DNA from: Methanobrevibacter sp.
Lineage (GTDB): Archaea; Methanobacteriota; Methanobacteria; Methanobacteriales; Methanobacteriaceae
Direction: 5' to 3'
NCBI GenBank assembly: GCA_022775905.1
Contig: JALFJX010000009.1
Coordinates: 186,001 to 250,000, forward strand
DNA length: 64,000 nt
Shown here: positions 1 through 64,000 of the stretch, one piece after another
How the letters are laid out: each line of letters starts with the position of its first letter
Position numbering within the stretch: the first letter of the stretch is position 1
The notes under the pieces: generated by a model
The model's input: only the letters and a program-made list of their open reading frames with translations
Told to the model about the DNA's origin: nothing
Databases searched by the model: none
Position numbers and translations under genes: made by a program

Positions 1-761
1 GTAGTTTTTAAAACATCAGTAGCTAAATTTGAATTTAAATTATCGAATAATTCTTTTGCATTTAAGAATCTGATAACATCAGTTGATGTTAAGATACCTA
101 ATAATTTTTTATGTGCTTTGGAAATGTCAGCTTCACCACCGACAATTGGGATTCTTCTTAATCCATTTCTAACCATGATTTTACATGCACTTTCCAATGG
201 GGTTCCAGGAGTAGTAGTGAATACTTTAGGACTCATGTATTCGCGTACAGTTTCTTTTCCTGCTACACCCGCTAAAGACAATGCAATATCTCTTTCAGTT
301 ACGATTCCTGTGAGTTTTTCATCAGCATCAACAAGAGGGATAGCACCTAATTGGTTATCCAACATTGTTTTGATTGTTTCGCCAATGGAAGCTTTATTAG
401 ATAATGTGATTAAATCACGAGTCATGATCTCTTTAACAGGTTCGTTGATTGCTGCTAAAAAGTTATCTTCGTATTTTTTCTCAATAATGTTAAATTTTTT
501 TCCTCCACCAAAGAAATCCAATATATCCATTACGGTAACAATACCTAATAATTTACCAGAACCAGGGTCAGTGATAGGTAATCTTCTGAATTCATGTTCC
601 ATCATTACTTTTGCAGTGTCTTTGATAGATTTGGTTGGAGGAATGGAAATAACTTCTTTAGTAGCAAGAGCCATTATGTCTCCTTCCTTATCGTGAACTT
701 TTGTCACATGTTCAACTGCGCCAGTATTTGATTTTCTATTAATGGATGTTTTATCTTTCAT
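1..761 (-). CDS. CBS-domain protein, 3' end outside the window
   Basis: The gene starts at ATG 761 and runs off the left edge, so the C-terminus is missing (about 253 residues visible). The translation shows at least three, probably four, CBS modules. Recurrent motifs are RRLPITD, LGIVTVMDIL, GAIPLVD, LTGIVTERDIA, RRIPIVGG and LGILTSTDVIRF, that is, the usual pattern of a beta strand followed by G-(I/L)-(V/L)-T-x-x-D. CBS pairs bind adenine nucleotides and regulate an attached domain or a partner. No catalytic domain is visible, so it is probably a stand-alone sensor. It lies 63 bp downstream of queE on the same strand, separated by an AT-rich gap that is T-rich on the transcribed strand. The function is unknown beyond nucleotide sensing. 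Confidence 0.85.
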   Translation of the reverse strand, partial: MKDKTSINRKSNTGAVEHVTKVHDKEGDIMALATKEVISIPPTKSIKDTAKVMMEHEFRRLPITDPGSGKLLGIVTVMDILDFFGGGKKFNIIEKKYEDNFLAAINEPVKEIMTRDLITLSNKASIGETIKTMLDNQLGAIPLVDADEKLTGIVTERDIALSLAGVAGKETVREYMSPKVFTTTPGTPLESACKIMVRNGLRRIPIVGGEADISKAHKKLLGILTSTDVIRFLNAKELFDNLNSNLATDVLKT

Positions 762-824
762 TTTCACACCTCTACTAACAATCAATGCATCAAAAAAATA
801 AAATCAAAATATTAAAAACAAAAT

Positions 825-1526
825 TCACTCGATATCCAAAATCTTATGGATTTGAGGAATGGTGGAAACATCAAAATATTGTCCAACAACTTTAGAATAA
901 TCGAATAATCTAAAATTAATGTCTTTCCAATCACTTAGAGGACTGGAAGGTTGGATAATTACTTTAAGATTGTTTTTGTTTGAAATATTTTCTGATAATT
1001 TTTCAACTACCTCTTTAAATGATTCTATTTTTGTTGAAGGCAATATGACTACTTTACAATATACCTTTATGGACTTCTCCATTAATAAACTTACTGATTT
1101 TATCTCATTTAGTAGAATTTGCTCATCAAATTCACCGTCAAAGTGTTCAGGTAACTTAATATCTAATGAAACCATATCCAATCGTTCAATTCTATCAATA
1201 TTATTTGGTAAGGTACCATTAGTTTCAAGCATGATGTCCAAATCGGAAAGTCTACCCACCTCTGAGATAAACTCCGGATAAAGGCTAGGCTCCCCTCCGG
1301 TAAATGAAATTGTCTTGCAGTCAGGAGTTAAAATCTTATTGATTTCTTCCAAAACCTCTTCAGGAGTCATCAATTTTCCTGACTTTTCGGATTTGCTGTC
1401 ATTGGTATCACAATAGTTGCAGTTAAGGTTGCATCCTGCAAATCTGACAAAAATCTGCCTTTCACCGATTAAAAGACCTTCACCTTGAAAACTTGAAAAT
1501 ATTTCTATTACAGGAGCTTTCATCAT
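825..1526 (-). CDS. queE: 7-carboxy-7-deazaguanine synthase, radical SAM (QueE)
   Basis: QueE converts 6-carboxy-5,6,7,8-tetrahydropterin to 7-carboxy-7-deazaguanine, the ring contraction on the way to preQ0. In archaea preQ0 becomes archaeosine at position 15 of tRNA. The 233-residue protein has the N-terminal SSFQGEG signature and a CX3CX2C cluster motif ([11 protein letters not shown], Cys32, Cys36, Cys39) for the SAM-binding 4Fe-4S cluster, followed by the [11 protein letters not shown] glycine-rich SAM motif near residue 75. The start overlaps the queD stop in an ATGA arrangement, so translation is probably coupled. Length and motifs fit the family well. The order queE-queD-DUF366 on one strand indicates a single operon. 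Confidence 0.93.
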
Positions 1527-2041
1527 AAATCTTTCCTATATTCAGCACCTTGACCGATACCTTCATTTACGCAGACTGCAACATATTTTAAGTTATCATA
1601 ATTTTCTTCCAATAATTTTTCAGCTAAATTTTCAGCGAAATATTTTGATAGCTCTTCAGCAGAAGTATATGGAAGAGGCAATAATACGCAGTCAACAGAA
1701 GGAATTGAATATCCTTTACCATCAATTTTGAAATGAATTGTTTTATTTGCTTTCAGTTCATCGATTGAACCTGTTTCCTTATCAAAATCTTTGAATTCAA
1801 TTAAATCATTGTAAACAGGAATCAATAATCTGTGATCAAGTTCATTACATACTGCTTTTGTAAATCCTTTTACGTGTTTAAAATCAACTACAAATTCAAA
1901 TTTACCTGCTCTTTCACCTTCAATTTCAACATCTACAAAGTAAGAGTGTCCGTGAATAAATCCGCAGGATTCATGTCCTGGAATTACATGAGCAGAGGAG
2001 AATCTTAAATTTGATTGAATACCGTTAACTAAAATTTTCAT
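1523..2041 (-). CDS. queD: 6-carboxytetrahydropterin synthase family protein (QueD/PTPS)
   Basis: A 172-residue member of the 6-pyruvoyl-tetrahydropterin synthase fold, which in this context makes 6-carboxytetrahydropterin for QueE. Zinc ligands are visible as His18 ([10 protein letters not shown]) and His30/His32 in CGFIHGHSY. The CX3HGH spacing (Cys26) is the QueD-type catalytic motif. Downstream residues such as NELDHRLL and the [12 protein letters not shown] segment match the conserved Asp-His and Glu regions of the fold. It is longer than the bacterial enzyme (about 120 residues) because of an insertion between the two halves, as is common in archaeal forms. It overlaps both neighbours by 4 bp, which implies coupled translation in the deazaguanine operon. 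Confidence 0.9.
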
Positions 2042-2634
2042 CCTAACACCTTTGTTTTACTTATATCATTTTCAATTGATTCTAGTTCATCAATGAACCT
2101 TAAAGCAGTTTCATTGATTAAATCCAATAAATTTTCCTTATTGAATATTTGAGTACCATCATTATTCTTAATGTCGAATAATCCTATTGTTTCAACATCA
2201 TCCGGAGTTCCCTTATCTTCAAGGTTAAGTGCAAAATGTATCTTTGCAGAGCTTAGTGAAACACTAGCTATTGAAATGGACAATTTTCCACCATCCACAA
2301 ATATATCATCGCCTTCCCTTTTAGATGCAATTCCATATTCAGTCAAAATTTCCCTGAATATCATTACGAGAAGTCTTTGTCTTAGATAAGCAATCCTCAT
2401 GTTCGGAGGTTGTTGATCAAAGAATTCACAGATAAAATTAACCATATAATTGGATTTTATCTCCAATCCAACATCTGCAAAATCCTTTAAGTTATCTGGA
2501 GTAATGTTAACCGGACCGATCCAGGTTATAATTGAAGAGCCATAAATTCCAAATTCCTGGAAAGCCCATGATGGATTGATTTGACTTCCATCATATTCAA
2601 ATATTTCATCAACATGTTTATGAGTAATAGTCAT
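2038..2634 (-). CDS. DUF366 family archaeal protein, first gene of the deazaguanine operon
   Basis: A 198-residue soluble protein. The N-terminal stretch [20 protein letters not shown] followed by [17 protein letters not shown] matches my recollection of the archaeal DUF366 family (Pfam), whose function is not established. Conserved-looking features include an acidic and hydrophobic core ([29 protein letters not shown]) and a beta-rich middle ([17 protein letters not shown]). It starts at ATG 2634 and overlaps queD by 4 bp, so it is translationally coupled to queD-queE. That context suggests a role in preQ0 or archaeosine synthesis or in control of the pathway. No catalytic motif is recognised, so the role is inference. 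Confidence 0.75.
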
Positions 2635-2731
2635 GAATTTAAATTTGATTATATTTTTATATAAATATTAAGATTAAATGAAAAATTAATTTAAAGATGT
2701 CCCATAAATTAACTTATTAGGAGATAATATA

Positions 2732-3805
2732 ATGGAACAAGTAAGAACAAGAGATTTTATCTACACAAGTGATGACTTATATTTCGCATCAACAAATTAT
2801 ATCCATCCTGAAGACAGAGTTATTTCATTTTTAAGATATATCCCAGATCCAGAAGGTGACAGGGAAAAAGACGGCAAAAGATACAGAAAAGTAGGGTCTG
2901 CAGAAGCTTATACCTACTTAAGAGAAAACCACCCAGATTATTTGTATTTCTGTGATGTTACAAATGTTGAAATGATGGGAGTGCCATTGGACAAGGTTGA
3001 AAGAATCATCAAACCTGAAAAAAGACTTTTAGGCCTCAAGGATACTTTCGACAAGGGAGGAGAAGTCAAAAATCCAGAACTCATTGCAAAATTGATGGAC
3101 GTTGCTGACTTTTTCCATTTCATGGCAGACATTCCTTATGACCATTTAGGAATCTCAGGTTCAATCTTGCCAGGACTTCAAAAAAGTGATGTATCCGACC
3201 TCGACTTTGTTGTATATGGTCTTGACAACCACAGAAGAGCAATAGCTGCTTTTAAGGAACACAGAGGAAAAGAAGTCTACATTGAAGAAGTTGACAAACA
3301 CATCACAGTCCAAGGTATTACAAATGACTACTGGGACTTCGTCTACAACAAAAGAATGAGTGATGAAAGCTTAACCAAAGAAGAATTCAGATGGTATGAA
3401 AACAGAAAAGCAAACAGAGGAACAATAAACGGAACATTATTTGACATCCTAGCTACCAGAGATTATGATGAAATCGAAGGAACCTGGGGAGATACAGTTT
3501 ATGAACCACAAGGAATTGCTCAAATCGAATGTGACATCATAAGTGCCCTTGGCGCTTTTGACAACCCTTCATCATACACCATCGAAAACTTGGAAATATT
3601 GGACGGCGTTGAAGCACCTATTGAAGAGGTTGTTTCATTTACACACACTTATGCAGGCGAAGTAGTTGACGGCGAACATGTAATAGCCAAAGGTAAAGTG
3701 GAAAAAGTAATTACTGAAGGAAAAGAGGACTATTACAGAATTGTTGTCGGAACCACCCGTGAAGCAATTGACGAATACTTGAAACTCAAGGAAAGTCCAG
3801 CTTAA
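2732..3805 (+). CDS. Nucleotidyltransferase-fold (DNA polymerase beta-like) protein
   Basis: A 357-residue protein with a nucleotidyltransferase-like signature near residues 140-165: GISGSILPGLQKSDVSDLDF followed by VVYG. This matches the GS-x(n)-SD-x-D pattern in which Asp residues bind metal. The N-terminal 130 residues are rich in charged and aromatic residues (RYIPDPEGDREKDGKRYRKV) and the C-terminus has a beta-rich stretch (ITEGKEDYYRIVVGTTREA). The substrate cannot be told from sequence. A ribosome site (taggag) precedes the ATG, and the upstream gap is a divergent promoter region shared with the DUF366 operon. Methanogen homologues are usually annotated only as nucleotidyltransferase or polymerase beta-like. 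The fold is fairly sure, the function unknown. Confidence 0.7.
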   Translation: MEQVRTRDFIYTSDDLYFASTNYIHPEDRVISFLRYIPDPEGDREKDGKRYRKVGSAEAYTYLRENHPDYLYFCDVTNVEMMGVPLDKVERIIKPEKRLLGLKDTFDKGGEVKNPELIAKLMDVADFFHFMADIPYDHLGISGSILPGLQKSDVSDLDFVVYGLDNHRRAIAAFKEHRGKEVYIEEVDKHITVQGITNDYWDFVYNKRMSDESLTKEEFRWYENRKANRGTINGTLFDILATRDYDEIEGTWGDTVYEPQGIAQIECDIISALGAFDNPSSYTIENLEILDGVEAPIEEVVSFTHTYAGEVVDGEHVIAKGKVEKVITEGKEDYYRIVVGTTREAIDEYLKLKESPA

Positions 3806-3806
3806 A

Positions 3807-3840
3807 TTGGAAGTTTATACTTCCAACTCTTTTTTTATTT
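3807..3840 (+). terminator. Hairpin plus T-tract terminator
   Basis: A perfect 8-bp stem (TTGGAAGT / ACTTCCAA) with a TTAT loop is followed directly by CTCTTTTTTTATTTT. It sits 2 bp after the stop of the nucleotidyltransferase gene. The rest of the 294-bp gap to the next gene is AT-rich and holds that gene's promoter. Confidence 0.75.
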
Positions 3841-4037
3841 TAATTTTTCATATAATAAAAAATATTCTAGACATATACATTAAACAAATTGATAAAATTG
3901 TAACATCACCATTACATATCTTTTAGAAATAGCCATCGTTTTTTAGTTGAATATCATTCAAAGTTATAAAATTCTTTAAACAATCATTCAACAATTTTAA
4001 GATAATTCCGAACGAAAATAAGCAAAATCAATCCAAA

Positions 4038-4097
4038 TAATTTATAAACTTCAAATTACTAAAATATTAATATTATATTTTTTAATGTAATGTGATA
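4038..4097 (+). promoter_or_regulatory. TATA box and ribosome site of the NSS transporter gene
   Basis: An AATTTATAAAC element around 4039-4049 fits an archaeal TATA box. The start codon at 4100 is preceded by GTGATAAC, a match to the GTGAT part of the anti-16S consensus. The expected transcript would have a leader of roughly 25-30 nt. Confidence 0.45.
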
Positions 4098-4099
4098 AC

Positions 4100-5584
4100 A
4101 TGAGTGAGAAAAAGATAGAATGGAATAGTAATTTTGCATTCATGATGGCTATGATCGGTTCAGCTGTCGGACTCGGAAACATTTGGAGATTCCCGAATGT
4201 ACTCTACTCCAACGGTGAAGGTTCATTCATGATTCCTTATATCGTTTCATTATTTTTACTAGGAATATCCTTTGTACTAGTAGAATATGCAGTTGGATTC
4301 AGATTCAAAAAGTCAATAGGCAGAATTCTATTCGCAGTAAGTAAAAAATTAGAACCAATCGCATGGTTCATCGTATTAGTAGTATTTTTAATCACAACAT
4401 ACTATGTTTGTGTTGTTGGATGGGATTTAATTTATGTTGTTTTAAGTTTCACAAAAGGTTGGGGTGCGAATCCAGACACATTCTTTGTAAGCAACGTATT
4501 ACAAGCAACAGACTCAGTAACTGGAATCTTCCAAATTGTACCAATCGTACTCGGATCAGTTTGTGCAATATGGTTAGCAATCTGGTTGATTGTTAAAAGA
4601 GACTTAAATGACGGAATTGGAAATGTAAGTAAAATCTTATTACCAGTACTCTGTTTCATGGTAATCGGAATTGTTGCATTCTCATTAACCTTACCTGGTG
4701 CATCAATCGGATATACCCAAATATTTACACCGGACTGGAATGCATTAACCAATCTAGATGTATGGCTAGCAGCATTTGGACAAATTGTATTCTCCTTAAG
4801 TTTAGGTATGGCAATCGCAATGACCTACGCAAGCTACTTACCAGAAAAATCAAAATTAGTAGACAGCGCAGTAACTGTTGCATTTTCAAATTCAGCATTC
4901 GAAGTATTTAACTCAATTGGAATCTTTTCCATCTTAGGATTCATGGCATTTACCAGTGGAATTCCATTTGATCAGTTAGTAACTGAAGGAACAGGACTTG
5001 CATTCGTAGTATTCCCACAAGTATTCAACACAATGGGAACTGTAGGAGCAGTTCTTGGACCAGTGTTCTTCATCTGTATCTTATTTGCAGGAATTACCTC
5101 TGCTATTGCACTTCTTGAAGTGGCAACTTATGCAATTTCTGAAAAATTCGATATTGAACGTAAAAAAGCTGTTACATACATTTGTATTGTAGGATTCTTA
5201 ATTTCCACAATATTTGCAACAGGACTTGGAAGTACAATACTCGGAGCATTCGATGCATTCTTAAACAACTTCGCATTGTTACTCGGAATCCTTATTGAAT
5301 GTATAATCTTCGGTTGGATTTACGACTTTGATAAATTAATTGAAACATTGAATGCAGATTCAAGAATCAAAGTAGGTAAACTCTGGAAAGCTGTTATTAA
5401 ATTTATTTTACCAATTTGTATCGCTATCTTATGGATACAAGGAGTCTACTCCACAATTACAAGTTCAGACCCATTAAGCTTAACCATTATGGGAATCTTA
5501 ACTGTAGTATTAATCGTATTACCAATTGTATTTGCTAAATTACCAGCAAAAGCAGAAGATTACTACGAAGTAGACATTGAATAG
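4100..5584 (+). CDS. Neurotransmitter:sodium symporter (NSS) family transporter
   Basis: A 494-residue polytopic membrane protein with about 11-12 hydrophobic segments, the usual size of prokaryotic NSS (LeuT/MhsT/TnaT-like) proteins. The first helix carries the family hallmark MIGSAVGLGNIWRFPNVLYS, whose unwound region binds the substrate carboxylate and sodium. Segments such as GMAIAMTYASYLP and FFICILFAGITSAIALLEV match conserved helices 6 and 8. Family members import amino acids or related amines with sodium. The substrate cannot be assigned here. The gene stands alone, with a promoter in the preceding gap and a terminator-like hairpin directly after the stop. Confidence 0.92.
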   Translation: MSEKKIEWNSNFAFMMAMIGSAVGLGNIWRFPNVLYSNGEGSFMIPYIVSLFLLGISFVLVEYAVGFRFKKSIGRILFAVSKKLEPIAWFIVLVVFLITTYYVCVVGWDLIYVVLSFTKGWGANPDTFFVSNVLQATDSVTGIFQIVPIVLGSVCAIWLAIWLIVKRDLNDGIGNVSKILLPVLCFMVIGIVAFSLTLPGASIGYTQIFTPDWNALTNLDVWLAAFGQIVFSLSLGMAIAMTYASYLPEKSKLVDSAVTVAFSNSAFEVFNSIGIFSILGFMAFTSGIPFDQLVTEGTGLAFVVFPQVFNTMGTVGAVLGPVFFICILFAGITSAIALLEVATYAISEKFDIERKKAVTYICIVGFLISTIFATGLGSTILGAFDAFLNNFALLLGILIECIIFGWIYDFDKLIETLNADSRIKVGKLWKAVIKFILPICIAILWIQGVYSTITSSDPLSLTIMGILTVVLIVLPIVFAKLPAKAEDYYEVDIE

Positions 5585-5625
5585 CTAATTAATTAGCTAT
5601 TTCTTTTTTTATTTTTTTATTTAAA
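5582..5625 (+). terminator. Inverted repeat plus T-tract terminator
   Basis: TAGCTAATTAATTAGCTA forms an inverted repeat overlapping the stop codon of the NSS gene, followed by TTTCTTTTTTTATTTTTTT. It is a likely transcription end for the symporter gene. Confidence 0.65.
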
Positions 5626-5713
5626 AAACAAGACAAAATATACTATTTTTTAATTAAATTTTAGAAAAAAAGATTTAAAAGGCAGTAATGGATAAGAATA
5701 TCCCCATACTAAA

Positions 5714-6459
5714 TTAACATTCAAATCCACCGTCACATCTGATGATTTGTCCGTCAACAAATTCAGACTCATCAGAAGCAAGGAATAAAGCGAGTGCTGC
5801 AATATCTTCTCCTTGACCTACACGTTTCATTGGTGCTCCGTCGACCATCATTTGTAATGCTTCTACACCACCAATACTATCTACCATAGCAGTATGGATA
5901 GCACCAGGTGCAATACCGTTACATCTTATTTCAGGACCAAGTTCGAATGCTATTGATTTTGTAAGACCCGCAATAGCGTGTTTTAAACTGATGTATCCAA
6001 CGAAACCGAAGTGAGCAGCATATGAAGCTACTGAACAGGTGTTAATAATAGTACCTTTTCCTTTTTCTTTCATTACAGGAGCCACTAATTGAGTTAAGTA
6101 CAATGCAGCATATACATCCACATCAAATACTCTGTCCCATTCTTCTTTTGTCATTTCTAAAAGAGGAGTGACACTTAATAAACCAGCATTGTTGAATAAA
6201 ATGTCAACAGTACCGTATTCTTCCATAGTGGTATCGAAAACTTTTTTGATATCATCAACATTAGCCATATCTGCAATTACATAGATTGCTTCATTACCTT
6301 TCCGCTTTGATATCATCAACAACAGCTTTAGCTCTTTCTTCGTTTCTTCCAGTTACAACAACTTTTGCCCCTTCTGCAGCGAAGAGTTTTGCGGAATCAC
6401 GACCCATACCGGATGTTGAACCGGTAACCATTGCTACTTTACCATCTAGTTTTCCCATG
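5714..6459 (-). pseudogene. Short-chain dehydrogenase/reductase interrupted by a single-base frameshift
   Basis: Read from ATG 6459, the N-terminus is a classical Rossmann [19 protein letters not shown] (the TGxxxGxG cofactor motif) and [20 protein letters not shown]. The frame then hits a stop near 6300. The remaining 200 residues continue in the next frame: NEAIYVIADMANVDDIKK, the NNAG motif, SVASYAAH, catalytic YISLK (YxxxK) and a normal C-terminus DGGFEC. Removing one G at about 6302-6305 (gcggaaagg to gcgaaagg) restores [13 protein letters not shown] and a full 247-residue SDR. Everything else is intact, so this is either a very recent pseudogene or a sequence error. An internal TTG at 6322 could only make a protein lacking the cofactor motif. 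Confidence 0.85.
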
Positions 6460-6773
6460 ATAACACTTCCTTTAATTTAATTGATATGATCTCGTTATTG
6501 GATAAATCCAATAATGAATTCTTGGTATTTTATAATATATCATAAATTATATTTAAAAATTTTTAATTAATTTTCATATTCTCAGAACAATAACCAGATA
6601 TATCCACATATATTGAATTTTATTTAATATGAAAACAATAAGACCATTATAATTCAAAAAAAGCATCTAACTAAAATATTTAGACCCATAAAGAAAATTA
6701 AAGTAATTTAAAACTTCAATATATTTATATGAACAGTTTCTAACCAATTATACAGAATTTAAGAGGTTAAACT
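6460..6773. promoter_or_regulatory. 314-bp divergent intergenic region between the SDR and Cas4-like genes
   Basis: This AT-rich region has no open frame of note. On the plus side, ATATATTTATATG at about 6719-6731 resembles a TATA box, and AAGAGGTT just before ATG 6774 is a ribosome site. On the minus side, runs such as TTATAAAATA near 6525-6540 could be the TATA box of the SDR gene. No direct-repeat array is present. Confidence 0.45.
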
Positions 6774-7571
6774 ATGATTAATATATCTTCCATAAAAATG
6801 CACATGTACTGCCCAATGAGCTTATATCTAAAAACACATGTAGACACCAATGAAAACGAAAAATACAATAGTTATCTTGAAATCAAGAATTTGAAAATTG
6901 ACATCCAGGATTTGATGCAGAAGAATATTCGTAAAATCAAAAGGCAAATGAATTTGGATGAAATTGAAAAAATATTATCCCAAAACATTTACGAATACAT
7001 AAAAAGCACCACTGAATCAATGAATTCTTCAGATATCCATCTTACCCCCGAACAGGTTGATGATATAAACGACGAAACTTACTTCAACATAAAGACACTA
7101 AGTATCAAAGCCAAAAAGGCAATGACAATATTGGATAAGGACGGATTTGGCATTACTGAAATGTTCTTTCCAAACTGCATTTATTCTTATCTAATCAAAG
7201 ACTCCCAGCTTGAATTGATTGGAATGTGCGATAAAATAGAGATAATTGATGGAAGATACTACCCAATAAGCATCAAGAGCTCAAATCCTCCGATAAAGGG
7301 AGTTTGGGACCAGGATGCAGTTGAACTTGTTGCAAATGCAATACTTCTTGAAGAGGAATTTGACACCGAAGTGTTTGTCGGATTTGTGGATTACAAAAAA
7401 ATTGGCGACAGAAGACCAGTTGTGATGGACGTTGACCTCAGAAAATCATTGTTCAGTGTAATTAGGGAGGTAAAAGAAATAATTGAAAATAAGAAACTTC
7501 CAAATGTTAAAAAGAATCCTAAGAAATGCATGAACTGCGAATATGAAAATTTATGTGAAAAAATAAGTTAA
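6774..7571 (+). CDS. Cas4/RecB-like PD-(D/E)XK exonuclease with Fe-S cluster, solitary
   Basis: A 265-residue protein of the Cas4/Dna2 C-terminal nuclease type. An early cysteine (MHMYCPMSLYL, residue 13) and three C-terminal cysteines in KCMNCEYENLCEKIS form the expected 4Fe-4S ligand set. The nuclease core is visible as ELIGMCDKIEIIDGRYYPIS followed by IKSS (the D...hxIK motif) and a Gln-Leu-type helix (DQDAVELVANAILLEEEF). Cas4 proteins are 5'-3' exonucleases that trim prespacers, but many genomes carry stand-alone copies acting in DNA repair. No cas1, cas2 or repeat array is present in this window, so a CRISPR role is not supported here. It ends convergently with the ACT-domain gene, separated by a hairpin. 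Confidence 0.8.
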   Translation: MINISSIKMHMYCPMSLYLKTHVDTNENEKYNSYLEIKNLKIDIQDLMQKNIRKIKRQMNLDEIEKILSQNIYEYIKSTTESMNSSDIHLTPEQVDDINDETYFNIKTLSIKAKKAMTILDKDGFGITEMFFPNCIYSYLIKDSQLELIGMCDKIEIIDGRYYPISIKSSNPPIKGVWDQDAVELVANAILLEEEFDTEVFVGFVDYKKIGDRRPVVMDVDLRKSLFSVIREVKEIIENKKLPNVKKNPKKCMNCEYENLCEKIS

Positions 7572-7594
7572 AAATAAGGACGATATCCTTATTT
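7572..7594. terminator. Hairpin between convergent genes
   Basis: A perfect 9-bp inverted repeat (AAATAAGGA / TCCTTATTT, loop CGATA) fills the space between the stop codons of the Cas4-like gene (plus) and the ACT-domain gene (minus). There is no long T-tract, so the termination role is inferred from position and from its symmetry for both strands. Confidence 0.5.
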
Positions 7595-8252
7595 AGAAAT
7601 GAATATTACCATCTAAACGTTCAATGTTGAAAACTGCAGTATCTGCAATAGACATTACAGCCAAAACACCCGCCTGAATCGGATCTGTGATAATTAAATC
7701 AGCATATTTAGTGACACTACCCGGCATGTTAAGTGAAATTACAATCAAATTGCTTTCTTCCTTGACCTTTTTGACTGCCTGAGTGATTTCACCACCCATA
7801 AGTGAACCTGCCAAAACCAAAGCATGAACACGAGGAAGTCTTGAAATAGCTTCAATAGCTTCAGCCAGAGGTTTTTCACCAACCAGTGGAATAGTATCCA
7901 CACTTATACGTTCACCACGTATATTGTGCCTGTCTGCCTCGGTGATTGCACCCATAGCAACTTGAGATACCTGTGCTCCACCACCGATTATAATTATACG
8001 TTTACCATAAATATCCAATTGAGAACCATGCAATTCAACTGATTTGACTTCTTCAATTTTTTCCAAATCCACAATCAAATCATCAATGTTTTCAACATGC
8101 TCAAGTTCAAGGTTGATGGAGCCCATGTTGTTTTTTTCAACAAAAAGATGAACATAACTAATGTTAGCACCATATTCTGTGATAACATCAGTAATATCAT
8201 ACAATACTCCCTTTTTCTCATCAGATTTAATAGTTAATGTATAATCACTCAT
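7593..8252 (-). CDS. ACT-domain protein at the 3' end of the ehb operon (DUF5612-like; possibly called EhbQ)
   Basis: A 219-residue soluble protein. Residues 1-75 are an ACT regulatory domain ([20 protein letters not shown], then [10 protein letters not shown]). Residues 80-219 form a second alpha/beta domain with [20 protein letters not shown] and [14 protein letters not shown], resembling the archaeal DUF5612 region. ACT domains usually bind amino acids or other small ligands. The gene overlaps ehbP by 8 bp and so belongs to the hydrogenase transcript. I recall the name EhbQ for this position in related methanogens but cannot confirm it. A ligand-sensing or regulatory role in coupling Ehb to carbon assimilation is plausible but inferred. 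Confidence 0.75.
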
Positions 8253-8508
8253 TTTTTGGCCTTACTTTATCTAATTCAGCATGTGCTCTTTTCCACATGC
8301 TTAAAAAATTATCATTCAAAGTAACTGGAATAACGTCAAGTCCTAAATCCCTATGTTCATGAATCCATTCTTCATCAAACACAGGTATTTCCATTTTAAT
8401 TGGTTCGGAGGTCTTATTAACTACTATAAGATTTCTGTAAGGAAAATCCCATTCAACAATGTATCCTCCAAGACTTATTATGTGATATGGCATCATAACA
8501 AATTTCAT
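8245..8508 (-). CDS. ehbP: Energy-converting hydrogenase B subunit P (EhbP)
   Basis: A small 87-residue soluble protein beginning [20 protein letters not shown], which I recognise as the EhbP family. It contains conserved-looking [14 protein letters not shown] and [20 protein letters not shown] stretches and no cysteines or membrane segments. Its biochemical role is not established, and it is known only as a conserved part of the ehb operon. The ATG at 8508 is preceded by a very strong AGGAGG ribosome site. It follows ehbO by 12 bp and overlaps the downstream ACT gene. Confidence 0.85.
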
Positions 8509-8520
8509 AAATAATTCCTC

Positions 8521-9519
8521 CTATAATAATCCAAGCACAATAGCCAAGATTCCAAGTAAAGTTGTTCCTAAGATTGTAGGCAATAACTGTTTGTTTGTAA
8601 ATACTGGTGCAAATGCTGAGAATACTCCCATCAATAACACAAATATTAAAGCAACTGCAATGTTGACAAGAATTCCTAATGACAAGATGCTTGGTGGAAA
8701 TCCGATGAACAATACTGAAAATACTGCACCAAGAACAAACATAAAGAATCCTCTGGTTAAAACAACAATAGCCCTGTATTTTGCAGCATATTCCATGTAT
8801 GGCCCTTCAATAACATCAGATTTAGCTTTGATAATTGAAAATGGATATTCATTTAATATAATCATATAACCGATGAAGAATACAATAGCTGCAAGTCCTC
8901 CCGCTACAGTAAACAAGAAAGGTCCGTGAACTTGTTGGAAAGTTACAATGTCCTGCAAGAAAATACTTCTAGCTGCAGTTACCGGAGCAAATAATGCCAA
9001 ATACAATGGGAATGATCCATAAGTAATCATCCTTAAAGATCTTTTTGCACTTATGTCTTCAATGAATGATAATGGAGCTTTTAAATGTACTGCACCTTTT
9101 ACACGATCTGGGAAAGGCATTTTAACAGACATTACAGATTTGGATAATGCCCCCATTAATACATAACAGATTTCTTCAACTTTTAAAAAACCAACAATTG
9201 CAACTAAGCTTGCAAGTGCAGGTATTTTGTAAGCCTGTGGAGTTAATGCAATGAATACACATAAAACCACAATGAAACAAATAATCGGCAATACTTTGTA
9301 TAATTTTGGAACTGGAGATGAAACTTCAATATTTTCCTTAAACATGAATTTAATTGGAGCCATTATTCCAGGAGCAATAACAAGAGGTCCAATCCTTTGT
9401 TGAATCCTTGCATGAACATACTTTCTTTCAATACCTGGAAGCAATGTTGAAATTACAAAACAAACAAGTACAGTAAGAATTACTGCAACTATCGGATTTG
9501 TAAGTATATTTGAATACAT
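8521..9519 (-). CDS. ehbO: Energy-converting hydrogenase B subunit O, NuoH-like membrane anchor (EhbO)
   Basis: A 332-residue protein with about eight membrane segments, homologous to complex I subunit NuoH/ND1 and HycD. After the first helix it has IERKYVHARIQQRIGPLVIA, the ERK-x-A-x-x-QxRxGP signature of this subunit, which forms the junction between the hydrogenase arm and the ion-translocating membrane arm. Acidic residues in cytoplasmic loops (VEEICYVLMG, IEGPYMEYAAKYRAI) match the quinone-cavity-like region retained in membrane hydrogenases. A GGAGAT ribosome site precedes the ATG. It lies 3 bp after ehbN in the operon. Confidence 0.93.
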   Translation of the reverse strand: MYSNILTNPIVAVILTVLVCFVISTLLPGIERKYVHARIQQRIGPLVIAPGIMAPIKFMFKENIEVSSPVPKLYKVLPIICFIVVLCVFIALTPQAYKIPALASLVAIVGFLKVEEICYVLMGALSKSVMSVKMPFPDRVKGAVHLKAPLSFIEDISAKRSLRMITYGSFPLYLALFAPVTAARSIFLQDIVTFQQVHGPFLFTVAGGLAAIVFFIGYMIILNEYPFSIIKAKSDVIEGPYMEYAAKYRAIVVLTRGFFMFVLGAVFSVLFIGFPPSILSLGILVNIAVALIFVLLMGVFSAFAPVFTNKQLLPTILGTTLLGILAIVLGLL

Positions 9520-9522
9520 AAT

Positions 9523-10653
9523 CTATCTCCTAATTACCTCAATTGCTCTGTCAGTACATGTGAAACATGGGTCACATTGTACAATACATAATTGTCCATC
9601 AGTCAAGTGGTTTCCGATACATGCATACTGCATTGCACCGATGTTTGACATTGACGGAGTTCTTATGATACAATGTCTTATCCTACCAGTTTCCAATGCA
9701 TAAGAATGATATAATGTTCCCCTTGGAACTTCAATATAACTTTCAACAATACCATCAGTGTCAACCATTTCCCAATCATGGTTAACTAATTTACCTTCAG
9801 GAATATCCCTGATAGCTTGTCTTATGATTTTTATTGATTCGAATGACTCTAAAACCCTCATCAATAAATTGGATTTTACATCACAGTCAGGTTGAGTAAC
9901 TACATTATAATCAAAGTCATCATATTCAAACATAGTTGTTCTCAAGTCCCTTGCAACACCAGTAGCTCTCAAGGACGGTCCTGTTACTGCTAATTTTATA
10001 GCTTGTTTTTGTGGCAATACTCCCACGCCAGTAATCCTTGACAATACAATTGGATCTGCTACAAACCTGTCAGCAAAACCTGACAAACCTTCTTCGATTT
10101 TATCCATGTCATCTTTGAGTCTTTGTAGTTTATTTGAATCGAGTTCACACCTTGGTCTTACTCCACCTAAAACAGAGCAACCGTATTGAACTCTGTTTCC
10201 CCCAATCATAGCGAGTAATTCCATAACGATTTCTCTTAAGTAGAATACTCTCATTGAAAATGTTTCGTGAGCAAGCACTTCACAACCATGCGCTAAATAC
10301 AAGAAGTGAGAATGTAATCTTTCAAGTTCCCCCATAATTACACGAATGTATACAGCTCTCTTTGGAATTTCAATACCTAAACCAATTTCTGCTGTTCTGC
10401 ATGAGTTCCATACATGTGAATTGGAACAAATTCCACAAATTTTTTCAGTAAGCGCATTAGCCTTTTGAACAGGAAGACCTTCCATGATTCTTTCTATTCC
10501 CCTATGATTAACACCAATAGTAATTTCAGCTTCCTGAATGATTTCATCTTCTACAAAAAACCTTACCCTATATGGCTCCAATGCAGCAGGGTGAACTGTA
10601 CCCATTGGAATTTCTGTTTCAATACTATTATTTGTCGGTACTTTTTCATCCAT
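9523..10653 (-). CDS. ehbN: Energy-converting [NiFe]-hydrogenase B large subunit (EhbN)
   Basis: The catalytic subunit, 376 residues, related to group 4 [NiFe] hydrogenases and NuoD. The nickel site is visible as the N-terminal [11 protein letters not shown] motif (CxxC, about residues 70-73) and the C-terminal DPCFTCTDR motif (CxxC). The protein ends nine residues or fewer after that motif, so it has no long cleavable tail; this is normal for some group 4 enzymes, where no maturation protease step is needed. Other signatures are [13 protein letters not shown] and [15 protein letters not shown]. It oxidises H2 to feed electrons through the iron-sulfur subunits to ferredoxin, driven by the ion gradient. 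Confidence 0.95.
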
Positions 10654-10665
10654 TTTATCCCCTCT

Positions 10666-11112
10666 CTAGTCCGCATCTAATAATGTAGGTAAAAGTGATA
10701 CAACTCCAGCCAAAACATCTTGTGGCCTTACAGCACAACCTGGAACCTTTGCATTTACAGGTATGATATTTTCAACTGGTCCTTCAATCTCTTCTGAAGG
10801 AATATCTCCATGACAATTCTTATAAACTCCACCCATTAAAGCACAACTTCCTGCAGCTACTACTAATTTAGGATTAGGAATAGCTTCATAGATTGCTTCT
10901 AATGGTTTCCTATTTAAATGTGTAACTGGTCCGGTTACAACCAAAACATCAGCTTCACGTGGATTCCAAGTTAAGAACACATTATATTGTTCAGCATCAA
11001 ATCTTGGTGATAATATTGAATTAACAATCTCAATATCGCATCCATTACATCCACCAGTATAAACTAACATGACGTGAATTGCTCTTGCTCTTGAAAATGA
11101 TTTAATTCCCAT
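10666..11112 (-). CDS. ehbM: Energy-converting [NiFe]-hydrogenase B small subunit (EhbM)
   Basis: A 148-residue group 4 hydrogenase small subunit, homologous to NuoB. The proximal 4Fe-4S ligands are CNGCD near residue 22, GSCALMGG near residue 88 and [11 protein letters not shown] near residue 124, the typical four-cysteine pattern CxxC...C...C. It pairs with EhbN and passes electrons to EhbL and the polyferredoxin. Ribosome-site sequence and short spacing (1 bp from ehbL, 12 bp to ehbN) place it firmly in the operon. No signal peptide is present, so it faces the cytoplasm. Confidence 0.94.
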
Positions 11113-11604
11113 CTAATCACCATCCTCTTTATTTCTTAATACAGTTTTGTCTGATAAATATTGTGCAATAACTTTAATCTTATCATCGGATATTTTAAAT
11201 GGTTCATCAAGGAATTCTGAAACATTGACTTCTTGATCACCAACGCAAGTTGGATGAATTGCTCCTTTTTGCCCATAAAGTGAGAATATTGGACAGAAAT
11301 CATGACAATAGTAACACACGACACATTTTTCAAGATTAATTTCAGGCACTTGATCTTTAGTCCAACCTTCAGTCAATTTAACTGGATGAGCTAATGGTTT
11401 CATTTCAACTGCACCTGTTGGACATACATTAGCACAACCAGAACATCCAATACATGCATTCTCATCAACTCTATCATCTACTTTAACTGAAAGAGTTGCG
11501 ATTTGATTTCTCATATCCATATCTGTAACTCTATCAGCTGCAAAAAAGATTCTTTTAAAGTTGGTAAATGCTCCTTCTAAAGCTATTCTAATTAAATTTC
11601 TCAT
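11113..11604 (-). CDS. ehbL: Ehb ferredoxin-type subunit with two 4Fe-4S clusters (EhbL)
   Basis: A 163-residue NuoI/HycF-like iron-sulfur protein. Two CxxCxxCxxxC motifs are visible: CIGCSGCANVCPTGA near residue 48 and CVVCYYCHDFCPIF near residue 95. The N-terminus (NLIRIALEGAFTNFKRIFF) is amphipathic and may contact the membrane arm. It is predicted to carry electrons between the small subunit and the polyferredoxin or soluble ferredoxin. It sits between ehbK and ehbM with no intergenic space. Confidence 0.93.
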   Translation of the reverse strand: MRNLIRIALEGAFTNFKRIFFAADRVTDMDMRNQIATLSVKVDDRVDENACIGCSGCANVCPTGAVEMKPLAHPVKLTEGWTKDQVPEINLEKCVVCYYCHDFCPIFSLYGQKGAIHPTCVGDQEVNVSEFLDEPFKISDDKIKVIAQYLSDKTVLRNKEDGD

Positions 11605-13011
11605 TTAAATACCCTCTATTGAATCTTTAAAATTTCTTTCGAATAAAAATGCTCTTGCAGGACATGCGTTCTTACATGCACCACAATATGTACAATTCTC
11701 TTCATTGACAACATAACAATCATCAACTTTCTCAATTGCATCATATGAGCAAGTTTTGTAACATAAGCCACAATGCATACATAATTTTTGTTCAATGAAA
11801 TTGAATCCATCTTTAATTTCATTTTTGTACATTGTAGATTTAGGAATCGCATCAACAGGACAATGTACAGCACAGTTTTCACATAATATACATTTATCCA
11901 AGTCAACTGAAATACTTCCTCTGTTAAGTGTAATTGCATCCTCCTGACACATTTCAACACAGATTCCACATGATATACAATCATCTGAAACTTTACCATC
12001 CCATGAGTGAGTCATGAACTGACGTGCATAGTCTTCATTACAAACATGCACACATTTTCCACAGGATACACAGAATCCTGCTAATGTAGGCAATTCAACA
12101 TCATTTACTTCATCATAGATGAACATCTCATCGCTTTCAGTCAATGTATTTACAGGACAGTAACTAATTGCAACATCATGGTTTGCATTTTCTGTATCTG
12201 CTGTTGGATCATATCTTAATTTACCATCGACCCTTTTATAAGATTCATTTTCACATGAATCCGCACATAATCCACAGTTTAAACATGAAACATAGGAACC
12301 ATGTGGTTTTTGATTCAATTTGTTAACCACAATAGCAAAGTCCTCAACAGAAATTGCATCATGAGGACAAGCTTTCATACAGTTAAGACAAAGTGTACAG
12401 GATTTTTTATTGACAATTTGATGTTTGTTCATTGAATTGTTCGGACAGACATCCTCACATAATCTGCATCCAGTACAAATTCCTTCATCCCTGTCAACTT
12501 TGACATGAATCGCTCCTGTCGGACAATATTCCTGACATCTTCCACATAATACACAATTTTCCAAATCTGTTCCAAAGTAGCTTCTTGTAACCAGTTTGGT
12601 TTCACTTTCTTTTTTATGAGGAACATTTTTCAATGGAGGATTTAGAATTTGAAGTGATCTGATTAAATTCAATTGTTTGTCTTTTTCAAGTTCATATCCA
12701 TCAACACGGTTTGGACAGACTTCATGACAAACTCCACAACGGGAACATATACCGTATACAACTCCATCTTCAATGATAATATTGTTTGTAGGACAGTTGT
12801 ACATACACATTCCACAGCCGTTACATTTGGCTCTGTCTACAACATATCCACCATAGCTATTTTGGAATATTGCATCATTCGGACAGTTTTCATAACATTT
12901 TCCACAAGTAAGACAACTGAATGCTTTTCCATTGATAAACTTAATAGCTTTTGTAGGACATTGATTAATACATTCCCTTTTTCCGTCACATGTATTAGTT
13001 GATAAAAACAT
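11605..13011 (-). CDS. ehbK: Ehb polyferredoxin with about 13 cysteine motifs (EhbK)
   Basis: A 468-residue polyferredoxin. I count twelve canonical CxxCxxCxxxC motifs, for example CLTCGKCYENCP, CNGCGMCMYNCP, CSRCGVCHEVCP, CVLCGRCQEYCP, CTGCRLCEDVCP, CILCENCAVHCP and CTYCGACKNACP, plus a variant first motif (CDGKRECINQCP). The number suggests up to about 12-14 clusters. It has no membrane segment or signal. It is expected to work as an electron wire or store between the Ehb hydrogenase and oxidoreductases of CO2 assimilation. Motif spacing indicates origin by repeated duplication of an 8Fe ferredoxin. Confidence 0.94.
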   Translation of the reverse strand: MFLSTNTCDGKRECINQCPTKAIKFINGKAFSCLTCGKCYENCPNDAIFQNSYGGYVVDRAKCNGCGMCMYNCPTNNIIIEDGVVYGICSRCGVCHEVCPNRVDGYELEKDKQLNLIRSLQILNPPLKNVPHKKESETKLVTRSYFGTDLENCVLCGRCQEYCPTGAIHVKVDRDEGICTGCRLCEDVCPNNSMNKHQIVNKKSCTLCLNCMKACPHDAISVEDFAIVVNKLNQKPHGSYVSCLNCGLCADSCENESYKRVDGKLRYDPTADTENANHDVAISYCPVNTLTESDEMFIYDEVNDVELPTLAGFCVSCGKCVHVCNEDYARQFMTHSWDGKVSDDCISCGICVEMCQEDAITLNRGSISVDLDKCILCENCAVHCPVDAIPKSTMYKNEIKDGFNFIEQKLCMHCGLCYKTCSYDAIEKVDDCYVVNEENCTYCGACKNACPARAFLFERNFKDSIEGI

Positions 13012-13023
13012 TATAACAACCCC

Positions 13024-13275
13024 TTATTTACTCCTTGCAAATAGTAGTTTGCCTACAAAAATTCCTATTAAAGCAGATATAAATGCAGTTGAAATTGGTA
13101 AATCTGTGTAAAATGGATAATTACCAGATTGCCATGCTACAATGATTCCTGCAATAATGATTATTACAAATGATGCTATAGTTAACTCGGAATCTCCGAC
13201 ATTTGTTTTGATTTGAGATCCTATAATTACACCTAATATCAATCCGAATATAATTGGTCCTAAACTTAACATCAT
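13024..13275 (-). CDS. ehbJ: Ehb small membrane subunit (EhbJ position)
   Basis: An 83-residue hydrophobic protein with about three membrane segments (GPIIFGLILGVIIGSQI, TIASFVIIIIAGIIVAW, AFISALIGIFVGKLLF). I recognise no enzymatic motif. The symbol is assigned from its place between the MrpB-like subunit and the polyferredoxin, matching the ehbI-ehbJ-ehbK order in other Methanobacteriales. It overlaps ehbI by 4 bp. Confidence 0.75.
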   Translation of the reverse strand: MMLSLGPIIFGLILGVIIGSQIKTNVGDSELTIASFVIIIIAGIIVAWQSGNYPFYTDLPISTAFISALIGIFVGKLLFARSK

Positions 13276-13748
13276 TCGCTCTCCTCTGTAATTTTCTTAA
13301 ATCCTGCAAATGCAATTACAATTGCAGATAATCCTACGAATACTTTTAATCCCACGAATATATTGAGGTATGGAATAATACCTGCATTGGTAACGTCAGG
13401 GTAGTGGAATGCAGTTTGTATCGCTGAAGGTACGATATTCAATATGTCTGTACCTACATTGTATAGGAAAAATCCACCAACAAATAAACCGACCAATCCG
13501 AAAATGATGAATCCTAATGCACCAACAGATTCAAGAACTTCAATATATGTATGTGAGAATTCCAATGGAGAATTACCTAATCCATATACAAGAATAGACA
13601 ATATGACTCCACTTGCTATCATAGCACCGCCTTGGAAACCTCCACCAGGAGTTATGTGTCCACCAAGAATAGTCATAATACCTAAACAGATTAATATCAT
13701 TGAGATTGGTAAAGAGACTAATTTTAAAATCATACTACCTTGACTCAT
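13272..13748 (-). CDS. ehbI: Ehb MnhB/MrpB-like antiporter subunit (EhbI)
   Basis: A 158-residue protein with about four membrane segments. The stretch GHITPGGGFQGGAMIASGVI is the hallmark of the MnhB (MrpB) family, a component of multisubunit Na+/H+ antiporters and of membrane-bound hydrogenases such as Mbh. It is part of the Mrp-like ion-translocating module of Ehb. Overlaps of 4 bp on both sides indicate coupled translation. The role in Na+ or H+ movement is by homology. Confidence 0.88.
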   Translation of the reverse strand: MSQGSMILKLVSLPISMILICLGIMTILGGHITPGGGFQGGAMIASGVILSILVYGLGNSPLEFSHTYIEVLESVGALGFIIFGLVGLFVGGFFLYNVGTDILNIVPSAIQTAFHYPDVTNAGIIPYLNIFVGLKVFVGLSAIVIAFAGFKKITEESE

Positions 13749-14023
13749 TGTTTATCCCCCAATAATCCTCTACCAAAGATAAGTAAAACCACTAAACCAG
13801 CAGTTAACAATATAATTGATTCACCTAATGTATCGTAAGCCCTGAAATCAAAAATGACAACAGTTACCATGTTTGGAGCTATTTGAGTTCCCAAAGCGTT
13901 ATAGATATTACTTACACCTGCATTAATCATGCTGCTTAAATGGAACACAGCATCTAATAATGTAACAGAAAATACTGCTGCCATTACTGCTGCGATTAAA
14001 TTACGAACTGTTTGACTAGACAA
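13745..14023 (-). CDS. ehbH: Ehb MbhE/MrpA-tail-like membrane subunit (EhbH), TTG start preferred
   Basis: A small membrane protein of about 92 residues with two or three helices and the motif FDFRAYDTLGESIILLTAG, the (D/F)xRxxDTxGE signature of the MrpA C-terminal tail and MbhE. I prefer a TTG start at 14023 (reading SSQTVRNLIAAV), which has a GGTGG ribosome site six bases upstream inside the end of ehbG. An earlier GTG at 14050 would overlap ehbG by 35 bp and has no such site. It contributes to the Mrp-like ion-translocating module. Confidence 0.82.
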   Translation of the reverse strand: MSSQTVRNLIAAVMAAVFSVTLLDAVFHLSSMINAGVSNIYNALGTQIAPNMVTVVIFDFRAYDTLGESIILLTAGLVVLLIFGRGLLGDKQ

Positions 14024-14351
14024 GATTACCACCCCAATACATGATTGCACCTATAATTGCAAGTGTTACTATTGCATAAAATAACATTTTATCCAGAGAA
14101 TCCTCTTGTTCAAGTTTGAACTTTGGAATAAGTGGAATATTAACAAGTAAAATCACTGCAGCGATTAAAGCGATTAATCCTGCAAGTAACACACTTACAT
14201 GTCTTAACAACATGATTGCCAATATAAATGAAACAATCAAGAAGATTTCTGCTGTGATACTACCGGAAACATCCGCATTAGTGACCGGACCCGGTGAGAA
14301 CAATTTTCTGAATTGTTTTACAACATCAAATATTCTGTCGTATAAGCTCAT
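14016..14351 (-). CDS. ehbG: Ehb membrane subunit (EhbG position)
   Basis: A 111-residue protein with a polar N-terminus (YDRIFDVVKQFRKLFSPGPV) followed by three hydrophobic segments. I see no motif that identifies it by itself. The name rests on its place between the NuoN/M-like subunit and the MbhE-like subunit, as in other ehb operons. It overlaps ehbF by 4 bp and ehbH by 8 bp. Confidence 0.75.
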   Translation of the reverse strand: MSLYDRIFDVVKQFRKLFSPGPVTNADVSGSITAEIFLIVSFILAIMLLRHVSVLLAGLIALIAAVILLVNIPLIPKFKLEQEDSLDKMLFYAIVTLAIIGAIMYWGGNLV

Positions 14352-15802
14352 ATTATTCCTCCTACAAAGCTAGAAATTCCGTGTACGATAGGATCTGGGA
14401 ATAAACCTAAGAGCACGATTATTATTAATAATATTCCCATAGCAAATATCATAGCGCGAGGAACCTCTTTGTTTTCAACATCTAAATCCGCTGGTTTTGG
14501 TTTTAAGAACATTGTGTAGAATGTTTTTACGAACACTACAAATGTAGCGATACTCACCATAATAGCTAAAATGGATAATTCTGGGAATCCGCAATTTAAT
14601 GAAGCTTGAACAAGCATTAATTTAGATTGGAATCCGCTTAATGGTGGAACACCAGCCATTGCCAAACCACCAATTAAAAGCATGAGACTTACTTTTGGAT
14701 GGTATGCTAAAAGACCACCAAGTTTACGTGTGTCAACTTCATTTGTTGCTTCAACGATTGCACCGAATCCAATGAATAACAATGCTGTAATAATGATTTC
14801 ATTTAATGCTTGGAAAAGACCTGCAGTAATTGCATAATTAGTTCCAAGACCAATACCTAAACCGATGAAACCTAATTCTCCAACAGCCAAGAATCCAATC
14901 ATTCTTCTGAAGTCAGTCTGGGTTAATGCGAGTGAAACACCCAAAATCATAGCTAAGACAGAGAAGAACACTATGAGAACTTCAAATATTGGTAATACAG
15001 AGTAGATTCTGTACATGATTAATACGATTGAAATCATGGAAATAACTGTAAATGATTGAAGTAAAGCTGCTCCATGAGGTTCTGCTTTTGAATAAACTCC
15101 AGATTTTATAGTATGAAATGGTGGTAAACCTGATGCATATAACCAACCAAAGAAGATTAATCCGAGTGATAATAAAAATACCGGAGATGTTACATTCACT
15201 AAACCATTGTGGACTGCAGAAACAATATCAGTTATATTTACACTACCGGTCAATGCTAGCAAGAATCCAATTCCTAAAAGCATTATAGGGCTTCCGATTG
15301 ATCCTAAAATCATATACTTTAAAGCCATTTCATAACTGTATTCAATTGATGAAGCTGCAACTATACCCACTTGTGCAAGTGCCAATATTTCAAAGAACAC
15401 AAACATGTGGAATATATCATCAGTTAAAATCATTGCAGTAACTGCTGCTGTACCTAAGAACAACAAGAACAAATAAGGCCCTGAAACTTCTTTATATTTA
15501 GTTAAATATACAAATACAACTAAAAATGTCAAAAGACCAACCATTGCAATGAATATTTGTTGCAAGAATGTAAATGAATAGGTAATTGCAGGGTGATATA
15601 CGACATTTGTCACATTATCCAATATTGGTTCATATCCTCCAAAGTAATGAAGACCGTAATTTGACAACAATGGAATTAAAGGAAGACATATTGCAACGAC
15701 AAATGCAAAAATCTTAGTAGCTTTATTGAATTTTGAAAAAGCACTAATAATCAATGCTGCCATTAATGGAACAATAACCATAAGTGGAATTAGTTCATTC
15801 AT
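14348..15802 (-). CDS. ehbF: Ehb proton/sodium-conducting membrane subunit, NuoL/M/N family (EhbF)
   Basis: A 484-residue polytopic protein with about 14 membrane helices, homologous to NuoM/NuoN and MrpD. The key features of ion-translocating antiporter-like subunits are visible: a Glu in helix 5 ([17 protein letters not shown]), a Lys in the broken helix 7 region ([20 protein letters not shown]) and a later Lys/His region ([34 protein letters not shown]). It is predicted to couple ion flow to the H2-ferredoxin reaction. It overlaps ehbE by 8 bp and ehbG by 4 bp. Confidence 0.94.
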
Positions 15803-16181
15803 TGTATTCCTCCTGTTTTGATGTATCTGCCAACATTACACTTGTACTTAAGGTACCATACCTTCTGTAGAGAACCATTACCAATGCAAGCATTACAGCA
15901 AGAGTACTTGCACCGATTACGATACTGGTAAGCACTAAACCAAAAGGCAATGGGTATGCTGCGTTTGATGCAAACCATGAAGTGTCCATACCTGGCATTA
16001 AGATAGGTACAACACCTCCTGCCTTATAACCAATAGCCACAATGAATAGATTAACTCCTTCTTCAATGAAACTAATACCAATTATCTTTTTTATGATATT
16101 ATCAATAAAAATTGCAGAATAAAGTCCAACAATGACTAATGCAACTGAAGTCAATAATATCGCAAGTTGAGTCTGTGCCAT
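15795..16181 (-). CDS. ehbE: Ehb NuoK/MnhC-like membrane subunit (EhbE)
   Basis: A 128-residue protein with three membrane helices, resembling MnhC/NuoK. The third helix [20 protein letters not shown] carries the typical P-LxxALxLTxIVIG pattern of this family, and a membrane-embedded Glu is present at [13 protein letters not shown]. It forms part of the ion path of the Mrp-like module. Its start overlaps the ehbD stop by one base. Confidence 0.9.
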
Positions 16182-16429
16182 TAGTTATCCACCCTCTGAG
16201 TTTTTTTAACAGCCAAAGCAATAAATACAGGTACGATTGCAGCACCCACAATAGCTTGAGTTAAAGCAACATCAGGTGCCAATAAGATTTGGAAAAGCAC
16301 TGCAAGAGCCCCACCTGAAAATCCTGTCAAAATTGCTGCTTTTAATAAGTCTTTTTGGATAAGAGCAAGAATGGCACTTAAAACTGTTATTAAACACAAT
16401 ACAAATTCGATCATCTTACTCATCCTCAT
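16181..16429 (-). CDS. ehbD: Ehb DUF4040/MbhD-like membrane subunit (EhbD)
   Basis: An 82-residue protein with about three helices. The motif [19 protein letters not shown] is diagnostic for the MbhD/DUF4040 segment, which in other systems is fused into MrpA. This is another piece of the antiporter module split over several small genes in Ehb. It overlaps ehbC by 14 bp. Confidence 0.88.
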
Positions 16430-16838
16430 TAATCTCCAATGTAGTTACTGAAAACCTTTCATCTACTTTGAGTTTTTCTGAATTTTCACTTTCTAAAGCT
16501 TGCATTTTTTCTTTAGGATGTAAAAATGGATGGTCTTCACCTACATCTACTTCAACATTTTGTAAATCTAAATTATTTTCTCTATCTTCTTTGTTCCAAT
16601 AAGCATTACCGACTGCGTGTGCTATGAACGGTGCTAGAATAAAGTAGATTCCAGCAAGCAAATATTGTCCAATTGCAATCATTGCAATTACGCATGCAAT
16701 ATCGAAAACACCTACAATATGAATTCTTGCATAAACAACATTCTTTGTACCTTTACCTAAACTAAGAAGGCCTATTGCGGAAATTATGATTAAAATAGCT
16801 GCTATGATAAGAAGAGCTGATTGAATATATTCTATCAT
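16416..16838 (-). CDS. ehbC: Ehb MnhG/MrpG-like subunit with acidic tail (EhbC)
   Basis: A 140-residue protein whose first 85 residues are three membrane helices of MnhG type ([34 protein letters not shown]). The last 55 residues are a charged hydrophilic tail ([20 protein letters not shown] and beyond) that bacterial MnhG lacks. This tail may contact the cytoplasmic arm. It overlaps ehbB by 4 bp. Confidence 0.86.
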
Positions 16839-17101
16839 TCATCATCACCTCCCAAAACTACAGCGAAAGCAACAGTACCTACAAAACCAAAGAATATTAA
16901 AGCTAATGATATATCTCTAAAGAATTCAAGGTTATATAAACCACCAATGATTAATAATGCAACTGCAAATGCATTTACAACAGCAGAGCTTCCTAAAAGC
17001 CCCATTGATGTGGATTTGTATGCACTTGCTCTTAATGCAGCTAACATCATTATCATTAATGCAATAACCACAATATATTTTGAAATAAATAATATATCCA
17101 T
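16835..17101 (-). CDS. ehbB: Ehb MnhF/MrpF-like membrane subunit (EhbB)
   Basis: An 88-residue protein with three membrane helices arranged like MrpF/MnhF (YIVVIALMIMMLAALRAS, VVNAFAVALLIIGGLYN, ISLALIFFGFVGTVAFAVVL). It belongs to the Mrp-like module of the hydrogenase. It lies 37 bp downstream of ehbA, the widest gap inside the operon. Confidence 0.84.
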   Translation of the reverse strand: MDILFISKYIVVIALMIMMLAALRASAYKSTSMGLLGSSAVVNAFAVALLIIGGLYNLEFFRDISLALIFFGFVGTVAFAVVLGGDDE

Positions 17102-17138
17102 ACTATCTCACTCGATTATTTAATAAGAAAAAAGGAGT

Positions 17139-17453
17139 TTACTCCAACATTTTCTTTATATACGGTTCAAAAGGAATAACATCCTCTTTTTTTCTTGGAG
17201 AAATAGTAGCTACTTTGATAATGTTATTTTCACTGTCCAACTCAACAGACAAAGTACCCGGAGTTAAAGAAATACTATTTGCTAATATTGTCTGTGAAAC
17301 TGGCCTTTCTAAAACAGTTTCAATGTCAAAGACAACAGGATCAATATTTCTTCTCATAATACCATTAAATGCAACATCAAATGTTGATTTAATGATTTCA
17401 TAAATAAGGTCTAAGAAATAAATAATTCCATAACCAATTCTAGTCAAAAACAT
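17139..17453 (-). CDS. ehbA: Ehb MnhE/MrpE-like subunit, first gene of the operon (EhbA)
   Basis: A MrpE/MnhE-type subunit. I choose ATG 17453 (reading MFLTRIGYGIIYFLDLIYEI, 104 residues) because GGAG lies 7 nt upstream and a TATA box at 17501-17510 lies about 50 bp upstream. A longer frame beginning at 17528 would start upstream of that TATA box and adds residues unlike the family. The C-terminal part (ILANSISLTPGTLSVELDSE) is the typical soluble MnhE domain with its NSITLTPGT motif. It leads the 16-gene hydrogenase operon. Confidence 0.87.
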   Translation of the reverse strand: MFLTRIGYGIIYFLDLIYEIIKSTFDVAFNGIMRRNIDPVVFDIETVLERPVSQTILANSISLTPGTLSVELDSENNIIKVATISPRKKEDVIPFEPYIKKMLE

Positions 17454-17497
17454 TAATAAGCTCCATTTCATTTTATAATTAAAAAAGTCAAAAAATT

Positions 17498-17512
17498 GAC
17501 TATATATAATAA
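17498..17512 (-). promoter_or_regulatory. TATA box of the ehb operon
   Basis: On the minus strand the sequence ATTATATATAGTC contains a good archaeal TATA box about 50 bp upstream of the chosen ehbA start. The predicted transcript start near 17475-17480 gives a leader of about 25 nt that includes the GGAG ribosome site. The gap to the divergent exporter gene (about 300 bp counted between the two chosen start codons) is otherwise AT-rich and featureless. Confidence 0.55.
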
Positions 17513-17751
17513 CAGTATTATTTATCATGATTATTTATTATAAATGTTGTGTATTTTATTTTGAAAGTGTATGAAAAATAAATAACATAGTAATAAATTT
17601 TTTAAAAAAAATAAATAAGCATTAAACACATGTTATCACACAAATAAAGATTAAAACATTAATGAAATTCAAATTTAAAGGAAAAAATATCAAAAAATAA
17701 TAAGATTATATACTATGAAAAATAAATTTAGGCATACCTAAAGGTGTGCTT

Positions 17752-18726
17752 ATGAATTTAGTCGAAAAAATAGAACCAATAATTATATTTTCTGCAGTTT
17801 TGATAGGCCTTCTTTTAAGCAACATCAACATAATAGCTCAGAATACAGGAAATTTGATAAACCTATTTTTATGTTTAATGATTTACGGATTATTCCTGGA
17901 AGTCAATCTCAATGAATTAAAAAACAGTTTTAAAAATGTTAAATTCACATTAACCAGCCTAGCAATAAATTTCATATGGACACCACTATTCGGATATTTC
18001 ATGGGATCACTATTTTTAAAAGGAAATGTGGACATACTAATTGGTTTTTTCATGCTGATTCTAACCCCATGTACCGATTGGTATCTAGTATTTACAAAAC
18101 TTGCAAAAGGAGATTTGAATTTAAGTTTATCCATCCTTCCACTAAATTTAATTTTACAGATATTACTTCTTCCAATTTATTTAGTGATTTTCTTTTCAAG
18201 TGGAAATTCAATGGATTATATGCAAATCATCTATTCAATATTAATTGTAATTGTAATTCCTTTTGTTGGAGCACAGATTACCAAATTCCTTTTAAATGAA
18301 ACAATAAAAGAAAAAGTGACAGGTACCATTTCATCTTTGGAGATTTGGTTTTTATCAATAGCTGTCTTTTGTATATTTTCAAGTCAAGGAAGTCTTTTGT
18401 TTGATAATTTAAACTCAGTAATTTCTATATTCATACCATTGATTATATTTTTTATTGCAAATACAATAATAGACCTGTTACTGTCTGAAAAAATAAATTT
18501 TACATATTCAGAGTATGCCAGCCTGACAATGACAACACTTGCTCGCAATTCCCCACTGGCACTGGCTATTGCAATAAATTCATTCCCAAACCATGAATTA
18601 ATAGCAATTGCTCTTGTAATTGGACCATTAATAGAATTACCAGTTTTATATATTGTCTCCAAATTCTGTTTATGGATTAAAAATCAGGACTTTTCTTTGT
18701 TTGTAACTACAATTTCTAATACTTGA
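17752..18726 (+). CDS. ACR3/bile-acid-symporter family exporter, possibly arsenite efflux
   Basis: A membrane protein of about 324 residues and 10 helices in the BASS superfamily. The segment TPCTDWYLVFTKLAKGDLNL strongly resembles the ACR3 motif that contains the essential cysteine of arsenite permeases. TLARNSPLALAIAINSFPNH matches the second conserved crossing region. ATG 17752 is preferred over GTG 17746 because AAGGTG lies just upstream. No arsR or arsA is adjacent, so arsenite as the substrate is a family inference. It is transcribed divergently from the ehb operon and its last 11 bases overlap the convergent YdjM-like gene. Confidence 0.8.
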   Translation: MNLVEKIEPIIIFSAVLIGLLLSNINIIAQNTGNLINLFLCLMIYGLFLEVNLNELKNSFKNVKFTLTSLAINFIWTPLFGYFMGSLFLKGNVDILIGFFMLILTPCTDWYLVFTKLAKGDLNLSLSILPLNLILQILLLPIYLVIFFSSGNSMDYMQIIYSILIVIVIPFVGAQITKFLLNETIKEKVTGTISSLEIWFLSIAVFCIFSSQGSLLFDNLNSVISIFIPLIIFFIANTIIDLLLSEKINFTYSEYASLTMTTLARNSPLALAIAINSFPNHELIAIALVIGPLIELPVLYIVSKFCLWIKNQDFSLFVTTISNT

Positions 18727-19420
18727 TATACATTTCAAACAATTTGAACAAGACAGGAGCATGATACAACATTGACAATACCGCCAATGCGAAAACCACC
18801 ATCAACCCAAAATTTTTATAAACTTTTTTTGAAGATAACGGAGCAAATAGTTTAATTCCTGATGGAGTAAATGAATCAATGACAATATGAGAAAATACCC
18901 CCAAAAGTAAACTTAAAACTATTTCGATATAGGAAAAGTCCCCTGTTTTAACTACAAACAAACTAATGAAAAATATTGGTAAAAAAATCATCAATAACTT
19001 TTTATTCAAAAACAAAAAGCCCAATAAAGCAATCAATATTGCCAAAATCAAATAATGATCATTTAACATTGAAACTACCGTAATCAGTTGTAGTGACCAA
19101 ATCAATATCAAACTAACTGCAGCAGTTAATGTTAATACCCCAAAAAGCGAATGAGTGAAACTACGGTGTTCAGAAAAATAAAATGTTACACCTAAGAATA
19201 CTACAATCAAACCAATATAATAAGGTAATTTAAGTATATACAATGATATGAACATTATTAATCCCAATATAATCATCCTATAAACATTCTCCTTTTTGAA
19301 CTTATGATCAAAATCCGGAATATTTGCACCAATTAACGTTAAAGCAATTAACAGAGGACTGTGAAAAAACATGCACGCAAGTAACAATGCAAATATGGAA
19401 TGTCCTTTATAAGACGACAA
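18716..19420 (-). CDS. YdjM/LexA-binding-type membrane metal-dependent hydrolase
   Basis: A 234-residue protein with about six hydrophobic segments. The motifs GANIPDFDH (an Asp-rich metal site) and SEHRSFTHSLFG (HRxxTHS) are diagnostic for the YdjM inner-membrane hydrolase family. GVFSHIVIDSFTPSGIKLFAP supplies the third conserved His-Asp pair. The substrate is unknown. The start is TTG 19420 with AAGGTGAT five bases upstream. It overlaps the ACR3-like gene end convergently by 11 bp. Confidence 0.85.
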   Translation of the reverse strand: MSSYKGHSIFALLLACMFFHSPLLIALTLIGANIPDFDHKFKKENVYRMIILGLIMFISLYILKLPYYIGLIVVFLGVTFYFSEHRSFTHSLFGVLTLTAAVSLILIWSLQLITVVSMLNDHYLILAILIALLGFLFLNKKLLMIFLPIFFISLFVVKTGDFSYIEIVLSLLLGVFSHIVIDSFTPSGIKLFAPLSSKKVYKNFGLMVVFALAVLSMLYHAPVLFKLFEMYIKY

Positions 19421-19472
19421 CTCAAATCACCTTACAAATATTATCTAAATATAATTAAAAGTAATTAATCCA

Positions 19473-19492
19473 AGAGCATTTGAAAAGTAATA
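19473..19492. repeat. Copy 1 of a 20-bp dispersed repeat
   Basis: AGAGCATTTGAAAAGTAATA is identical to 33333-33352. It begins immediately after the stop codon of the aspartoacylase-like gene on the minus strand. Unlike copy 2, it does not form a hairpin with its flank. Confidence 0.5.
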
Positions 19493-20233
19493 TTAAATTC
19501 CAAAATAAGATAAAAAACTTTTCATTTGACGGAAAGATGTTTCGACAGTGCCTTTGCCAACACTACCAAATGGAGATAACACTTCACAAGTGATTGATGG
19601 AATACCATTCAGATTACAGACATCTTCAAGGGCTCCTTTATACATAGACCCTGCAAAGTCAAAAGAAAGCATTTCAGAACCAACATCCCTTGAAATATAA
19701 TTTGCCATGAGAAAACTTTCAGGAGTTGGGGATTTTGATGAAAATACTGACTCACAACCAGGGTTTGAATTAAAAGAAGTTGAATGGAAATCACCCACAG
19801 CAGTAACTCCAAGTTCTTCAATAGCCTGCATAATCAAATTACTGACTGAATTTTTAATATGGGCCGCCCTATTTAAATCTAGAGAATTCAATGTTCTCTC
19901 ATTATCCATGGAAGATTTTGGGGCTGCAAATGGAATTAAATAGACAGTATTATTCAAATCTTTATTTAATAATTCATTTATCATGTATAAATTAGCTATT
20001 TGAGGAGGTAATTCGTTTCCATGAATACCTGAAACAATCATTATTTTCTTTCCACCCCCACCGACTTTGAAAATTGGAGTACCATAAACAGATTTTTCTA
20101 AAATAAACTGATTGAGAGGAGTCAAATCCAAATATTTCAAAATATGTTCATTTTTTGAAATGTATCCTCCGGAAAAATCTGAAATATAACTCATTTCCAA
20201 ATTTCCAAACTGATCTAGCTTTTCTAAATGCAT
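19493..20233 (-). CDS. Succinylglutamate desuccinylase/aspartoacylase (M14-like) family protein
   Basis: A 246-residue zinc amidohydrolase of the AstE/AspA family. The zinc ligands His and Glu appear in MIVSGIHGNELPPQIAN (HGNE) and a third His in VGDFHSTSFNSNPG. The arginine-type substrate motif is seen as NERTLNSLDLNRA. A C-terminal Glu (PSITCEVLSPFG) fits the catalytic base. Family members remove acyl groups from amino acids or act on related amides. The archaeal substrate is unknown. It is divergent from the helicase gene across a 44-bp gap. Confidence 0.82.
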   Translation of the reverse strand: MHLEKLDQFGNLEMSYISDFSGGYISKNEHILKYLDLTPLNQFILEKSVYGTPIFKVGGGGKKIMIVSGIHGNELPPQIANLYMINELLNKDLNNTVYLIPFAAPKSSMDNERTLNSLDLNRAAHIKNSVSNLIMQAIEELGVTAVGDFHSTSFNSNPGCESVFSSKSPTPESFLMANYISRDVGSEMLSFDFAGSMYKGALEDVCNLNGIPSITCEVLSPFGSVGKGTVETSFRQMKSFLSYFGI

Positions 20234-20254
20234 AATTAAATATACATAAAAACT

Positions 20255-20270
20255 CCTATTTAAAAATAGG
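20255..20270. repeat. Perfect 16-bp palindrome between divergent genes
   Basis: CCTATTTAAAAATAGG reads the same on both strands (7-bp arms, AA centre). It lies 22 bp from the aspartoacylase-like start and 7 bp before the helicase TTG start, so it covers the likely transcript start region of both genes. It could be a dimeric regulator site or an RNA hairpin that hides the helicase start. Confidence 0.4.
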
Positions 20271-20277
20271 GATTAAA

Positions 20278-22200
20278 TTGAAGAAATACATTAAAAGATT
20301 AATCAGACTTGTCAATTATGAAAGAGATGCTGAAATAGATTTGATGACACAAGAAATCAGCACAATGTCTGGTAAAAAACGAGAAGAGTTAGGAAGAGCA
20401 ATAAATAAAGTTAAAGGAAAGTTTATTGGTAAAGAATTAGGATTACAGATTGTCCAATTTGGAAGATCAGACAGAATTGAAACTGAAATTTCTGTTGGAG
20501 ATATGGTTTTAATAAGTACAGAAGACCCCCTCAAAAGTGATTTGACAGGAACAGTTACCGAAAAAGGGTCAAGATTCATCAAAGTTGCATTTGACAAAAG
20601 AATTCCAAGATGGGCTTTAAGAAAGAAAGTCCGCATTGACCTATATGCAAATGATGTAACTTTTAAGAGAATGGAAGATAACTTAAGACATTTAAGCTTA
20701 AGAGGAAAAGATGCACTTGAGTACATCCTAACAGACAGAGACCCTAGAAAAAACAGACACATCCCCTATATTGACTACATTGATGATTCACTTAACCCAT
20801 CACAGAAATCAGCAATCGAAAATGCACTTTCATGTGAAAATTTCTTTTTGATACATGGACCATTTGGAACCGGGAAAACAAGAACTCTCGTTGAATTAAT
20901 ATCACAAGAGACAAGACAAAATCACAAGGTGCTTGCTACAGCCGAAAGTAATGCTGCAGTTGACAATATCCTTGAAAGATTGATGGAAAATAAAAAATTG
21001 AATCTTACAAGACTTGGACATCCTCAAAGGGTATCAGATCACAATATCACACAAACATTAGCATACAAGGTTGAAAAGCACGAATTGAATTCAAGAATCA
21101 AGAAAATCCACAAGAAGATTGACAAATTAATAGAAAAAAGAAATTCATTCACAAGGCCAACTCCACAATTGCGCAGAGGATATGGAAACTATGACATATT
21201 GCACAATGCATCAAAAGGAAAAGGAGGACGTGGAGTCAGTCCTGAAAAAATGAAATCAATGGCACAGTGGATTGAATGCAATCAGGAAATCGATGAACTT
21301 CATGATGACATAAAAAGAGTAGAAAACAAAATGATTAGGGACATCATTGAAATAAGTGATGTTATTCTTGCAACAAATTCATCAGCAGCCCTTGATTCAA
21401 TAGCAAAAACAAAATTCGATGTTGCAATCATAGATGAAGCTTCACAGGCAACAATACCAAGCATATTGATTCCAATTGCAAAAGCTCGCAGATTCATACT
21501 TGCAGGAGACCACAAACAACTCCCACCAACAATAATAAGTGCAAAGGCAGGAGATTTAGAAAAAACATTGTTTGAAGAGTTGATTAAAATTTACCCTTCC
21601 AAATCACAGCTGTTGAATGTTCAGTATAGAATGAACAAATTGCTTATGAAATTCCCAAACAAGGAATTCTACAATAATGGATTGAAAAGTGATGCAAGTG
21701 TTGATGAAATAAAAATTGATGATTTGCTAAATTCAAACAATCATGAGGAAGCATTGCTTTTTATCAACACATCAAATGTAGATAACAACAGAGAAGCACA
21801 TCTAAAAGATTCAAAATCCATAATGAACCAATTGGAATCAGAAATAGCTGTCAGAATTGCTAAAGACTACCTGGATGCTGGAATCAGTGAAGAAGATATT
21901 GGAATAATCAGCCCATATGCAGACCAGGTAAAAGTGATACAGGAAAAAACTCCTGTTGAAGTTAAAACCGTTGACGGATTTCAGGGAAGAGAAAAAGAGA
22001 TTATTATTATATCAACAGTCAGAAGTAATGATGATGGTAACATAGGATTTTTAAAGGATTTAAGACGTTTGAATGTTGCAATAACAAGAGCTAAAAGAAA
22101 ATTGATAATAGTTGGAAATAAAGAAACCCTAAAGAATAGTCCAACATACACAAGGCTTATTGAATTTGTTGAAAATGAGAACTTACTAGTTGACATCTAG
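20278..22200 (+). CDS. SF1 superfamily DNA/RNA helicase (IGHMBP2/Upf1-like)
   Basis: A 640-residue superfamily 1B helicase. Walker A is HGPFGTGKTRTLVELI near residue 195, motif Ia TAESNAAVDNILERL, Walker B AIIDEASQATIPS near residue 383, motif III LAGDHKQLPPT, motif V VKTVDGFQGREKEIII, and motif VI NVAITRAKRKLIIVG near residue 605. The N-terminal 150 residues (GDMVLISTEDPLKSDLTGTV) look like the oligonucleotide-binding 1B-type domain of IGHMBP2. TTG 20278 is used because no better ATG keeps the conserved N-terminus. Archaeal homologues are annotated as DNA2/NAM7-like helicases. The substrate preference is unknown. Confidence 0.88.
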   Translation: MKKYIKRLIRLVNYERDAEIDLMTQEISTMSGKKREELGRAINKVKGKFIGKELGLQIVQFGRSDRIETEISVGDMVLISTEDPLKSDLTGTVTEKGSRFIKVAFDKRIPRWALRKKVRIDLYANDVTFKRMEDNLRHLSLRGKDALEYILTDRDPRKNRHIPYIDYIDDSLNPSQKSAIENALSCENFFLIHGPFGTGKTRTLVELISQETRQNHKVLATAESNAAVDNILERLMENKKLNLTRLGHPQRVSDHNITQTLAYKVEKHELNSRIKKIHKKIDKLIEKRNSFTRPTPQLRRGYGNYDILHNASKGKGGRGVSPEKMKSMAQWIECNQEIDELHDDIKRVENKMIRDIIEISDVILATNSSAALDSIAKTKFDVAIIDEASQATIPSILIPIAKARRFILAGDHKQLPPTIISAKAGDLEKTLFEELIKIYPSKSQLLNVQYRMNKLLMKFPNKEFYNNGLKSDASVDEIKIDDLLNSNNHEEALLFINTSNVDNNREAHLKDSKSIMNQLESEIAVRIAKDYLDAGISEEDIGIISPYADQVKVIQEKTPVEVKTVDGFQGREKEIIIISTVRSNDDGNIGFLKDLRRLNVAITRAKRKLIIVGNKETLKNSPTYTRLIEFVENENLLVDI

Positions 22201-22284
22201 AAAATTCTAAATTATAAATACTATTAAAAATATAACTATCAAATGAATAAATCTTATTTATTATAATTATAACGGTGATTAAAT

Positions 22285-23463
22285 ATGACTGAAAAAGTTG
22301 TTTTAGCATTCAGTGGAGGATTAGACACCTCCGTATGTGTTAAATTATTAGAAGAAAAATACGATGTAGAAGTAATTACTGCATGTGTAGATGTTGGTCA
22401 AGGCGACGAAGAAATGGAAAAAGCAAAAACCATGGCATCCAAAATTGGTGGATTAAAACACTACAATATCGATGCTAAAGAAGAATTTGCTAACGAATAC
22501 ATCACACGCGGAATTAAAGCAAATGCAGAATACGAAGGATACCCATTAAGTACAGCACTTGCAAGACCATTAATTGCAGAAAAAATCATTGAAGTTGCTG
22601 AAAAAGAAGGAGCAACAGCTATCGCACACGGTTGTACTGGTAAAGGAAATGACCAATTCAGATTTGAAGCAGTCATTCTTGCAATGTCCGATTTAGATAT
22701 CATTGCACCTATCAGAGAAATGAATTTAACCAGAACTGAAGAAAAAGCATATGCTGAATCAAAAGGTATCGAATTAAGTTACGATAAAATTTACAGTATT
22801 GATGAAAACCTCTGGGGAAGAGCAATTGAAGGTGACGTATTAGAAGACCCTGCAAACGAACCTCCAGAAGACATTTACGAATGGACCAAATCCTGGGAAG
22901 CTGCTAACGATGAACCAGAAAAAGTATCCATTGAATTTGAAGAAGGTGTTCCAGTAGCTATAAACGGTGAAATGATGCCTTTAATCGACCTCATCAAAAA
23001 AGCAAATGAAATTGCAGGAAACAACGGTCTTGGTAGAGTAGATTCAATCGAAAACAGAATGATTGGAATCAAAAGTAGAGAAGTATACGAAACTCCTGGT
23101 GCAAAATTGTTAATTGCAGCTCACAAAGCATTAGAAGAATTAGTTTTAACTACTGATGAATTAAGATTTGCTGGATACATGTCAACCCTTTACTCTGATT
23201 TAATCTACAGAGCTTTATGGCAAGAACCTTTAAGAGAAGACATTGACCAAGCTATTGATAAAATGCAAGAAAGAGTAAGCGGAGAAGTCGTAATGAAATT
23301 ATTCAAAGGTTCAATCCAACCAATCGTCAGAAAATCTCCATTCAGCTTACACAGTGTTGAACAAATTACTTTTGAAGACAAAGAAACCGATCAAAGAGAA
23401 GTTGAAGGTATGATCAAGTACCACGGTCTTCAAGCAGCAAATTATCAAAAATTAAACAGATAG
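22285..23463 (+). CDS. argG: Argininosuccinate synthase
   Basis: A 392-residue ArgG, which condenses citrulline and aspartate with ATP in arginine synthesis. The N-terminal PP-loop [20 protein letters not shown] binds [20 protein letters not shown] is a second hallmark, and [19 protein letters not shown] is the citrulline/aspartate region. The length is normal. GGTGATTAAAT lies before ATG 22285 as the ribosome site. It is a stand-alone gene with a T-tract hairpin terminator just after the stop. No other arg gene is in the window. Confidence 0.96.
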
Positions 23464-23492
23464 CTTTATAGCTATCCTATCTTATTTTTTTA
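23458..23492 (+). terminator. Terminator hairpin after argG
   Basis: GATAGC TTTATA GCTATC forms a stem overlapping the argG stop, followed by CTATCTTATTTTTTT. It is a plausible intrinsic-type termination site. Confidence 0.65.
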
Positions 23493-23539
23493 AAATCCAT
23501 ATAAAAAAATTAATACCATTTTTCAATATAGATTAAAAT

Positions 23540-24265
23540 ATGTCTAAAATTAATCTATTGCAAGAAATCATTGACACATCAAACAATATCGTGTTTTTTG
23601 GAGGAGCAGGCGTGTCAACAGAAAGTGGAATTCCAGATTTTAGATCTGAAAATGGAATTTTCGAAAGTTTAAGAAAATATGGAGACAGACCGGAAAATCT
23701 TGTATCCCACAGCTATTATTTAGACCATACAGAAGAATTTTTCAATTATTATAAAGACAATCTTGTTTTTGATGAAGCAATGCCCAATCCAGCACATACT
23801 GCACTTGCAAAATTAGAAAAAGCAGGAAAATTAAGAGCCGTCATTACACAGAATATTGATGGACTTCACCAAAAGGCAGGAAGCAAAAATGTCATGGAAC
23901 TCCATGGAAGTATCCACAGAAACTATTGTCAGATATGTGGAAAACAATATGGATTGAACCACATTCTAGAAAGTGATGGGATTCCAAGATGTGAATGTGG
24001 AGGAGTCGTAAAACCAGATGTCGTTTTATATGAAGAACCTCTAAACAATACAATCATGAATTTTTCCATCGACTACATCTCAAGAGCGGAAACATTAATT
24101 ATTGGTGGTACTTCACTTGTCGTTTATCCCGCTGCAGGACTTATAAACTATTTTAATGGCAAAAATCTTGTTTTAATCAATAAAAGCGAAACACCTTACG
24201 ACAATCTTGCTTCACTCGTCATCAATGACGCTATCGGAGAGGTTTTCAGTCAAATCAAAATCTAG
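23540..24265 (+). CDS. Sir2-family NAD-dependent protein deacylase
   Basis: A 241-residue sirtuin. The NAD site appears as FFGGAGVSTESGIPDFRSE near residue 20 and TQNIDGLHQKAGS near residue 115. The catalytic His is in MELHGSIHRN, and four zinc cysteines are in CQICGKQYG and RCECGGVVKPD. GGTSLVVYPAAGL and LINKSETPYD complete the Rossmann fold. It removes acyl groups from lysines using NAD+; in archaea Alba and acyl-CoA synthetases are known targets. No ribosome site precedes the ATG. Its last 54 bases overlap the convergent sfsA gene. Confidence 0.92.
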   Translation: MSKINLLQEIIDTSNNIVFFGGAGVSTESGIPDFRSENGIFESLRKYGDRPENLVSHSYYLDHTEEFFNYYKDNLVFDEAMPNPAHTALAKLEKAGKLRAVITQNIDGLHQKAGSKNVMELHGSIHRNYCQICGKQYGLNHILESDGIPRCECGGVVKPDVVLYEEPLNNTIMNFSIDYISRAETLIIGGTSLVVYPAAGLINYFNGKNLVLINKSETPYDNLASLVINDAIGEVFSQIKI

Positions 24266-24928
24266 GGATTCCGGTATCAATGTTATACCATCCAATTGAT
24301 TATCACACCTATAAACAAGAACTTCAACACCATTAGCATGTGCTTCATTTAGTGTTTTTGAAAATACTGGATCATTTTCCCAGTTTGGTCTAAAGAATTT
24401 ACCTGCAGGATGCTGAATCAGGAAAAAAACAGCACAGCGATTTCCTTCATTTTTAAGTTTTATCAATTCTTTCAGGTGTTTTGCACCTCTTTCTGTTGGT
24501 GCATCAGGAAATCTGGCTTCTCCATCTACAATCAATGTCACACCTTTCACTTCAACATAACATTCCTCATTTTCATCTGCAAGATATATATCTATTCTTG
24601 AATTGTCAACTGTTTTTTCTCTTTGATGTGTAGAATAGCCGACAAGTTCTTTAATCTTGCCATCAACAATCGCATCATATACAATAGAATTAGCTTGTTG
24701 AGAGTAAAGTGATACCAAGACATTTTTATTTTCAACGAAGTAAAGTGAAAACTTGGTTTTTCTTTTTGGATTATCAGACGGTTTAAGCCAAACAATAGCA
24801 TCGTCAACAAGAAGCTCCTTGCATCTGCCAGTATTCGGCACATGAGCTATTTCCAAATTGCCATCAACTTCAACTTCCGCTATGAACCTGTTTGGACGGT
24901 TTTTGAAAATTCCCTTAACATAATCCAT
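24212..24928 (-). CDS. sfsA: SfsA family DNA/RNA-binding nuclease-like protein
   Basis: A 238-residue SfsA protein. Conserved stretches are FKNRPNRFIAEVEVDG, HVPNTGRCKELL and YVEVKGVTLIVDGEARFPDA, where the E-VK-GVT pattern belongs to a PD-(D/E)XK-like nuclease core. APTERGAKHLKELI and FFLIQHPAGKFFRPN also match the family. Bacterial SfsA binds DNA and was first seen as a sugar-fermentation stimulator; the archaeal role is uncertain. ATG 24928 has GTGATTAAAG upstream and overlaps the nnr stop by 14 bp. Confidence 0.9.
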   Translation of the reverse strand: MDYVKGIFKNRPNRFIAEVEVDGNLEIAHVPNTGRCKELLVDDAIVWLKPSDNPKRKTKFSLYFVENKNVLVSLYSQQANSIVYDAIVDGKIKELVGYSTHQREKTVDNSRIDIYLADENEECYVEVKGVTLIVDGEARFPDAPTERGAKHLKELIKLKNEGNRCAVFFLIQHPAGKFFRPNWENDPVFSKTLNEAHANGVEVLVYRCDNQLDGITLIPESLDFDLTENLSDSVIDDE

Positions 24929-26456
24929 CTTTAATCACATTACCAATAAAAGATACCAAATCAGTAGCTGAAAATCCATTTCCCTTTTCTTCATATGCCC
25001 TGTCACCAGCAACACCATTTATGAAGACAGCCAATGAAGCACTGTCAAAAGCACTTAAACCTTGAGCGAATAGACTAGTTGCAATTCCTGATAATGCATC
25101 ACCAGTTCCTCCAACAGTCATTCCAGGATTTCCGCTTTTATTAATTTTGAATTTAGTTCCTGATAAAATCAAGTCATATTGACCTTTTACGATTACAGAC
25201 CCTTTAATTTGACGAGAAATAATTTGGAATTCAGTTATATTATCATCAACCTTCTTAAAGTCATATGAGTCAATATCCAATTTCAAATCGTTTTTAACCT
25301 TGAAAAATGACCTGAATTCATAAATATGTGGAGTCAATATTACATCTTCACGATTTTTAATTAAAGATAATTCAACCTGTTTTAATGCATCTGCATCCAA
25401 TACAATAGGTTTTTTGATTTTTGCAACAAGTAAATTAAATAATTTTAAAGTGTTATCAGAAATTCCTGCTCCAGGACCAAGCAATATCGCATCAACTTTC
25501 TCTGACAATTCAATAATTTCCTGAGCATGGTCCAAAGATAATTCATCTCCTTCAAGTGATTTAACAATCAAATCAGGAGAAGTTGCCTTAATAGCTTCAG
25601 CCGCTTTTTGAGGTGAAGCAACATAAACCAAATCAGCACCTGCACCGATTGCTGCCATTCCAGCAATTGCAGGAGCGCCAGAATAATCTGCAGAACCACC
25701 AACAATCAATAAACGACCATTGTTTCCCTTATGAGAAGACAAATCCCTATTTTTAAGTCTCAAAAAGTCACCATAATTGACAAAATATTCTGCTTCAAAA
25801 GGAATTCCAATATCTGCAGTTACAAGACCCCCAACAATTTCTTCCTCAGCATTCCTGACTCCTGTTTTGATTTTATGAAAACTGATTGTATAATCTGGAA
25901 CAACAGCAACATCATCGACATTACCTGTTAACGGGTCCATCCCAGATGGAACATCAACACTTATCTTAACACCATTGGATTCATTGATTACTTCAATAGC
26001 CCTCCTAATGTTAGTTTGGAGTTTACCTTTAATTCCAGTTCCTAAAAGACCATCAACAATTATAAATTCATTATTTTCAGTTCTTGCAACTTCACAGTTG
26101 TTAATATCTTCCAAATTTTTTAAACTAAAAATATTTAAACGTGACAAACGTGGTTTCATGTTTTTCAATATTTCCAAATTTGTTTTTGCATCACTGGAGT
26201 GAATGTTTTCTTTCAGCATATATATGTCAACATCATATCCTCTATTCAACAGATATCTTGCAGCAACAAAACCATCTCCACCATTACCACCAGAACCTGT
26301 AAAAATAACTACTTTAACTGGTTTAGAAAATGTATAAACTGCAATTTTACCCACTTCTTCTGCCAAGGACTTTCCTGCAGACTCCATTAAGCATAATCTT
26401 GATAAACCTAAATATTCACAATTATAATCAGTAACCATCATATCAATTGGATCCAA
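24915..26456 (-). CDS. nnr: Bifunctional NAD(P)HX epimerase / ADP-dependent NAD(P)HX dehydratase
   Basis: A two-domain metabolite-repair enzyme of about 513 residues. The N-terminal YjeF_N epimerase domain shows VVIFTGSGGNGGDGFVAARY and IIVDGLLGTGIKG. The C-terminal YjeF/CARKD kinase-like dehydratase domain has LLIVGGSADYSGAPAIAGMA, ILLGPGAGISDNT, VLDADALKQ and NPGMTVGGTGDALSG (the catalytic GTGD). It converts hydrated NADH/NADPH back to the active cofactor. I choose TTG 26456 (reading DPIDMMVTDYN), because AAAGGTGAT lies five bases upstream; an upstream TTG at 26486 adds ten residues over the ribosome site. Confidence 0.92.
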   Translation of the reverse strand: MDPIDMMVTDYNCEYLGLSRLCLMESAGKSLAEEVGKIAVYTFSKPVKVVIFTGSGGNGGDGFVAARYLLNRGYDVDIYMLKENIHSSDAKTNLEILKNMKPRLSRLNIFSLKNLEDINNCEVARTENNEFIIVDGLLGTGIKGKLQTNIRRAIEVINESNGVKISVDVPSGMDPLTGNVDDVAVVPDYTISFHKIKTGVRNAEEEIVGGLVTADIGIPFEAEYFVNYGDFLRLKNRDLSSHKGNNGRLLIVGGSADYSGAPAIAGMAAIGAGADLVYVASPQKAAEAIKATSPDLIVKSLEGDELSLDHAQEIIELSEKVDAILLGPGAGISDNTLKLFNLLVAKIKKPIVLDADALKQVELSLIKNREDVILTPHIYEFRSFFKVKNDLKLDIDSYDFKKVDDNITEFQIISRQIKGSVIVKGQYDLILSGTKFKINKSGNPGMTVGGTGDALSGIATSLFAQGLSAFDSASLAVFINGVAGDRAYEEKGNGFSATDLVSFIGNVIKDGLC

Positions 26457-26529
26457 AAAAATCACCTTTAACTTAAAATATAACAATTATTAATAAATAT
26501 AATTATCTTAATTTTAAGGAAACAAATCT

Positions 26530-27654
26530 ATGAGAAAAATAACTATTAGACTTTTAACAAAAATACCAACAAAATATGGGACAACAGGAATGATATTAAT
26601 TGCCGCATTATTTGTCTATGGAATATTAGGTTCTTACTTTATAATGCACCTAAATATTATTGATTCAATTTATTATTCCATCATCACCATGGCAACTGTA
26701 GGTTATGGGGATTATACACCACATACAGGAATTCAAAAGATTTTTGCAACAACATTAGCACTTTCAGGTGTTGCATTACTTGCTTATGTATTCAATATCA
26801 TGTTAACAAGTTTCCAGGAAAAAATGAGCGAATATTCAAAAGGAGCTAGAAAAATGAAAGCAATTGAAGATATGGATGACTATTATATTATTTGTGGATT
26901 CGGAAGGGTTGGAAAAGTAGTATTTGACGAATTAAAAAAAAGAAAACAGAATATCATTGTGATTGAAAAAGATGAAGAAATCTGTGAAAACATAGAAGAA
27001 GGAGACAATATAGTTAAATTCCATAAAGATGCAAGTGAAGACAATATAATCTCCAGATTAGCTGGTGAAAAATGTAACAGTGTAATTGTAAGTACCGGAG
27101 ACGACGTGAATAATCTGTTCATAGTATGGACTATTCGTGAAAATAATCCTGACGCATGGATTGTAACAAGAGCAAGCAGAGTTGAAAACATCCCTCGTCT
27201 TAAAAAAGCAGGTGCAAACAAAGTTGTGTCTCCAGAAATAATTGGTGGACAGGACATGTTCTTTGAATCTGCAAAACCATATCTTTTAAGGATTACCGTA
27301 AAACACAATGTAGATCAAATATATGACGAATTCAAAGTCATCAACAAATATGACTGTAGTATAGAAACAATTGATTACCACATTCCTGGAGTTGAAACAC
27401 CCCTTACCCGTGAAATAAATGTGACTAGACTTGCAGACGGTAAAAAATATTACAACTATTTGCAAACACATGATGATCAAAGACATGCATTGGACACATT
27501 ATACAAAACTACTAATAATATCCATTCACATTTAATCTTAGGTAAAGATAAACAGTCATTTGAAGACCTGATTAAAGATTTAAAGAAAATAGAAGAAGTT
27601 GTTGGGATTAACCTAACCAATAAAGAAATAGCGGAAATAACTCGAGAAAACTAA
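26530..27654 (+). CDS. Two-helix potassium channel with RCK (TrkA-N/TrkA-C) domains
   Basis: A 374-residue MthK-like channel. Two membrane helices flank the selectivity filter ITMATVGYGDYTPHTG (TVGYGD), giving a K+-selective pore. After a linker, a Rossmann RCK domain begins YYIICGFGRVGKVVFDELKK (GxGxxG) and extends through NLFIVWTIRENNPDAWIVTR. A TrkA-C-like region follows. Ligand (Ca2+ or nucleotide) binding to RCK domains is expected to gate the pore. The MthK-type internal Met used to make soluble RCK copies may be M107 (ARKMKAIEDMDDYY), but this is only a position match. Confidence 0.92.
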   Translation: MRKITIRLLTKIPTKYGTTGMILIAALFVYGILGSYFIMHLNIIDSIYYSIITMATVGYGDYTPHTGIQKIFATTLALSGVALLAYVFNIMLTSFQEKMSEYSKGARKMKAIEDMDDYYIICGFGRVGKVVFDELKKRKQNIIVIEKDEEICENIEEGDNIVKFHKDASEDNIISRLAGEKCNSVIVSTGDDVNNLFIVWTIRENNPDAWIVTRASRVENIPRLKKAGANKVVSPEIIGGQDMFFESAKPYLLRITVKHNVDQIYDEFKVINKYDCSIETIDYHIPGVETPLTREINVTRLADGKKYYNYLQTHDDQRHALDTLYKTTNNIHSHLILGKDKQSFEDLIKDLKKIEEVVGINLTNKEIAEITREN

Positions 27655-27704
27655 AAACAATTACGATTAAATATTAATTGTACTTTTACTATTTTTAATA
27701 AATT

Positions 27705-27738
27705 AAAATAAAAAAAAGAAAAGAGAATAAAATTCTCT
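27705..27738 (-). terminator. Terminator of ftr on the minus strand
   Basis: On the minus strand, AGAGAAT TTT ATTCTCT forms a perfect 7-bp stem overlapping the ftr stop and is followed by TTTTCTTTTTTTTATTTT. It is a strong hairpin plus T-tract signal facing the convergent potassium-channel gene. Confidence 0.72.
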
Positions 27739-28627
27739 AGAATAATTCTTGTAAGTTCATGATGTAAGCACCTAATTTACCGTCGAAGTTACCTGCACTA
27801 ATTTCAAGTACACCATCAACTGCACAAGCTGCTTCAATACCAGCTTTCATAGCTGCTTTAACGGATTCTTCGTCTACACCATCAATAACAATTTCAAATA
27901 CACCATCAGCATCGTCTCTGATATCAGAGTCTACTTCACCTTTTAAGGTTACACACATTTTTTCGTTGGTTGATGCGTTTAAGAATTTTGCGTATTTGTT
28001 GGATCCTACTTTAGAACCAGATGCAACCATACCACCAGGGAATGGAGTAATTACACCTTCAACTTTGGAAATAGCTGCAACAGCTGCTTGTGCTGCTTCT
28101 ACACCAGTCATTTGGTCTTTTGCTAAAATGAAGAAGTTTCCTCCAGCTACACCATCTTTGTAACCGAATTCAGATTCTACTAAGAAATCACCAGACATAA
28201 TTGGGATAGAGTGGATTTTTCTTCCATCAATGTCACATTCTTTTTCAAATCCGTCACCGAAGAATTTTAATTTGTTACCGGTTTTTAAGGTATCTTCAGA
28301 TTCAAGGTAGTTGAATGCTGCTGCAGTAGGAGCAGTTAAAATACACATTCCGATTCTTTCCATTAATTCATGATCGAGTGCTTTTTTACCACCTTGACAG
28401 ATCATGATGACATAACCTGGTCTTCCATCAGGAGTGTTTTCTGCTGGTACAAAGCAATCAATACCTGCTTCTGCAGGACATCCAATAACAGAAGTTCCGT
28501 AACCGGTTGCTTCAGTTGCTGCGATTTTTGCTAATTCTTCAGTTGCTGCAGTAACTAAAATTCTAGTTACTTTGATTCCGAAACCTTCTGCGTAAGTATC
28601 TTTAATTTCTACACCATTAATTTCCAT
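27737..28627 (-). CDS. ftr: Formylmethanofuran:tetrahydromethanopterin formyltransferase
   Basis: A 296-residue Ftr, the second step of CO2 reduction to methane, moving the formyl group from formylmethanofuran to H4MPT. Recognisable stretches are [60 protein letters not shown] and [12 protein letters not shown]. The acidic surface expected for this enzyme family is present. I use ATG 28627, because GGTGAAATC lies directly upstream; a longer frame from 28651 would start before the ribosome site. It stands alone with its own terminator. Codon choice looks like that of a highly expressed gene. Confidence 0.96.
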
Positions 28628-28710
28628 GATTTCACCAAAATTAATATACAAAAAATAAATTTTTTGCTATAATAAAAATTATGTGTATAAATTAAAATAA
28701 AGTTTTCTAT

Positions 28711-29772
28711 TTAATTATCAATTTCATTTTCAATTGCTTCGGCCAATTCATCTTCTGATGATACAATTGAACTTCTATCCAAAATAGAAGAACCATAATG
28801 AGGTAAAATAACCATTCCAAGAATAGTTGCCATCCAGAATGAAATTAACCTTTCAATTACAGTTGCCGCTGCACTGACTGAAGCAGAAATTCCAGCAACA
28901 GAATAGAATACAACCATAATTCCATCAACAGCACCAAGACCACCCGGAAGAAGAGGTACCATACCAACCAATGAAGCTATGATAAATACTTCACCAATAA
29001 TTATTGGACTTACTGTTGCTCCAAAAGCCAAAAATACAATGTAAACCCTTAAGATTTCAAAAATCCAAATAACAAATGATAATGGCAATGCATAATATGT
29101 GACTTTTTTACTTGAAATTACAACTTTCATAGTATTCTGGAAGTCTAAAATAACAGCATGGATTTTATTTTCCAATTCTTCAGAATTTTTCTTATAGAAT
29201 CTTCTGACTAGTTTGATTATCCAACCATCAACACGTTTTCCGAATTTAGGATTTATAGACATGTAAATAATCATTGCCAAAAGAGCAACAATAGCAATTA
29301 CTGCTAAAATCATTACAATAAGCAGCCACAAATCAAAACTAAAATAAAAAGTCATACCAATAATTGTTATAACAGCCAATACAACAAAAGGAAAAGTATC
29401 TAGTGCTCTATCAGCAACAACAGTAGCGAAAGTTTCCTGCATAGGATAATTATCTTCTTTAGCTAAAATGTATGCTCTTACAGGTTCTCCCCCACCACGT
29501 CCTGATGGAGTTATGTTATTGACTGCAAGACCAACCAGAATCATCGGGAATAATTTTTTAAAACTAGTATCGATATCTGCCAAATTATTGAGTATTTGCC
29601 AACGTAATGTATATAACCCATAAGTGAATACCTGAACTGCGATAGCTAACGCTATCAATTCCAATTTAGCAACCGCCAATGCGACAATGACATCATCTAT
29701 CCCAACTAACCATAACATTATGGCTAATATAAAGACACTTATTCCAAGGAAAAATACTGATTTTTTATTCAT
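28711..29772 (-). CDS. Flippase-like/lysylphosphatidylglycerol synthase TM-domain (UPF0104) protein
   Basis: A 353-residue integral membrane protein with about 8 helices. The signature VGLAVNNITPSGRGGGEPVR with AYILAKE and the later VGMVPLLPGGLGAVDGIMV region is typical of the UPF0104/LPG_synthase_TM group. Members include MprF-type flippases and proteins beside glycosyltransferases. The lipid or substrate is unknown here. No ribosome site precedes the ATG; a TATA-like TTTATAAGT about 30 bp upstream suggests a leaderless mRNA. It is divergent from trkH. Confidence 0.85.
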   Translation of the reverse strand: MNKKSVFFLGISVFILAIMLWLVGIDDVIVALAVAKLELIALAIAVQVFTYGLYTLRWQILNNLADIDTSFKKLFPMILVGLAVNNITPSGRGGGEPVRAYILAKEDNYPMQETFATVVADRALDTFPFVVLAVITIIGMTFYFSFDLWLLIVMILAVIAIVALLAMIIYMSINPKFGKRVDGWIIKLVRRFYKKNSEELENKIHAVILDFQNTMKVVISSKKVTYYALPLSFVIWIFEILRVYIVFLAFGATVSPIIIGEVFIIASLVGMVPLLPGGLGAVDGIMVVFYSVAGISASVSAAATVIERLISFWMATILGMVILPHYGSSILDRSSIVSSEDELAEAIENEIDN

Positions 29773-29840
29773 AATTACTATTAAATTATATTTTCAATAC
29801 TTATAAATTTATATAGAAATTTATTCAAAATAATACATTA

Positions 29841-31274
29841 ATGAGATATATAACAAAAACCGACTTATGCATTGTTGGAGTGAATTCAGGATATTTATTA
29901 ATGGGAATTGGAGTAATGTGCTTGATTCCATTACTGTTCGACATAATATATTTTGAATTTGATGTAATCAGTTTTGTGGTTCCTGCAGCAATATCAATAG
30001 GTCTTGGACTCTTTTTAATGAAATATCTCGAAAAATATTATGTTAAAAATGTACGACTTAAACATGGTATGATCATTTCTGCATTTGGATGGGTATGGGC
30101 AGCAATAATTGGAGGACTTGTTTTTGCACTTGCAACCAATATACCACTAATCGATGCAATCTTTGAAAGCATGTCTGCTCTTACAGGTACTGGATTAACC
30201 CTGTTCAACGATTTGGAAATATTGCCCCACAGCATACTATTCTTTAGAGCTTTTGAACAATGGATTGGAGGTTTAGGAGTTGTAGTTATGATAATTACTA
30301 TTTTATCAAAACCAGGAACTGCAACATCCACATTATACCATTCAGAAGCACGTGAAGAACGTTTAAGACCAAGTATTAAAGCTACACTTGAAAAGACAAT
30401 AAAGATATACATAATATATACTGCCGCAGGAATAATACTGTATGCATTGGCAGGAATGCCATTTTTCGATTCTCTCTGTAACACATTCTGTATAATCTCA
30501 ACAGGCGGTATGAACGTCAAAAATGCAAATATGGGGTATTACCACAGCGATTTAATTTATTTCATAACAATTGTGCTAATGATACTTGGCGCAACAAGCT
30601 TCTTGGTCCATTATAGAGTTATAAAAACAAAAGGAAAATCTTTGTTTGAAGATTTACAGTTTAAAGTGATTATCTGTGTGATTGCATTTGTAACATTAAT
30701 GCTTTATTATGTGTCCAATATTGTTCCAATGGACTTATTGTTTACAGTTGTATCTGCAATTACAACAACAGGAGCAAACGTAGTACCTAATTTAACTATG
30801 GCCGGTTGGCCATCATTTGTAATAATATGTTTAATCTGTTTAATGTTATCTGGAGGTTCTAACGGATCAACAGTAGGTGCAATCAAACTTATTAGATTGA
30901 TTACTTTTTTCAAAGGAATATACAAGCATATCCGTGAAATCCTATCTCCAAGTGGTAGAGTCGTTCCAATAAAATTACAAGGAAAACCAATACCCGATAA
31001 CGCAGTAGCACAATCAGGAAACTACATAACATTATATTTAATGTTCATAATGTTTACTTGGGCATTATACTGCCTATTTGGGTATGATCCATTCGACAGT
31101 TTATTTGCAGTAATATCAATTCAAGGTAACAACGGTTTAGACCTTGGAATAGTTACTTCCCAAATACATCCCGTCTTAAAAATTGTAAGCATGCTCAACA
31201 TGTGGGTTGGAAGATTGGAAATTTATCCTGTTTTAATCACAATAAGAACAGCATTTGAAATTTTTAAAAGATAA
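29841..31274 (+). CDS. trkH: TrkH-family potassium uptake channel subunit
   Basis: A 477-residue TrkH/KtrB-type protein with four repeated M1-P-M2 units. Filter-like sequences are visible: SALTGTGLTLFND, CIISTGGMNVKNA, SAITTTGANVVPN and ISIQGNNGLDLG, each with the conserved glycine of the K+ filter. ASFLVHYRVIKTKG and SGGSNGSTVGAIKLIR are family hallmarks (the intramembrane loop of the third repeat). It partners the RCK protein TrkA encoded 55 bp downstream. There is no ribosome site; TATA at about 29809-29817 is 25-30 bp before the ATG. Confidence 0.93.
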   Translation: MRYITKTDLCIVGVNSGYLLMGIGVMCLIPLLFDIIYFEFDVISFVVPAAISIGLGLFLMKYLEKYYVKNVRLKHGMIISAFGWVWAAIIGGLVFALATNIPLIDAIFESMSALTGTGLTLFNDLEILPHSILFFRAFEQWIGGLGVVVMIITILSKPGTATSTLYHSEAREERLRPSIKATLEKTIKIYIIYTAAGIILYALAGMPFFDSLCNTFCIISTGGMNVKNANMGYYHSDLIYFITIVLMILGATSFLVHYRVIKTKGKSLFEDLQFKVIICVIAFVTLMLYYVSNIVPMDLLFTVVSAITTTGANVVPNLTMAGWPSFVIICLICLMLSGGSNGSTVGAIKLIRLITFFKGIYKHIREILSPSGRVVPIKLQGKPIPDNAVAQSGNYITLYLMFIMFTWALYCLFGYDPFDSLFAVISIQGNNGLDLGIVTSQIHPVLKIVSMLNMWVGRLEIYPVLITIRTAFEIFKR

Positions 31275-31328
31275 GATTTATAATCTTTAAAAATAAATAT
31301 TGATAATTATTCATGTTGAGGTGATTAA

Positions 31329-31988
31329 ATGGATTATGTAGTAATTATGGGCGGAGGTCGTGTAGGACTTGCTCTAGCACATTTATTAATTGATGAAGGA
31401 TATGACATAACACTGATTGAAAGCGACCCAAAGCTTTGTGCTGAAGTTGCTTCAGAACTTGATGCATTGGTTATTTGTGGAAACGGAACAAACTCAAAAA
31501 TACTTGAAGAAGTAAACATTGACGATGCCAATTACTTTATTGCAACAACCGGAAACGATGAAGCAAACTTGCTTTCATGTATTCTCGTTAGAAAATACCA
31601 CGTTGAACACGTTATTGCTCGTGTAAGCAACCCAGATCACGAAGAAGCATTCAAAGAAGTTGGAATTGAACAGGTAATCAGTCCTGAAAGAGCAGCCGCA
31701 TCATACTTACAGAAAGTCGTTACAAGACCAAATACTGCAGAATTAATGACCATCGGAAAAGGAGACGGTGAAATCTTGGATATGACAATAACAAATGATA
31801 AAATTGTCGGCAAAAAATACAAAGACATTTCCCCTTCAAAAGATTTCATCATCATAGCTACTTATCAAAACGGAAAATTAATAATTCCACAACCAGATAA
31901 TACAATTAGCCGTGGTGAAAAAGTATCTGTTCTTGTACAAAGAGGAAAATTCAAAAAAGTAGCTAAAAAATTAGGAAAAGACTCATAA
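31329..31988 (+). CDS. trkA: TrkA, cytoplasmic regulatory RCK subunit
   Basis: A 219-residue RCK protein that gates TrkH. The Rossmann motif VVIMGGGRVGLALAHLLIDE opens the TrkA-N domain, with the adenine-ribose acidic residue in ITLIESDPKLC, and the TrkA-C domain follows from about residue 140 (ILDMTITNDKIVGKKYKDIS). NAD(H) or ATP/ADP binding controls the channel. GAGGTGATTAA precedes the ATG. Its last 6 bases overlap the convergent MBL-fold gene. Confidence 0.93.
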   Translation: MDYVVIMGGGRVGLALAHLLIDEGYDITLIESDPKLCAEVASELDALVICGNGTNSKILEEVNIDDANYFIATTGNDEANLLSCILVRKYHVEHVIARVSNPDHEEAFKEVGIEQVISPERAAASYLQKVVTRPNTAELMTIGKGDGEILDMTITNDKIVGKKYKDISPSKDFIIIATYQNGKLIIPQPDNTISRGEKVSVLVQRGKFKKVAKKLGKDS

Positions 31989-32588
31989 ATATGAGTAAGA
32001 CAATTTAATATGTTCTTTTCCATTATCCTCAACAATAGGACCATGTCCTGAGAAAATTCTTTTGACATCTAATGTCATTAGTTTTTCAACACTATTTTTC
32101 ATATCTTCATAACTTCCACCAATATCCATTCTACCGACACCACCACCAGCAAAAATAGTATCTCCACAAATTAATGTTTCACCATCCCAAAGAGAAATTC
32201 CACCACTAGTGTGTCCTGGAGTATGAATCACTTCAAAATCAGCAATTTTATCCCCTTCTTCGAGTTCAATATCCACACTAGAATTATCTTCATTATTAAA
32301 AGCAGACATGGAAGTTCCTAAAGTATCTTTATTTTTAATTGAAACTGCATCCAATTTATGAACAGCAATTTTAGCATTTGGGAAAAAATGATTTCCACCA
32401 ATATGATCAAAATGACAATGAGTATTGACAACTAATTCAATATCATCCGGTTCAACACCATTTTCACGTAATTTAGAAAATAAATAATCCTTATTTCCAC
32501 CAGCACCAGTATCAACTAAAATATTATTGTCAATTAAATAACAATTTGAATCGTAATTATATCCTATAATAAAAACAACATTTGACAT
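31983..32588 (-). CDS. MBL-fold metallohydrolase (glyoxalase II-like)
   Basis: A 201-residue metallo-beta-lactamase-fold enzyme. The metal motif is VVNTHCHFDHIGGNHFFPNA (HxHxDH), with further ligands His in VIHTPGHTSGGISLW, Asp in LICGDTIFAGG, and a final His in IFSGHGPIV. The layout fits small glyoxalase II-like hydrolases or persulfide dioxygenase relatives. The substrate is unknown. No ribosome site is seen before the ATG. It is followed by the intron-containing tRNA-Trp on the same strand upstream. Confidence 0.87.
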   Translation of the reverse strand: MSNVVFIIGYNYDSNCYLIDNNILVDTGAGGNKDYLFSKLRENGVEPDDIELVVNTHCHFDHIGGNHFFPNAKIAVHKLDAVSIKNKDTLGTSMSAFNNEDNSSVDIELEEGDKIADFEVIHTPGHTSGGISLWDGETLICGDTIFAGGGVGRMDIGGSYEDMKNSVEKLMTLDVKRIFSGHGPIVEDNGKEHIKLSYSYL

Positions 32589-32647
32589 AAAAAATAATAT
32601 TTAAACAGTAGTAATTAAAATTTTTGAAAAATAGATTTGTATAAAAA

Positions 32648-32794
32648 TGGGGTCACAGGGATTTGAACCCCGATCCTGGGATTTCTCTTGCCTCAGTACT
32701 CCAATTGTTCATCACAACAGGTACTGTTCAGTTACGCGTATTTTCTTCAAAGACAACTGGAGTCCCAGATGATGCCAGGTTACACCATAACCCC
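32648..32794 (-). tRNA. tRNA-Trp (CCA) with a 74-nt intron containing a C/D-box guide
   Basis: Minus-strand exons form a complete cloverleaf: acceptor GGGGUUA/UGACCCC, discriminator A73, anticodon stem UGGGA/UCCCA, loop CUCCAGA, anticodon CCA at 32760-32758. The intron (32756-32683) sits after position 37, the usual archaeal site. Inside it, a perfect C-type box GUGAUGA (32715-32709) and box D CUGA (32696-32693) flank a guide. The guide pairs with CUCCAGUUG of the unspliced anticodon loop, and the fifth base before box D pairs with C34. A second box D-like CUGA (32731-32728) and a weak box C (32751-32744) form the other half. CCA is not encoded. Confidence 0.92.
32683..32756 (-). ncRNA. C/D-box guide RNA embedded in the tRNA-Trp intron
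   Basis: By the box D plus five rule, this intron guides 2'-O-methylation of C34 of its own pre-tRNA, as established for the tRNA-Trp intron of haloarchaea and other euryarchaea. The guide between boxes C' and D (32697-32708) gives nine pairs with one G-U. The upstream D' guide (reading AAAUACGCGUAA) does not match the U39 region, which is the classical second target. Confidence 0.75.
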
Positions 32795-32849
32795 ACACAT
32801 AACATACAACAATAATAGATTTATTTTAATAATATATAAAGATTACCAT

Positions 32850-33260
32850 TTATTCAAATTTCATTTGCCTATCGATACCGGCTATTTCATCAATCTCAAA
32901 ACCTTTTTCGAGCGCATAATCCTTTTCAACACGATAATTGCCTTTTTTAGTACGAGGAGTATTTTCAGGTTCTAAGAAAAGCCATTTAGTGTATTTAAAA
33001 CGAACCCCAATATATGGTTTAGCACCAAATATTTCTGAAAATTCACATAATTCATCAATTTGAACTGAATCAATGTATATTTTATCTTTTGTAGTTGTTT
33101 TAACCTCAATAGCCAAATATATTTTACCATTTCCAGCAACAACATCAGGTAATGATTTTTTAGTAGCACCCCCAGATGCAGGAGCTCTCATAGCTGCAAA
33201 ACCTCTTTCCCAAAGTTTATGTACCAACTCTCTTTCTTCAGTAGATCCTTTCTTAGCCAT
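32850..33260 (-). CDS. hjc: Archaeal Holliday junction resolvase Hjc
   Basis: A 136-residue resolvase that cuts four-way DNA junctions. The catalytic PD-(D/E)XK set is visible: Glu near the N-terminus (KKGSTEERELVHKLWERGFA), SLPDVVAGN (Asp) and YLAIEVKTTTKDKIYI (E-x-K). The conserved MRAPASGGATKKSLPD loop is characteristic of Hjc. I choose ATG 33260 (reading AKKGSTEER) rather than the ATG three codons upstream, because family members begin there. It lies between tRNA-Trp and tRNA-Glu, all on the minus strand. Confidence 0.92.
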   Translation of the reverse strand: MAKKGSTEERELVHKLWERGFAAMRAPASGGATKKSLPDVVAGNGKIYLAIEVKTTTKDKIYIDSVQIDELCEFSEIFGAKPYIGVRFKYTKWLFLEPENTPRTKKGNYRVEKDYALEKGFEIDEIAGIDRQMKFE

Positions 33261-33319
33261 AATATACACAACAATTACAAAAAATTTAGTTATAATGATA
33301 TTTTATCCAGACAACTATA

Positions 33320-33346
33320 TAAAAAAAATGCGAGAGCATTTGAAAA
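33320..33346 (-). terminator. Hairpin plus T-tract downstream of tRNA-Glu
   Basis: On the minus strand, AAATGC TCTC GCATTT is a perfect 6-bp stem-loop followed by a run of Ts and TATATAG. It lies about 35 bases after the 3' end of the first tRNA-Glu and before hjc, so it may end tRNA transcription. Confidence 0.6.
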
Positions 33347-33352
33347 GTAATA
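33333..33352. repeat. Copy 2 of a 20-bp dispersed repeat
   Basis: AGAGCATTTGAAAAGTAATA is identical to 19473-19492. Both copies lie directly downstream of minus-strand genes, and the next bases (ATTAAAT) are also similar. Here the repeat overlaps one arm of the hairpin terminator. Confidence 0.5.
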
Positions 33353-33377
33353 ATTAAATCAAAAAAATATTTTATAA

Positions 33378-33452
33378 TGCTCCGGCCGGGATTCGAACCC
33401 GAGTCTTCGGCTCGAAAGGCCGAAATGATTGGCCGGACTACACCACCGGAGC
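33378..33452 (-). tRNA. tRNA-Glu (TTC), copy 1
   Basis: A complete cloverleaf: acceptor GCUCCGG/CCGGAGC with A73, anticodon stem UCGGC/GCCGA, loop CUUUCGA giving anticodon UUC, and T-loop UUCGAAU. It is identical in sequence to the copy at 33751-33825. CCA is not encoded. Confidence 0.95.
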
Positions 33453-33503
33453 AAATACATATGACATGCTAAACGCACCACTAATTAAAAATAGATTTAT
33501 AAA

Positions 33504-33579
33504 TGGGGCCGGAGCCGAGATTCGAACCCGAGTCCCGGGATCCACAGTCCCGGAGGATGACCACCTACCCTACCCCGGC
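33504..33579 (-). tRNA. tRNA-His (GTG), with apparent encoded CCA and no encoded G-1
   Basis: Acceptor GCCGGGG/CUCCGGC, anticodon stem CGGGA/UCCCG, loop CUGUGGA (anticodon GUG), and T-loop UUCGAAU. Position 73 is C, as expected for His, and is followed by CCA in the DNA. The base before G1 is T rather than G, so the identity element G-1 seems not to be encoded. Confidence 0.93.
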
Positions 33580-33610
33580 AAATGAAATAACTATTAAAAA
33601 ATTGTAAGAA

Positions 33611-33693
33611 TGCGGGAGCAGGGATTCGAACCCTGGAAGACCTGCATCAACAGGTCCTAAGCCTGTCCCCTTTGGCCTCTCGGGCACCCCCGC
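33611..33693 (-). tRNA. tRNA-Leu (TAG)
   Basis: Acceptor GCGGGGG/CUCCCGC with A73, anticodon stem ACAGG/CCUGU, loop CUUAGGA giving anticodon UAG. A long class II variable arm (UUGAUGCAGGUC region) is present, as required for Leu. CCA is not encoded. Confidence 0.94.
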
Positions 33694-33747
33694 TTATGAA
33701 AAAACTAAGGATACATAGAAACCATAAAAATCTTAACAAGTTTTTAA

Positions 33748-33825
<78 letters not shown>

Positions 33826-33851
33826 ATATGAATTAACTGTTTTAGTCAACA

Positions 33852-33925
33852 TGGGCCCAATGGGGTTCGAACCCATGGCCTTCCGGTTATGAGCCGGACG
33901 CTCTACCTGGCTAAGCTATGGGCCC
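33852..33925 (-). tRNA. tRNA with CAT anticodon (elongator Met or Ile2)
   Basis: Acceptor GGGCCCA/UGGGCCC with A73, anticodon stem CCGG/CCGG with loop CUCAUAA. The acceptor does not look like the archaeal initiator. The GGGCCC acceptor resembles archaeal tRNA-Ile2, whose C34 is modified to agmatidine so that it reads AUA, but elongator Met cannot be excluded by eye. Confidence 0.85.
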
Positions 33926-33930
33926 AAAAG

Positions 33931-34003
<73 letters not shown>

Positions 34004-34160
34004 ATATGACACCCATCTCACTTAACCAAATAAACCCATGTTTAAAAATCAAAAGACTTTAAACAGTAATTAATAGTTTGTAGTATTCAGTATATAAACC
34101 TTTTGGTTTATGCACCCTCAAACTAATAAAATCAGTTCTATTAATTAAATTAAACTTAAT

Positions 34161-34171
34161 AGTATATAAAC
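34161..34171 (+). promoter_or_regulatory. TATA box 25-30 bp before the radical SAM gene
   Basis: AGTATATAAAC ends about 21 bp before ATG 34193, and there is no ribosome site, so the transcript is probably leaderless. A second AGTATATAAAC occurs at about 34089-34099. Confidence 0.5.
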
Positions 34172-34192
34172 TTTAAGATTATATATAAATAC

Positions 34193-35173
34193 ATGGATTC
34201 TAACATTTTCGATTTAATAAAAAAAGCTAATGAAATTACATTAAACAAACATGGATATTTAATTACATTAGAAAGAGCAGTATTCTTATCCTGGTGGTGC
34301 GATAAAGGAGATTGTGCATTTTGCTACATGTCCACACAAAAAGATAAAATTAAAGATCCTACAAAAGCCAGAAGAAACATCAGCAACATCTATGCAGAAG
34401 CAGAGATGTGCAAACGTCTTGACTGGAATATCGAATTCTTATCCGGAGGATATGAATCATTCACAACACAAGAAATCAAACAGATAGCAACAACCATTAA
34501 AGACATCACGGGAGATGGAGTTTGGTTAAATACTGGAATAACTGATGAATTAGAAGAATATGGCTCTGAAATAAAAGGAATCACTGGTGCTGTTGAAGTA
34601 GCAAATCCAAAAATCCATGAAAATGTTTGTCCTTCAAAAAAATTAGATGATATAAGTAATATGTTAGATGTCGCAAATGATTTAGGATTCAAAAAAGCAA
34701 TCACAATCATTTTAGGACTTGGTGAAACACTATCTGATGTGGACTACATAATCGATTACATTAGAGATCATAAAATTGATAGAGTAATTTTTTATTCATT
34801 GAATCCTCACAAGGAAACAATTTATGCCAATTCTTCACAACCAGCTTCACTTTATTACGCCCAAGTAGTAGCCCAAGTTAGATTAGCATTCCCAAACATT
34901 GAAATTATCTGCGGAACTTGGATAGACAATCTTGCAAACATAGGAATCTTGATTTTAAGTGGAGCAAATGGAATTACAAAATTCCCATTATTCAAAATGT
35001 TTGGAACAAAATACGGAAAAAGAGTTGAAGAAGAAGTTAAATGGGCCGGTAGACAACTAAAAGGAACATTTACTGACAAGACCAAATTAGGTCCTGAAAA
35101 AAGTGAAGTTTCACCGGAATTAGATAAATTTATTAAAAGATACATAAAAGAATCCCTTAAAAATAAATATTAA
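34193..35173 (+). CDS. Radical SAM protein, biotin synthase/HmdB-like
   Basis: A 326-residue radical SAM enzyme. The cluster motif is unusual: WWCDKGDCAFCYMSTQ gives CX4CX2C instead of the common CX3CX2C, followed by the FLSGGYESF glycine-rich SAM motif. KKAITIILGLGETLSDVDYI is the later SAM-binding stretch. Overall layout and the C-terminal GTWIDNLANIGILILSGANG are similar to BioB/HydE/HmdB-type enzymes. The reaction is unknown. It has no obvious operon partner, and gatB follows after 140 bp. Confidence 0.8.
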   Translation: MDSNIFDLIKKANEITLNKHGYLITLERAVFLSWWCDKGDCAFCYMSTQKDKIKDPTKARRNISNIYAEAEMCKRLDWNIEFLSGGYESFTTQEIKQIATTIKDITGDGVWLNTGITDELEEYGSEIKGITGAVEVANPKIHENVCPSKKLDDISNMLDVANDLGFKKAITIILGLGETLSDVDYIIDYIRDHKIDRVIFYSLNPHKETIYANSSQPASLYYAQVVAQVRLAFPNIEIICGTWIDNLANIGILILSGANGITKFPLFKMFGTKYGKRVEEEVKWAGRQLKGTFTDKTKLGPEKSEVSPELDKFIKRYIKESLKNKY

Positions 35174-35317
35174 TACATCAAACACCACACCACCAACACC
35201 ATCATGTAAAATAATTCATATATTGAATTAAATAAAATAAACTCTATTTTTAATAACCTTTATAAATCTAATGTACTAAATATAATTATAATATAAATTA
35301 TTAGTGGAGGAATTATT

Positions 35318-36688
35318 ATTAGCGATGATGTCGATATGATGTGTGGACTCGAAATCCACGTACAACTAGAAACTGAATCAAAATTATTCTGTGATTGTCC
35401 TACAAATTATCAGGATGCACCGGCAAATGCAAACATCTGCCCTGTTTGTCTTAACCAACCGGGAGCAAAACCACACCCAACCAATAAAAAAGCATTAGAA
35501 AATGCATTAATGATTGCTTTAATGCTCAACTGTGAAATTGATCAAGACGTAATTTACTTTATGAGAAAACATTACGATTATCCTGACTTATCTTCAGGTT
35601 ATCAAAGAACTTCCGTACCTATCGGAATCAAAGGTGAATTAAACGGAATTAGAATCAGAGAAATTCACGCAGAAGAAGATCCTGGTCAATACAAACCAGA
35701 TAGAGGTATTGTTAACTTCAACCGTTCAGGAATTCCATTAGTTGAAATTGTTACTGAACCAGATATAAAATCCCCAGAAGAAGCAAGAAACTTCTTAAAA
35801 GAGTTAATTCGTGTTTTACAATACAGTGGAGGAGCACGTGGTGAAGGTACCATGAGAGCTGACGTAAACATATCCATCAATGGTGGAAACAGAGTAGAAA
35901 TGAAAAACGTTAACTCCATCAAAGGAGCTTACAAAGCATTGAAATTTGAACTTGTAAGACAAAAAAACCTCATGAAAAGAGGAGTTGAAGTTAAACAAGA
36001 AACTCGTGCTTACTTAGAATCACAAATGATTACAGTGGGAATGAGGATGAAAGAGGATGCTGATGACTACAGATTCATCACTGATCCTGATTTACCACCA
36101 ATGCAAATTTCTGACGAAACAATTCAAAGAATCTTAGATACAATGCCAGAAGCACCTCACAACAAAGTAAAAAGATTTGTTGAAGATTACGGCATTGACC
36201 AAGAATCTGCAAAAGTTTTAACCTCAGAGCTTGACTTGGCTATTGCATATGAAGAAGTTGTAAAAGAAATTGAACCAATATTTGCATCTAAATGGATGAG
36301 AGATGAACTTAAAAGAGTTTTATCATACAACAAATTAGACTTCGCAGATAGTGGAATTACAGTTGAAAATTTAGTTGAATTCTTAAACATGATTCAAGCA
36401 AAAGAAATTACTCAGAAAGCTGCTAAAAAAATCATAGAACAAATGCCAAACAATGAAAAATCCCCTAAAGCTATTGCTGAAGAATTAGGATTACTTGGTG
36501 TTGTAAAAGATGATGAAGTACTTGTTGCAGTAAAACAAGCAATTGAAGAAAATCCAAAAGCAGTTGAAGATTACTTAGCAGGACAAAAAGCTTCTATTAA
36601 CTTCTTAATGGGACAAGTAATGAGATTAACACGTGGAAAAGCAGATCCTGGTGAAACAGTCAAATTATTAAGAGAAAATATCGAATAA
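35318..36688 (+). CDS. gatB: Asp/Glu-tRNA amidotransferase subunit B (GatB), probable ATT start
   Basis: GatB positions misacylated Asp-tRNA(Asn) or Glu-tRNA(Gln) for amidation. Family motifs are MCGLEIHVQLETESKLFCDC, the zinc cysteines CPTNY/CPVCL, KHYDYPDLSSGYQ, GIPLVEIVTEPDI and RADVNISI, with a C-terminal YqeY-like helical tail. The first in-frame ATG is at 35336, but the strong site GTGGAGG (35304-35310) lies 25 bases upstream of it. The frame is open back to a TAA at 35294, with ATT codons at 35315 and 35318 at ideal spacing, reading (M)SDDVDMMCGLE. I therefore place the start at ATT 35318; the conservative start is 35336. Confidence 0.93.
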   Translation: MSDDVDMMCGLEIHVQLETESKLFCDCPTNYQDAPANANICPVCLNQPGAKPHPTNKKALENALMIALMLNCEIDQDVIYFMRKHYDYPDLSSGYQRTSVPIGIKGELNGIRIREIHAEEDPGQYKPDRGIVNFNRSGIPLVEIVTEPDIKSPEEARNFLKELIRVLQYSGGARGEGTMRADVNISINGGNRVEMKNVNSIKGAYKALKFELVRQKNLMKRGVEVKQETRAYLESQMITVGMRMKEDADDYRFITDPDLPPMQISDETIQRILDTMPEAPHNKVKRFVEDYGIDQESAKVLTSELDLAIAYEEVVKEIEPIFASKWMRDELKRVLSYNKLDFADSGITVENLVEFLNMIQAKEITQKAAKKIIEQMPNNEKSPKAIAEELGLLGVVKDDEVLVAVKQAIEENPKAVEDYLAGQKASINFLMGQVMRLTRGKADPGETVKLLRENIE

Positions 36689-36700
36689 GGAGGAAATATT

Positions 36701-37507
36701 ATGGTGGGAAAAAAATCTTTTGTTAAAGATTATATGACAAAAAATGTTATTTGTGTTTCCCCAAATACTCCTACTGAAGAAATTATCGAATTAATGAGAA
36801 CAAGTCGCCATAATAGTTATCCAGTTGTTGAAGATGAAAAGCTAGTTGGAATGGTGACTGCATTTGATGTTGTATCTAAAGAATGGGCAGATACAGTTGA
36901 CGGGTTGATGAGCACAAAATTAATTGTTGCTAACCCAGATTTATCCATAAATGATGCATCCCGAGTAATGTTCAGAAGAGGAATCTCTAGAATGCCTGTT
37001 GTTGATGAAAACAGTAAAATTGTTGGAATCATAACCAATACAGATATGGTAAGATCACATATTGAAAGATCAACCCCAAACAAGGTAGAATATTTCAAGA
37101 AAACTTTAGAACAATTATATGACATCAAAGCTACCTTAAGACATATACCTGTTGAAACTAATAAATTACGCCCAACACAGGACAGAGTTTATGCAGATGA
37201 GCTCGAAGGAAGAGCATATGAATTAAAAAGAGGTTTAGCAGAACCTGCAATTGTTGTGAAAACTGGTAACAGATGGATATTAGTTGATGGACATCACAGA
37301 GCTGTTGCTTCATCACAACAAGGCTATGAAACTGTAGATTCATATGTTATTGATTTAGGGCAAGATATAAAATTAGGCATGGAAAAAACTGCTGATAAGG
37401 CCGGAATTAAAACATTTGAGGATATTGAAATCATCGATGATGACAAACATCCACTAATAGCCCTTACAGAAAGTCTCCAAGACCAAGAACGTAAAAGTGA
37501 TGATTAG
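36701..37507 (+). CDS. CBS-pair protein fused to a ParB/SerK-like domain
   Basis: A 268-residue fusion. Residues 1-125 are two CBS motifs (FVKDYMTKNVICVSPNTPTE, LVGMVTAFDVVS, ISRMPVVDENSKIVGIITNT). Residues 145-240 form a ParB/sulfiredoxin-fold domain: IPVETNKLRPTQDRVYADEL, AEPAIVVKTGNRWILVDGHH and RAVASSQQGY. The DGHHR box is shared with archaeal free-serine kinase SerK and with ParB-like proteins. It starts 12 bp after gatB with an AAGGAGG ribosome site and abuts hisE. CBS pairs would sense adenylates. Chromosome partitioning is unlikely because no ParA or DNA-binding helix-turn-helix is present. Confidence 0.82.
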   Translation: MVGKKSFVKDYMTKNVICVSPNTPTEEIIELMRTSRHNSYPVVEDEKLVGMVTAFDVVSKEWADTVDGLMSTKLIVANPDLSINDASRVMFRRGISRMPVVDENSKIVGIITNTDMVRSHIERSTPNKVEYFKKTLEQLYDIKATLRHIPVETNKLRPTQDRVYADELEGRAYELKRGLAEPAIVVKTGNRWILVDGHHRAVASSQQGYETVDSYVIDLGQDIKLGMEKTADKAGIKTFEDIEIIDDDKHPLIALTESLQDQERKSDD

Positions 37508-37795
37508 ATGAGTGACAAAATTATAAGAGAAGTATATGAAGTTTTAGAATCACGTCGTGATAATCCTATTGACTCATACACATCAAAAATCATGCAAGAC
37601 AGTAACAAAAAAGCAGAAGATAAAATACTCGAAAAAATAGCTGAAGAAGCTGGTGAAGTATTAATTGCTTCTAAAAATGACGAAAATTTAGTTTATGAAT
37701 CTGTCGACTTAATTTTCCACACATTATTACTCCTTGTTTACAAAGGAATAGACCTTGATAATGTGTTCGACGAATTTGAAAGAAGAAGAAAATAA
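37508..37795 (+). CDS. hisE: Phosphoribosyl-ATP diphosphatase (HisE)
   Basis: A 95-residue all-alpha MazG-type enzyme, second step of histidine synthesis, hydrolysing phosphoribosyl-ATP to phosphoribosyl-AMP. The metal site is visible as [16 protein letters not shown] (EExxE) and [14 protein letters not shown] (ExxD). The ATG follows the previous stop with no gap, so translation is probably coupled to the CBS-ParB gene. No other his gene is in the window. Confidence 0.92.
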
Positions 37796-37825
37796 TTATT
37801 CTAATTCAAAATAATGGTGGAAAAC

Positions 37826-38593
37826 ATGTTTGATACAATCGCAGAAAAGAAATTCTTATTGAAAGAGTTAGTTAAAAAAGACTTAACTTCAAAATATAAA
37901 GATTCCATTCTAGGTATACTTTGGAGTTTTCTTAATCCTCTTTTGATAATGTTAGTTTTTACAGCTATTTTCTCAATGTTATTCGGACGTCAAATTGAGA
38001 ACTATCCCGTTTATTTCTTAACTGGAAGAGTCATCTTTGATTTCTACAATGCAGGAACAAAAGGTGCGATGAGATCAATAAAAAGAAATGCAAATCTGCT
38101 CAAAAAGATTTATGTTCCTAAATATATGTTTTCCGTAAGTGCAATATGCTATGAATTTGTTAACTTTTTAATTTCAATGGTAATATTGTTCTTAGTAATG
38201 ATAATTACAGGTGCTTCATTCCATTGGACAATAATTTTATCAATAATTCCAATGTTCTTCTTAGTTTGCTTGATATTTGGAGTTGGATTAATCTTAGCAG
38301 TATGTAACACTTACTTCACAGATATTGGACATTTATACAATGTATTTACACTTGTATTGATGTATGCATCTGCATTATTCTATCCTATGGAAATCGTTCC
38401 AGCATTAGTTCAAAGAATATTTACATTAAATCCAGTTTATTCAGCGATTTCATGTTTCAGGGATTGTATCAGTTATGGAATTTTCCCAAATACCTCCACA
38501 TTATTATACTTAGCAGTATTTTCATTAACAGCATTAGGTATTGGACTATGCTTATTCAAACTTTATGAGAAGAAATTAGTATTAGAAATATAG
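37826..38593 (+). CDS. ABC-2 type permease for surface polymer export (TagG/Wzm-like)
   Basis: A 255-residue membrane permease with six helices. The N-terminal amphipathic segment KELVKKDLTSKYKDSILGIL followed by WSFLNPLLIMLVF is the hallmark of the polysaccharide/teichoic-acid exporter family (Wzm, TagG). RNANLLKKIYVPKYMFSVSA is the conserved coupling region. I choose ATG 37826 since GGTGG lies five bases upstream; ATG 37814 overlaps that site. It pairs with the ATPase gene that begins 9 bp after its stop, forming a two-subunit exporter for an undecaprenyl- or dolichyl-linked polymer. Confidence 0.88.
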   Translation: MFDTIAEKKFLLKELVKKDLTSKYKDSILGILWSFLNPLLIMLVFTAIFSMLFGRQIENYPVYFLTGRVIFDFYNAGTKGAMRSIKRNANLLKKIYVPKYMFSVSAICYEFVNFLISMVILFLVMIITGASFHWTIILSIIPMFFLVCLIFGVGLILAVCNTYFTDIGHLYNVFTLVLMYASALFYPMEIVPALVQRIFTLNPVYSAISCFRDCISYGIFPNTSTLLYLAVFSLTALGIGLCLFKLYEKKLVLEI

Positions 38594-38602
38594 GTGTTTA
38601 CT

Positions 38603-40024
38603 ATGAGTTTAATTGATAAAATAAAAAATTTATTTACAGATAATAAAAAACAAAAAGAAATTAAACAAATTCCTGTAGATACTAAATTTCAAAATAATAG
38701 ATTTAACAATATTAGAATTTATGCTCCTGATTATGTGATGAGTAAAGAAAATAGATATTATGTGCAAGTATTAGATAACTCTAATAATCCCATTGAAAAT
38801 GAAACAATAAGTTTGTATCTTGATGAAAAATTTTACGAAAAACATACAGACAAACAAGGATATGTATCATTCAAAATTTCTCCTAAAAAAACTAGGAAAG
38901 AAACTAGAATATATTGTCCATCAGATGAAGAATTTTGTCCTTATGTAACTGCTAAATTAATACATCCTGATAATATAAATCCCGAAGAATCTTCTAAACT
39001 AGAGTTATATGCACCAAATATGAGCATTTACTCAAAAGATGAACCTTATTACAGTGCAAGATTACTTGATAGTGAGGGTAATCCATTGAGTGGTGAAACA
39101 ATCACTTTTAATTTTAATGAGGAGACATTCGAAAAAACAACTGATGAAAAAGGATTTGCAAGCATAGAATTATCATTAAATGAAGGAACATACACAATTG
39201 AAACAATATTTAAAAGTAATGATAACACAAAATCCATTTCTAAAACCTCAAAAATTGATGTTAAAACCAGAAACATAGATCGTAAGGTGATGATCGAAGT
39301 TAAACATCTTGCAATGGAATTTAAAGTATCAAAAGATAAAATTGATACATTAAAAGAATACATTATTAGAACCATTAAAAGAAACAAAAAAGAAGCCGAA
39401 AAAATTAGAATATTAGATGATATTTCATTCAATGTTTATCAAGGTGAAAGAGTAGGTATTCTTGGATTTAACGGTGCTGGAAAAAGTACTCTTTTAAGAA
39501 TAATAGCAGGTATCTATGAACCTAGCGAAGGAGAAATAAAAATTCATGGCAAAATTGCCCCGTTACTTGAGTTAAGTGCAGGATTTGACAAAAATTACAC
39601 TGGAAAAAACAATATCTTTTTAAATGGTGCTCTTCTAAGTATGGAAGAAGATTTCATCAGAGAAAAATATGATGAGATAGTTGAATTTTCAGAACTTGGT
39701 GAACACATAAATTATCCTGTTAAAAATTACTCCAAGGGTATGAGAGCAAAATTAGGTTTTTCAATAGCTACTCTCATCAATCCTGAAATTTTAATCATTG
39801 ATGAAATTTTAGCCGTTGGAGATATTAAGTTCAGAAAGAAAAGTTCTGAAAAGATTAAATCAATGATGAAAGATGGTGTCACAGTACTCCTAGTATCTCA
39901 CTCCATAAACCAAATAAAAAACATTTGTGACAGATGCATTTGGATTGAAAATGGACAAGTATACATGGAAGGACCTGCAAAGAAAGTCTGTGATGCTTAT
40001 GTTAAAAGTGCTAAGAAAAAGTAG
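38603..40024 (+). CDS. Polymer-export ABC ATPase (TagH/Wzt-like) with two N-terminal Ig-like domains
   Basis: A 473-residue ATPase with unusual layout. Residues about 35-125 and 130-220 are two repeats with an Ig/Big-like pattern: NIRIYAPDYVMSKENRYYVQ, VLDNSNNPIENETISLYL and TDKQGYVSFKIS in the first; LELYAPNMSIYSKDEPYYSA, RLLDSEGNPLSGETITFNF and TDEKGFASIELS in the second. Residues 225-473 are a Wzt/TagH-type ATPase: Walker A GFNGAGKSTLLRI near 289, signature NYSKGMRAKLGFS near 374, Walker B ILIIDEILAVGD near 396. Known Wzt proteins carry a C-terminal, not N-terminal, beta-sandwich. There is no signal peptide. The likely start is ATG 38603 with TAGGTG upstream. Confidence 0.88.
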   Translation: MSLIDKIKNLFTDNKKQKEIKQIPVDTKFQNNRFNNIRIYAPDYVMSKENRYYVQVLDNSNNPIENETISLYLDEKFYEKHTDKQGYVSFKISPKKTRKETRIYCPSDEEFCPYVTAKLIHPDNINPEESSKLELYAPNMSIYSKDEPYYSARLLDSEGNPLSGETITFNFNEETFEKTTDEKGFASIELSLNEGTYTIETIFKSNDNTKSISKTSKIDVKTRNIDRKVMIEVKHLAMEFKVSKDKIDTLKEYIIRTIKRNKKEAEKIRILDDISFNVYQGERVGILGFNGAGKSTLLRIIAGIYEPSEGEIKIHGKIAPLLELSAGFDKNYTGKNNIFLNGALLSMEEDFIREKYDEIVEFSELGEHINYPVKNYSKGMRAKLGFSIATLINPEILIIDEILAVGDIKFRKKSSEKIKSMMKDGVTVLLVSHSINQIKNICDRCIWIENGQVYMEGPAKKVCDAYVKSAKKK

Positions 40025-40032
40025 GGATTGAA

Positions 40033-40551
40033 ATGGATAAAAGATGGATAATGATATTAATATTTTTAATTGTAGGATGTTGTTGCCTATTTTATGTTGT
40101 TGAAACCTCATCCACTGTTGGCGATGCAATTACAGTTGTAAACAAGACTGTGGTTACACTTCCAAATGATTTTTCAATTGAAAGTAAAGAAACAGACTAT
40201 GGAACAATAATCAATGAGAATACCAATGAAAAAATATATATTAAAGATTTAGGTAAAGAAGATTCATCAATGAATGCATTCAAAACTGCTCTACAAGATT
40301 TAAGTAAAAAATCAGACATTAAAGTTATTAAAAATTCAACATTGAATATTGATAATATTACTGCATATAAAATTGATTATAAAAATATTACAAAAGAAAC
40401 AAATCAAAACATTAGTAATGCTTATGTATTTACATGCAATCATACATTTTTAATCAAATTACAAAATTATGACGATGATACTGAATTAAATGAAAACTTA
40501 GAGTATGTTGTTGCACATATGACTCCGGACTTTAAACAATCTCAAGATTAA
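40033..40551 (+). CDS. Small membrane-anchored protein in the polymer-export cluster
   Basis: A 172-residue protein that I do not recognise. It has one N-terminal hydrophobic segment with basic lead residues (MDKRWIMILIFLIVGCCCLF), which can act as an uncleaved anchor or signal. The rest is a hydrophilic domain (TVVTLPNDFSIESKETDYGT, then KNSTLNIDNITAYKIDYKNI) with several N-x-S/T sites. The domain recalls short secreted proteins of methanogens that share a LPxxFS...T...Y layout, but no function is known. It starts 8 bp after the ATPase gene and ends 5-14 bp before the TagF-like gene, so it belongs to the transcript. Confidence 0.7.
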   Translation: MDKRWIMILIFLIVGCCCLFYVVETSSTVGDAITVVNKTVVTLPNDFSIESKETDYGTIINENTNEKIYIKDLGKEDSSMNAFKTALQDLSKKSDIKVIKNSTLNIDNITAYKIDYKNITKETNQNISNAYVFTCNHTFLIKLQNYDDDTELNENLEYVVAHMTPDFKQSQD

Positions 40552-40556
40552 ATAAC

Positions 40557-43097
40557 GTGATAAAATTGGATGAAATTGAATTTTCAATCATAATACCCGC
40601 ACATAATTCAGAATTGGGAATAAGAGAGTCAATTGATTCCATAATTAATCAAACACTTAATTTTGAAGAGAATATTGAAATAATTATTGCAGATAATAAT
40701 AGTGAAGATAAAACTAAGGATATCTGCTCTGATTACATTTCCAAATATTCAAACATACAATATATTCAGTTAGACACAGTTAATTTTTCCAGAGCGAAGA
40801 ATGAGGCAATTAAAAAAGCTCAGGGAAAATTTATTGCTTTTTTAGAACCCCATGACTTCTTTTCAAAAGATTCACTTTTAAATCTTTTAAAGTTCATTAA
40901 TGATCATGAAGACATTGATTTAGCGCTGCTTCCAATTTTTTATTATAAAAATGGAAGAAAAGAACAATACTTGAATTATAAAATTCAAAACAGCAAAAAA
41001 ATCGATTTAATAGAAAATCCACAATATTCACAATTACTCGGATTATCCACTTTTTTTAGAAATAGATCCAGTGCAGAAATCGAACTTTTAGATGTCGTTA
41101 ATGGGAATATTACTTTTTTTAGTGAGATTTTAATCAATAACCCAAGTTTAGGTATCTGCTGTGAGGGATCTTACTTTGCAAAGAACCTTGAAGAAAAAAT
41201 TTACCCTTCAAGCACTGTGAGTTATTCTAGAGAAGAATACGAAAAATACATCCAAATCAATTTTAATCATTTAAAAGAAAAATGCTTCAACAAATTCTCC
41301 GGAATACCAGAATTCATCCAGTTCAATTTTATAAATCATTTAAGATGGATATTGTCAATACAAAAAACAGACGATAAAATTGATTTGACACTCTTAGCTG
41401 AAAATATCATGCATATCAAAGATAATGCACTATTAAAGAATAGATTACTCGACAATAAACTCACAATTACAGCATTCTTGTTAAAATACAACAATGACTT
41501 AAACGATGAGATTATAGAAAAATTAAATCTGAATACCGTATTTATCGATATATATGATATTATTGACAATAAACTCCACATTTTGGCAAACATTATAAAC
41601 ATCAATCCAAGAAATATTGAGATATTATTTGATAATAAAACAAAAGAATTTAAGAAATTGACTTTTCCAAATAAATATGCTCCTTGTTTAGGCCATGATT
41701 TATTACATGACTATTCAATGGAATGCATCATCCCAATTACCACAGATAAACAATCAAAACTTGAATTTAAACAAAAAAATAAATCATTGCATATTGATTT
41801 TTCAAGGCCATGCAATTTCTCAAAAAGTGTCGGATATGCAAAAACAAAACATTACTTGAGCATTCTGGAAAATGATAAGATAATAGTTGAGAAGAACACT
41901 TCATCCAAATGGATCAAACAAGAAATAAAAAGCTTAATAAATATGGTCAGGAAACATGAATCTGGATTTATAAAAGCAGTTCCATTTAGAATAGCATATA
42001 TGATTAGTTATCCCTTCCTAAAAGACAGAAAAATATGGTTTTTCATGGACCGTCCGAATGATGCTGATGACAATGGATTAGCATTATTCAAATATGCTGT
42101 AGAACAGGACGATGATATTGATAAATACTTCATTTTAAGTTCAGAGAATAAGGAATTTGATAATATTAAAAAGATAGGCAATGTCATTGGATACAAATCC
42201 CTCAAGCATAGATTCTTAGGAATGTTTGTTGAAAATATAATAACTTCCCATCCTGACAATGGAGTCATTTATCCATTTTGGGGAGGTTATCCATTTTTTG
42301 CAGGTCTTTTAAAATCCAGCACAATGTTTTTACAGCATGGTGTCATAAAGGATGATATTTCCTATTGGGTAAATAAAGCCAACATGAATTTATCTTTATT
42401 CTTGACATCAACCATTAAAGAATATGAGTCAGTATTAGAAAATCCTTACAACTATGATAATTATGTTGTTCAATTACTAGGCCTACCTAGATATGATGGT
42501 CTCAAAAACCGGGAAGACAAAAAACAAATTTTAATCATGCCGTCATGGAGAAGAGATTTAGAATTTAAATCAAAAGAATACATTAAGGAAAATGAATTTT
42601 TCAAAAGATTCAATTCATTAATCAACAATAAACAACTTATTGAAGCAGCACGTGAAAACAATTATGAAATAATATTCAAACCACATCCAAACGTGTATGA
42701 TTTTATCGAATTATTCGATACAAATGATTATGTTAAAATAGATTATGAAAAAACAAGATATCAAACATTATTCAACAGCGGATCATTAGCAATTACAGAC
42801 TACTCCTCTGCAATATTTGATTTTGCATATCTAAATAAACCTGTCTTATATTACCAATACAGTGATGATTATCATTTCAATTTAGAAGACAGTTATTTTG
42901 ATTATGAAACAATGGGTTTTGGAGAAGTTGTGAAAAAAGAAGACGAATTAGTTGATTTGATTAATGAATATATTGAAAACGACTGCAGACTTAAAGAAGA
43001 GTATGCCAATAGGATTAAAAATACTTTCAAGTTCAATGACAGAAAAAATTGTAAAAGAGTGTATGATAGAATTAAAGAAATTAAACTAAAGGATTAA
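40557..43097 (+). CDS. GT2 glycosyltransferase fused to TagF-type glycerophosphotransferase
   Basis: An 846-residue two-domain protein. Residues 8-220 are a family 2 glycosyltransferase (FSIIIPAHNSELGIRESIDS, IIIADNNSEDKTK), but the DxD position reads LEPHDFF. Residues about 490-830 match the CDP-glycerol glycerophosphotransferase (TagF) family. The two catalytic-type histidines are FLQHGVIKDD near 594 and IIFKPHPNVYDF near 708, and TDYSSAIFDFAYLNKPVLYY is near 746. TagF polymerises glycerol-phosphate in bacterial teichoic acids. Start choice is uncertain: GTG 40557 has no ribosome site, while TTG 40566 has GTGAT four bases upstream. Confidence 0.87.
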   Translation: MIKLDEIEFSIIIPAHNSELGIRESIDSIINQTLNFEENIEIIIADNNSEDKTKDICSDYISKYSNIQYIQLDTVNFSRAKNEAIKKAQGKFIAFLEPHDFFSKDSLLNLLKFINDHEDIDLALLPIFYYKNGRKEQYLNYKIQNSKKIDLIENPQYSQLLGLSTFFRNRSSAEIELLDVVNGNITFFSEILINNPSLGICCEGSYFAKNLEEKIYPSSTVSYSREEYEKYIQINFNHLKEKCFNKFSGIPEFIQFNFINHLRWILSIQKTDDKIDLTLLAENIMHIKDNALLKNRLLDNKLTITAFLLKYNNDLNDEIIEKLNLNTVFIDIYDIIDNKLHILANIININPRNIEILFDNKTKEFKKLTFPNKYAPCLGHDLLHDYSMECIIPITTDKQSKLEFKQKNKSLHIDFSRPCNFSKSVGYAKTKHYLSILENDKIIVEKNTSSKWIKQEIKSLINMVRKHESGFIKAVPFRIAYMISYPFLKDRKIWFFMDRPNDADDNGLALFKYAVEQDDDIDKYFILSSENKEFDNIKKIGNVIGYKSLKHRFLGMFVENIITSHPDNGVIYPFWGGYPFFAGLLKSSTMFLQHGVIKDDISYWVNKANMNLSLFLTSTIKEYESVLENPYNYDNYVVQLLGLPRYDGLKNREDKKQILIMPSWRRDLEFKSKEYIKENEFFKRFNSLINNKQLIEAARENNYEIIFKPHPNVYDFIELFDTNDYVKIDYEKTRYQTLFNSGSLAITDYSSAIFDFAYLNKPVLYYQYSDDYHFNLEDSYFDYETMGFGEVVKKEDELVDLINEYIENDCRLKEEYANRIKNTFKFNDRKNCKRVYDRIKEIKLKD

Positions 43098-43655
43098 TTC
43101 CATGTTCTGCATCCCTCTCTCAAAACTTCCAATTTTAACTCTTTTTTTATTGAAGATATTGAATCCAATTCTTTCATATAGTTTTTTAGCACCAGCATTT
43201 CTAAAATCCGCATCAATAGTAACACGGTTCAAATTTTTAGAACGGGCATAATCAATTACATCAAGTACCACCTGACGGCCCAATCCCTGACCTCTTAAAG
43301 ATTCGTCAATAGCCAATTCTGCAATATATAAATCATCCTTTTTAACATCACACAAAACAAAATAGTCCAAGATATCTACTATGATTAATTTTAGAGATTT
43401 CAATCTTAAATCAAATGGTTTTTCAGATACATATGCCATCAAAACACCTATTACCTGCATTTCATCATCCAATATTACTTTAAATGTATTTTCAGGTTCA
43501 TGTTTTTTCAAATCATTTTCAATTGTTGAGACTGCTTTTTCTGGAGTCTTGAAAAGCAAGTCAAAAGTTCTATAGTCAACATCATAGACCAGTTTTGCAA
43601 CCTTACGAGTATCATGAATTTGAGGATTGAAATTTTCATATCTCAAACTAACCAC
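43086..43655 (-). CDS. GNAT-family N-acetyltransferase
   Basis: A 189-residue GNAT protein. The acetyl-CoA loop is seen in [20 protein letters not shown] (R-G-Q-G-L-G), followed by [20 protein letters not shown] and the typical [13 protein letters not shown] motif. The first 60 residues are an unusual alpha-helical lead. The substrate is unknown. It overlaps larB by 8 bp and the convergent TagF-like gene by 12 bp. Confidence 0.85.
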
Positions 43656-44412
43656 TACTCCTTACTATTGTAAGTGCAAATACCCCAGCACCAAAACCAT
43701 TATCAATATTTACAACTGCAATTCCCGGAGCACAAGACTGAAGCATTGAATCAAGAGCAACTCTTCCACCTTCTCCAACACCATAACCTACAGATGTTGG
43801 AACCGCAATAACAGGAATATCTACAAGTCCTGCAACAACAGAAGGCAATGCTCCTTCCATTCCTGCACATACAATAATTGCACGAACATCTTCTTCAACC
43901 ATGCGAGCTATTTGCGGGAATAATCTGTGAATTCCAGCCACACCAACATCATATGAAGTGACAGCTTCACATCCACCTTCCTCAACGATTACACGAGCTT
44001 CTTCAGCAATGTTAATATCTGAAGTTCCAGCAGTCATGATACCTATTTTTGCAATCGGTTCCCTATCAACAATCTCTTTTTTTATAATTAATATTTGAGC
44101 TCTTTTATTGTATTCAAAAATAAAAGCATCATCATCAAATTCATCCAAAAGCATTTCATATCTTTCATTGGACAATCTAGTAAGAATCAGATTATCATTA
44201 TCAGAATCCATGTATTTGTCAATTATTAAAAGCAAATCTTCAAAAGCTTTGCTTTGCGCAAAAACAGCTTCTGGAAAACCGGTGCGATCCTTTCTTTTAG
44301 CATCAAATTTAGCAATTTCATCAAATTCCAAAATTTTATCTGCATTGATCAATCTTTCTGCATCATCAATATTAATTTCCCTATTGACTAATCTTTCAAG
44401 AATATCTTTCAT
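43648..44412 (-). CDS. larB: LarB, nickel-pincer cofactor synthesis carboxylase
   Basis: A 254-residue PurE-like protein. The N-terminal helical part ([38 protein letters not shown]) and the C-terminal PurE fold ([60 protein letters not shown]) match LarB, which carboxylates and hydrolyses nicotinic acid adenine dinucleotide to start the nickel pincer nucleotide used by lactate racemase-like enzymes. larC and larE are not in the window. It is divergent from hypF across a 57-bp gap and seems to share one TATA region with it. Confidence 0.92.
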
Positions 44413-44433
44413 AATTAATAGTATATAAGATAA

Positions 44434-44446
44434 AATTATATAAAAT
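44434..44446. promoter_or_regulatory. Shared TATA region for larB and hypF
   Basis: AATTATATAAAAT is TATA-like on both strands and lies about 25-30 bp from both start codons (ATG 44412 on the minus strand and ATG 44470 on the plus strand). Neither gene has a ribosome site, so both messages may be leaderless and start from this one element. Confidence 0.45.
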
Positions 44447-44469
44447 TTGACTTACAATATTATAACTTA

Positions 44470-46710
44470 ATGAATGCTTTAAAGATTTTAACACAGGGAA
44501 TAGTGCAAGGTGTAGGATTTAGACCATATGTCTATAGATTGGCAGCTGACCTAAATCTTAAAGGACATGTGAGAAACCTTGGAAATGTTGTTGAAATCAT
44601 TATTGAAGGTGAAGATACAGAATTGTTTGTTGAAAGACTCCCGAAAGAGTTGCCACCAATAGCAAAAATCAATTCAATGAACGTTGAAGCAATTGATTTT
44701 AATAATTATTCTGATTTTAAAATTGTTGAAAGTGGAGATTCATATTCTGGAATTAGTGTAATTCCTCCTGACATTGCAATATGTGACAAATGTCTTGAAG
44801 AAATCCGTAATCCAAATGATAGACGTTACAAATATGCATTTAATGCCTGTACTGACTGCGGACCCAGATTCACAGTAATTGAAAGTGTGCCATACGACAG
44901 GATAAGAACTTCAATGGATGAATTCCCATTATGTGACGACTGTCTAGTAGAATACAAAGAACCATTAAACAGACGTTATCATGGTGAAGCAATATGCTGC
45001 AATGACTGCGGACCACAAATGGAAATATATGAAGGTCAAACAAAAATAGTTACTGACAATCCAATTAAATTAGGTGCAGATAAATTAAAAGAAGGAAAAA
45101 TAGTAGCCATTAAGGGAATTGGGGGAACACATTTAGTTGTTGATGCATACAATGACGATGCAATAACAGAATTAAGAAATCGCCTTAACCGTCCAAACCA
45201 GGCTTTTGCAGTAATGTGCAAAGATTTGAAAAGCCTTCAAAAATATGCTGAATTGACCCAAAAAGAAATTGAAACAATAACCTCAAACAAAAGGCCAATT
45301 GTTATCTTGAAGAAAAAGGACAATTATCCTTTCCCTGAAAGTTTAGCTCCGGGACTTCACAACATAGGAGTTATGCTTCCATACTCACCAATGCATTATT
45401 TGCTCTTTGATGAAGGAGACATTGACACATACGTAATGACTTCTGCAAATATCCCTGGAGAGCCTATGATGATTGAAAATGAAGATATAATCAAAGGAGT
45501 TAACGATTATTCATTAGTCCACAATCGTAAAATCTTAAACAGATGTGATGATTCAGTGATAAGATTTAGAAACAATGAACTTTCATTCATCAGAAGATCT
45601 CGAGGATACACTCCGGAGCCTTACACAATAAATTACGATGTAAATGACTTGAATGTACTTGCATTAGGTCCGGAACTTGATGTTACATTCTCAATTGCAA
45701 AAGACAATATAGTATATCCTTCTCAACACATAGGAAATACAAACAAACCTAAAACATTAGTATTTCTAAGAAAAGCTATTGAAAACATGGAAAGAATTAC
45801 AAAAATCAATGAATTTGATACAATTGCATGTGATATGCATCCTCATTTCTTCACAACAAGACTTGCACATGAACTGGCTGAAAAATATGATGCGGAAGTC
45901 ATCCCAATCCAACATCATCATGCACATTCAATTGCCCTTGCAAATGACAGTGCAATTGATGAAATGATTGTAATTGCTGCTGATGGAGTAGGTTATGGAA
46001 GTGACGGAACCAGTTGGGGTGGAGAAATTCTCTACACTGATGTCAAAAACTTTGAGAGAATGGGACACTTGCAACCTCAAATGATGCCCGGAGGAGATGT
46101 TGCAACCAAACATCCTGCCCGTATGCTTGCAAGTATATTGGATGATGAAGATTTAATTAAAAATTATTCAAATTACTTCAAATATGGAGAAATCGAAATA
46201 AAAAACATTTTTAAACAGATAAACGCTGGAATCAATGTTGGTAAAACCACAAGTACAGGAAGAATTCTTGATTCAATGGCAGTTGCTCTTGAAATATGTC
46301 ATGAACGTACCTATGAAGGAGAATGCTCAATGAAACTTGAATCTGCTGCATATTACTCAACTAAAGATATAGAAATCCCAATAATCATTGAAGACAACAT
46401 TTTAAATACAAGTGAAATATTAAAAGAAGTTGTAAAACTATATCAAAGTGGTGAGAAGAAAGCAGATGTTGCTGCAGCTGGTCAAAATGCCATTGCACGT
46501 GGTTTAAGTAAACTTGCAATCCAATCAGCAGATAAAAAATACATAAAAGAAATTGGTGCTACAGGCGGTGTATTCTACAACGAAGCAATTACAAACACAG
46601 TTAAAAATTGCATAGAAAATAATGGATTTAATTTTATTCAACACAAAAACACTTGTGCTGGAGATGGATCTGTATCACTCGGTCAAGCGATAATAGCTAA
46701 AAAATTATAA
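44470..46710 (+). CDS. hypF: Carbamoyltransferase HypF for [NiFe]-hydrogenase maturation
   Basis: A 746-residue HypF, which transfers carbamoyl groups to HypE for the cyanide ligands of [NiFe] hydrogenases. Domains in order: acylphosphatase (GIVQGVGFRPYVYRLAADLN), two zinc fingers (CDKCLEEI...CTDCGPRFT, CDDCLVEY...CCNDCGPQM), a YrdC-like domain (KEGKIVAIKGIGGTHLVVDA) and a Kae1-like domain (ALGPELDVTFSIAKDN, HHHAHSIALANDS, AADGVGYGSDGTSWGGE). It is complete and of normal size. Its product is needed by the Ehb hydrogenase encoded in this window. Confidence 0.95.
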   Translation: MNALKILTQGIVQGVGFRPYVYRLAADLNLKGHVRNLGNVVEIIIEGEDTELFVERLPKELPPIAKINSMNVEAIDFNNYSDFKIVESGDSYSGISVIPPDIAICDKCLEEIRNPNDRRYKYAFNACTDCGPRFTVIESVPYDRIRTSMDEFPLCDDCLVEYKEPLNRRYHGEAICCNDCGPQMEIYEGQTKIVTDNPIKLGADKLKEGKIVAIKGIGGTHLVVDAYNDDAITELRNRLNRPNQAFAVMCKDLKSLQKYAELTQKEIETITSNKRPIVILKKKDNYPFPESLAPGLHNIGVMLPYSPMHYLLFDEGDIDTYVMTSANIPGEPMMIENEDIIKGVNDYSLVHNRKILNRCDDSVIRFRNNELSFIRRSRGYTPEPYTINYDVNDLNVLALGPELDVTFSIAKDNIVYPSQHIGNTNKPKTLVFLRKAIENMERITKINEFDTIACDMHPHFFTTRLAHELAEKYDAEVIPIQHHHAHSIALANDSAIDEMIVIAADGVGYGSDGTSWGGEILYTDVKNFERMGHLQPQMMPGGDVATKHPARMLASILDDEDLIKNYSNYFKYGEIEIKNIFKQINAGINVGKTTSTGRILDSMAVALEICHERTYEGECSMKLESAAYYSTKDIEIPIIIEDNILNTSEILKEVVKLYQSGEKKADVAAAGQNAIARGLSKLAIQSADKKYIKEIGATGGVFYNEAITNTVKNCIENNGFNFIQHKNTCAGDGSVSLGQAIIAKKL

Positions 46711-46713
46711 TAA

Positions 46714-46732
46714 GATGGTTTAAAAAACCATC
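46714..46732. terminator. Hairpin between hypF and the winged-helix regulator
   Basis: GATGGTTT AAA AAACCATC is an 8-bp stem lying between the two convergent stop codons. There is no long T-tract on either side, so the terminator role is only inferred. Confidence 0.45.
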
Positions 46733-46753
46733 CAATAAATGGCCAAAAGAAGT

Positions 46754-47329
46754 TTATCTATTTCTTAGAGTTCTTTCAAGAATATACTCTGCCCTTTCCT
46801 TAAGATTACTATATAATCTTATTTGATTTTTCAACTCATCAATAGCTTCAAGTTGTCCATCATCTATTCTTTTTTCAATATCTAATAATTTAGACCATTC
46901 GTCACCTGATGGAAGTTGCAATGTATTGAGCATGTCCTCAGACAAGTTAACATCAAAAGTATTCCTGTTAATGGTAATATGGATATTAACCTCATTTTGT
47001 AAATCATAGTATTTACGTGGACGACCTCTTAAAATCTTTTTATAAGAAGAATTCAATATCCCTATATCTTCCATTGCGCGCAAATGAGCGATAATTGCTT
47101 TTTGACCAATATCCAGTTCATTTGAGATTTCGCTAACAAACATAGGCTCTTCCCTTAAAAGATTTATAATGTCTCTTCTAGTCTTACAACCCATTACATC
47201 GAGGATGTCTTCTTTGTCAATCCCTCCCAATTGGTCATTATAGTTTCCTCTAATTTCTATGTGGCCATTAGAAGAATTGACATTTTTGCGATTTTTTCTA
47301 ATATTATCAATGTCATCATTTCTACTCAT
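46754..47329 (-). CDS. ArsR-like winged-helix regulator beside the HSP70 operon
   Basis: A 191-residue DNA-binding protein. A winged helix-turn-helix lies at about residues 38-105: ILDVMGCKTRRDIINLLREE, VSEISNELDIGQKAIIAHLR and GILNSSYKKILRGRPRKYYD, with the wing RGRPRKYY. The C-terminal 60 residues are helical (LEAIDELKNQIRLYSNLKE) and may dimerise. There are no metal-binding cysteines. It is divergent from grpE-dnaK-dnaJ, with paired repeats in the shared promoter, so it is a candidate heat-shock regulator and autoregulator. A TATA box (TTATATAAAT on the minus strand, about 47350-47360) lies 20-30 bp before ATG 47329. Confidence 0.82.
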   Translation of the reverse strand: MSRNDDIDNIRKNRKNVNSSNGHIEIRGNYNDQLGGIDKEDILDVMGCKTRRDIINLLREEPMFVSEISNELDIGQKAIIAHLRAMEDIGILNSSYKKILRGRPRKYYDLQNEVNIHITINRNTFDVNLSEDMLNTLQLPSGDEWSKLLDIEKRIDDGQLEAIDELKNQIRLYSNLKERAEYILERTLRNR

Positions 47330-47357
47330 GATTATACATTATATCGAAACATTTATA

Positions 47358-47407
47358 TAACTTTTTGTTACTATAATAGTATAAGAGAAAGATAACTTTT
47401 GGTTACT
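47358..47407. promoter_or_regulatory. Paired operator-like repeats in the regulator/grpE promoter region
   Basis: TAACTTTTTGTTACT (47358-47372) and TAACTTTTGGTTACT (47393-47407) differ at one of 15 positions and are 35 bp apart in direct orientation. Copy 1 touches the TATA box of the divergent regulator gene; copy 2 lies just before TTTAATATTT, a possible TATA box for grpE. The layout suits autoregulation plus repression of the chaperone operon. Confidence 0.55.
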
Positions 47408-47572
47408 TTAATATTTGGTTCAGAAAAACTTAACGTAATAACTTTAAATTAATGAACCATTTTCCTATATGTCCATAAATTCCCAAAAACCAATGTTAAA
47501 GAACCTAAAGTTCAAGTTCTCGTAAGAGAGTTATTACAAAAGTTTTTCAAAAAACCTAGAAAAGGTGCAAAT

Positions 47573-48124
47573 ATGACTGACGAAATTAAAAGCGAAACTG
47601 AAGTTGAAACTCAAGATATTCAAGAAAAGTATGATGAACTTCTTGAAGAGTTAACTCAAAAAGATGAAGAGTTGGCTGAAATCAAAGAAAATCTTGAAAA
47701 ACAAGAAGCAGAAAACAAAGAATATATTTCACTTTCACAAAGACTTCAAGCAGATTTCGAAAATTTCAAAAAAATTACTGATAGAAGAAACAAAGATCTT
47801 GTTAAATTCGCAAATGAAGATTTAATTAAAGATTTTCTTGATTGCTACGAAGATTTCGGTAGAGCTTTAGAAATTAAGAATGACGAAGACTTGAAAGAAG
47901 GTGTAAAACTTATCTATAATAAATTTAAAGATGTATTGACCAAAGAAGGTATTACTGAAATTCCTGCAAAAGGGGAAAAATTCGACTTGAACAAGCATGA
48001 AGCAATGATGGTTCAAGAATCTGAAGATGTTGAAAATGGTTATATTATAGAAGAATTAATGAAAGGCTACATGTACAAAGATAAAGTCCTTAAATACTCA
48101 AAAGTTATTGTTTGTAAAAAATAA
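47573..48124 (+). CDS. grpE: GrpE nucleotide exchange factor
   Basis: A 183-residue GrpE, which releases ADP from DnaK. The first 90 residues form an acidic coiled coil (QEKYDELLEELTQKDEELAE), followed by the conserved LQADFENFKKITDRRNKDLV, DFLDCYEDFGRALE and the C-terminal beta domain (FDLNKHEAMMVQ, GYMYKDKVLKYSKVIV). AAAGGTG precedes the ATG. The leader between the predicted promoter and the ATG is long (over 100 nt). It is first in the grpE-dnaK-dnaJ order, which in archaea is usually considered to be of bacterial origin. Confidence 0.93.
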   Translation: MTDEIKSETEVETQDIQEKYDELLEELTQKDEELAEIKENLEKQEAENKEYISLSQRLQADFENFKKITDRRNKDLVKFANEDLIKDFLDCYEDFGRALEIKNDEDLKEGVKLIYNKFKDVLTKEGITEIPAKGEKFDLNKHEAMMVQESEDVENGYIIEELMKGYMYKDKVLKYSKVIVCKK

Positions 48125-48162
48125 CGTTTATTAAATTATTTATAAAAAAATAGGTGAAAATT

Positions 48163-50052
48163 ATGTCTGATACTAAAAAAGAAAAAATTATTGGAATTGA
48201 TTTAGGAACAAGTAACTCTGCTGCATCTGTGCTTGTAGGAGGTAAACCAACTACAATCCCATCCGCAGAAGGAGCAAGCCAATACGGTAAATCTTTCCCA
48301 AGTTACGTTGCATTTACCCAAGAAGGTCAAATGTTAGTAGGTGAACCAGCAAGAAGACAAGCTGTAACCAACCCTGAAAATACTATCAGTGCAATTAAAA
48401 GAAGCATGGGTACTGATCACAAAGTTACAGTAAATGGAAAACAATACTCACCTCAAGAAATTTCTGCATTCATCTTACAAAAAATCAAAAAAGATGCTGA
48501 AACTTTCTTAGGCGAACCAATCGAAAAAGCTGTAATTACCGTACCTGCTTACTTTGACGACAACCAAAGGACTGCAACCAAAGATGCAGGAACCATTGCT
48601 GGACTTGATGTTGTAAGACTCGTAAACGAACCAACCGCAGCAAGCCTTGCATACGGTCTTGATAAATCTGACAATGATGAAGACATGAACATCATGGTAT
48701 ACGATTTAGGTGGAGGTACCTTAGACGTAACCATTATGGAATTCGGTGGAGGAGTATTTGAAGTAAGAGCTACCAGTGGAGATACCCAACTCGGTGGTAC
48801 TGATATGGATAATGTATTAATCAAATACTTAGTTGATGAATTCAAAGCTCAAGAAGGTATCGACTTAATGGATAACGATCAAGCAGTACAAAGATTAAGA
48901 GAAGCTGCTGAAAAAGCAAAAATTGAATTATCCACTACCACCACTACTCAAGTTAACTTACCATTCATTGCTATGGATGCAAATGGTCCTAAAAACTTAA
49001 TCATTGATCTTACCAGAGCAAAATTAGAAGAATTAGTTGACAGTATTGTAGAAAAATCAGGTAAACCAATGCAACAAGCATTAGACGATGCTAATATGAG
49101 CAAATCTGAAATTGATAAAATTATCTTAGTTGGTGGACCTACCAGAATGCCAATTGTACAAAAATTCGTTGAAAAATTCATAGGTAAACCAGTAGAACGT
49201 GGTATTGACCCAATGGAATGTGTATCCATGGGTGCTGCTATCCAAGGAGGAGTATTAGCTGGTGAAATTAAAGATATCGTTCTTTTAGACGTAACTCCAT
49301 TATCCTTAGGTATTGAAACCTTAGGTGGAGTATCAACCACTTTAATTGAAAGAAACACTACTATCCCTACCAAGAAAAGCCAAGTATTCTCCACAGCTGC
49401 AGATAACCAACCATCTGTAGACATTAATGTATTACAAGGAGAAAGAAAAATGGCTGCAGACAACACCTCACTTGGACGTTTCCAACTTGTAGGTATCCCA
49501 CCTGCACCAAGAGGTATTCCACAAATTGAAGTAACCTTCGATATTGACGCTAACGGTATTATTAATGTAACTGCTAAAGACAAAGGAACCGGTAAAGAAC
49601 AAGCAATTACCATTACCTCCTCAACTAAATTATCTGATGAAGAAATCGAACAAAAAATCAAAGAAGCAGAAATGAATGCTGAAGCAGACGCAAAAAGACA
49701 AGAAGAAATCGAAATCAGAAACAACGCAGACTCATTAATTTACACTTCAGAAAAAACCTTAGATGAACTCAAAGATCAAGTATCTGAAGATGAAAAAACA
49801 AAAGTTGAAGGCCTTGTTAAAGAATTAAGAGAACTTATAGCTGGCGATGACGTTGATGCCATTAAAGCAAAATCCGATGAATTATCCAATGTAGTTCAAG
49901 AGATTGGTGCAAAAATCTACCAACAAGCACAAGCTGAAGCACAAGCACAAGCTGAAGCACAAGCACAACAACAAGCAGGTGCTGACCCTAACGCTGGTGC
50001 ACAAGGACAAGATGATGACACAATTGATGCAGACTATGAAGTAAAAGACTAG
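48163..50052 (+). CDS. dnaK: Molecular chaperone DnaK (HSP70)
   Basis: A 629-residue HSP70. Signatures are [19 protein letters not shown] (phosphate 1), [19 protein letters not shown] (phosphate 2), [19 protein letters not shown] (adenosine), the linker [19 protein letters not shown] and the substrate domain. The C-terminus has a Gln/Ala repeat ([19 protein letters not shown]) before an acidic end. I choose ATG 48163 with AGGTGAAAATT upstream; GTG 48154 would lie inside that site. It works with GrpE and DnaJ in protein folding and stress recovery. Confidence 0.96.
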
Positions 50053-50182
50053 ATTAAATAATAAAGTTTTATTACATTGTTAGGTTAACAACAATCAGAA
50101 TCAGAATCAATCAATAAACTAACAATAGATAAAACTTTTATTTTTTCTATCTATTTAAAATTATTTTTATTAGGGTGAATAA

Positions 50183-51328
50183 ATGGCAGACAAGCGTGAT
50201 TATTATGAAGTTCTTGGAGTAGATAAATCTGCTGATGAAAAAACAATTAAAAAAGCTTATCGTAAATTAGCCAGGAAATACCATCCAGATGTTTGTGATG
50301 AACCGGATGCAGAAGATAAGTTTAAAGAAGTAAGTGAAGCTTACGCTGTCTTGTCCGATGATGATAAACGCCAAAGATACGACCAATTTGGTCATGCAGG
50401 AATGGATGGATTTAGTGCTGAAGATTTCTATCAAAACGTAAACTTTGAAGATATTTTCCAGGGATTTGATATAGGAAACATTTTCGATATGTTCGGTTTT
50501 GGTGGAGGAGCACGTTCTAAAGGTGGAAGAGCAGGTCCTCAAAGAGGTTCAGATATCTACACCGAGATACCAATTACTTTAGAAGAAGCATTCAACGGAT
50601 GCGAAAAAGAAATAAAAATCACTAGAAGTGAATTATGTCCAACCTGCAAAGGATCTAAATCTAAACCAGGTTCCAATCCAGAAACATGTAAAGTTTGTGG
50701 AGGAACAGGACAAATCAAAGAAGTCAGTAACACATTCCTTGGACAAATGGTTAATGTAAGACCATGTAGAGAATGTGGAGGTACTGGTAAGATTATTACA
50801 GACCCTTGTGATGAATGTCACGGAAGAGGTAGTGTAAGAAAAACTAAAACAATTAAAATTGAGATTCCTGAAGGAGTTGACGAAGGAAACCACTTAAGAG
50901 TTTCTGGTGAAGGAAACAATGGTGATAAAGAAGGACTTGAAGGAGATTTAATTGTTACAGTACATGTTAAAAAACATAAGCAATTCACACGTGAAGGAGA
51001 TCACTTATACTTAGAAAAACAAATCAGCTTCCCTCAAGCAGCACTTGGAGATGTGCTTAGCATCCCAACCATTGAAGGAAAAGAAGTTGAATTCAAAGTC
51101 ACTCCTGGGACACAAAGCGAAACTGTTTACAAATTAAGAGGACAAGGTATGAACTCTGTTAGACATTCAAGCAGAGGAAACCTCTATGTGAAAGTTGTAG
51201 TTGTTGTTCCTAAAAAATTAAGTTCAAAACAAAAAAACTTACTTAAAGAATTCGCTGAAATCAGCGGAGACGAAATACAACATGTTGAAAAAGGACTCTT
51301 CGACAGAGTCAAAGATGCAATGAAGTAA
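50183..51328 (+). CDS. dnaJ: Co-chaperone DnaJ (type I)
   Basis: A 381-residue full-length DnaJ. The J domain has the HPD motif in [18 protein letters not shown]; a Gly/Phe-rich region follows ([17 protein letters not shown]); four CxxCxGxG zinc repeats lie at about residues 155-215 ([32 protein letters not shown]); and then the C-terminal client-binding domain. AGGGTGAATAA precedes the ATG. It lies 130 bp after dnaK, with an AT-rich gap that holds no obvious terminator. Confidence 0.95.
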
Positions 51329-51598
51329 ATTGGCATTGTGCTGATTTACTTTCCTCCTATTTTTAAGAAATTATTTTCAATATACTCAATTTGCTTTTTT
51401 TATAGATATTGAAAAACACAAAGAGAATTTAACTATCGAATAATAAGAAATGTGATTAATTAAATAGATAGTTATCGGTTAATTATTAATTATTATAAAG
51501 TAAATATATAAAATAATTAATCCATAATCAAAAAATAATAAATTTAAATCAAGTAATCTACATGAAAAAATAAAAAAATAGACAGAGATTAAAAATCC

Positions 51599-54500
51599 CT
51601 ATCTTTTGACTGTAATTTTAACAGTTTTTGAAGTTGCTTTGTAGTAGGTGTTACCTACATATTTAACTCTAGCTGAGAAAGTTCCTCTTTTAGTTAATTT
51701 GGTAATTTTAAATGTAGCTTTACCTTTGGAATTGGTAGTTGCTTTATATGTTTTACCATTAACTTTGATTGTGAGTTTTGCATTCTTAATAACTTTACCT
51801 TTACTGTCTTTTAAAGTAACAGTGTATTTTTTGGTTTTTGTTGCAGCTTTGAAAGTTTTCTTAGCAGCAGTTACTTTAGATGCCTGTTTAGTGATTTTAA
51901 TTGTTGCAGTAGCAGAAGAAGCCACATAATTGTTATCACCTGCAAACTTCATTTTTAAAGTGTAAGTTCCTGTTTTAGAAGCAGAAAGTTTGTATTTTAT
52001 TACACCATTAGCATTGGTTGTGTATGTTTTAGTTTTACCATTGAATGTAATAGAAACTTTTTTATTTGCTAAAACTTTACCATTAATGTCAGTTACTTTT
52101 ACAGTGAAATAAGAACCAGATTTAACAGTAGTTAAGTAAACAGTAGAAGAAGTTTTTGCAACTACTTTACTTGCAGATTGATTTACAATAATATTACTTG
52201 TTACTTCTTTAGGTCCATAAACATCATTACCTGCAAATGAAACTACAACATCATGAACACCAGCATCAGGATTGAAATTAAATTTAACTAAACCATTTGC
52301 ATTAGTTGTAGCATTATAAACAACACCATCAATAGCTACTGAAATGACAATGTTTGAAATCGGATCACCATTTTCATCATATGCATAAGCTGAGAAAACA
52401 GCACCTTTAATGTATTCAGTAGATACACTTGGAGCTAAAATGATTACTTTAAATTCAGGAACATTATTTTCTGAAGCAACTGATTTATCAGAAACTATTG
52501 AATTTGATCCAACACCTTTTTTAGCTGCTAAATAATTATTTTTAACAGTTAAATCAGAACCAGTAGCCTCAATTGCATAGTCCCCAGTTGTTTTAATAGT
52601 ATTATTTTCTATTTCAACTTCACCATTTAAAGTTTTTATTCCAGTACCAGTAGCTGTAACATTATTCTCTTTAATTAATACATCACCTTTAGTACTAATA
52701 GCTAAAGATGTTTTAGGTAAAAGAGAATCACCAGTACTAGTTTCACCAGTTTCAGTACCAATACATTTAATATCATTAGAAATGAGTGTTGCATTATCTT
52801 TAATACTTGCTACAATACCATAAGTGTAATTACCAATTGCAACAACAGCATTATTAGAAATATATGGATTTGCTTCACTCAATTCCATACCACAAGCAGC
52901 ATATGCATTTACATTAATTGTGTTTTTATCATATGTCACATTTTCAACAGGACCCATCCAATTTGCAGAATAAATACCATAAGCACTATTTGGAGCAGTC
53001 ACAGAAATTTCATTATTCTTCACAAATCCATTTGTAGATAATGAATCAACATCAACACCATTTGCATAATATGCATCAGAGGATACTGCAATGGAGTTAT
53101 CACTTACAGAGAAGTTGTCAGCTGCAACAAAAACACCATAAATATAGCTGTGACCTTCAGCAACAATAGTGTTATTGGAAATTAAAACATTAGAACTTAC
53201 AATATTGTAAATCATATTATAATCATCATCCATATCATAATTATAAGCATCACTTTTAACACTTACAACATAAAGGGTATCATAATAACCATTTACATTA
53301 TTATATTTGAGATTTACACGATTATCAGTGAAAGTTACATTTTCACAGTAGTAGAAAACGATACCTTCAGACATGACAGTAGAAGCCCAAGTATCTGGGT
53401 CATAACCTACAGCAACAGAAGGCAATTTAATGTCAAAAGTATTATTTTTAACAACAATATTTTTAGCAGCTTTCTGTTTATCATCATCACCAGTTACAAA
53501 AATTGCATTGTTAACGACAGCACCAGTTGTATTTCCAGTAAATTTGATTTCATTGTTTAAAATAGTTAAATTTCCGATTTCAGAATAGATTGCATAACTT
53601 TCAACAGCACCAAAATTATTAACATCAATAATGTTGTTTTCAATAGTTACAGCACCTTCTTTTACAAGATTAATACCAATACCAGTAGATTCAATTCTAT
53701 TATTTCTAATTGATGTATTACCTTTAACCTTAACAGCTACAGAATTATATGGAAGTAAAGGATCCCCAGTAGGATCTGTACCATTATTGGATCCAGTAGC
53801 AACTATATAATTATTAGAAATAGTACCATTTTTTTTCATACCTGCAACAATACCTGTAGAATAGTTACCCACTACTGAAATTACATTGTTTTCAATATAA
53901 GGATTATCCTCGAATATTTCCATACCGCAGACAGCATAAGAGTTACCTATGATTGTGTTATTTACATAAGAAATATCTTGAATTGCACCATTGTATTGGT
54001 AAGAATAAACACCATAAGCACATTTTGGGGAATTAACAACAATAAAGTTATTATTTATCATACCTTCAGATGCAGGACCATCAATTGTAATTGCATTAGC
54101 ATAGTAAACATCAGAAGTTGCATTGATTACATTGTATGAAACATTGAAATCTTCAGCAGATACGAAAAGCGCATAAATATAATTGTGACCAGCAGCAGTT
54201 ATTGTGTTGTTGAAAATTTCAACATTAGAAGAAACAATAGGATTTTCTGATTCGAAGTTATAAGCATTTCCCCTTACACTTACTGCATATATAGTATCAT
54301 AAGAACCTTTTGCACTATTATATTTCAAGTCAACACGATTGTTTGTGAATTTAACACCATCACAGTAATAAAATACAATACCTTCAGAGAGAGCTTTTGT
54401 TGCCCAAGTTTCAGGGTCATAACCTACAACAACAGAAGGAATTTCTATATTGAATACATTACCATCAACAACAATGTTTGTAGAAGTAATTTCTGAATCT

Positions 54501-55132
54501 TCATCACCAGTTACACGGATAGCATTGTTTACAACAGTACCATCAGTGTTTCCAACATAATTTATTGTATTGTTTAAAATTTTCAAGTCACATACTGTAT
54601 CAGCATGAATAGCATAACCCTCATTTCCCTCAAGTGTCTTAAAATTAATTAAGTTATTTGATAAAGTTACACCAGATACACCATAAACAGTAAATATACT
54701 ATAATCAGAATGAATAAGGTTGAATCCATCAATTACAACATTATCTGCAATAACAGCAAAAGAAACACCATTAAGTGCAACATTATTACCAGATAATTTA
54801 ATAGATTTACCAATTGTCATATAACTAACATCAAGTCCAGTAAAATCTCCTTCAAATATCAATTCATCACTAGAAACATCATCTTTTAAAGTTCCAGACT
54901 CATCAAAATAATCATGGAATGTGTCTTTTGTTACTACACTAGATTGTGTTTCCGGAATTGAATCATCTGATAAACTAGAATCATCAGGATCAATTGCTAG
55001 AGCATTATCATCTTGAATCGCCTCATCGACAGCCATAGTACTATTATCATCAGACACCGCAAAAGCAGCGCCAACAGACAACAAGATTACTGAAAGTAAA
55101 ATCAAAGAGACGAAAAACCTTTTCCCTTTAAT
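51599..55132 (-). CDS. Adhesin-like protein: duplicated beta-helix region plus three Ig-like domains, probable ATT start
   Basis: About 1177 residues. The in-frame sequence before the first TTG (55105) reads GGT GGA ATT ATT AAA GGG AAA AGG and is closed by a TGA at 55142-55144. GAGGTG lies five bases before ATT 55132, giving KGKRFFVSLILLSVILLSVG followed by AAFA, a standard signal peptide. TTG 55105 would lose its basic residues. The mature protein has right-handed parallel beta-helix repeats in two related blocks (each with VGYDP-TWA, SEGIVFYYC and NRV-LKYN), then three Ig-like domains ending in a Lys-rich tail. It is probably bound to the pseudomurein surface; the ligand is unknown. Confidence 0.88.
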   Translation of the reverse strand: MKGKRFFVSLILLSVILLSVGAAFAVSDDNSTMAVDEAIQDDNALAIDPDDSSLSDDSIPETQSSVVTKDTFHDYFDESGTLKDDVSSDELIFEGDFTGLDVSYMTIGKSIKLSGNNVALNGVSFAVIADNVVIDGFNLIHSDYSIFTVYGVSGVTLSNNLINFKTLEGNEGYAIHADTVCDLKILNNTINYVGNTDGTVVNNAIRVTGDEDSEITSTNIVVDGNVFNIEIPSVVVGYDPETWATKALSEGIVFYYCDGVKFTNNRVDLKYNSAKGSYDTIYAVSVRGNAYNFESENPIVSSNVEIFNNTITAAGHNYIYALFVSAEDFNVSYNVINATSDVYYANAITIDGPASEGMINNNFIVVNSPKCAYGVYSYQYNGAIQDISYVNNTIIGNSYAVCGMEIFEDNPYIENNVISVVGNYSTGIVAGMKKNGTISNNYIVATGSNNGTDPTGDPLLPYNSVAVKVKGNTSIRNNRIESTGIGINLVKEGAVTIENNIIDVNNFGAVESYAIYSEIGNLTILNNEIKFTGNTTGAVVNNAIFVTGDDDKQKAAKNIVVKNNTFDIKLPSVAVGYDPDTWASTVMSEGIVFYYCENVTFTDNRVNLKYNNVNGYYDTLYVVSVKSDAYNYDMDDDYNMIYNIVSSNVLISNNTIVAEGHSYIYGVFVAADNFSVSDNSIAVSSDAYYANGVDVDSLSTNGFVKNNEISVTAPNSAYGIYSANWMGPVENVTYDKNTINVNAYAACGMELSEANPYISNNAVVAIGNYTYGIVASIKDNATLISNDIKCIGTETGETSTGDSLLPKTSLAISTKGDVLIKENNVTATGTGIKTLNGEVEIENNTIKTTGDYAIEATGSDLTVKNNYLAAKKGVGSNSIVSDKSVASENNVPEFKVIILAPSVSTEYIKGAVFSAYAYDENGDPISNIVISVAIDGVVYNATTNANGLVKFNFNPDAGVHDVVVSFAGNDVYGPKEVTSNIIVNQSASKVVAKTSSTVYLTTVKSGSYFTVKVTDINGKVLANKKVSITFNGKTKTYTTNANGVIKYKLSASKTGTYTLKMKFAGDNNYVASSATATIKITKQASKVTAAKKTFKAATKTKKYTVTLKDSKGKVIKNAKLTIKVNGKTYKATTNSKGKATFKITKLTKRGTFSARVKYVGNTYYKATSKTVKITVKR

Positions 55133-55219
55133 AATTCCACCTCATTTAAAAAATATTAAATTATACTAATAGTCTAAATTATTTGATATAAACTTTAATT
55201 TAATTGACTACAAATAATG

Positions 55220-55243
55220 ATTTATATTTAAGTATATTTAAAA
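55220..55243 (-). promoter_or_regulatory. Promoter-like element of the 1177-residue adhesin gene
   Basis: On the minus strand TTTTAAATATACTT is followed by AAATATAAATC, a TATA-type box. The same 14-mer with a similar follower lies upstream of the 1391-residue adhesin (59563-59576), at nearly the same distance (about 100 bp) from the start. Confidence 0.45.
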
Positions 55244-55290
55244 GTTATTAAATTATTTTTGAAAAAAAGTTAAAATAAAGGATGAAACCT

Positions 55291-58200
55291 TTATTTTTTT
55301 ATAGTTATTTTATTTGAAACTGTACATCCACCATAAGTTGATGTAATAGCATACTTGCCAACTTTCAAGTTTTTAAGAGATACAGTAGCATAACCGTACT
55401 TATTGGTTTTAGCTGTGTATTTTTTGCCTTTGAACTTGAAGGTGACTTTTTTGTATTTTAAGATTTTACCGTATTTATTAACTAATTTAACAGAAAACTT
55501 AATTGTTTTAGCTTTCTTTTTAGTAATGCTTTTAGCTATCAAAATTGGCTTGAAAGTTATCTTACTTGATGAAGAGATTCCTTTATATTGGACAGATACA
55601 GTGTAAGATCCTGCTTTAAGTGCAATAGACTTGTATGCATAACCACCCTTATCTGTTTTAACACTGTAAGATTTGCCATTTACTTTAATAGTTACAATTT
55701 TACCTGCAACAGCATATTTACCGGTATCATCTTTAATGCGAACTTTATACTTGATTGTGTTTCCATAATAAACCGAACTGGTTTTATAAAGAGTAATTGC
55801 CGGTTTATAGGTTACAGTCAAACTAGATTCTTTACTTGAAGATTCAAAAGTATTGGAGTCATCTGAAATGTTGGCAAGCATTTTATAACTGCCAATTGTA
55901 GTAGGTACTTCTGCATTAAGTGTAGCTACACCATTTTTATCTGTTTTTGCCATTCCCACATAAACATATCTACCTTGGAATTTGTAAAATTTGACTGTAA
56001 TTCCAGATATAGGATTTCCATCAGCATCTTTTACAGTAGCTATGAATTTACCTTTATTTCCAATATATGCAGACACATCATTAAAAGTAACATCCAAAGA
56101 GCCTTCTCCAACATATAAAGTAGAAGATAACTCATTAGATAAATAGTTATCCTTAGTAATTATTGCATTCACTTTGTAAGTAGCCGGATCAAAATCAGAA
56201 CCCAATTTATATTTTAATGTTGCAACACCATTTGAAGAAATTGTACTTCCAATTTCCTCATCACCAATGTAAAACTTGACCAATGCACCATCAACATCAA
56301 CATTTACAGTAATATTTACAGTATCTAAATATTTACTAGACACTTCATCAAATGAACCATTAAACACATAAACATAATTACCATTAATGTTATTACTGTC
56401 TGAATTATTGATAGCTGCATTTCCACTGCCTTTTTCAGACATCAGATAATTATCCGCAATTTCATTATTAACTGCCAAATCATCAACAAGCACTGCATAA
56501 CCTTTTACTGAAGTGAAATTATTACATCTAATCACATTATTCAAAGACTTGGATTTAATGTAAACAGCAGCAACACCACTACCAACAGAATCATAAATCC
56601 TATATGTTATCTTTTCACCAGTTACATTATTCATGATAATATTTTCCAAAATAATGTTATTTTCCGCATTGGAAAGTACCATACCATACGCTTGTTTAGC
56701 TTTTATGTCAAATTTATTTCCATTAATAATATTATTGTTAGAAGTGAATGCTTCAAGTCCATAAACAATATCTGAATTTAATGTGAAAGCATTATCTTTA
56801 ATAGTTGAATTTTGAGACATTTCTAAATTAATACCATATGAATAATTCATAGATTTTGCACTGACATCATTACCAATAATTATTGTACTTTCAGATGAGT
56901 CGCCAATGACCAAACCTTGGACAAAATATGTTCCTTCTAAAACTATTTTATTATTAATAAATTGATTATCAGTTGCACCTTGACCTTCAGGAGCATCATG
57001 ACCAGTGTAATATCCTAAAACACCCATTCCATAAATATAAGTATCATTAGCTTTTATGTAAACTTCATTATTTGAAAATACATTATTGTGACTATCATAA
57101 TATAAATCAATACCTACAACAGAGTTTGTTGACAAGTTATTATGACCACTAACAGAAGAATTGGTTGAACTTGCAGTTTTACTTAATTTAGATGTGACAT
57201 TTACTTTGTTTCCAGAAACATTACATCCAGATGAATAAGTCATCAATATACCATAAGTCCTGTATACTTCCCTTAAAACATGGTTTCCAGTTATTGTATT
57301 TCCACTTGTACATACTGACCCATCTGCACAAACTGAATTGCCATCAGCACAGTTAGTACTACCATCAGTACAAACAGAATCCCCACCAACACAAGAAGAA
57401 CCATCCACACAACTACCATCAGTACATACTGTATTTCCATCGGCACAGTTAGTGTTTCCATCCACACAGGTAGAATTACCATCTACACAATGATTGCTTT
57501 CAAATCCATGTTCAATACCAGTTCCCACAGTATAAATTGTATTGTTGATGAAATTACAGTCTTCAACAGATATTGCAAGCAATGTGTAAGTTAAATAATT
57601 ACCGCTTGAAGTCAATGTATTGTTTATGACATCCACATCACTGGATTCAACAACATAAATTGCATAAGCAGCATTTGGATCTGTCACATCAATAGTACAA
57701 TTTAAAATTTTTGCACCACAAGTATTGTAAACAAGAATTCCCCATGCATTAATTCTTTCGGAATTTTTATTTTTAATAGTGAAATTTTCAATCCAAACAC
57801 CATCTGACAATCTGAATGTTGTATTGGTGAATGTTGGATTACTTCCAGTTAATTTAATAGCCGCATTAACATAGATTACACCAAGATTTATGAAATTCCC
57901 TTCAAATGATAAAATATCACCATTCTTAACTGAAGGATTTAATGTACCTCCAACATCGAAGTAATCATTATAATTTTCTGGAGTTACTGTATACACAGCA
58001 CCATTGAATATATATTTAGGTTTTGATGGGTCATAAGTACCTTCCGGAGTTACTACATTACCCTTACCTTTAGGAATCTCATTATCTTCAATAGTATTTT
58101 CAGTTGATGAATCAATATCGCCCGCATTAATTGCATATGAGTTTCCAGTTGCAATATAATTATCAACAATAGTTACATTTCCAGGCATTTTCTTAGCACT

Positions 58201-59466
58201 TTCTTTTGTTATTAAAACACCCACACCAGAATTACTTGTAATATTGTTACCAATTACATGCAATTCAACAAAATTGCCTTTCAAGAAAACTCCGGCTCCT
58301 AAATTAGTACTTACATTATTGTTTTTAATAGTAACATTATTTCCAGCAGCCTGAATACCATATCCTGAAGATATAATCTCAATAGAATTATTTTCAACAA
58401 CAACGTTAGTTCCAGCATAAATTCCGGCAAAACCTGAAAGAACATTTGCATTTACAATTGTGTTGTTTGCTATTATTGAATATGAAGAACCGACAATTGC
58501 AAATTCTCCTCCAGATACAACATTAGGATTATTGTAATCAGCACCAGTGACATTTACAATTTTATTGTTAATTATTTCATTATAATTACCATCAGTAGTT
58601 GCAATACCTCTAAATGCACCAATGACAATGTTAGAATCAATTTTGTTATTTCCACCCATAACTTGAATACCATAAGCCCATGAAGTTGGCAATACATTAT
58701 ATTTTATAGTATTATTGTAAATTAAATTATAATTGGAAACACCACCTTTCAAAGGACCTCCATCAAATTTGGACAAATATATTGCATTTGCATCATCACA
58801 ACTGATTTGATTGTTTGCAATGTAATTATGATGAGCACCACACAAGAGAACAGGAGATGTGGATCGGGTTCCCTGACCATAAGTTATACCATAAGTGTTA
58901 AAAACATTATTTGTTATGTTGTTGTAATTTGCTTCATTAGCTATACAAATCGCATAGGAAGACATTCCAGTATTATTAATGAAACAATCTTTTACAGTAC
59001 AATTTATTACACCATTCAAAAAGATTCCATAATTATAATCTTTATTATTGGCAATTTTCAAACCAACAATAGAACTTCCATTAGCACCATTAGTAAATGT
59101 AAAAATACAATTTTTCATGGTTTTAGATCCAGAATAAACAACATTTACAGTTTTATTAAACTTAAATTCCTTATTATTCCAATCTCCAGTTAATTTGATT
59201 GTATCCCCAGAATTAACCTTGGAAGAAATTAGATTTCCATTACTACTAAAATAAGTGGAATAATCATCCGAACTTATCTCATATGTAACAGGTTCACTTA
59301 ATAAATCACCATCAGAAGAAAATAATACTTCATCAGATAATGAATTATCTAAAATAGCATCATTACTACTTACAGTTTCATTTAAATCATCACTAGCACA
59401 TACACTAGCCATTGAAATAAAAATAAGTAATAATAAAACTAATAAAAAATTAATTTTTTTAACCAT
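55291..59466 (-). CDS. Adhesin-like protein: beta-helix with a ten-cysteine repeat and C-terminal Ig-like domains
   Basis: A 1391-residue secreted protein. Signal peptide KKINFLLVLLLLIFISMASV ending in CA, then an acidic linker. Two YF-x-x-x-G-x-L-type caps (YSTYFSSNGNLIS, YNDYFDVGGTLNP) each lead into parallel beta-helix repeats rich in NNxI, GNxI and IxNNT steps. Near residues 660-720 a Cys-Asp-Gly repeat interrupts the helix (CVDGNSTCVDGNTNC type). The last 300 residues are three Ig-like domains (DVTFNDVSAYIGNKGKFIAT, AITLYKTSSVYYGNTIKYKV) with a Lys-rich end. The ATG at 59466 has GAGGTAT upstream. It is a likely cell-surface adhesin; the ligand is unknown. Confidence 0.9.
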   Translation of the reverse strand: MVKKINFLLVLLLLIFISMASVCASDDLNETVSSNDAILDNSLSDEVLFSSDGDLLSEPVTYEISSDDYSTYFSSNGNLISSKVNSGDTIKLTGDWNNKEFKFNKTVNVVYSGSKTMKNCIFTFTNGANGSSIVGLKIANNKDYNYGIFLNGVINCTVKDCFINNTGMSSYAICIANEANYNNITNNVFNTYGITYGQGTRSTSPVLLCGAHHNYIANNQISCDDANAIYLSKFDGGPLKGGVSNYNLIYNNTIKYNVLPTSWAYGIQVMGGNNKIDSNIVIGAFRGIATTDGNYNEIINNKIVNVTGADYNNPNVVSGGEFAIVGSSYSIIANNTIVNANVLSGFAGIYAGTNVVVENNSIEIISSGYGIQAAGNNVTIKNNNVSTNLGAGVFLKGNFVELHVIGNNITSNSGVGVLITKESAKKMPGNVTIVDNYIATGNSYAINAGDIDSSTENTIEDNEIPKGKGNVVTPEGTYDPSKPKYIFNGAVYTVTPENYNDYFDVGGTLNPSVKNGDILSFEGNFINLGVIYVNAAIKLTGSNPTFTNTTFRLSDGVWIENFTIKNKNSERINAWGILVYNTCGAKILNCTIDVTDPNAAYAIYVVESSDVDVINNTLTSSGNYLTYTLLAISVEDCNFINNTIYTVGTGIEHGFESNHCVDGNSTCVDGNTNCADGNTVCTDGSCVDGSSCVGGDSVCTDGSTNCADGNSVCADGSVCTSGNTITGNHVLREVYRTYGILMTYSSGCNVSGNKVNVTSKLSKTASSTNSSVSGHNNLSTNSVVGIDLYYDSHNNVFSNNEVYIKANDTYIYGMGVLGYYTGHDAPEGQGATDNQFINNKIVLEGTYFVQGLVIGDSSESTIIIGNDVSAKSMNYSYGINLEMSQNSTIKDNAFTLNSDIVYGLEAFTSNNNIINGNKFDIKAKQAYGMVLSNAENNIILENIIMNNVTGEKITYRIYDSVGSGVAAVYIKSKSLNNVIRCNNFTSVKGYAVLVDDLAVNNEIADNYLMSEKGSGNAAINNSDSNNINGNYVYVFNGSFDEVSSKYLDTVNITVNVDVDGALVKFYIGDEEIGSTISSNGVATLKYKLGSDFDPATYKVNAIITKDNYLSNELSSTLYVGEGSLDVTFNDVSAYIGNKGKFIATVKDADGNPISGITVKFYKFQGRYVYVGMAKTDKNGVATLNAEVPTTIGSYKMLANISDDSNTFESSSKESSLTVTYKPAITLYKTSSVYYGNTIKYKVRIKDDTGKYAVAGKIVTIKVNGKSYSVKTDKGGYAYKSIALKAGSYTVSVQYKGISSSSKITFKPILIAKSITKKKAKTIKFSVKLVNKYGKILKYKKVTFKFKGKKYTAKTNKYGYATVSLKNLKVGKYAITSTYGGCTVSNKITIKK
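57310..57489 (-). repeat. Cys-Asp-Gly tandem repeat inside the large adhesin
   Basis: Ten cysteines are spaced 7, 7, 7, 5, 6, 7, 7, 7 and 6 residues apart, with units such as CVDGNST, CADGNTV, CTDGS and CVGGDSV. The period of 5-7 residues differs from the 20-25 residue steps of the surrounding beta helix. The DNA also repeats, so the stretch probably grew by slippage. Confidence 0.85.
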
Positions 59467-59551
59467 TCAATATACCTCAATCACATTAAATTCAATTATA
59501 TTTTAAAGCTAAATTTAAGTTAACTTTAAAAATAATCTAATACACTAATAC

Positions 59552-59576
59552 TTTTATAATTAAAGTATATTTAAAA
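59552..59576 (-). promoter_or_regulatory. Promoter-like element of the 1391-residue adhesin gene
   Basis: On the minus strand TTTTTAAATATACTTTAATT is followed by ATAAAAG, matching the element upstream of the neighbouring adhesin. The TATAAAA part lies about 87 bp before ATG 59466, so a leader of about 60 nt is expected. Confidence 0.45.
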
Positions 59577-59607
59577 ATTTCTAAAATAAAAAAAGTTGAT
59601 GATTAAA

Positions 59608-62600
59608 TTAATAATCATCATAATCTTCGTCTTTTTGATCTCTAACGTATCCAACCAAGAAAATTGCAATTAATATAATAATAGCAATTATAACAAATAT
59701 TGGCATACTGGATTCAGATGAAGCTGCGGATTTTGAAGCAGATTGTTGAGATAATTCATATGCATTAGCACCAGATTCTCCTGATGAAGAACTTGAAGCA
59801 TCAGATTGTGAAGCAGATTTTGCATCACCTGTTTGGGATGCATCTTGACCTGCAGATGTTTTACCACCAGAACTACTACTTGATTGTTTTTCAGCATTAG
59901 TTCCATTGCCCAATTCCTGTGCATTTTTATTATCATCAGTTGTGGAATCCTTTTCATCCATTTCATACAACGGATCAGTGTTTGTAGCTTCAGCCAATAT
60001 CTTTGCAAACTGTGCTTTTTGAGCAGCAGTCAAAGAACTTGCTTGAATAATTTTCATATTAAAATCTAAATTCTTACAAGTGTGGTGACAACATGCAACA
60101 CCATATTGAAGAACTTGTTGCATATATGCGTCTGCAATCTTTTGAAGTGTTTTGCTGTCTGCAGCCCAAGTACCTTGAGTTCCAAGATAAAACATGTGCG
60201 CAAGAGAAGACTGCAAACCTACAGAAGTACTTGCACTGGTAACACTACTCTGCAAACCTAATAAAGTATCAGTCATTTGATTTCCCAATTCAGTATTTAA
60301 CTTATTGTTACTTACAGTCAATAAACCAAATGTATTCTGCATTCTAGATGCAATCCAGTTCATACCTGCAGCAGTTCCTTTAAGAGGTTCCAGATATTTT
60401 GGATTTAAAAGAGTTGTTCTAAGTTCAAACTCCATTTCATCCTCATATGATCTAGCAACATATCTGTTTTTGTCACGTATATCTACAAATGAAGTGTCAG
60501 GCCTACTTAAACCATCTCTTTCCCTCAAAATTGAAGCAGCATTGTATAATCCACCAAACCAATCATAGTAATCATCAGAATCTAAAATTCTCCATGTACT
60601 GTCAAGGTTTTGAGTAATTAAATCTGTCTTTTTAAGGAGATACTCATAGGTATCTTTTTGTTTACTGATTTGAATATTACCATCTTCATCAATAGTCCAC
60701 GCAAATGAAACTGTATCCAAATAAGTGTTCATTCCAACTTCATTAACAGTTGAAATATTCCATTCAGAAGTACTTGGAATAAGAGTACTCATACCAGTTC
60801 CCTCAAGAACATTACCTGAAAGACCAAATATCCTGTCTAGTGTAGGATTTTCATTATAATGTTTTATAACATAATTATCCTCTTCTGTCTCATTAGCATT
60901 TGCAGCCAATCTTGTAGCAGTCACCATCCAAGTTATCCAATCTTTATTACTGGTTACAGTACTTGCATATACATCAATTCTAGGTCTGTTGACTACAGAA
61001 CCATTACTTAAGGTCACTGTTAAATTTTCCAAAGGAAGTAATTCAACACCAATAACTTTTCCATTTTCAGACCATACTGGTTGACATCCTAAGAGATATA
61101 AGAACTCAGCAATACCAATTCCTTCAGTTCTTGAAATTTCAGTACCCCACAAGATCAATGCAGTCATTTCAGGCCATTCACCATGTTCTTCATAATATTC
61201 TGAAAGCAACAAGTCCACAATTTTAACTGCAGATTCATAAGCTGCTTTAGAAGGCATTTTTGTTGAGTCAGATGCATATCCATCATATCCAGTAGGAATA
61301 GAATCTCCATATGCTGGATCTGCAAGTAAACCAGCTTCAACATAACCACCAGACAATGCAGTGAGAATTGCATTCCATTCATTGTTGTTCTGGATGTTTA
61401 CAATAACCTGTGCAGCATAACTTATTGAATTATATAAAGAACTATTCTTATCAATTCCCAATTTATCAGCCAATTCATCAACAGAAGATCCATTGACTAA
61501 TTCATCAGCAATATTCTGCATGAAAGCCTCAATTGCATGACGTTCAGTTAAATAGTTTACATCTGATTGAATATCACTATAGAAATCCTTGCCTTTGAGT
61601 TCAGGATATAGGAATTCCATGATTTGATTATAGATTTTAGTTTGAGAAGTTACAATTGTAACAACTTCACCAGACAATTCATCACCAGTTAAAACCTTAC
61701 CTAAAGTATGCAAACCATATGTAATGAAATCATCAGCCATGTTTTCAAGATAAAGATGCAATTCATCCAACCAGTCATCAAAGGATTCACCTTCAGACAT
61801 ATTCCTAAAACCTAATGATGGAGCCAATTTAAGAATTTTTTCCCTGTACACTTCCGCATTGGAAGTTACATTAAGTTTCATTTGATCCTTGTAAGAAGTA
61901 ATATAATTATTCAATACAGAATAGTTACCATATAACTCTGAATTTACAATAGCTGGAGTCATGTGAGTAATAACCATTGCAGAACTTCTATCTCTTGCAA
62001 CCATAGCTTCTCCAGGGTTAGATACAATATATGGATATATTGTTGGAATCTTGGTTAATTCAAATGACCAATCACCTTCACCAACACCTAAAGTTTTACC
62101 AGGTAACCACTCCAATGTTCCGTGAGTTCCCATACTTACAATTGCATTTACACCAGCAACCTTATCCAACCATTCATAGAATGCAACATACTGTTGATGA
62201 GGAGCCAAGGTCAAATCATGATAATCTTCAACAACTTCTGTAACATTAGCTTCTTCCCAACCTCTACTTGGCTGATATGTAATGAAAATATTACCTAACC
62301 AGAAACCTGGGATAACTAAATATTGTTGACCATCATCAGCAGTATAAACCATACATTTACCTAAACCGGCACCCCATTGAGTAACCATTTGCTCATATAA
62401 ACTGTCAGAAAGATCATCAGTCAAGTTAATGAAATCATCCATTGATATTAATTGATGATGTTCAACAAGACTATCCCAATTTCTTTCAACATATTCCTTA
62501 AGAACACCTCCAGCCCATGAACCTTTGTTGCCATTATCAAATAGCAAATCACTGAACTCTGTTATATTCATCAATTCACTGATATTGCAAGTAGTATAAC

Positions 62601-64000
62601 CTGCTTCATATAACTTGAGAATCAAATCATAAGTACTTTGCACTACATCCAAATAAGATGCACCAATTTCCGCCTTACCTGCAGGATAGTTGTAGAGGAC
62701 TATAACAATTACCTTTTCAGAGTTCTCCAAATCCTTTAAATCAGCCCATTTACTGCTGAGCTGAACCATCTTATCCACACCAGATTGAATAACATGAACT
62801 TTCCCATTATCATCAACATAGGATAAAATAACCGGACTGAATACTCCTTCAAAACTTGGATAAGTTACAGAATATGTCCATTCTGTTTGAGGCCCAAGTG
62901 TACTTTCATAACTGGATTGTGAAATTTCATTTACTCCTTTAAGGATTTCCACATCAATATCAGATAAATCGCTTTCTGCAGTACCATTAGCATAACTTAA
63001 AGACCAACTATATAATGAAACCATAGAAGAGATTCCTACTTTTGAGATATTGTTAATTTTATTCAATATTGAAGACATTGAAGGGTTTGTAGAAAATTTA
63101 AAAATATTAAATGCAGGCCTACCAACATCCTCAAAACCTCTAATCAAGGAATCAACTACGTCTCCACCACAATAATAAGTAACGATAGCTATGAATTTTG
63201 TATCTGGATCGAATTTTTCGATAAAAGCATATTCAAACTGTTCAAATAATGAAGTAGGATCTAAAACCTCTTCAAACCAGTCAGAATAGTCTTGAACCAT
63301 CCAATTTAAACTACCTTTTCCATCACAATTATAACCAGGATTTTTCTTAATCCATTGATTAATTAAACTACCTTCTGGTGATATTGTATAAACACCTAAA
63401 TCTGGATGATAAAAACCACATTCAGCACCCATTTGAGGAGCATTAGCATCGTCAAGAGTAGGATTTTCGTATTTTGACGGATTAATCAAATAATAAACAT
63501 ATTTCAAGTAATTTTCCATATTATGATACAAAACATCAGATGAATTAATATCTTCAGCCTGGAAATATGATCCAATATATGTATTTTCAATTGTATGATA
63601 CGTATTGTTATTTGAACTTGCACCAACAATGTGCAAACCTGTTGAATTTAAAATACTATCACTATAAACACCAAATGTATATGCAACATTATAATTTGCA
63701 TTAGCCGGAGCAACTGCAAGCAACTGCTTTAGTTTTTCAGCAGTAAATGCAGTATATGAACCTTCAGCAAACATGTCAATATGAATGAACTTTGCATTTT
63801 CAACCAACCATTCCCTAGATGAATCATAGTTTCTAACATCAATATATGCAACACGTTTGGACATATTCATTAAAACATTGATTTTTTCCTTATGAGAAGT
63901 ATAATCAACTAACAGCAAAATGTCCGGAATGAAATCAAATGAACCTTCCAAAGTACCTGATTTTTTAGTAAAATCAAGAATTCCTGAAGATTGAGTTTCA
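59608..64000 (-). CDS. CobN/magnesium-chelatase-H-like protein with C-terminal membrane anchor, 5' end outside the window
   Basis: At least 1463 residues are visible; the frame is open to the right edge (upstream residues TQSSGILDFTKKSGTLEGSF), so the TTG at 63951 is not the start. The sequence matches the CobN/BchH chelatase large subunit family: VSMGTHGTLEWLPGKTLG, YPYIVSNPGEAMVARDRSSA, MTALILWGTEISRTEGIG, and GVACCHHTCKN near the end. After a Ser/Gln/Ala-rich linker there is one membrane helix (MPIFVIIAIIILIAIFLVGY) and a short charged tail. This implies display outside the cell. Whether it still inserts metal into a tetrapyrrole is unknown. It lies upstream of the adhesin genes on the same strand. 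Confidence 0.88.
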   Translation of the reverse strand, partial: ETQSSGILDFTKKSGTLEGSFDFIPDILLLVDYTSHKEKINVLMNMSKRVAYIDVRNYDSSREWLVENAKFIHIDMFAEGSYTAFTAEKLKQLLAVAPANANYNVAYTFGVYSDSILNSTGLHIVGASSNNNTYHTIENTYIGSYFQAEDINSSDVLYHNMENYLKYVYYLINPSKYENPTLDDANAPQMGAECGFYHPDLGVYTISPEGSLINQWIKKNPGYNCDGKGSLNWMVQDYSDWFEEVLDPTSLFEQFEYAFIEKFDPDTKFIAIVTYYCGGDVVDSLIRGFEDVGRPAFNIFKFSTNPSMSSILNKINNISKVGISSMVSLYSWSLSYANGTAESDLSDIDVEILKGVNEISQSSYESTLGPQTEWTYSVTYPSFEGVFSPVILSYVDDNGKVHVIQSGVDKMVQLSSKWADLKDLENSEKVIVIVLYNYPAGKAEIGASYLDVVQSTYDLILKLYEAGYTTCNISELMNITEFSDLLFDNGNKGSWAGGVLKEYVERNWDSLVEHHQLISMDDFINLTDDLSDSLYEQMVTQWGAGLGKCMVYTADDGQQYLVIPGFWLGNIFITYQPSRGWEEANVTEVVEDYHDLTLAPHQQYVAFYEWLDKVAGVNAIVSMGTHGTLEWLPGKTLGVGEGDWSFELTKIPTIYPYIVSNPGEAMVARDRSSAMVITHMTPAIVNSELYGNYSVLNNYITSYKDQMKLNVTSNAEVYREKILKLAPSLGFRNMSEGESFDDWLDELHLYLENMADDFITYGLHTLGKVLTGDELSGEVVTIVTSQTKIYNQIMEFLYPELKGKDFYSDIQSDVNYLTERHAIEAFMQNIADELVNGSSVDELADKLGIDKNSSLYNSISYAAQVIVNIQNNNEWNAILTALSGGYVEAGLLADPAYGDSIPTGYDGYASDSTKMPSKAAYESAVKIVDLLLSEYYEEHGEWPEMTALILWGTEISRTEGIGIAEFLYLLGCQPVWSENGKVIGVELLPLENLTVTLSNGSVVNRPRIDVYASTVTSNKDWITWMVTATRLAANANETEEDNYVIKHYNENPTLDRIFGLSGNVLEGTGMSTLIPSTSEWNISTVNEVGMNTYLDTVSFAWTIDEDGNIQISKQKDTYEYLLKKTDLITQNLDSTWRILDSDDYYDWFGGLYNAASILRERDGLSRPDTSFVDIRDKNRYVARSYEDEMEFELRTTLLNPKYLEPLKGTAAGMNWIASRMQNTFGLLTVSNNKLNTELGNQMTDTLLGLQSSVTSASTSVGLQSSLAHMFYLGTQGTWAADSKTLQKIADAYMQQVLQYGVACCHHTCKNLDFNMKIIQASSLTAAQKAQFAKILAEATNTDPLYEMDEKDSTTDDNKNAQELGNGTNAEKQSSSSSGGKTSAGQDASQTGDAKSASQSDASSSSSGESGANAYELSQQSASKSAASSESSMPIFVIIAIIILIAIFLVGYVRDQKDEDYDDY

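Follow-up and report, generated by a model that had tools for sequence, protein, structure and literature searches.

The window (the whole stretch of 64,000 nucleotides that was analyzed) contains an exporter operon in which the gene of an ABC ATPase with two N-terminal Ig domains lies between those of a permease and a small protein with one membrane or signal segment. The features of this locus were as follows:

37814-38593, forward strand: ABC-2 permease (Wzm/TagG-like), 259 aa (Pfam ABC2_membrane, E 1.3e-18).
38592-38596, forward strand: AGGTG, probable Shine-Dalgarno sequence for the ATG at 38603, overlapping the permease stop codon (sequence read directly).
38603-40024, forward strand: Ig-Ig-ABC ATPase, 473 aa (ORF list, Pfam, alignment and full-length AlphaFold2 model).
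38609-38632, forward strand: predicted N-terminal amphipathic helix, residues 3-10, LIDKIKNL (AlphaFold2 helix, low pLDDT).
38702-38965, forward strand: Ig1, residues 34-121 (AlphaFold2; Pfam; HMM and tree).
38996-39268, forward strand: Ig2, residues 132-222 (AlphaFold2; Pfam Big_1; HMM and tree).
39272-40021, forward strand: Wzt/TagH-type nucleotide-binding domain (NBD), residues 224-473 (PDB matches; Foldseek; alignment motifs).
40033-40551, forward strand: protein of 172 aa; single TM/signal segment at the N-terminus, domain predicted to lie outside (hydropathy, synteny).
40557-43097, forward strand: 846-aa polymerase, GT2 plus CDP-glycerol:poly(glycerophosphate) glycerophosphotransferase type (Pfam).

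The ATPase ORF, which ends at 40024, has two candidate starts, GTG 38594 and ATG 38603. Since AGGTG lies 6 nt 5' of the ATG, the latter, which had also been chosen in the initial annotation, was considered the better of the two, giving the 473-aa form. The possibility that two separate genes had been joined by a sequencing error, or that the fusion was otherwise false, was ruled out, because the same full-length two-Ig ORF was found in the same operon in 15 of the 67 genomes of the window's genus, and intact once again in named contigs of a second collection that overlaps with the first set. Hence, the fusion first noticed from the sequence is one intact gene, and the Ig-Ig-ATPase layout is real, conserved and unusual.

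The permease gene was located directly 5' of the ATPase gene in syntenic loci too, and its product also matched the NCBIfam model for the galactan permease Wzm/RfbD (E 3.7e-19, under that model's cut-off). No Pfam match was obtained for the 172-aa protein, whose gene is kept beside the ATPase in syntenic operons. In the 846-aa polymerase, Pfam detected Glycos_transf_2 (E 1.2e-29) and Glyphos_transf (E 6e-46). The order of the locus was conserved as (34193 gene)-GatB-CBS-HisE-permease-ATPase-172 aa-GT2/Glyphos_transf-GNAT-LarB-HypF, names which we take, in part from recognizing the sequences, to be those of the genes concerned. Because this order is kept, the ATPases of different architecture described below are orthologues at one locus. 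The permease-ATPase-172 aa-GT2/Glyphos_transf operon was found genus-wide, save for loci without the last gene. Many of the short, Ig-free orthologues (L185, L188, L190, L192-L197) were of this latter kind, GT2/Glyphos_transf being absent beside the 172-aa gene; such operons likely serve a different polymer or rely on a distant polymerase. In other genera (L199-L208), the GatB-CBS-HisE order was kept and no permease was found within the short flanks. The comparison of loci points to an insertion of the exporter operon beside GatB-CBS-HisE in the window's genus. Judged by its gene content, the operon probably encodes a type V exporter for a putative polyol-phosphate-containing glycopolymer. The wall glycopolymers of methanogens with pseudomurein are chemically little known, although M. 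ruminantium was reported to have teichoic-type genes and as much phosphate in its wall as teichoic acids would give (PMC2812497).

The N-terminal region was modeled by AlphaFold2 (residues 1-231, with an alignment of 10 sequences), and the model consisted of a short helix at residues 3-10, a disordered stretch and, after these, a pair of beta-sandwiches with about seven strands each, the strands falling within residues 38-120 and 134-221. The pLDDT was 75-95 for most blocks of the Ig-pair model and about 90 for most strands, and the same two sandwiches were predicted ahead of a complete NBD in the full-length model. Between residues 54 and 203, Pfam detected MG4 (E 2e-8) as well as two stretches of Big_1 (E 4e-12). 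The two Ig/Big-like repeats that the initial annotation had placed at residues 35-220 were thereby refined to about 34-121 and 132-222. When compared by Foldseek, the Ig pair matched adhesin, FN3, Ig and macroglobulin modules, with low TM-scores over both domains together, so that these matches support the fold class only; the carbohydrate-binding domain (CBD) of Wzt was absent among the best 50 matches. Likewise, no Pfam match to Wzt_C was detected anywhere in the 473-aa protein.

The NBD forms the C-terminal end of the protein, with nothing beyond it in the alignment. ABC_tran was detected at residues 271-402 (E 1.5e-20), and the alignment revealed a Walker A (GFNGAGKST), a signature (YSKGM), a Walker B (ILIIDE) and an H-loop (VSHS). 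Its closest PDB entries were Wzt, TagH, TarH and the Wzt of Mycobacterium abscessus (E 1e-46 to 1e-52), and Foldseek grouped its structure with Wzt, TagH and TarH. These matches, together with the adjoining permease and Glyphos_transf polymerase, bear out the first assignment of the protein to the Wzt/TagH type. The absence of a signal peptide was confirmed as well: hydropathy revealed no TM-like or signal segment in the 473-aa protein (top Kyte-Doolittle 19-residue mean 1.55). Since neither a signal peptide nor a membrane segment was found, the Ig pair should be cytosolic. The region of the LIDKIKNL helix resembles the start of many Ig-free orthologues when the N-termini are compared.

The resemblance of the Ig pair to the adhesin-like proteins of the same window was also analyzed. 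A search of the 1.8-Mb genome with the N-terminal part of the ATPase returned 57 Ig matches, namely its own gene and 56 others, the best of the latter at E 1e-10. An Ig HMM built from Ig1 and Ig2 of 15 species matched the window's adhesin at 51599-55105 with E 1e-40 and another adhesin of the same genome with E 1e-46, values that indicate homology and not chance; the Ig pair and the adhesin Ig repeats are homologous members of a common Big_1/Big_3_5 class. The segment KVLANKKVSITF, at residue 1010 of the adhesin 51599-55105, lies within an Ig repeat. The length of this adhesin is 1168 aa when counted from the first start codon, and not the 1177 residues given before. In M. ruminantium, M1-C (Big_1-like) domains of adhesins have been proposed as binders of the wall or of wall glycopolymers (PMC2812497).

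When the single domains were placed in a tree, Ig1 formed one group (SH-aLRT 82) and Ig2 clustered separately, with the adhesin domains largely outside both; the alignment had 94 columns and its resolution was weak. Ig1 and Ig2 are separate families common to two clades of species. Because the tree sets both apart from the adhesins, the Ig pair is probably old in the ATPase gene and no recent copy. A recent capture from an adhesin was disfavored, since the Ig1 domains of both clades make up a single family, from which Ig2 stands apart. The idea of a borrowed surface Ig module can be retained as far as its adhesin type is concerned, but the loan does not appear to be recent.

The architecture was then surveyed in 139 genomes of Methanobacteriaceae, using a threshold of E <= 1e-40 for the NBD. 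The NBD was found in 126 of them, and the full-length two-Ig form was lineage-specific: 15 genomes carried it, all from the window's genus, whose named relatives are Methanobrevibacter, many of them from animal guts, the rumen included. No match at E <= 1e-45 was obtained in the genomes searched from the rest of the phylum, and the N-terminal part had no match in the phage collection. Apart from these 15 genomes (class A), the re-fetched loci included 21 with only 16-25 aa ahead of the NBD (class B); a Lys-rich C-terminal tail was present at 3 loci (class K), and one species (L068/L174) carried four C-terminal Ig repeats (class C). The latter, which take the place of the N-terminal pair, were seen at L068:1592-3655 (reverse strand) and in the same gene at L100 and L174 (genome G093). 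Hence, the two-Ig form, seen in one genus in this survey, is not general, and the initial view of an archaeal version of Wzt with its module at the N-terminus was not upheld in its original wording, since orthologues at the same locus in the same genus are often free of Ig domains and in one species four lie at the C-terminus.

A single N-terminal Ig was detected by the Ig HMM in paralogues (L071, E 5e-19; L070, E 4e-9; L050, weak) and occurs on this ATPase type in other genera as well. Other paralogous ATPases (L040, L042, L044, L046, L048, L057, L065 and L053-L055) carried added N-terminal modules of either about 330 aa without a Pfam match (RYPK...LDN...DDW) or, in another genus, about 460 aa containing DUF11. 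In genus g6, about 770 aa were fused ahead of a Wzt-like NBD (L051:5038-8121, reverse strand; L052:2930-6022, forward strand); this region had no Pfam match, and SFDLSGGMASR in L052 resembles what we take to be an asparagine-synthase-like PP-loop. Long low-complexity N-termini were observed at L039, L043, L058-L062, L069 and L072, closing directly before the NBD with a short conserved motif (VDNLVSQFIP, VDTILSNIIP) that is perhaps an amphipathic contact helix. These architectures indicate that Ig or related modules joined this ATPase more than once. In a proxy species tree (GatB+CBS+HisE) with a poorly resolved backbone, the early branches lacked the Ig pair and class A fell in two clades, whose branching relative to a third clade, which lacks the pair at the N-terminus, was ambiguous; for the transporter, a tree that unites all of class A in one clade was not rejected (p-AU 0.147). 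Either one gain followed by losses or two events is possible.

The rates of change were compared within the window's clade. Mean identity was 49% for Ig1 and 51% for Ig2, close to the values of the 172-aa protein (50%) and GT2 (56%), and reached 75% for Glyphos, 86% for the permease, 87% for the NBD and 93% for GatB. The Ig pair thus diverges at a rate like that of the GT2 domain and the 172-aa protein, the parts of the operon that would track the polymer. Pairwise dN/dS, calculated by NG86 and rough since several dS values exceeded 1, was about 0.2 for Ig1 (0.21-0.24) and 0.26-0.44 for Ig2; the equally rough NG86 estimate for the NBD was 0.03-0.04. The Ig pair is under purifying selection while changing fast, and the order Ig1 then Ig2 was constant in all 15 species. 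In a mirror-tree comparison of the Ig domains with GT2 and the 172-aa protein, the residual r ranged from -0.19 to 0.58, inconsistent values from non-independent pairs. No clean partner of the Ig pair emerged from these residual distance correlations, and the covariation signal is weak and at most suggestive. When a conserved exposed patch was sought in the Ig alignment, the positions conserved in both clades looked mainly structural.

In Wzm-Wzt exporters, polymer that has been capped is bound by a beta-sandwich domain of the ATPase, which changes position during the ATPase cycle (PMC9445017; PMC11231755); this CBD reads the capped end of the polymer, is required for the export of capped polymers and can also function in trans (PMC9445017). 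By analogy, our leading, if tentative, reading is that the Ig pair may be a species-tuned module which recognizes or retains a teichoic-acid-like polymer. The ATPase would power a type V exporter (Wzm-Wzt/TagGH-like) of this glycopolymer, which the GT2-Glyphos_transf enzyme would build on the cytosolic side of the membrane, with a polyprenyl lipid as the presumed carrier. The amphipathic N-terminal helix would rest on the membrane, holding the Ig pair in the cytosol beside the transporter, where it could bind the polymer, either at a variable portion or at the completed end. The right polymer would then be kept at the entrance of the channel and passed into it by the cycling ATPase, and the Ig pair would fill the role of the C-terminal CBD of Wzt, having been derived independently from adhesin-type Ig repeats. 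In favor of this reading are the exporter family recognized in sequence and fold, the conserved operon, the retention of the ordered Ig pair under purifying selection in 15 species, its divergence at the pace of GT2 and the 172-aa protein, the repeated addition of Ig or related modules to this ATPase, and the precedents of the Wzt CBD and the M1-C domains. The mainly structural look of the conserved Ig positions, the lack of a Pfam relationship to Wzt_C and the weak, inconsistent mirror-tree signal count against it. So do the sister species in which the operon, with its Glyphos_transf gene, is the same and the Ig pair is absent. Since these species keep the operon, the Ig pair would not be needed for export as such; a need for some polymers only fits its absence there.

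The serious rival among the alternatives is that the Ig pair acts as a protein docking scaffold, tethering GT2/Glyphos_transf or other enzymes to the exporter without contacting the polymer, which we consider possible, if clearly a minority view. Ig and FN3-type modules are frequent mediators of protein contacts, the GT2 domain changes about as fast as the Ig pair, and all 15 Ig-bearing loci have the Glyphos_transf gene, while many short orthologues lack it. Nevertheless, other short orthologues adjoin the same polymerase without any Ig domain, and the weak residual covariation with GT2 also argues against docking. A further alternative, that recombination in genomes rich in adhesin Ig domains added the Ig pair as a tolerated passenger or spacer with little or no function, is unlikely. 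The 57 Ig matches in 1.8 Mb, the absence, replacement or relocation of the module in related species and the many unrelated and low-complexity extensions at the ATPase N-terminus would suit a passenger; its retention in 15 species of two clades, a dN/dS well under 1, two distinct Ig families in constant order and a fold predicted at high confidence would not. It is very improbable that the Ig domains brace the two ATPase subunits, as a dimer or in their conformation, and so control how the transporter opens instead of reading its substrate, for the fast divergence of the Ig domains is unlike that predicted for a conserved subunit interface, even though such ATPases work as dimers and the Wzt CBD is dimeric and shifts with the nucleotide state (PMC9445017).

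Returning to polymer recognition, a broader proposal would be that adhesin-type Ig modules at either end of the ATPase, gained and lost between species, constitute an independently evolved check of the wall polymer from inside; this we regard as doubtful. From outside, this polymer is possibly bound by surface adhesins through their domains of the same family. Should polymer binding by the Ig pair be true, the pair would be a ready probe to find the wall glycopolymer. Substrate-reading modules of ABC exporters would then have arisen repeatedly, at either end of the ATPase, and a family of Ig domains known from adhesins would have an intracellular role. As the initial annotation had stated for this layout, no description of Ig domains on a Wzt/TagH-type ATPase was found in the open literature searched, an earlier one being possible.

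Among known systems, the Wzm-Wzt O-antigen exporter (E. coli O9a, Aquifex aeolicus) shares the type of ATPase and permease, the additional beta-sandwich module on the ATPase and the polymer-making enzymes in the operon, but its CBD is a C-terminal Wzt_C jelly-roll, whereas here two Ig/Big_1 domains are N-terminal and Wzt_C is lacking. With TagGH/TarGH (B. subtilis, S. aureus), the ATPase has in common an NBD near TagH/TarH and a TagF/TarL-type glycerophosphotransferase domain encoded next door; it differs in coming from an archaeal lineage with a pseudomurein wall and in having neither the TM helix nor the extracellular C-terminal part of TagH. The nearest non-archaeal relatives among the matches listed were Wzt-like ATPases of Lachnospiraceae/Clostridia, about 52-59% identical in the NBD; those examined were bare NBDs, some with low-complexity tails and none with Ig domains. 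The adhesin-like proteins of Methanobrevibacter carry homologous Big_1/Big_3_5 Ig domains (HMM E to 1e-46), but are large surface proteins, in contrast to the Ig-Ig ATPase with its ATPase domain and no export signal. The Ig-Ig ATPase belongs to the Wzt/TagH exporter ATPases; by its domains it stands outside the CBD-bearing Wzt proteins, and it may work as they do.

Follow-up and report, generated by a model that had tools for sequence, protein, structure and literature searches.

The window, by which we mean the whole stretch of 64,000 nucleotides of Methanobrevibacter DNA analysed here, carries on its minus strand a gene for an adhesin-like protein of 1391 aa (55291-59466; open reading frame, translation and Pfam). 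The protein is predicted to be secreted, on the evidence of a putative signal peptide in its translation: the N-terminus is hydrophobic, as seen by eye, and may act as a signal or anchor sequence (MVKKINFLLVLLLLIFISMASVCA, 59392-59466, minus strand). Two beta-helix segments follow on the same strand, one covering residues 471-655 (57502-58056), with a regular coil pattern and an AlphaFold2 pLDDT of ~90 or more, and the other residues 726-1030 (56377-57291), with a pLDDT mostly >90 in a model that ends at residue 955. C-terminal Ig-like (Big) domains occupy 55294-56097 (minus strand). In Pfam, Beta_helix (PF13229) reaches 73.7 bits for a cut-off of 25.9, NosD also exceeds its cut-off, and so do Big_1 (PF02369, 62.3 bits) and Big_3_5 (PF16640, 55.7 bits). 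This layout of hydrophobic N-terminus, right-handed beta-helix and Ig-like domains is shared with the adhesin-like proteins of Methanobrevibacter and Methanosphaera (PMC11532034), from which the present protein differs by a Cys-Asp-Gly array within one helix turn, carried by one orthologue per genome; the survey of these proteins describes the beta-helix and archaeal Big domains and does not mention a Cys repeat (PMC11532034). The downstream neighbour encodes a second beta-helix/Ig adhesin-like protein (51599-55105, minus strand; open reading frame and Pfam) that has no such array, and none was found in the other beta-helix adhesins of the source genome. Upstream, at a distance of 141 bases and on the same strand, lies the gene for a CobN/BchH-family surface protein with a C-terminal transmembrane helix (59608-63999), which runs off the window and forms a 1615-aa frame in the genome (L071:12312-17156).

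The array covers residues 660-719 of the host protein and contains ten Cys. Its first Cys codon lies at 57487-57489 and its last at 57310-57312 on the minus strand, so that the codon positions return exactly the span of 57310-57489 that the initial annotation had given for a ten-Cys repeat. The units, of the general form C-x-(D/G/S)-G, read CVDGNST, CVDGNTN, CADGNTV, CTDGS, CVDGSS, CVGGDSV, CTDGSTN, CADGNSV and CADGSV, with lengths of 7, 7, 7, 5, 6, 7, 7, 7 and 6 residues, followed by a last unit that begins with the tenth Cys. Eight of the ten have the C-x-D-G unit proposed earlier, the remaining two being C-V-G-G and C-T-S-G, and the lengths agree with the proposed period of 5-7 residues. 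The description of Cys as very rare elsewhere in the protein was too strong, since 13 lie outside the array, but they are indeed sparse there (~1% of those residues, against 17% in the array). Ten Cys within 66 residues did not occur in any of 20,000 shuffles of the protein, whose maximum was 9, and the nine observed C-x-[DS]-G motifs compare with at most four in any shuffle. Together with the recurrence of homologous arrays in orthologues, these shuffles exclude a chance origin, and the same recurrence excludes misassembly as the source of the array. At the DNA level, the array of the window is old and degenerate: a tandem-repeat finder reports only 2.7 copies of 21 bp, and the Gly codons vary across units between GGT, GGA, GGG and GGC while the amino acids stay constant. 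The initial annotation took DNA-level repetition to suggest length variation between strains; the variation in length seen here is between species.

With the flank downstream of the array as query, orthologues were found in 55 of 67 congeneric genomes, and in 35 of the 37 of good quality, with a single orthologue in each of these genomes but one and an identity of 72-34% over the downstream beta-helix segment. Named matches are nearly all Methanobrevibacter, many of them from the guts of animals such as goat, deer and buffalo. At least one Cys is present at the same turn in all 54 genus orthologues that have both flanks, the arrays ranging from 1 (a single K-C-I-D) to 25 Cys. A sister genus of the same family has arrays of 15 to ~36 Cys at the same position, and the shared proximity of these loci to DnaK/DnaJ genes shows that the positions correspond. 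In the window the DnaK and DnaJ genes are at 48154-51328; their nearness to the adhesin cluster, common to the two genera, provides a synteny marker. No arrays were found elsewhere in the phylum, so that 2 of 20 genera carry them; an array-less version of the protein occurs in one Methanobacteriaceae genome (L183) and two Methanosphaera genomes (L184, L185). Repeat number varies, as had been anticipated, and within the four-species clade of the window the counts of 10, 9, 7 and 4 Cys indicate that it shifts fast while the motif is held. Short arrays of 1-4 Cys characterise a basal group and some scattered cases, and their presence in a basal clade implies that a long array is not essential.

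Several further observations concern these loci. In genome G019, two gene copies flank a cobN-like gene (L107:1754-5785 and 11007-15584), with arrays of 16 and 2 Cys. A contig labelled 'uncultured Acholeplasmatales bacterium' (L148, CAJOOI010000130.1) carries an orthologue of Methanobrevibacter type with 59% identity and is probably misbinned. Fragments of a group II intron-type reverse transcriptase were seen by eye near the locus in genome G014 (L140:4059-7809). Other apparent carriers of arrays, namely proteins of ~605-647 aa in the two genomes examined and one fragment of 375 aa, proved to be YhgE/Pip-like membrane proteins with D-G-S repeats. A phage origin was rejected, there being no phage match and two weak plasmid matches of <45% identity.

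Across the 54 arrays, the Cys content is 8.8%, compared with 0.76% elsewhere; of the 409 array Cys, 86% have an Asp two residues on (C-x-D) and 94% a Gly three residues on (C-x-x-G). Of 485 (D/E/N)-Gly spacings, 419 are of 7 residues, and the Cys spacing is for the most part 7 or 14. Two architectures can be distinguished, one with a Cys in each heptad, as in the window, and one with a Cys in every second heptad (C-I-D-G-N-E-L-V-I-D-G-K-S-Y). Arrays of this second type form one supported clade, and architecture tracks phylogeny. When units were compared in pairs within arrays, synonymous-only differences were found at 34% for Cys, 38% for Asp and 48% for Gly, with amino-acid change in 0-6%, against 30-54% at the variable unit positions; the conservation of Cys is partly built into this comparison, in which Cys and Gly served to pick the units. 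The unbiased evidence for Cys therefore comes from units located by D/E/N-G alone, which nearly always start with Cys in the every-heptad type or show a C-V-C-V alternation. These codon and orthologue comparisons show that purifying selection acts on a position-conserved, length-variable Cys-Asp-Gly heptad array, which two genera share in a single orthologous surface protein. The circumstances that the initial annotation had named as undermining the feature (absence from relatives, misassembly, unconserved Cys and Asp) were all examined and none held.

The insertion of the array in a beta-helix, with a period unlike that of the helix, is borne out by the orthologue comparison and by the predicted structure of the flanks. 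The structure prediction that had been proposed as a check succeeded for these flanks, which form a confident beta-helix with pLDDT mostly >90, but not for the array, which has no confident fold (pLDDT <50 in two models). In the model, a five-residue strand at residues 173-177 precedes the array, and the next long strand, at 267-276, comes after it. Because the array fills a turn that in most other coils has 0-3 residues, it is a lateral arm rather than a helix coil. An AlphaFold2 model of the every-second-heptad type, of low confidence, consists of short strands split by two-residue Asp-Gly turns, and Foldseek matches of the models are essentially beta-helix proteins. Either a beta-roll or a hairpin stack would expose the Cys of 7-residue units on one face. 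The array units resemble the x-x-D-G-T/S repeats of PF20606 (DUF6799), whose cut-off is passed by the sister-genus arrays and one every-heptad array; the array of the window, at 16.4 bits, falls under the cut-off of 26.8. Cys modules of the LDL-receptor class A, EGF and toxin types were rejected as composition matches (E 0.014-1 for the window array; Ldl_recept_a 8.4 bits for a sister-genus array, cut-off 24.1).

The arrays are strongly acidic, with a net charge of -15 per 100 residues compared with -0.5 elsewhere, and this acidic-thiol composition, and more weakly the CobN-family neighbour, appears to favour metal chemistry. Concerning the state of the thiols, the 54 arrays comprise 27 with an even and 27 with an odd number of Cys. 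The evidence on exported oxidoreductases covers VKOR, which was not found in the source genome, and DsbA-fold proteins, of which there is one, without a visible signal peptide and cytoplasmic-looking. The equal parity and these two results argue against obligatory disulfide stacks; the disulfide stacks suggested in the initial annotation are thus spoken against as far as obligatory pairing is concerned. Taken with the anaerobic habitat, they favour free thiols, short of proof.

We tentatively propose that the array is a lateral, reduced, acidic thiol ladder that may bind metal ions of the soft or borderline class on the cell surface, a putative role which we consider quite possible without calling it probable. 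A heptad-repeat arm would be extruded from one turn of the cell-surface beta-helix, and each unit, x-x-(hydrophobic/N)-Cys-(hydrophobic)-Asp-Gly in sequence, would combine a short strand with a turn at Asp-Gly, placing Cys beside carboxylates at regular spacing. The thiols would probably be free under the reducing conditions of gut or rumen, and the ladder could bind Fe2+, Ni2+, Co2+ or Zn2+ in competition with sulfide. The gain and loss of heptads, which is seen among the orthologues, might serve to tune its capacity. The upstream CobN-family protein, whose adjacency is established, could speculatively be a partner in the handling of metals or tetrapyrroles.

It can alternatively be hypothesised that the array is a stiff beta arm, built as stacked hairpins or as a left-handed beta-roll, in which the Cys of the ladder form disulfides inside the arm or between molecules and which extends or joins adhesins. 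The regular period of 7 or 14 residues and the short strands and Asp-Gly turns of the low-confidence model are consistent with such an arm, as are the scores of the every-second-heptad arrays against the grass antifreeze beta-roll family PF21300 (LbR_Ice_bind; 71.2, 55.0, 37.6 and 36.8 bits, cut-off 30) and the Lolium structure 3ult (4e-6), scores which repetitive queries inflate. The heptad or 14-residue period is shared with that beta-roll, but the array of the window differs from it by its units of 5 and 6 residues, which fit poorly in a fixed 14-residue coil, and it gave no match to PF21300 at E up to 10. The grass antifreeze motif is not known to contain a ladder of Cys and Asp-Gly. As the equal numbers of odd and even Cys counts, the missing VKOR and exported DsbA and the anaerobic habitat also weigh against cross-linking, we hold a mechanical arm to be rather unlikely.

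Exposed free thiols, as predicted by the parity and redox arguments, could also exchange with disulfides of mucin or of partner cells and make the array a putative covalent sticky pad. The architecture of a surface adhesin and the gut and rumen hosts among the named relatives would suit this role; strict C-x-D-G spacing and acidity, however, are not needed for thiol exchange, and rumen contents have no mucin layer comparable to that of the colon, so that we judge it improbable. A similarly low likelihood is given to a putative arm in which Asp-Gly turns bind Ca2+, or stacked hairpins bind glycans, with Cys as a packing residue. Asp-Gly is present in nearly all units, and the every-second-heptad arrays are similar to glycan-binding hairpin repeats with solved structures, a resemblance whose scores are inflated by repetitive queries. 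Against it, the window array has no such match, no calcium-repeat family reaches its own cut-off, and Cys is conserved at least as much as Asp and in strict phase; a role in Ca2+ binding only would leave these Cys unexplained. The least credible reading is a hypervariable low-complexity insert in which slippage repeats only vary the surface or its antigenicity and Cys is carried along, since the fast divergence of number, spacing and unit sequence among close species (10, 9, 7 and 4 Cys) is opposed by Cys, Asp and Gly codons with many synonymous and almost no amino-acid changes, by a position conserved across two genera and by the lack of such arrays in the other beta-helix adhesins of the genome.

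For the metal-binding ladder that we prefer, the gene context deserves consideration. The CobN-family protein has an N-terminal signal-like segment and matches PF02514 over nearly the full profile (622 bits). Of the 55 genus loci, 47 have its gene next to the array gene, and at the other eight the contig ends nearby. It shares PF02514 with the class 1 chelatases HmuS, CobN and ChlH, and hydrophobic segments at both ends with HmuS, a member of the same superfamily that takes the iron out of heme in gut bacteria, bears transmembrane helices at both ends and is reported to contain a conserved His pair (PMC12583661); the authors of that study call the archaeal use of HmuS homologues unclear (PMC12583661). 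It differs from these systems in that no array is known there and in that it scores well below the NCBIfam equivalog cut-offs for CobN (491 against 1619 bits, and similar) and BchH. The array-less outgroup L183 also has an adjacent CobN-family gene, and no such gene was found within the flanking DNA examined of the long-array loci in the sister genus. An obligatory partnership is thereby ruled out, each occurring without the other, and the CobN link is to be taken as suggestive context only. In the sister genus, a MotA/TolQ/ExbB-family gene directly follows the array gene (L128:11311-12054, L129:6991-7731 and L130:6314-7045; assigned at two loci by Pfam and at the third by sequence), and a conserved small membrane protein of 172 aa is encoded near the array genes; small membrane proteins at L137 2860-3818 look like its counterparts in the genome of the window. 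An ExbB/MotA partner was rejected for the source genome, where both copies lie elsewhere, and the neighbourhood of the window yielded no metal-transport gene. The more far-reaching proposition, that an expandable surface thiol-carboxylate ladder in gut and rumen methanogens captures transition metals, or metal freed from tetrapyrroles by the adjacent CobN-family protein, and that such a metal-acquisition device is undescribed in archaea, appears doubtful at present. In our search, which covered open papers, no description of such Cys arrays was found.

Rumen and gut methanogens devote a large part of their genomes to adhesin-like proteins, of which hardly any has a known ligand. The protein described here is a conserved, single-copy and syntenic adhesin with a chemically explicit feature whose thiols and metals are directly assayable. 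If the proposed role is true, such capture of metal at the surface would be relevant to the supply of Ni, Co and Fe to methanogens in sulfidic guts, and also to targets for methane control.
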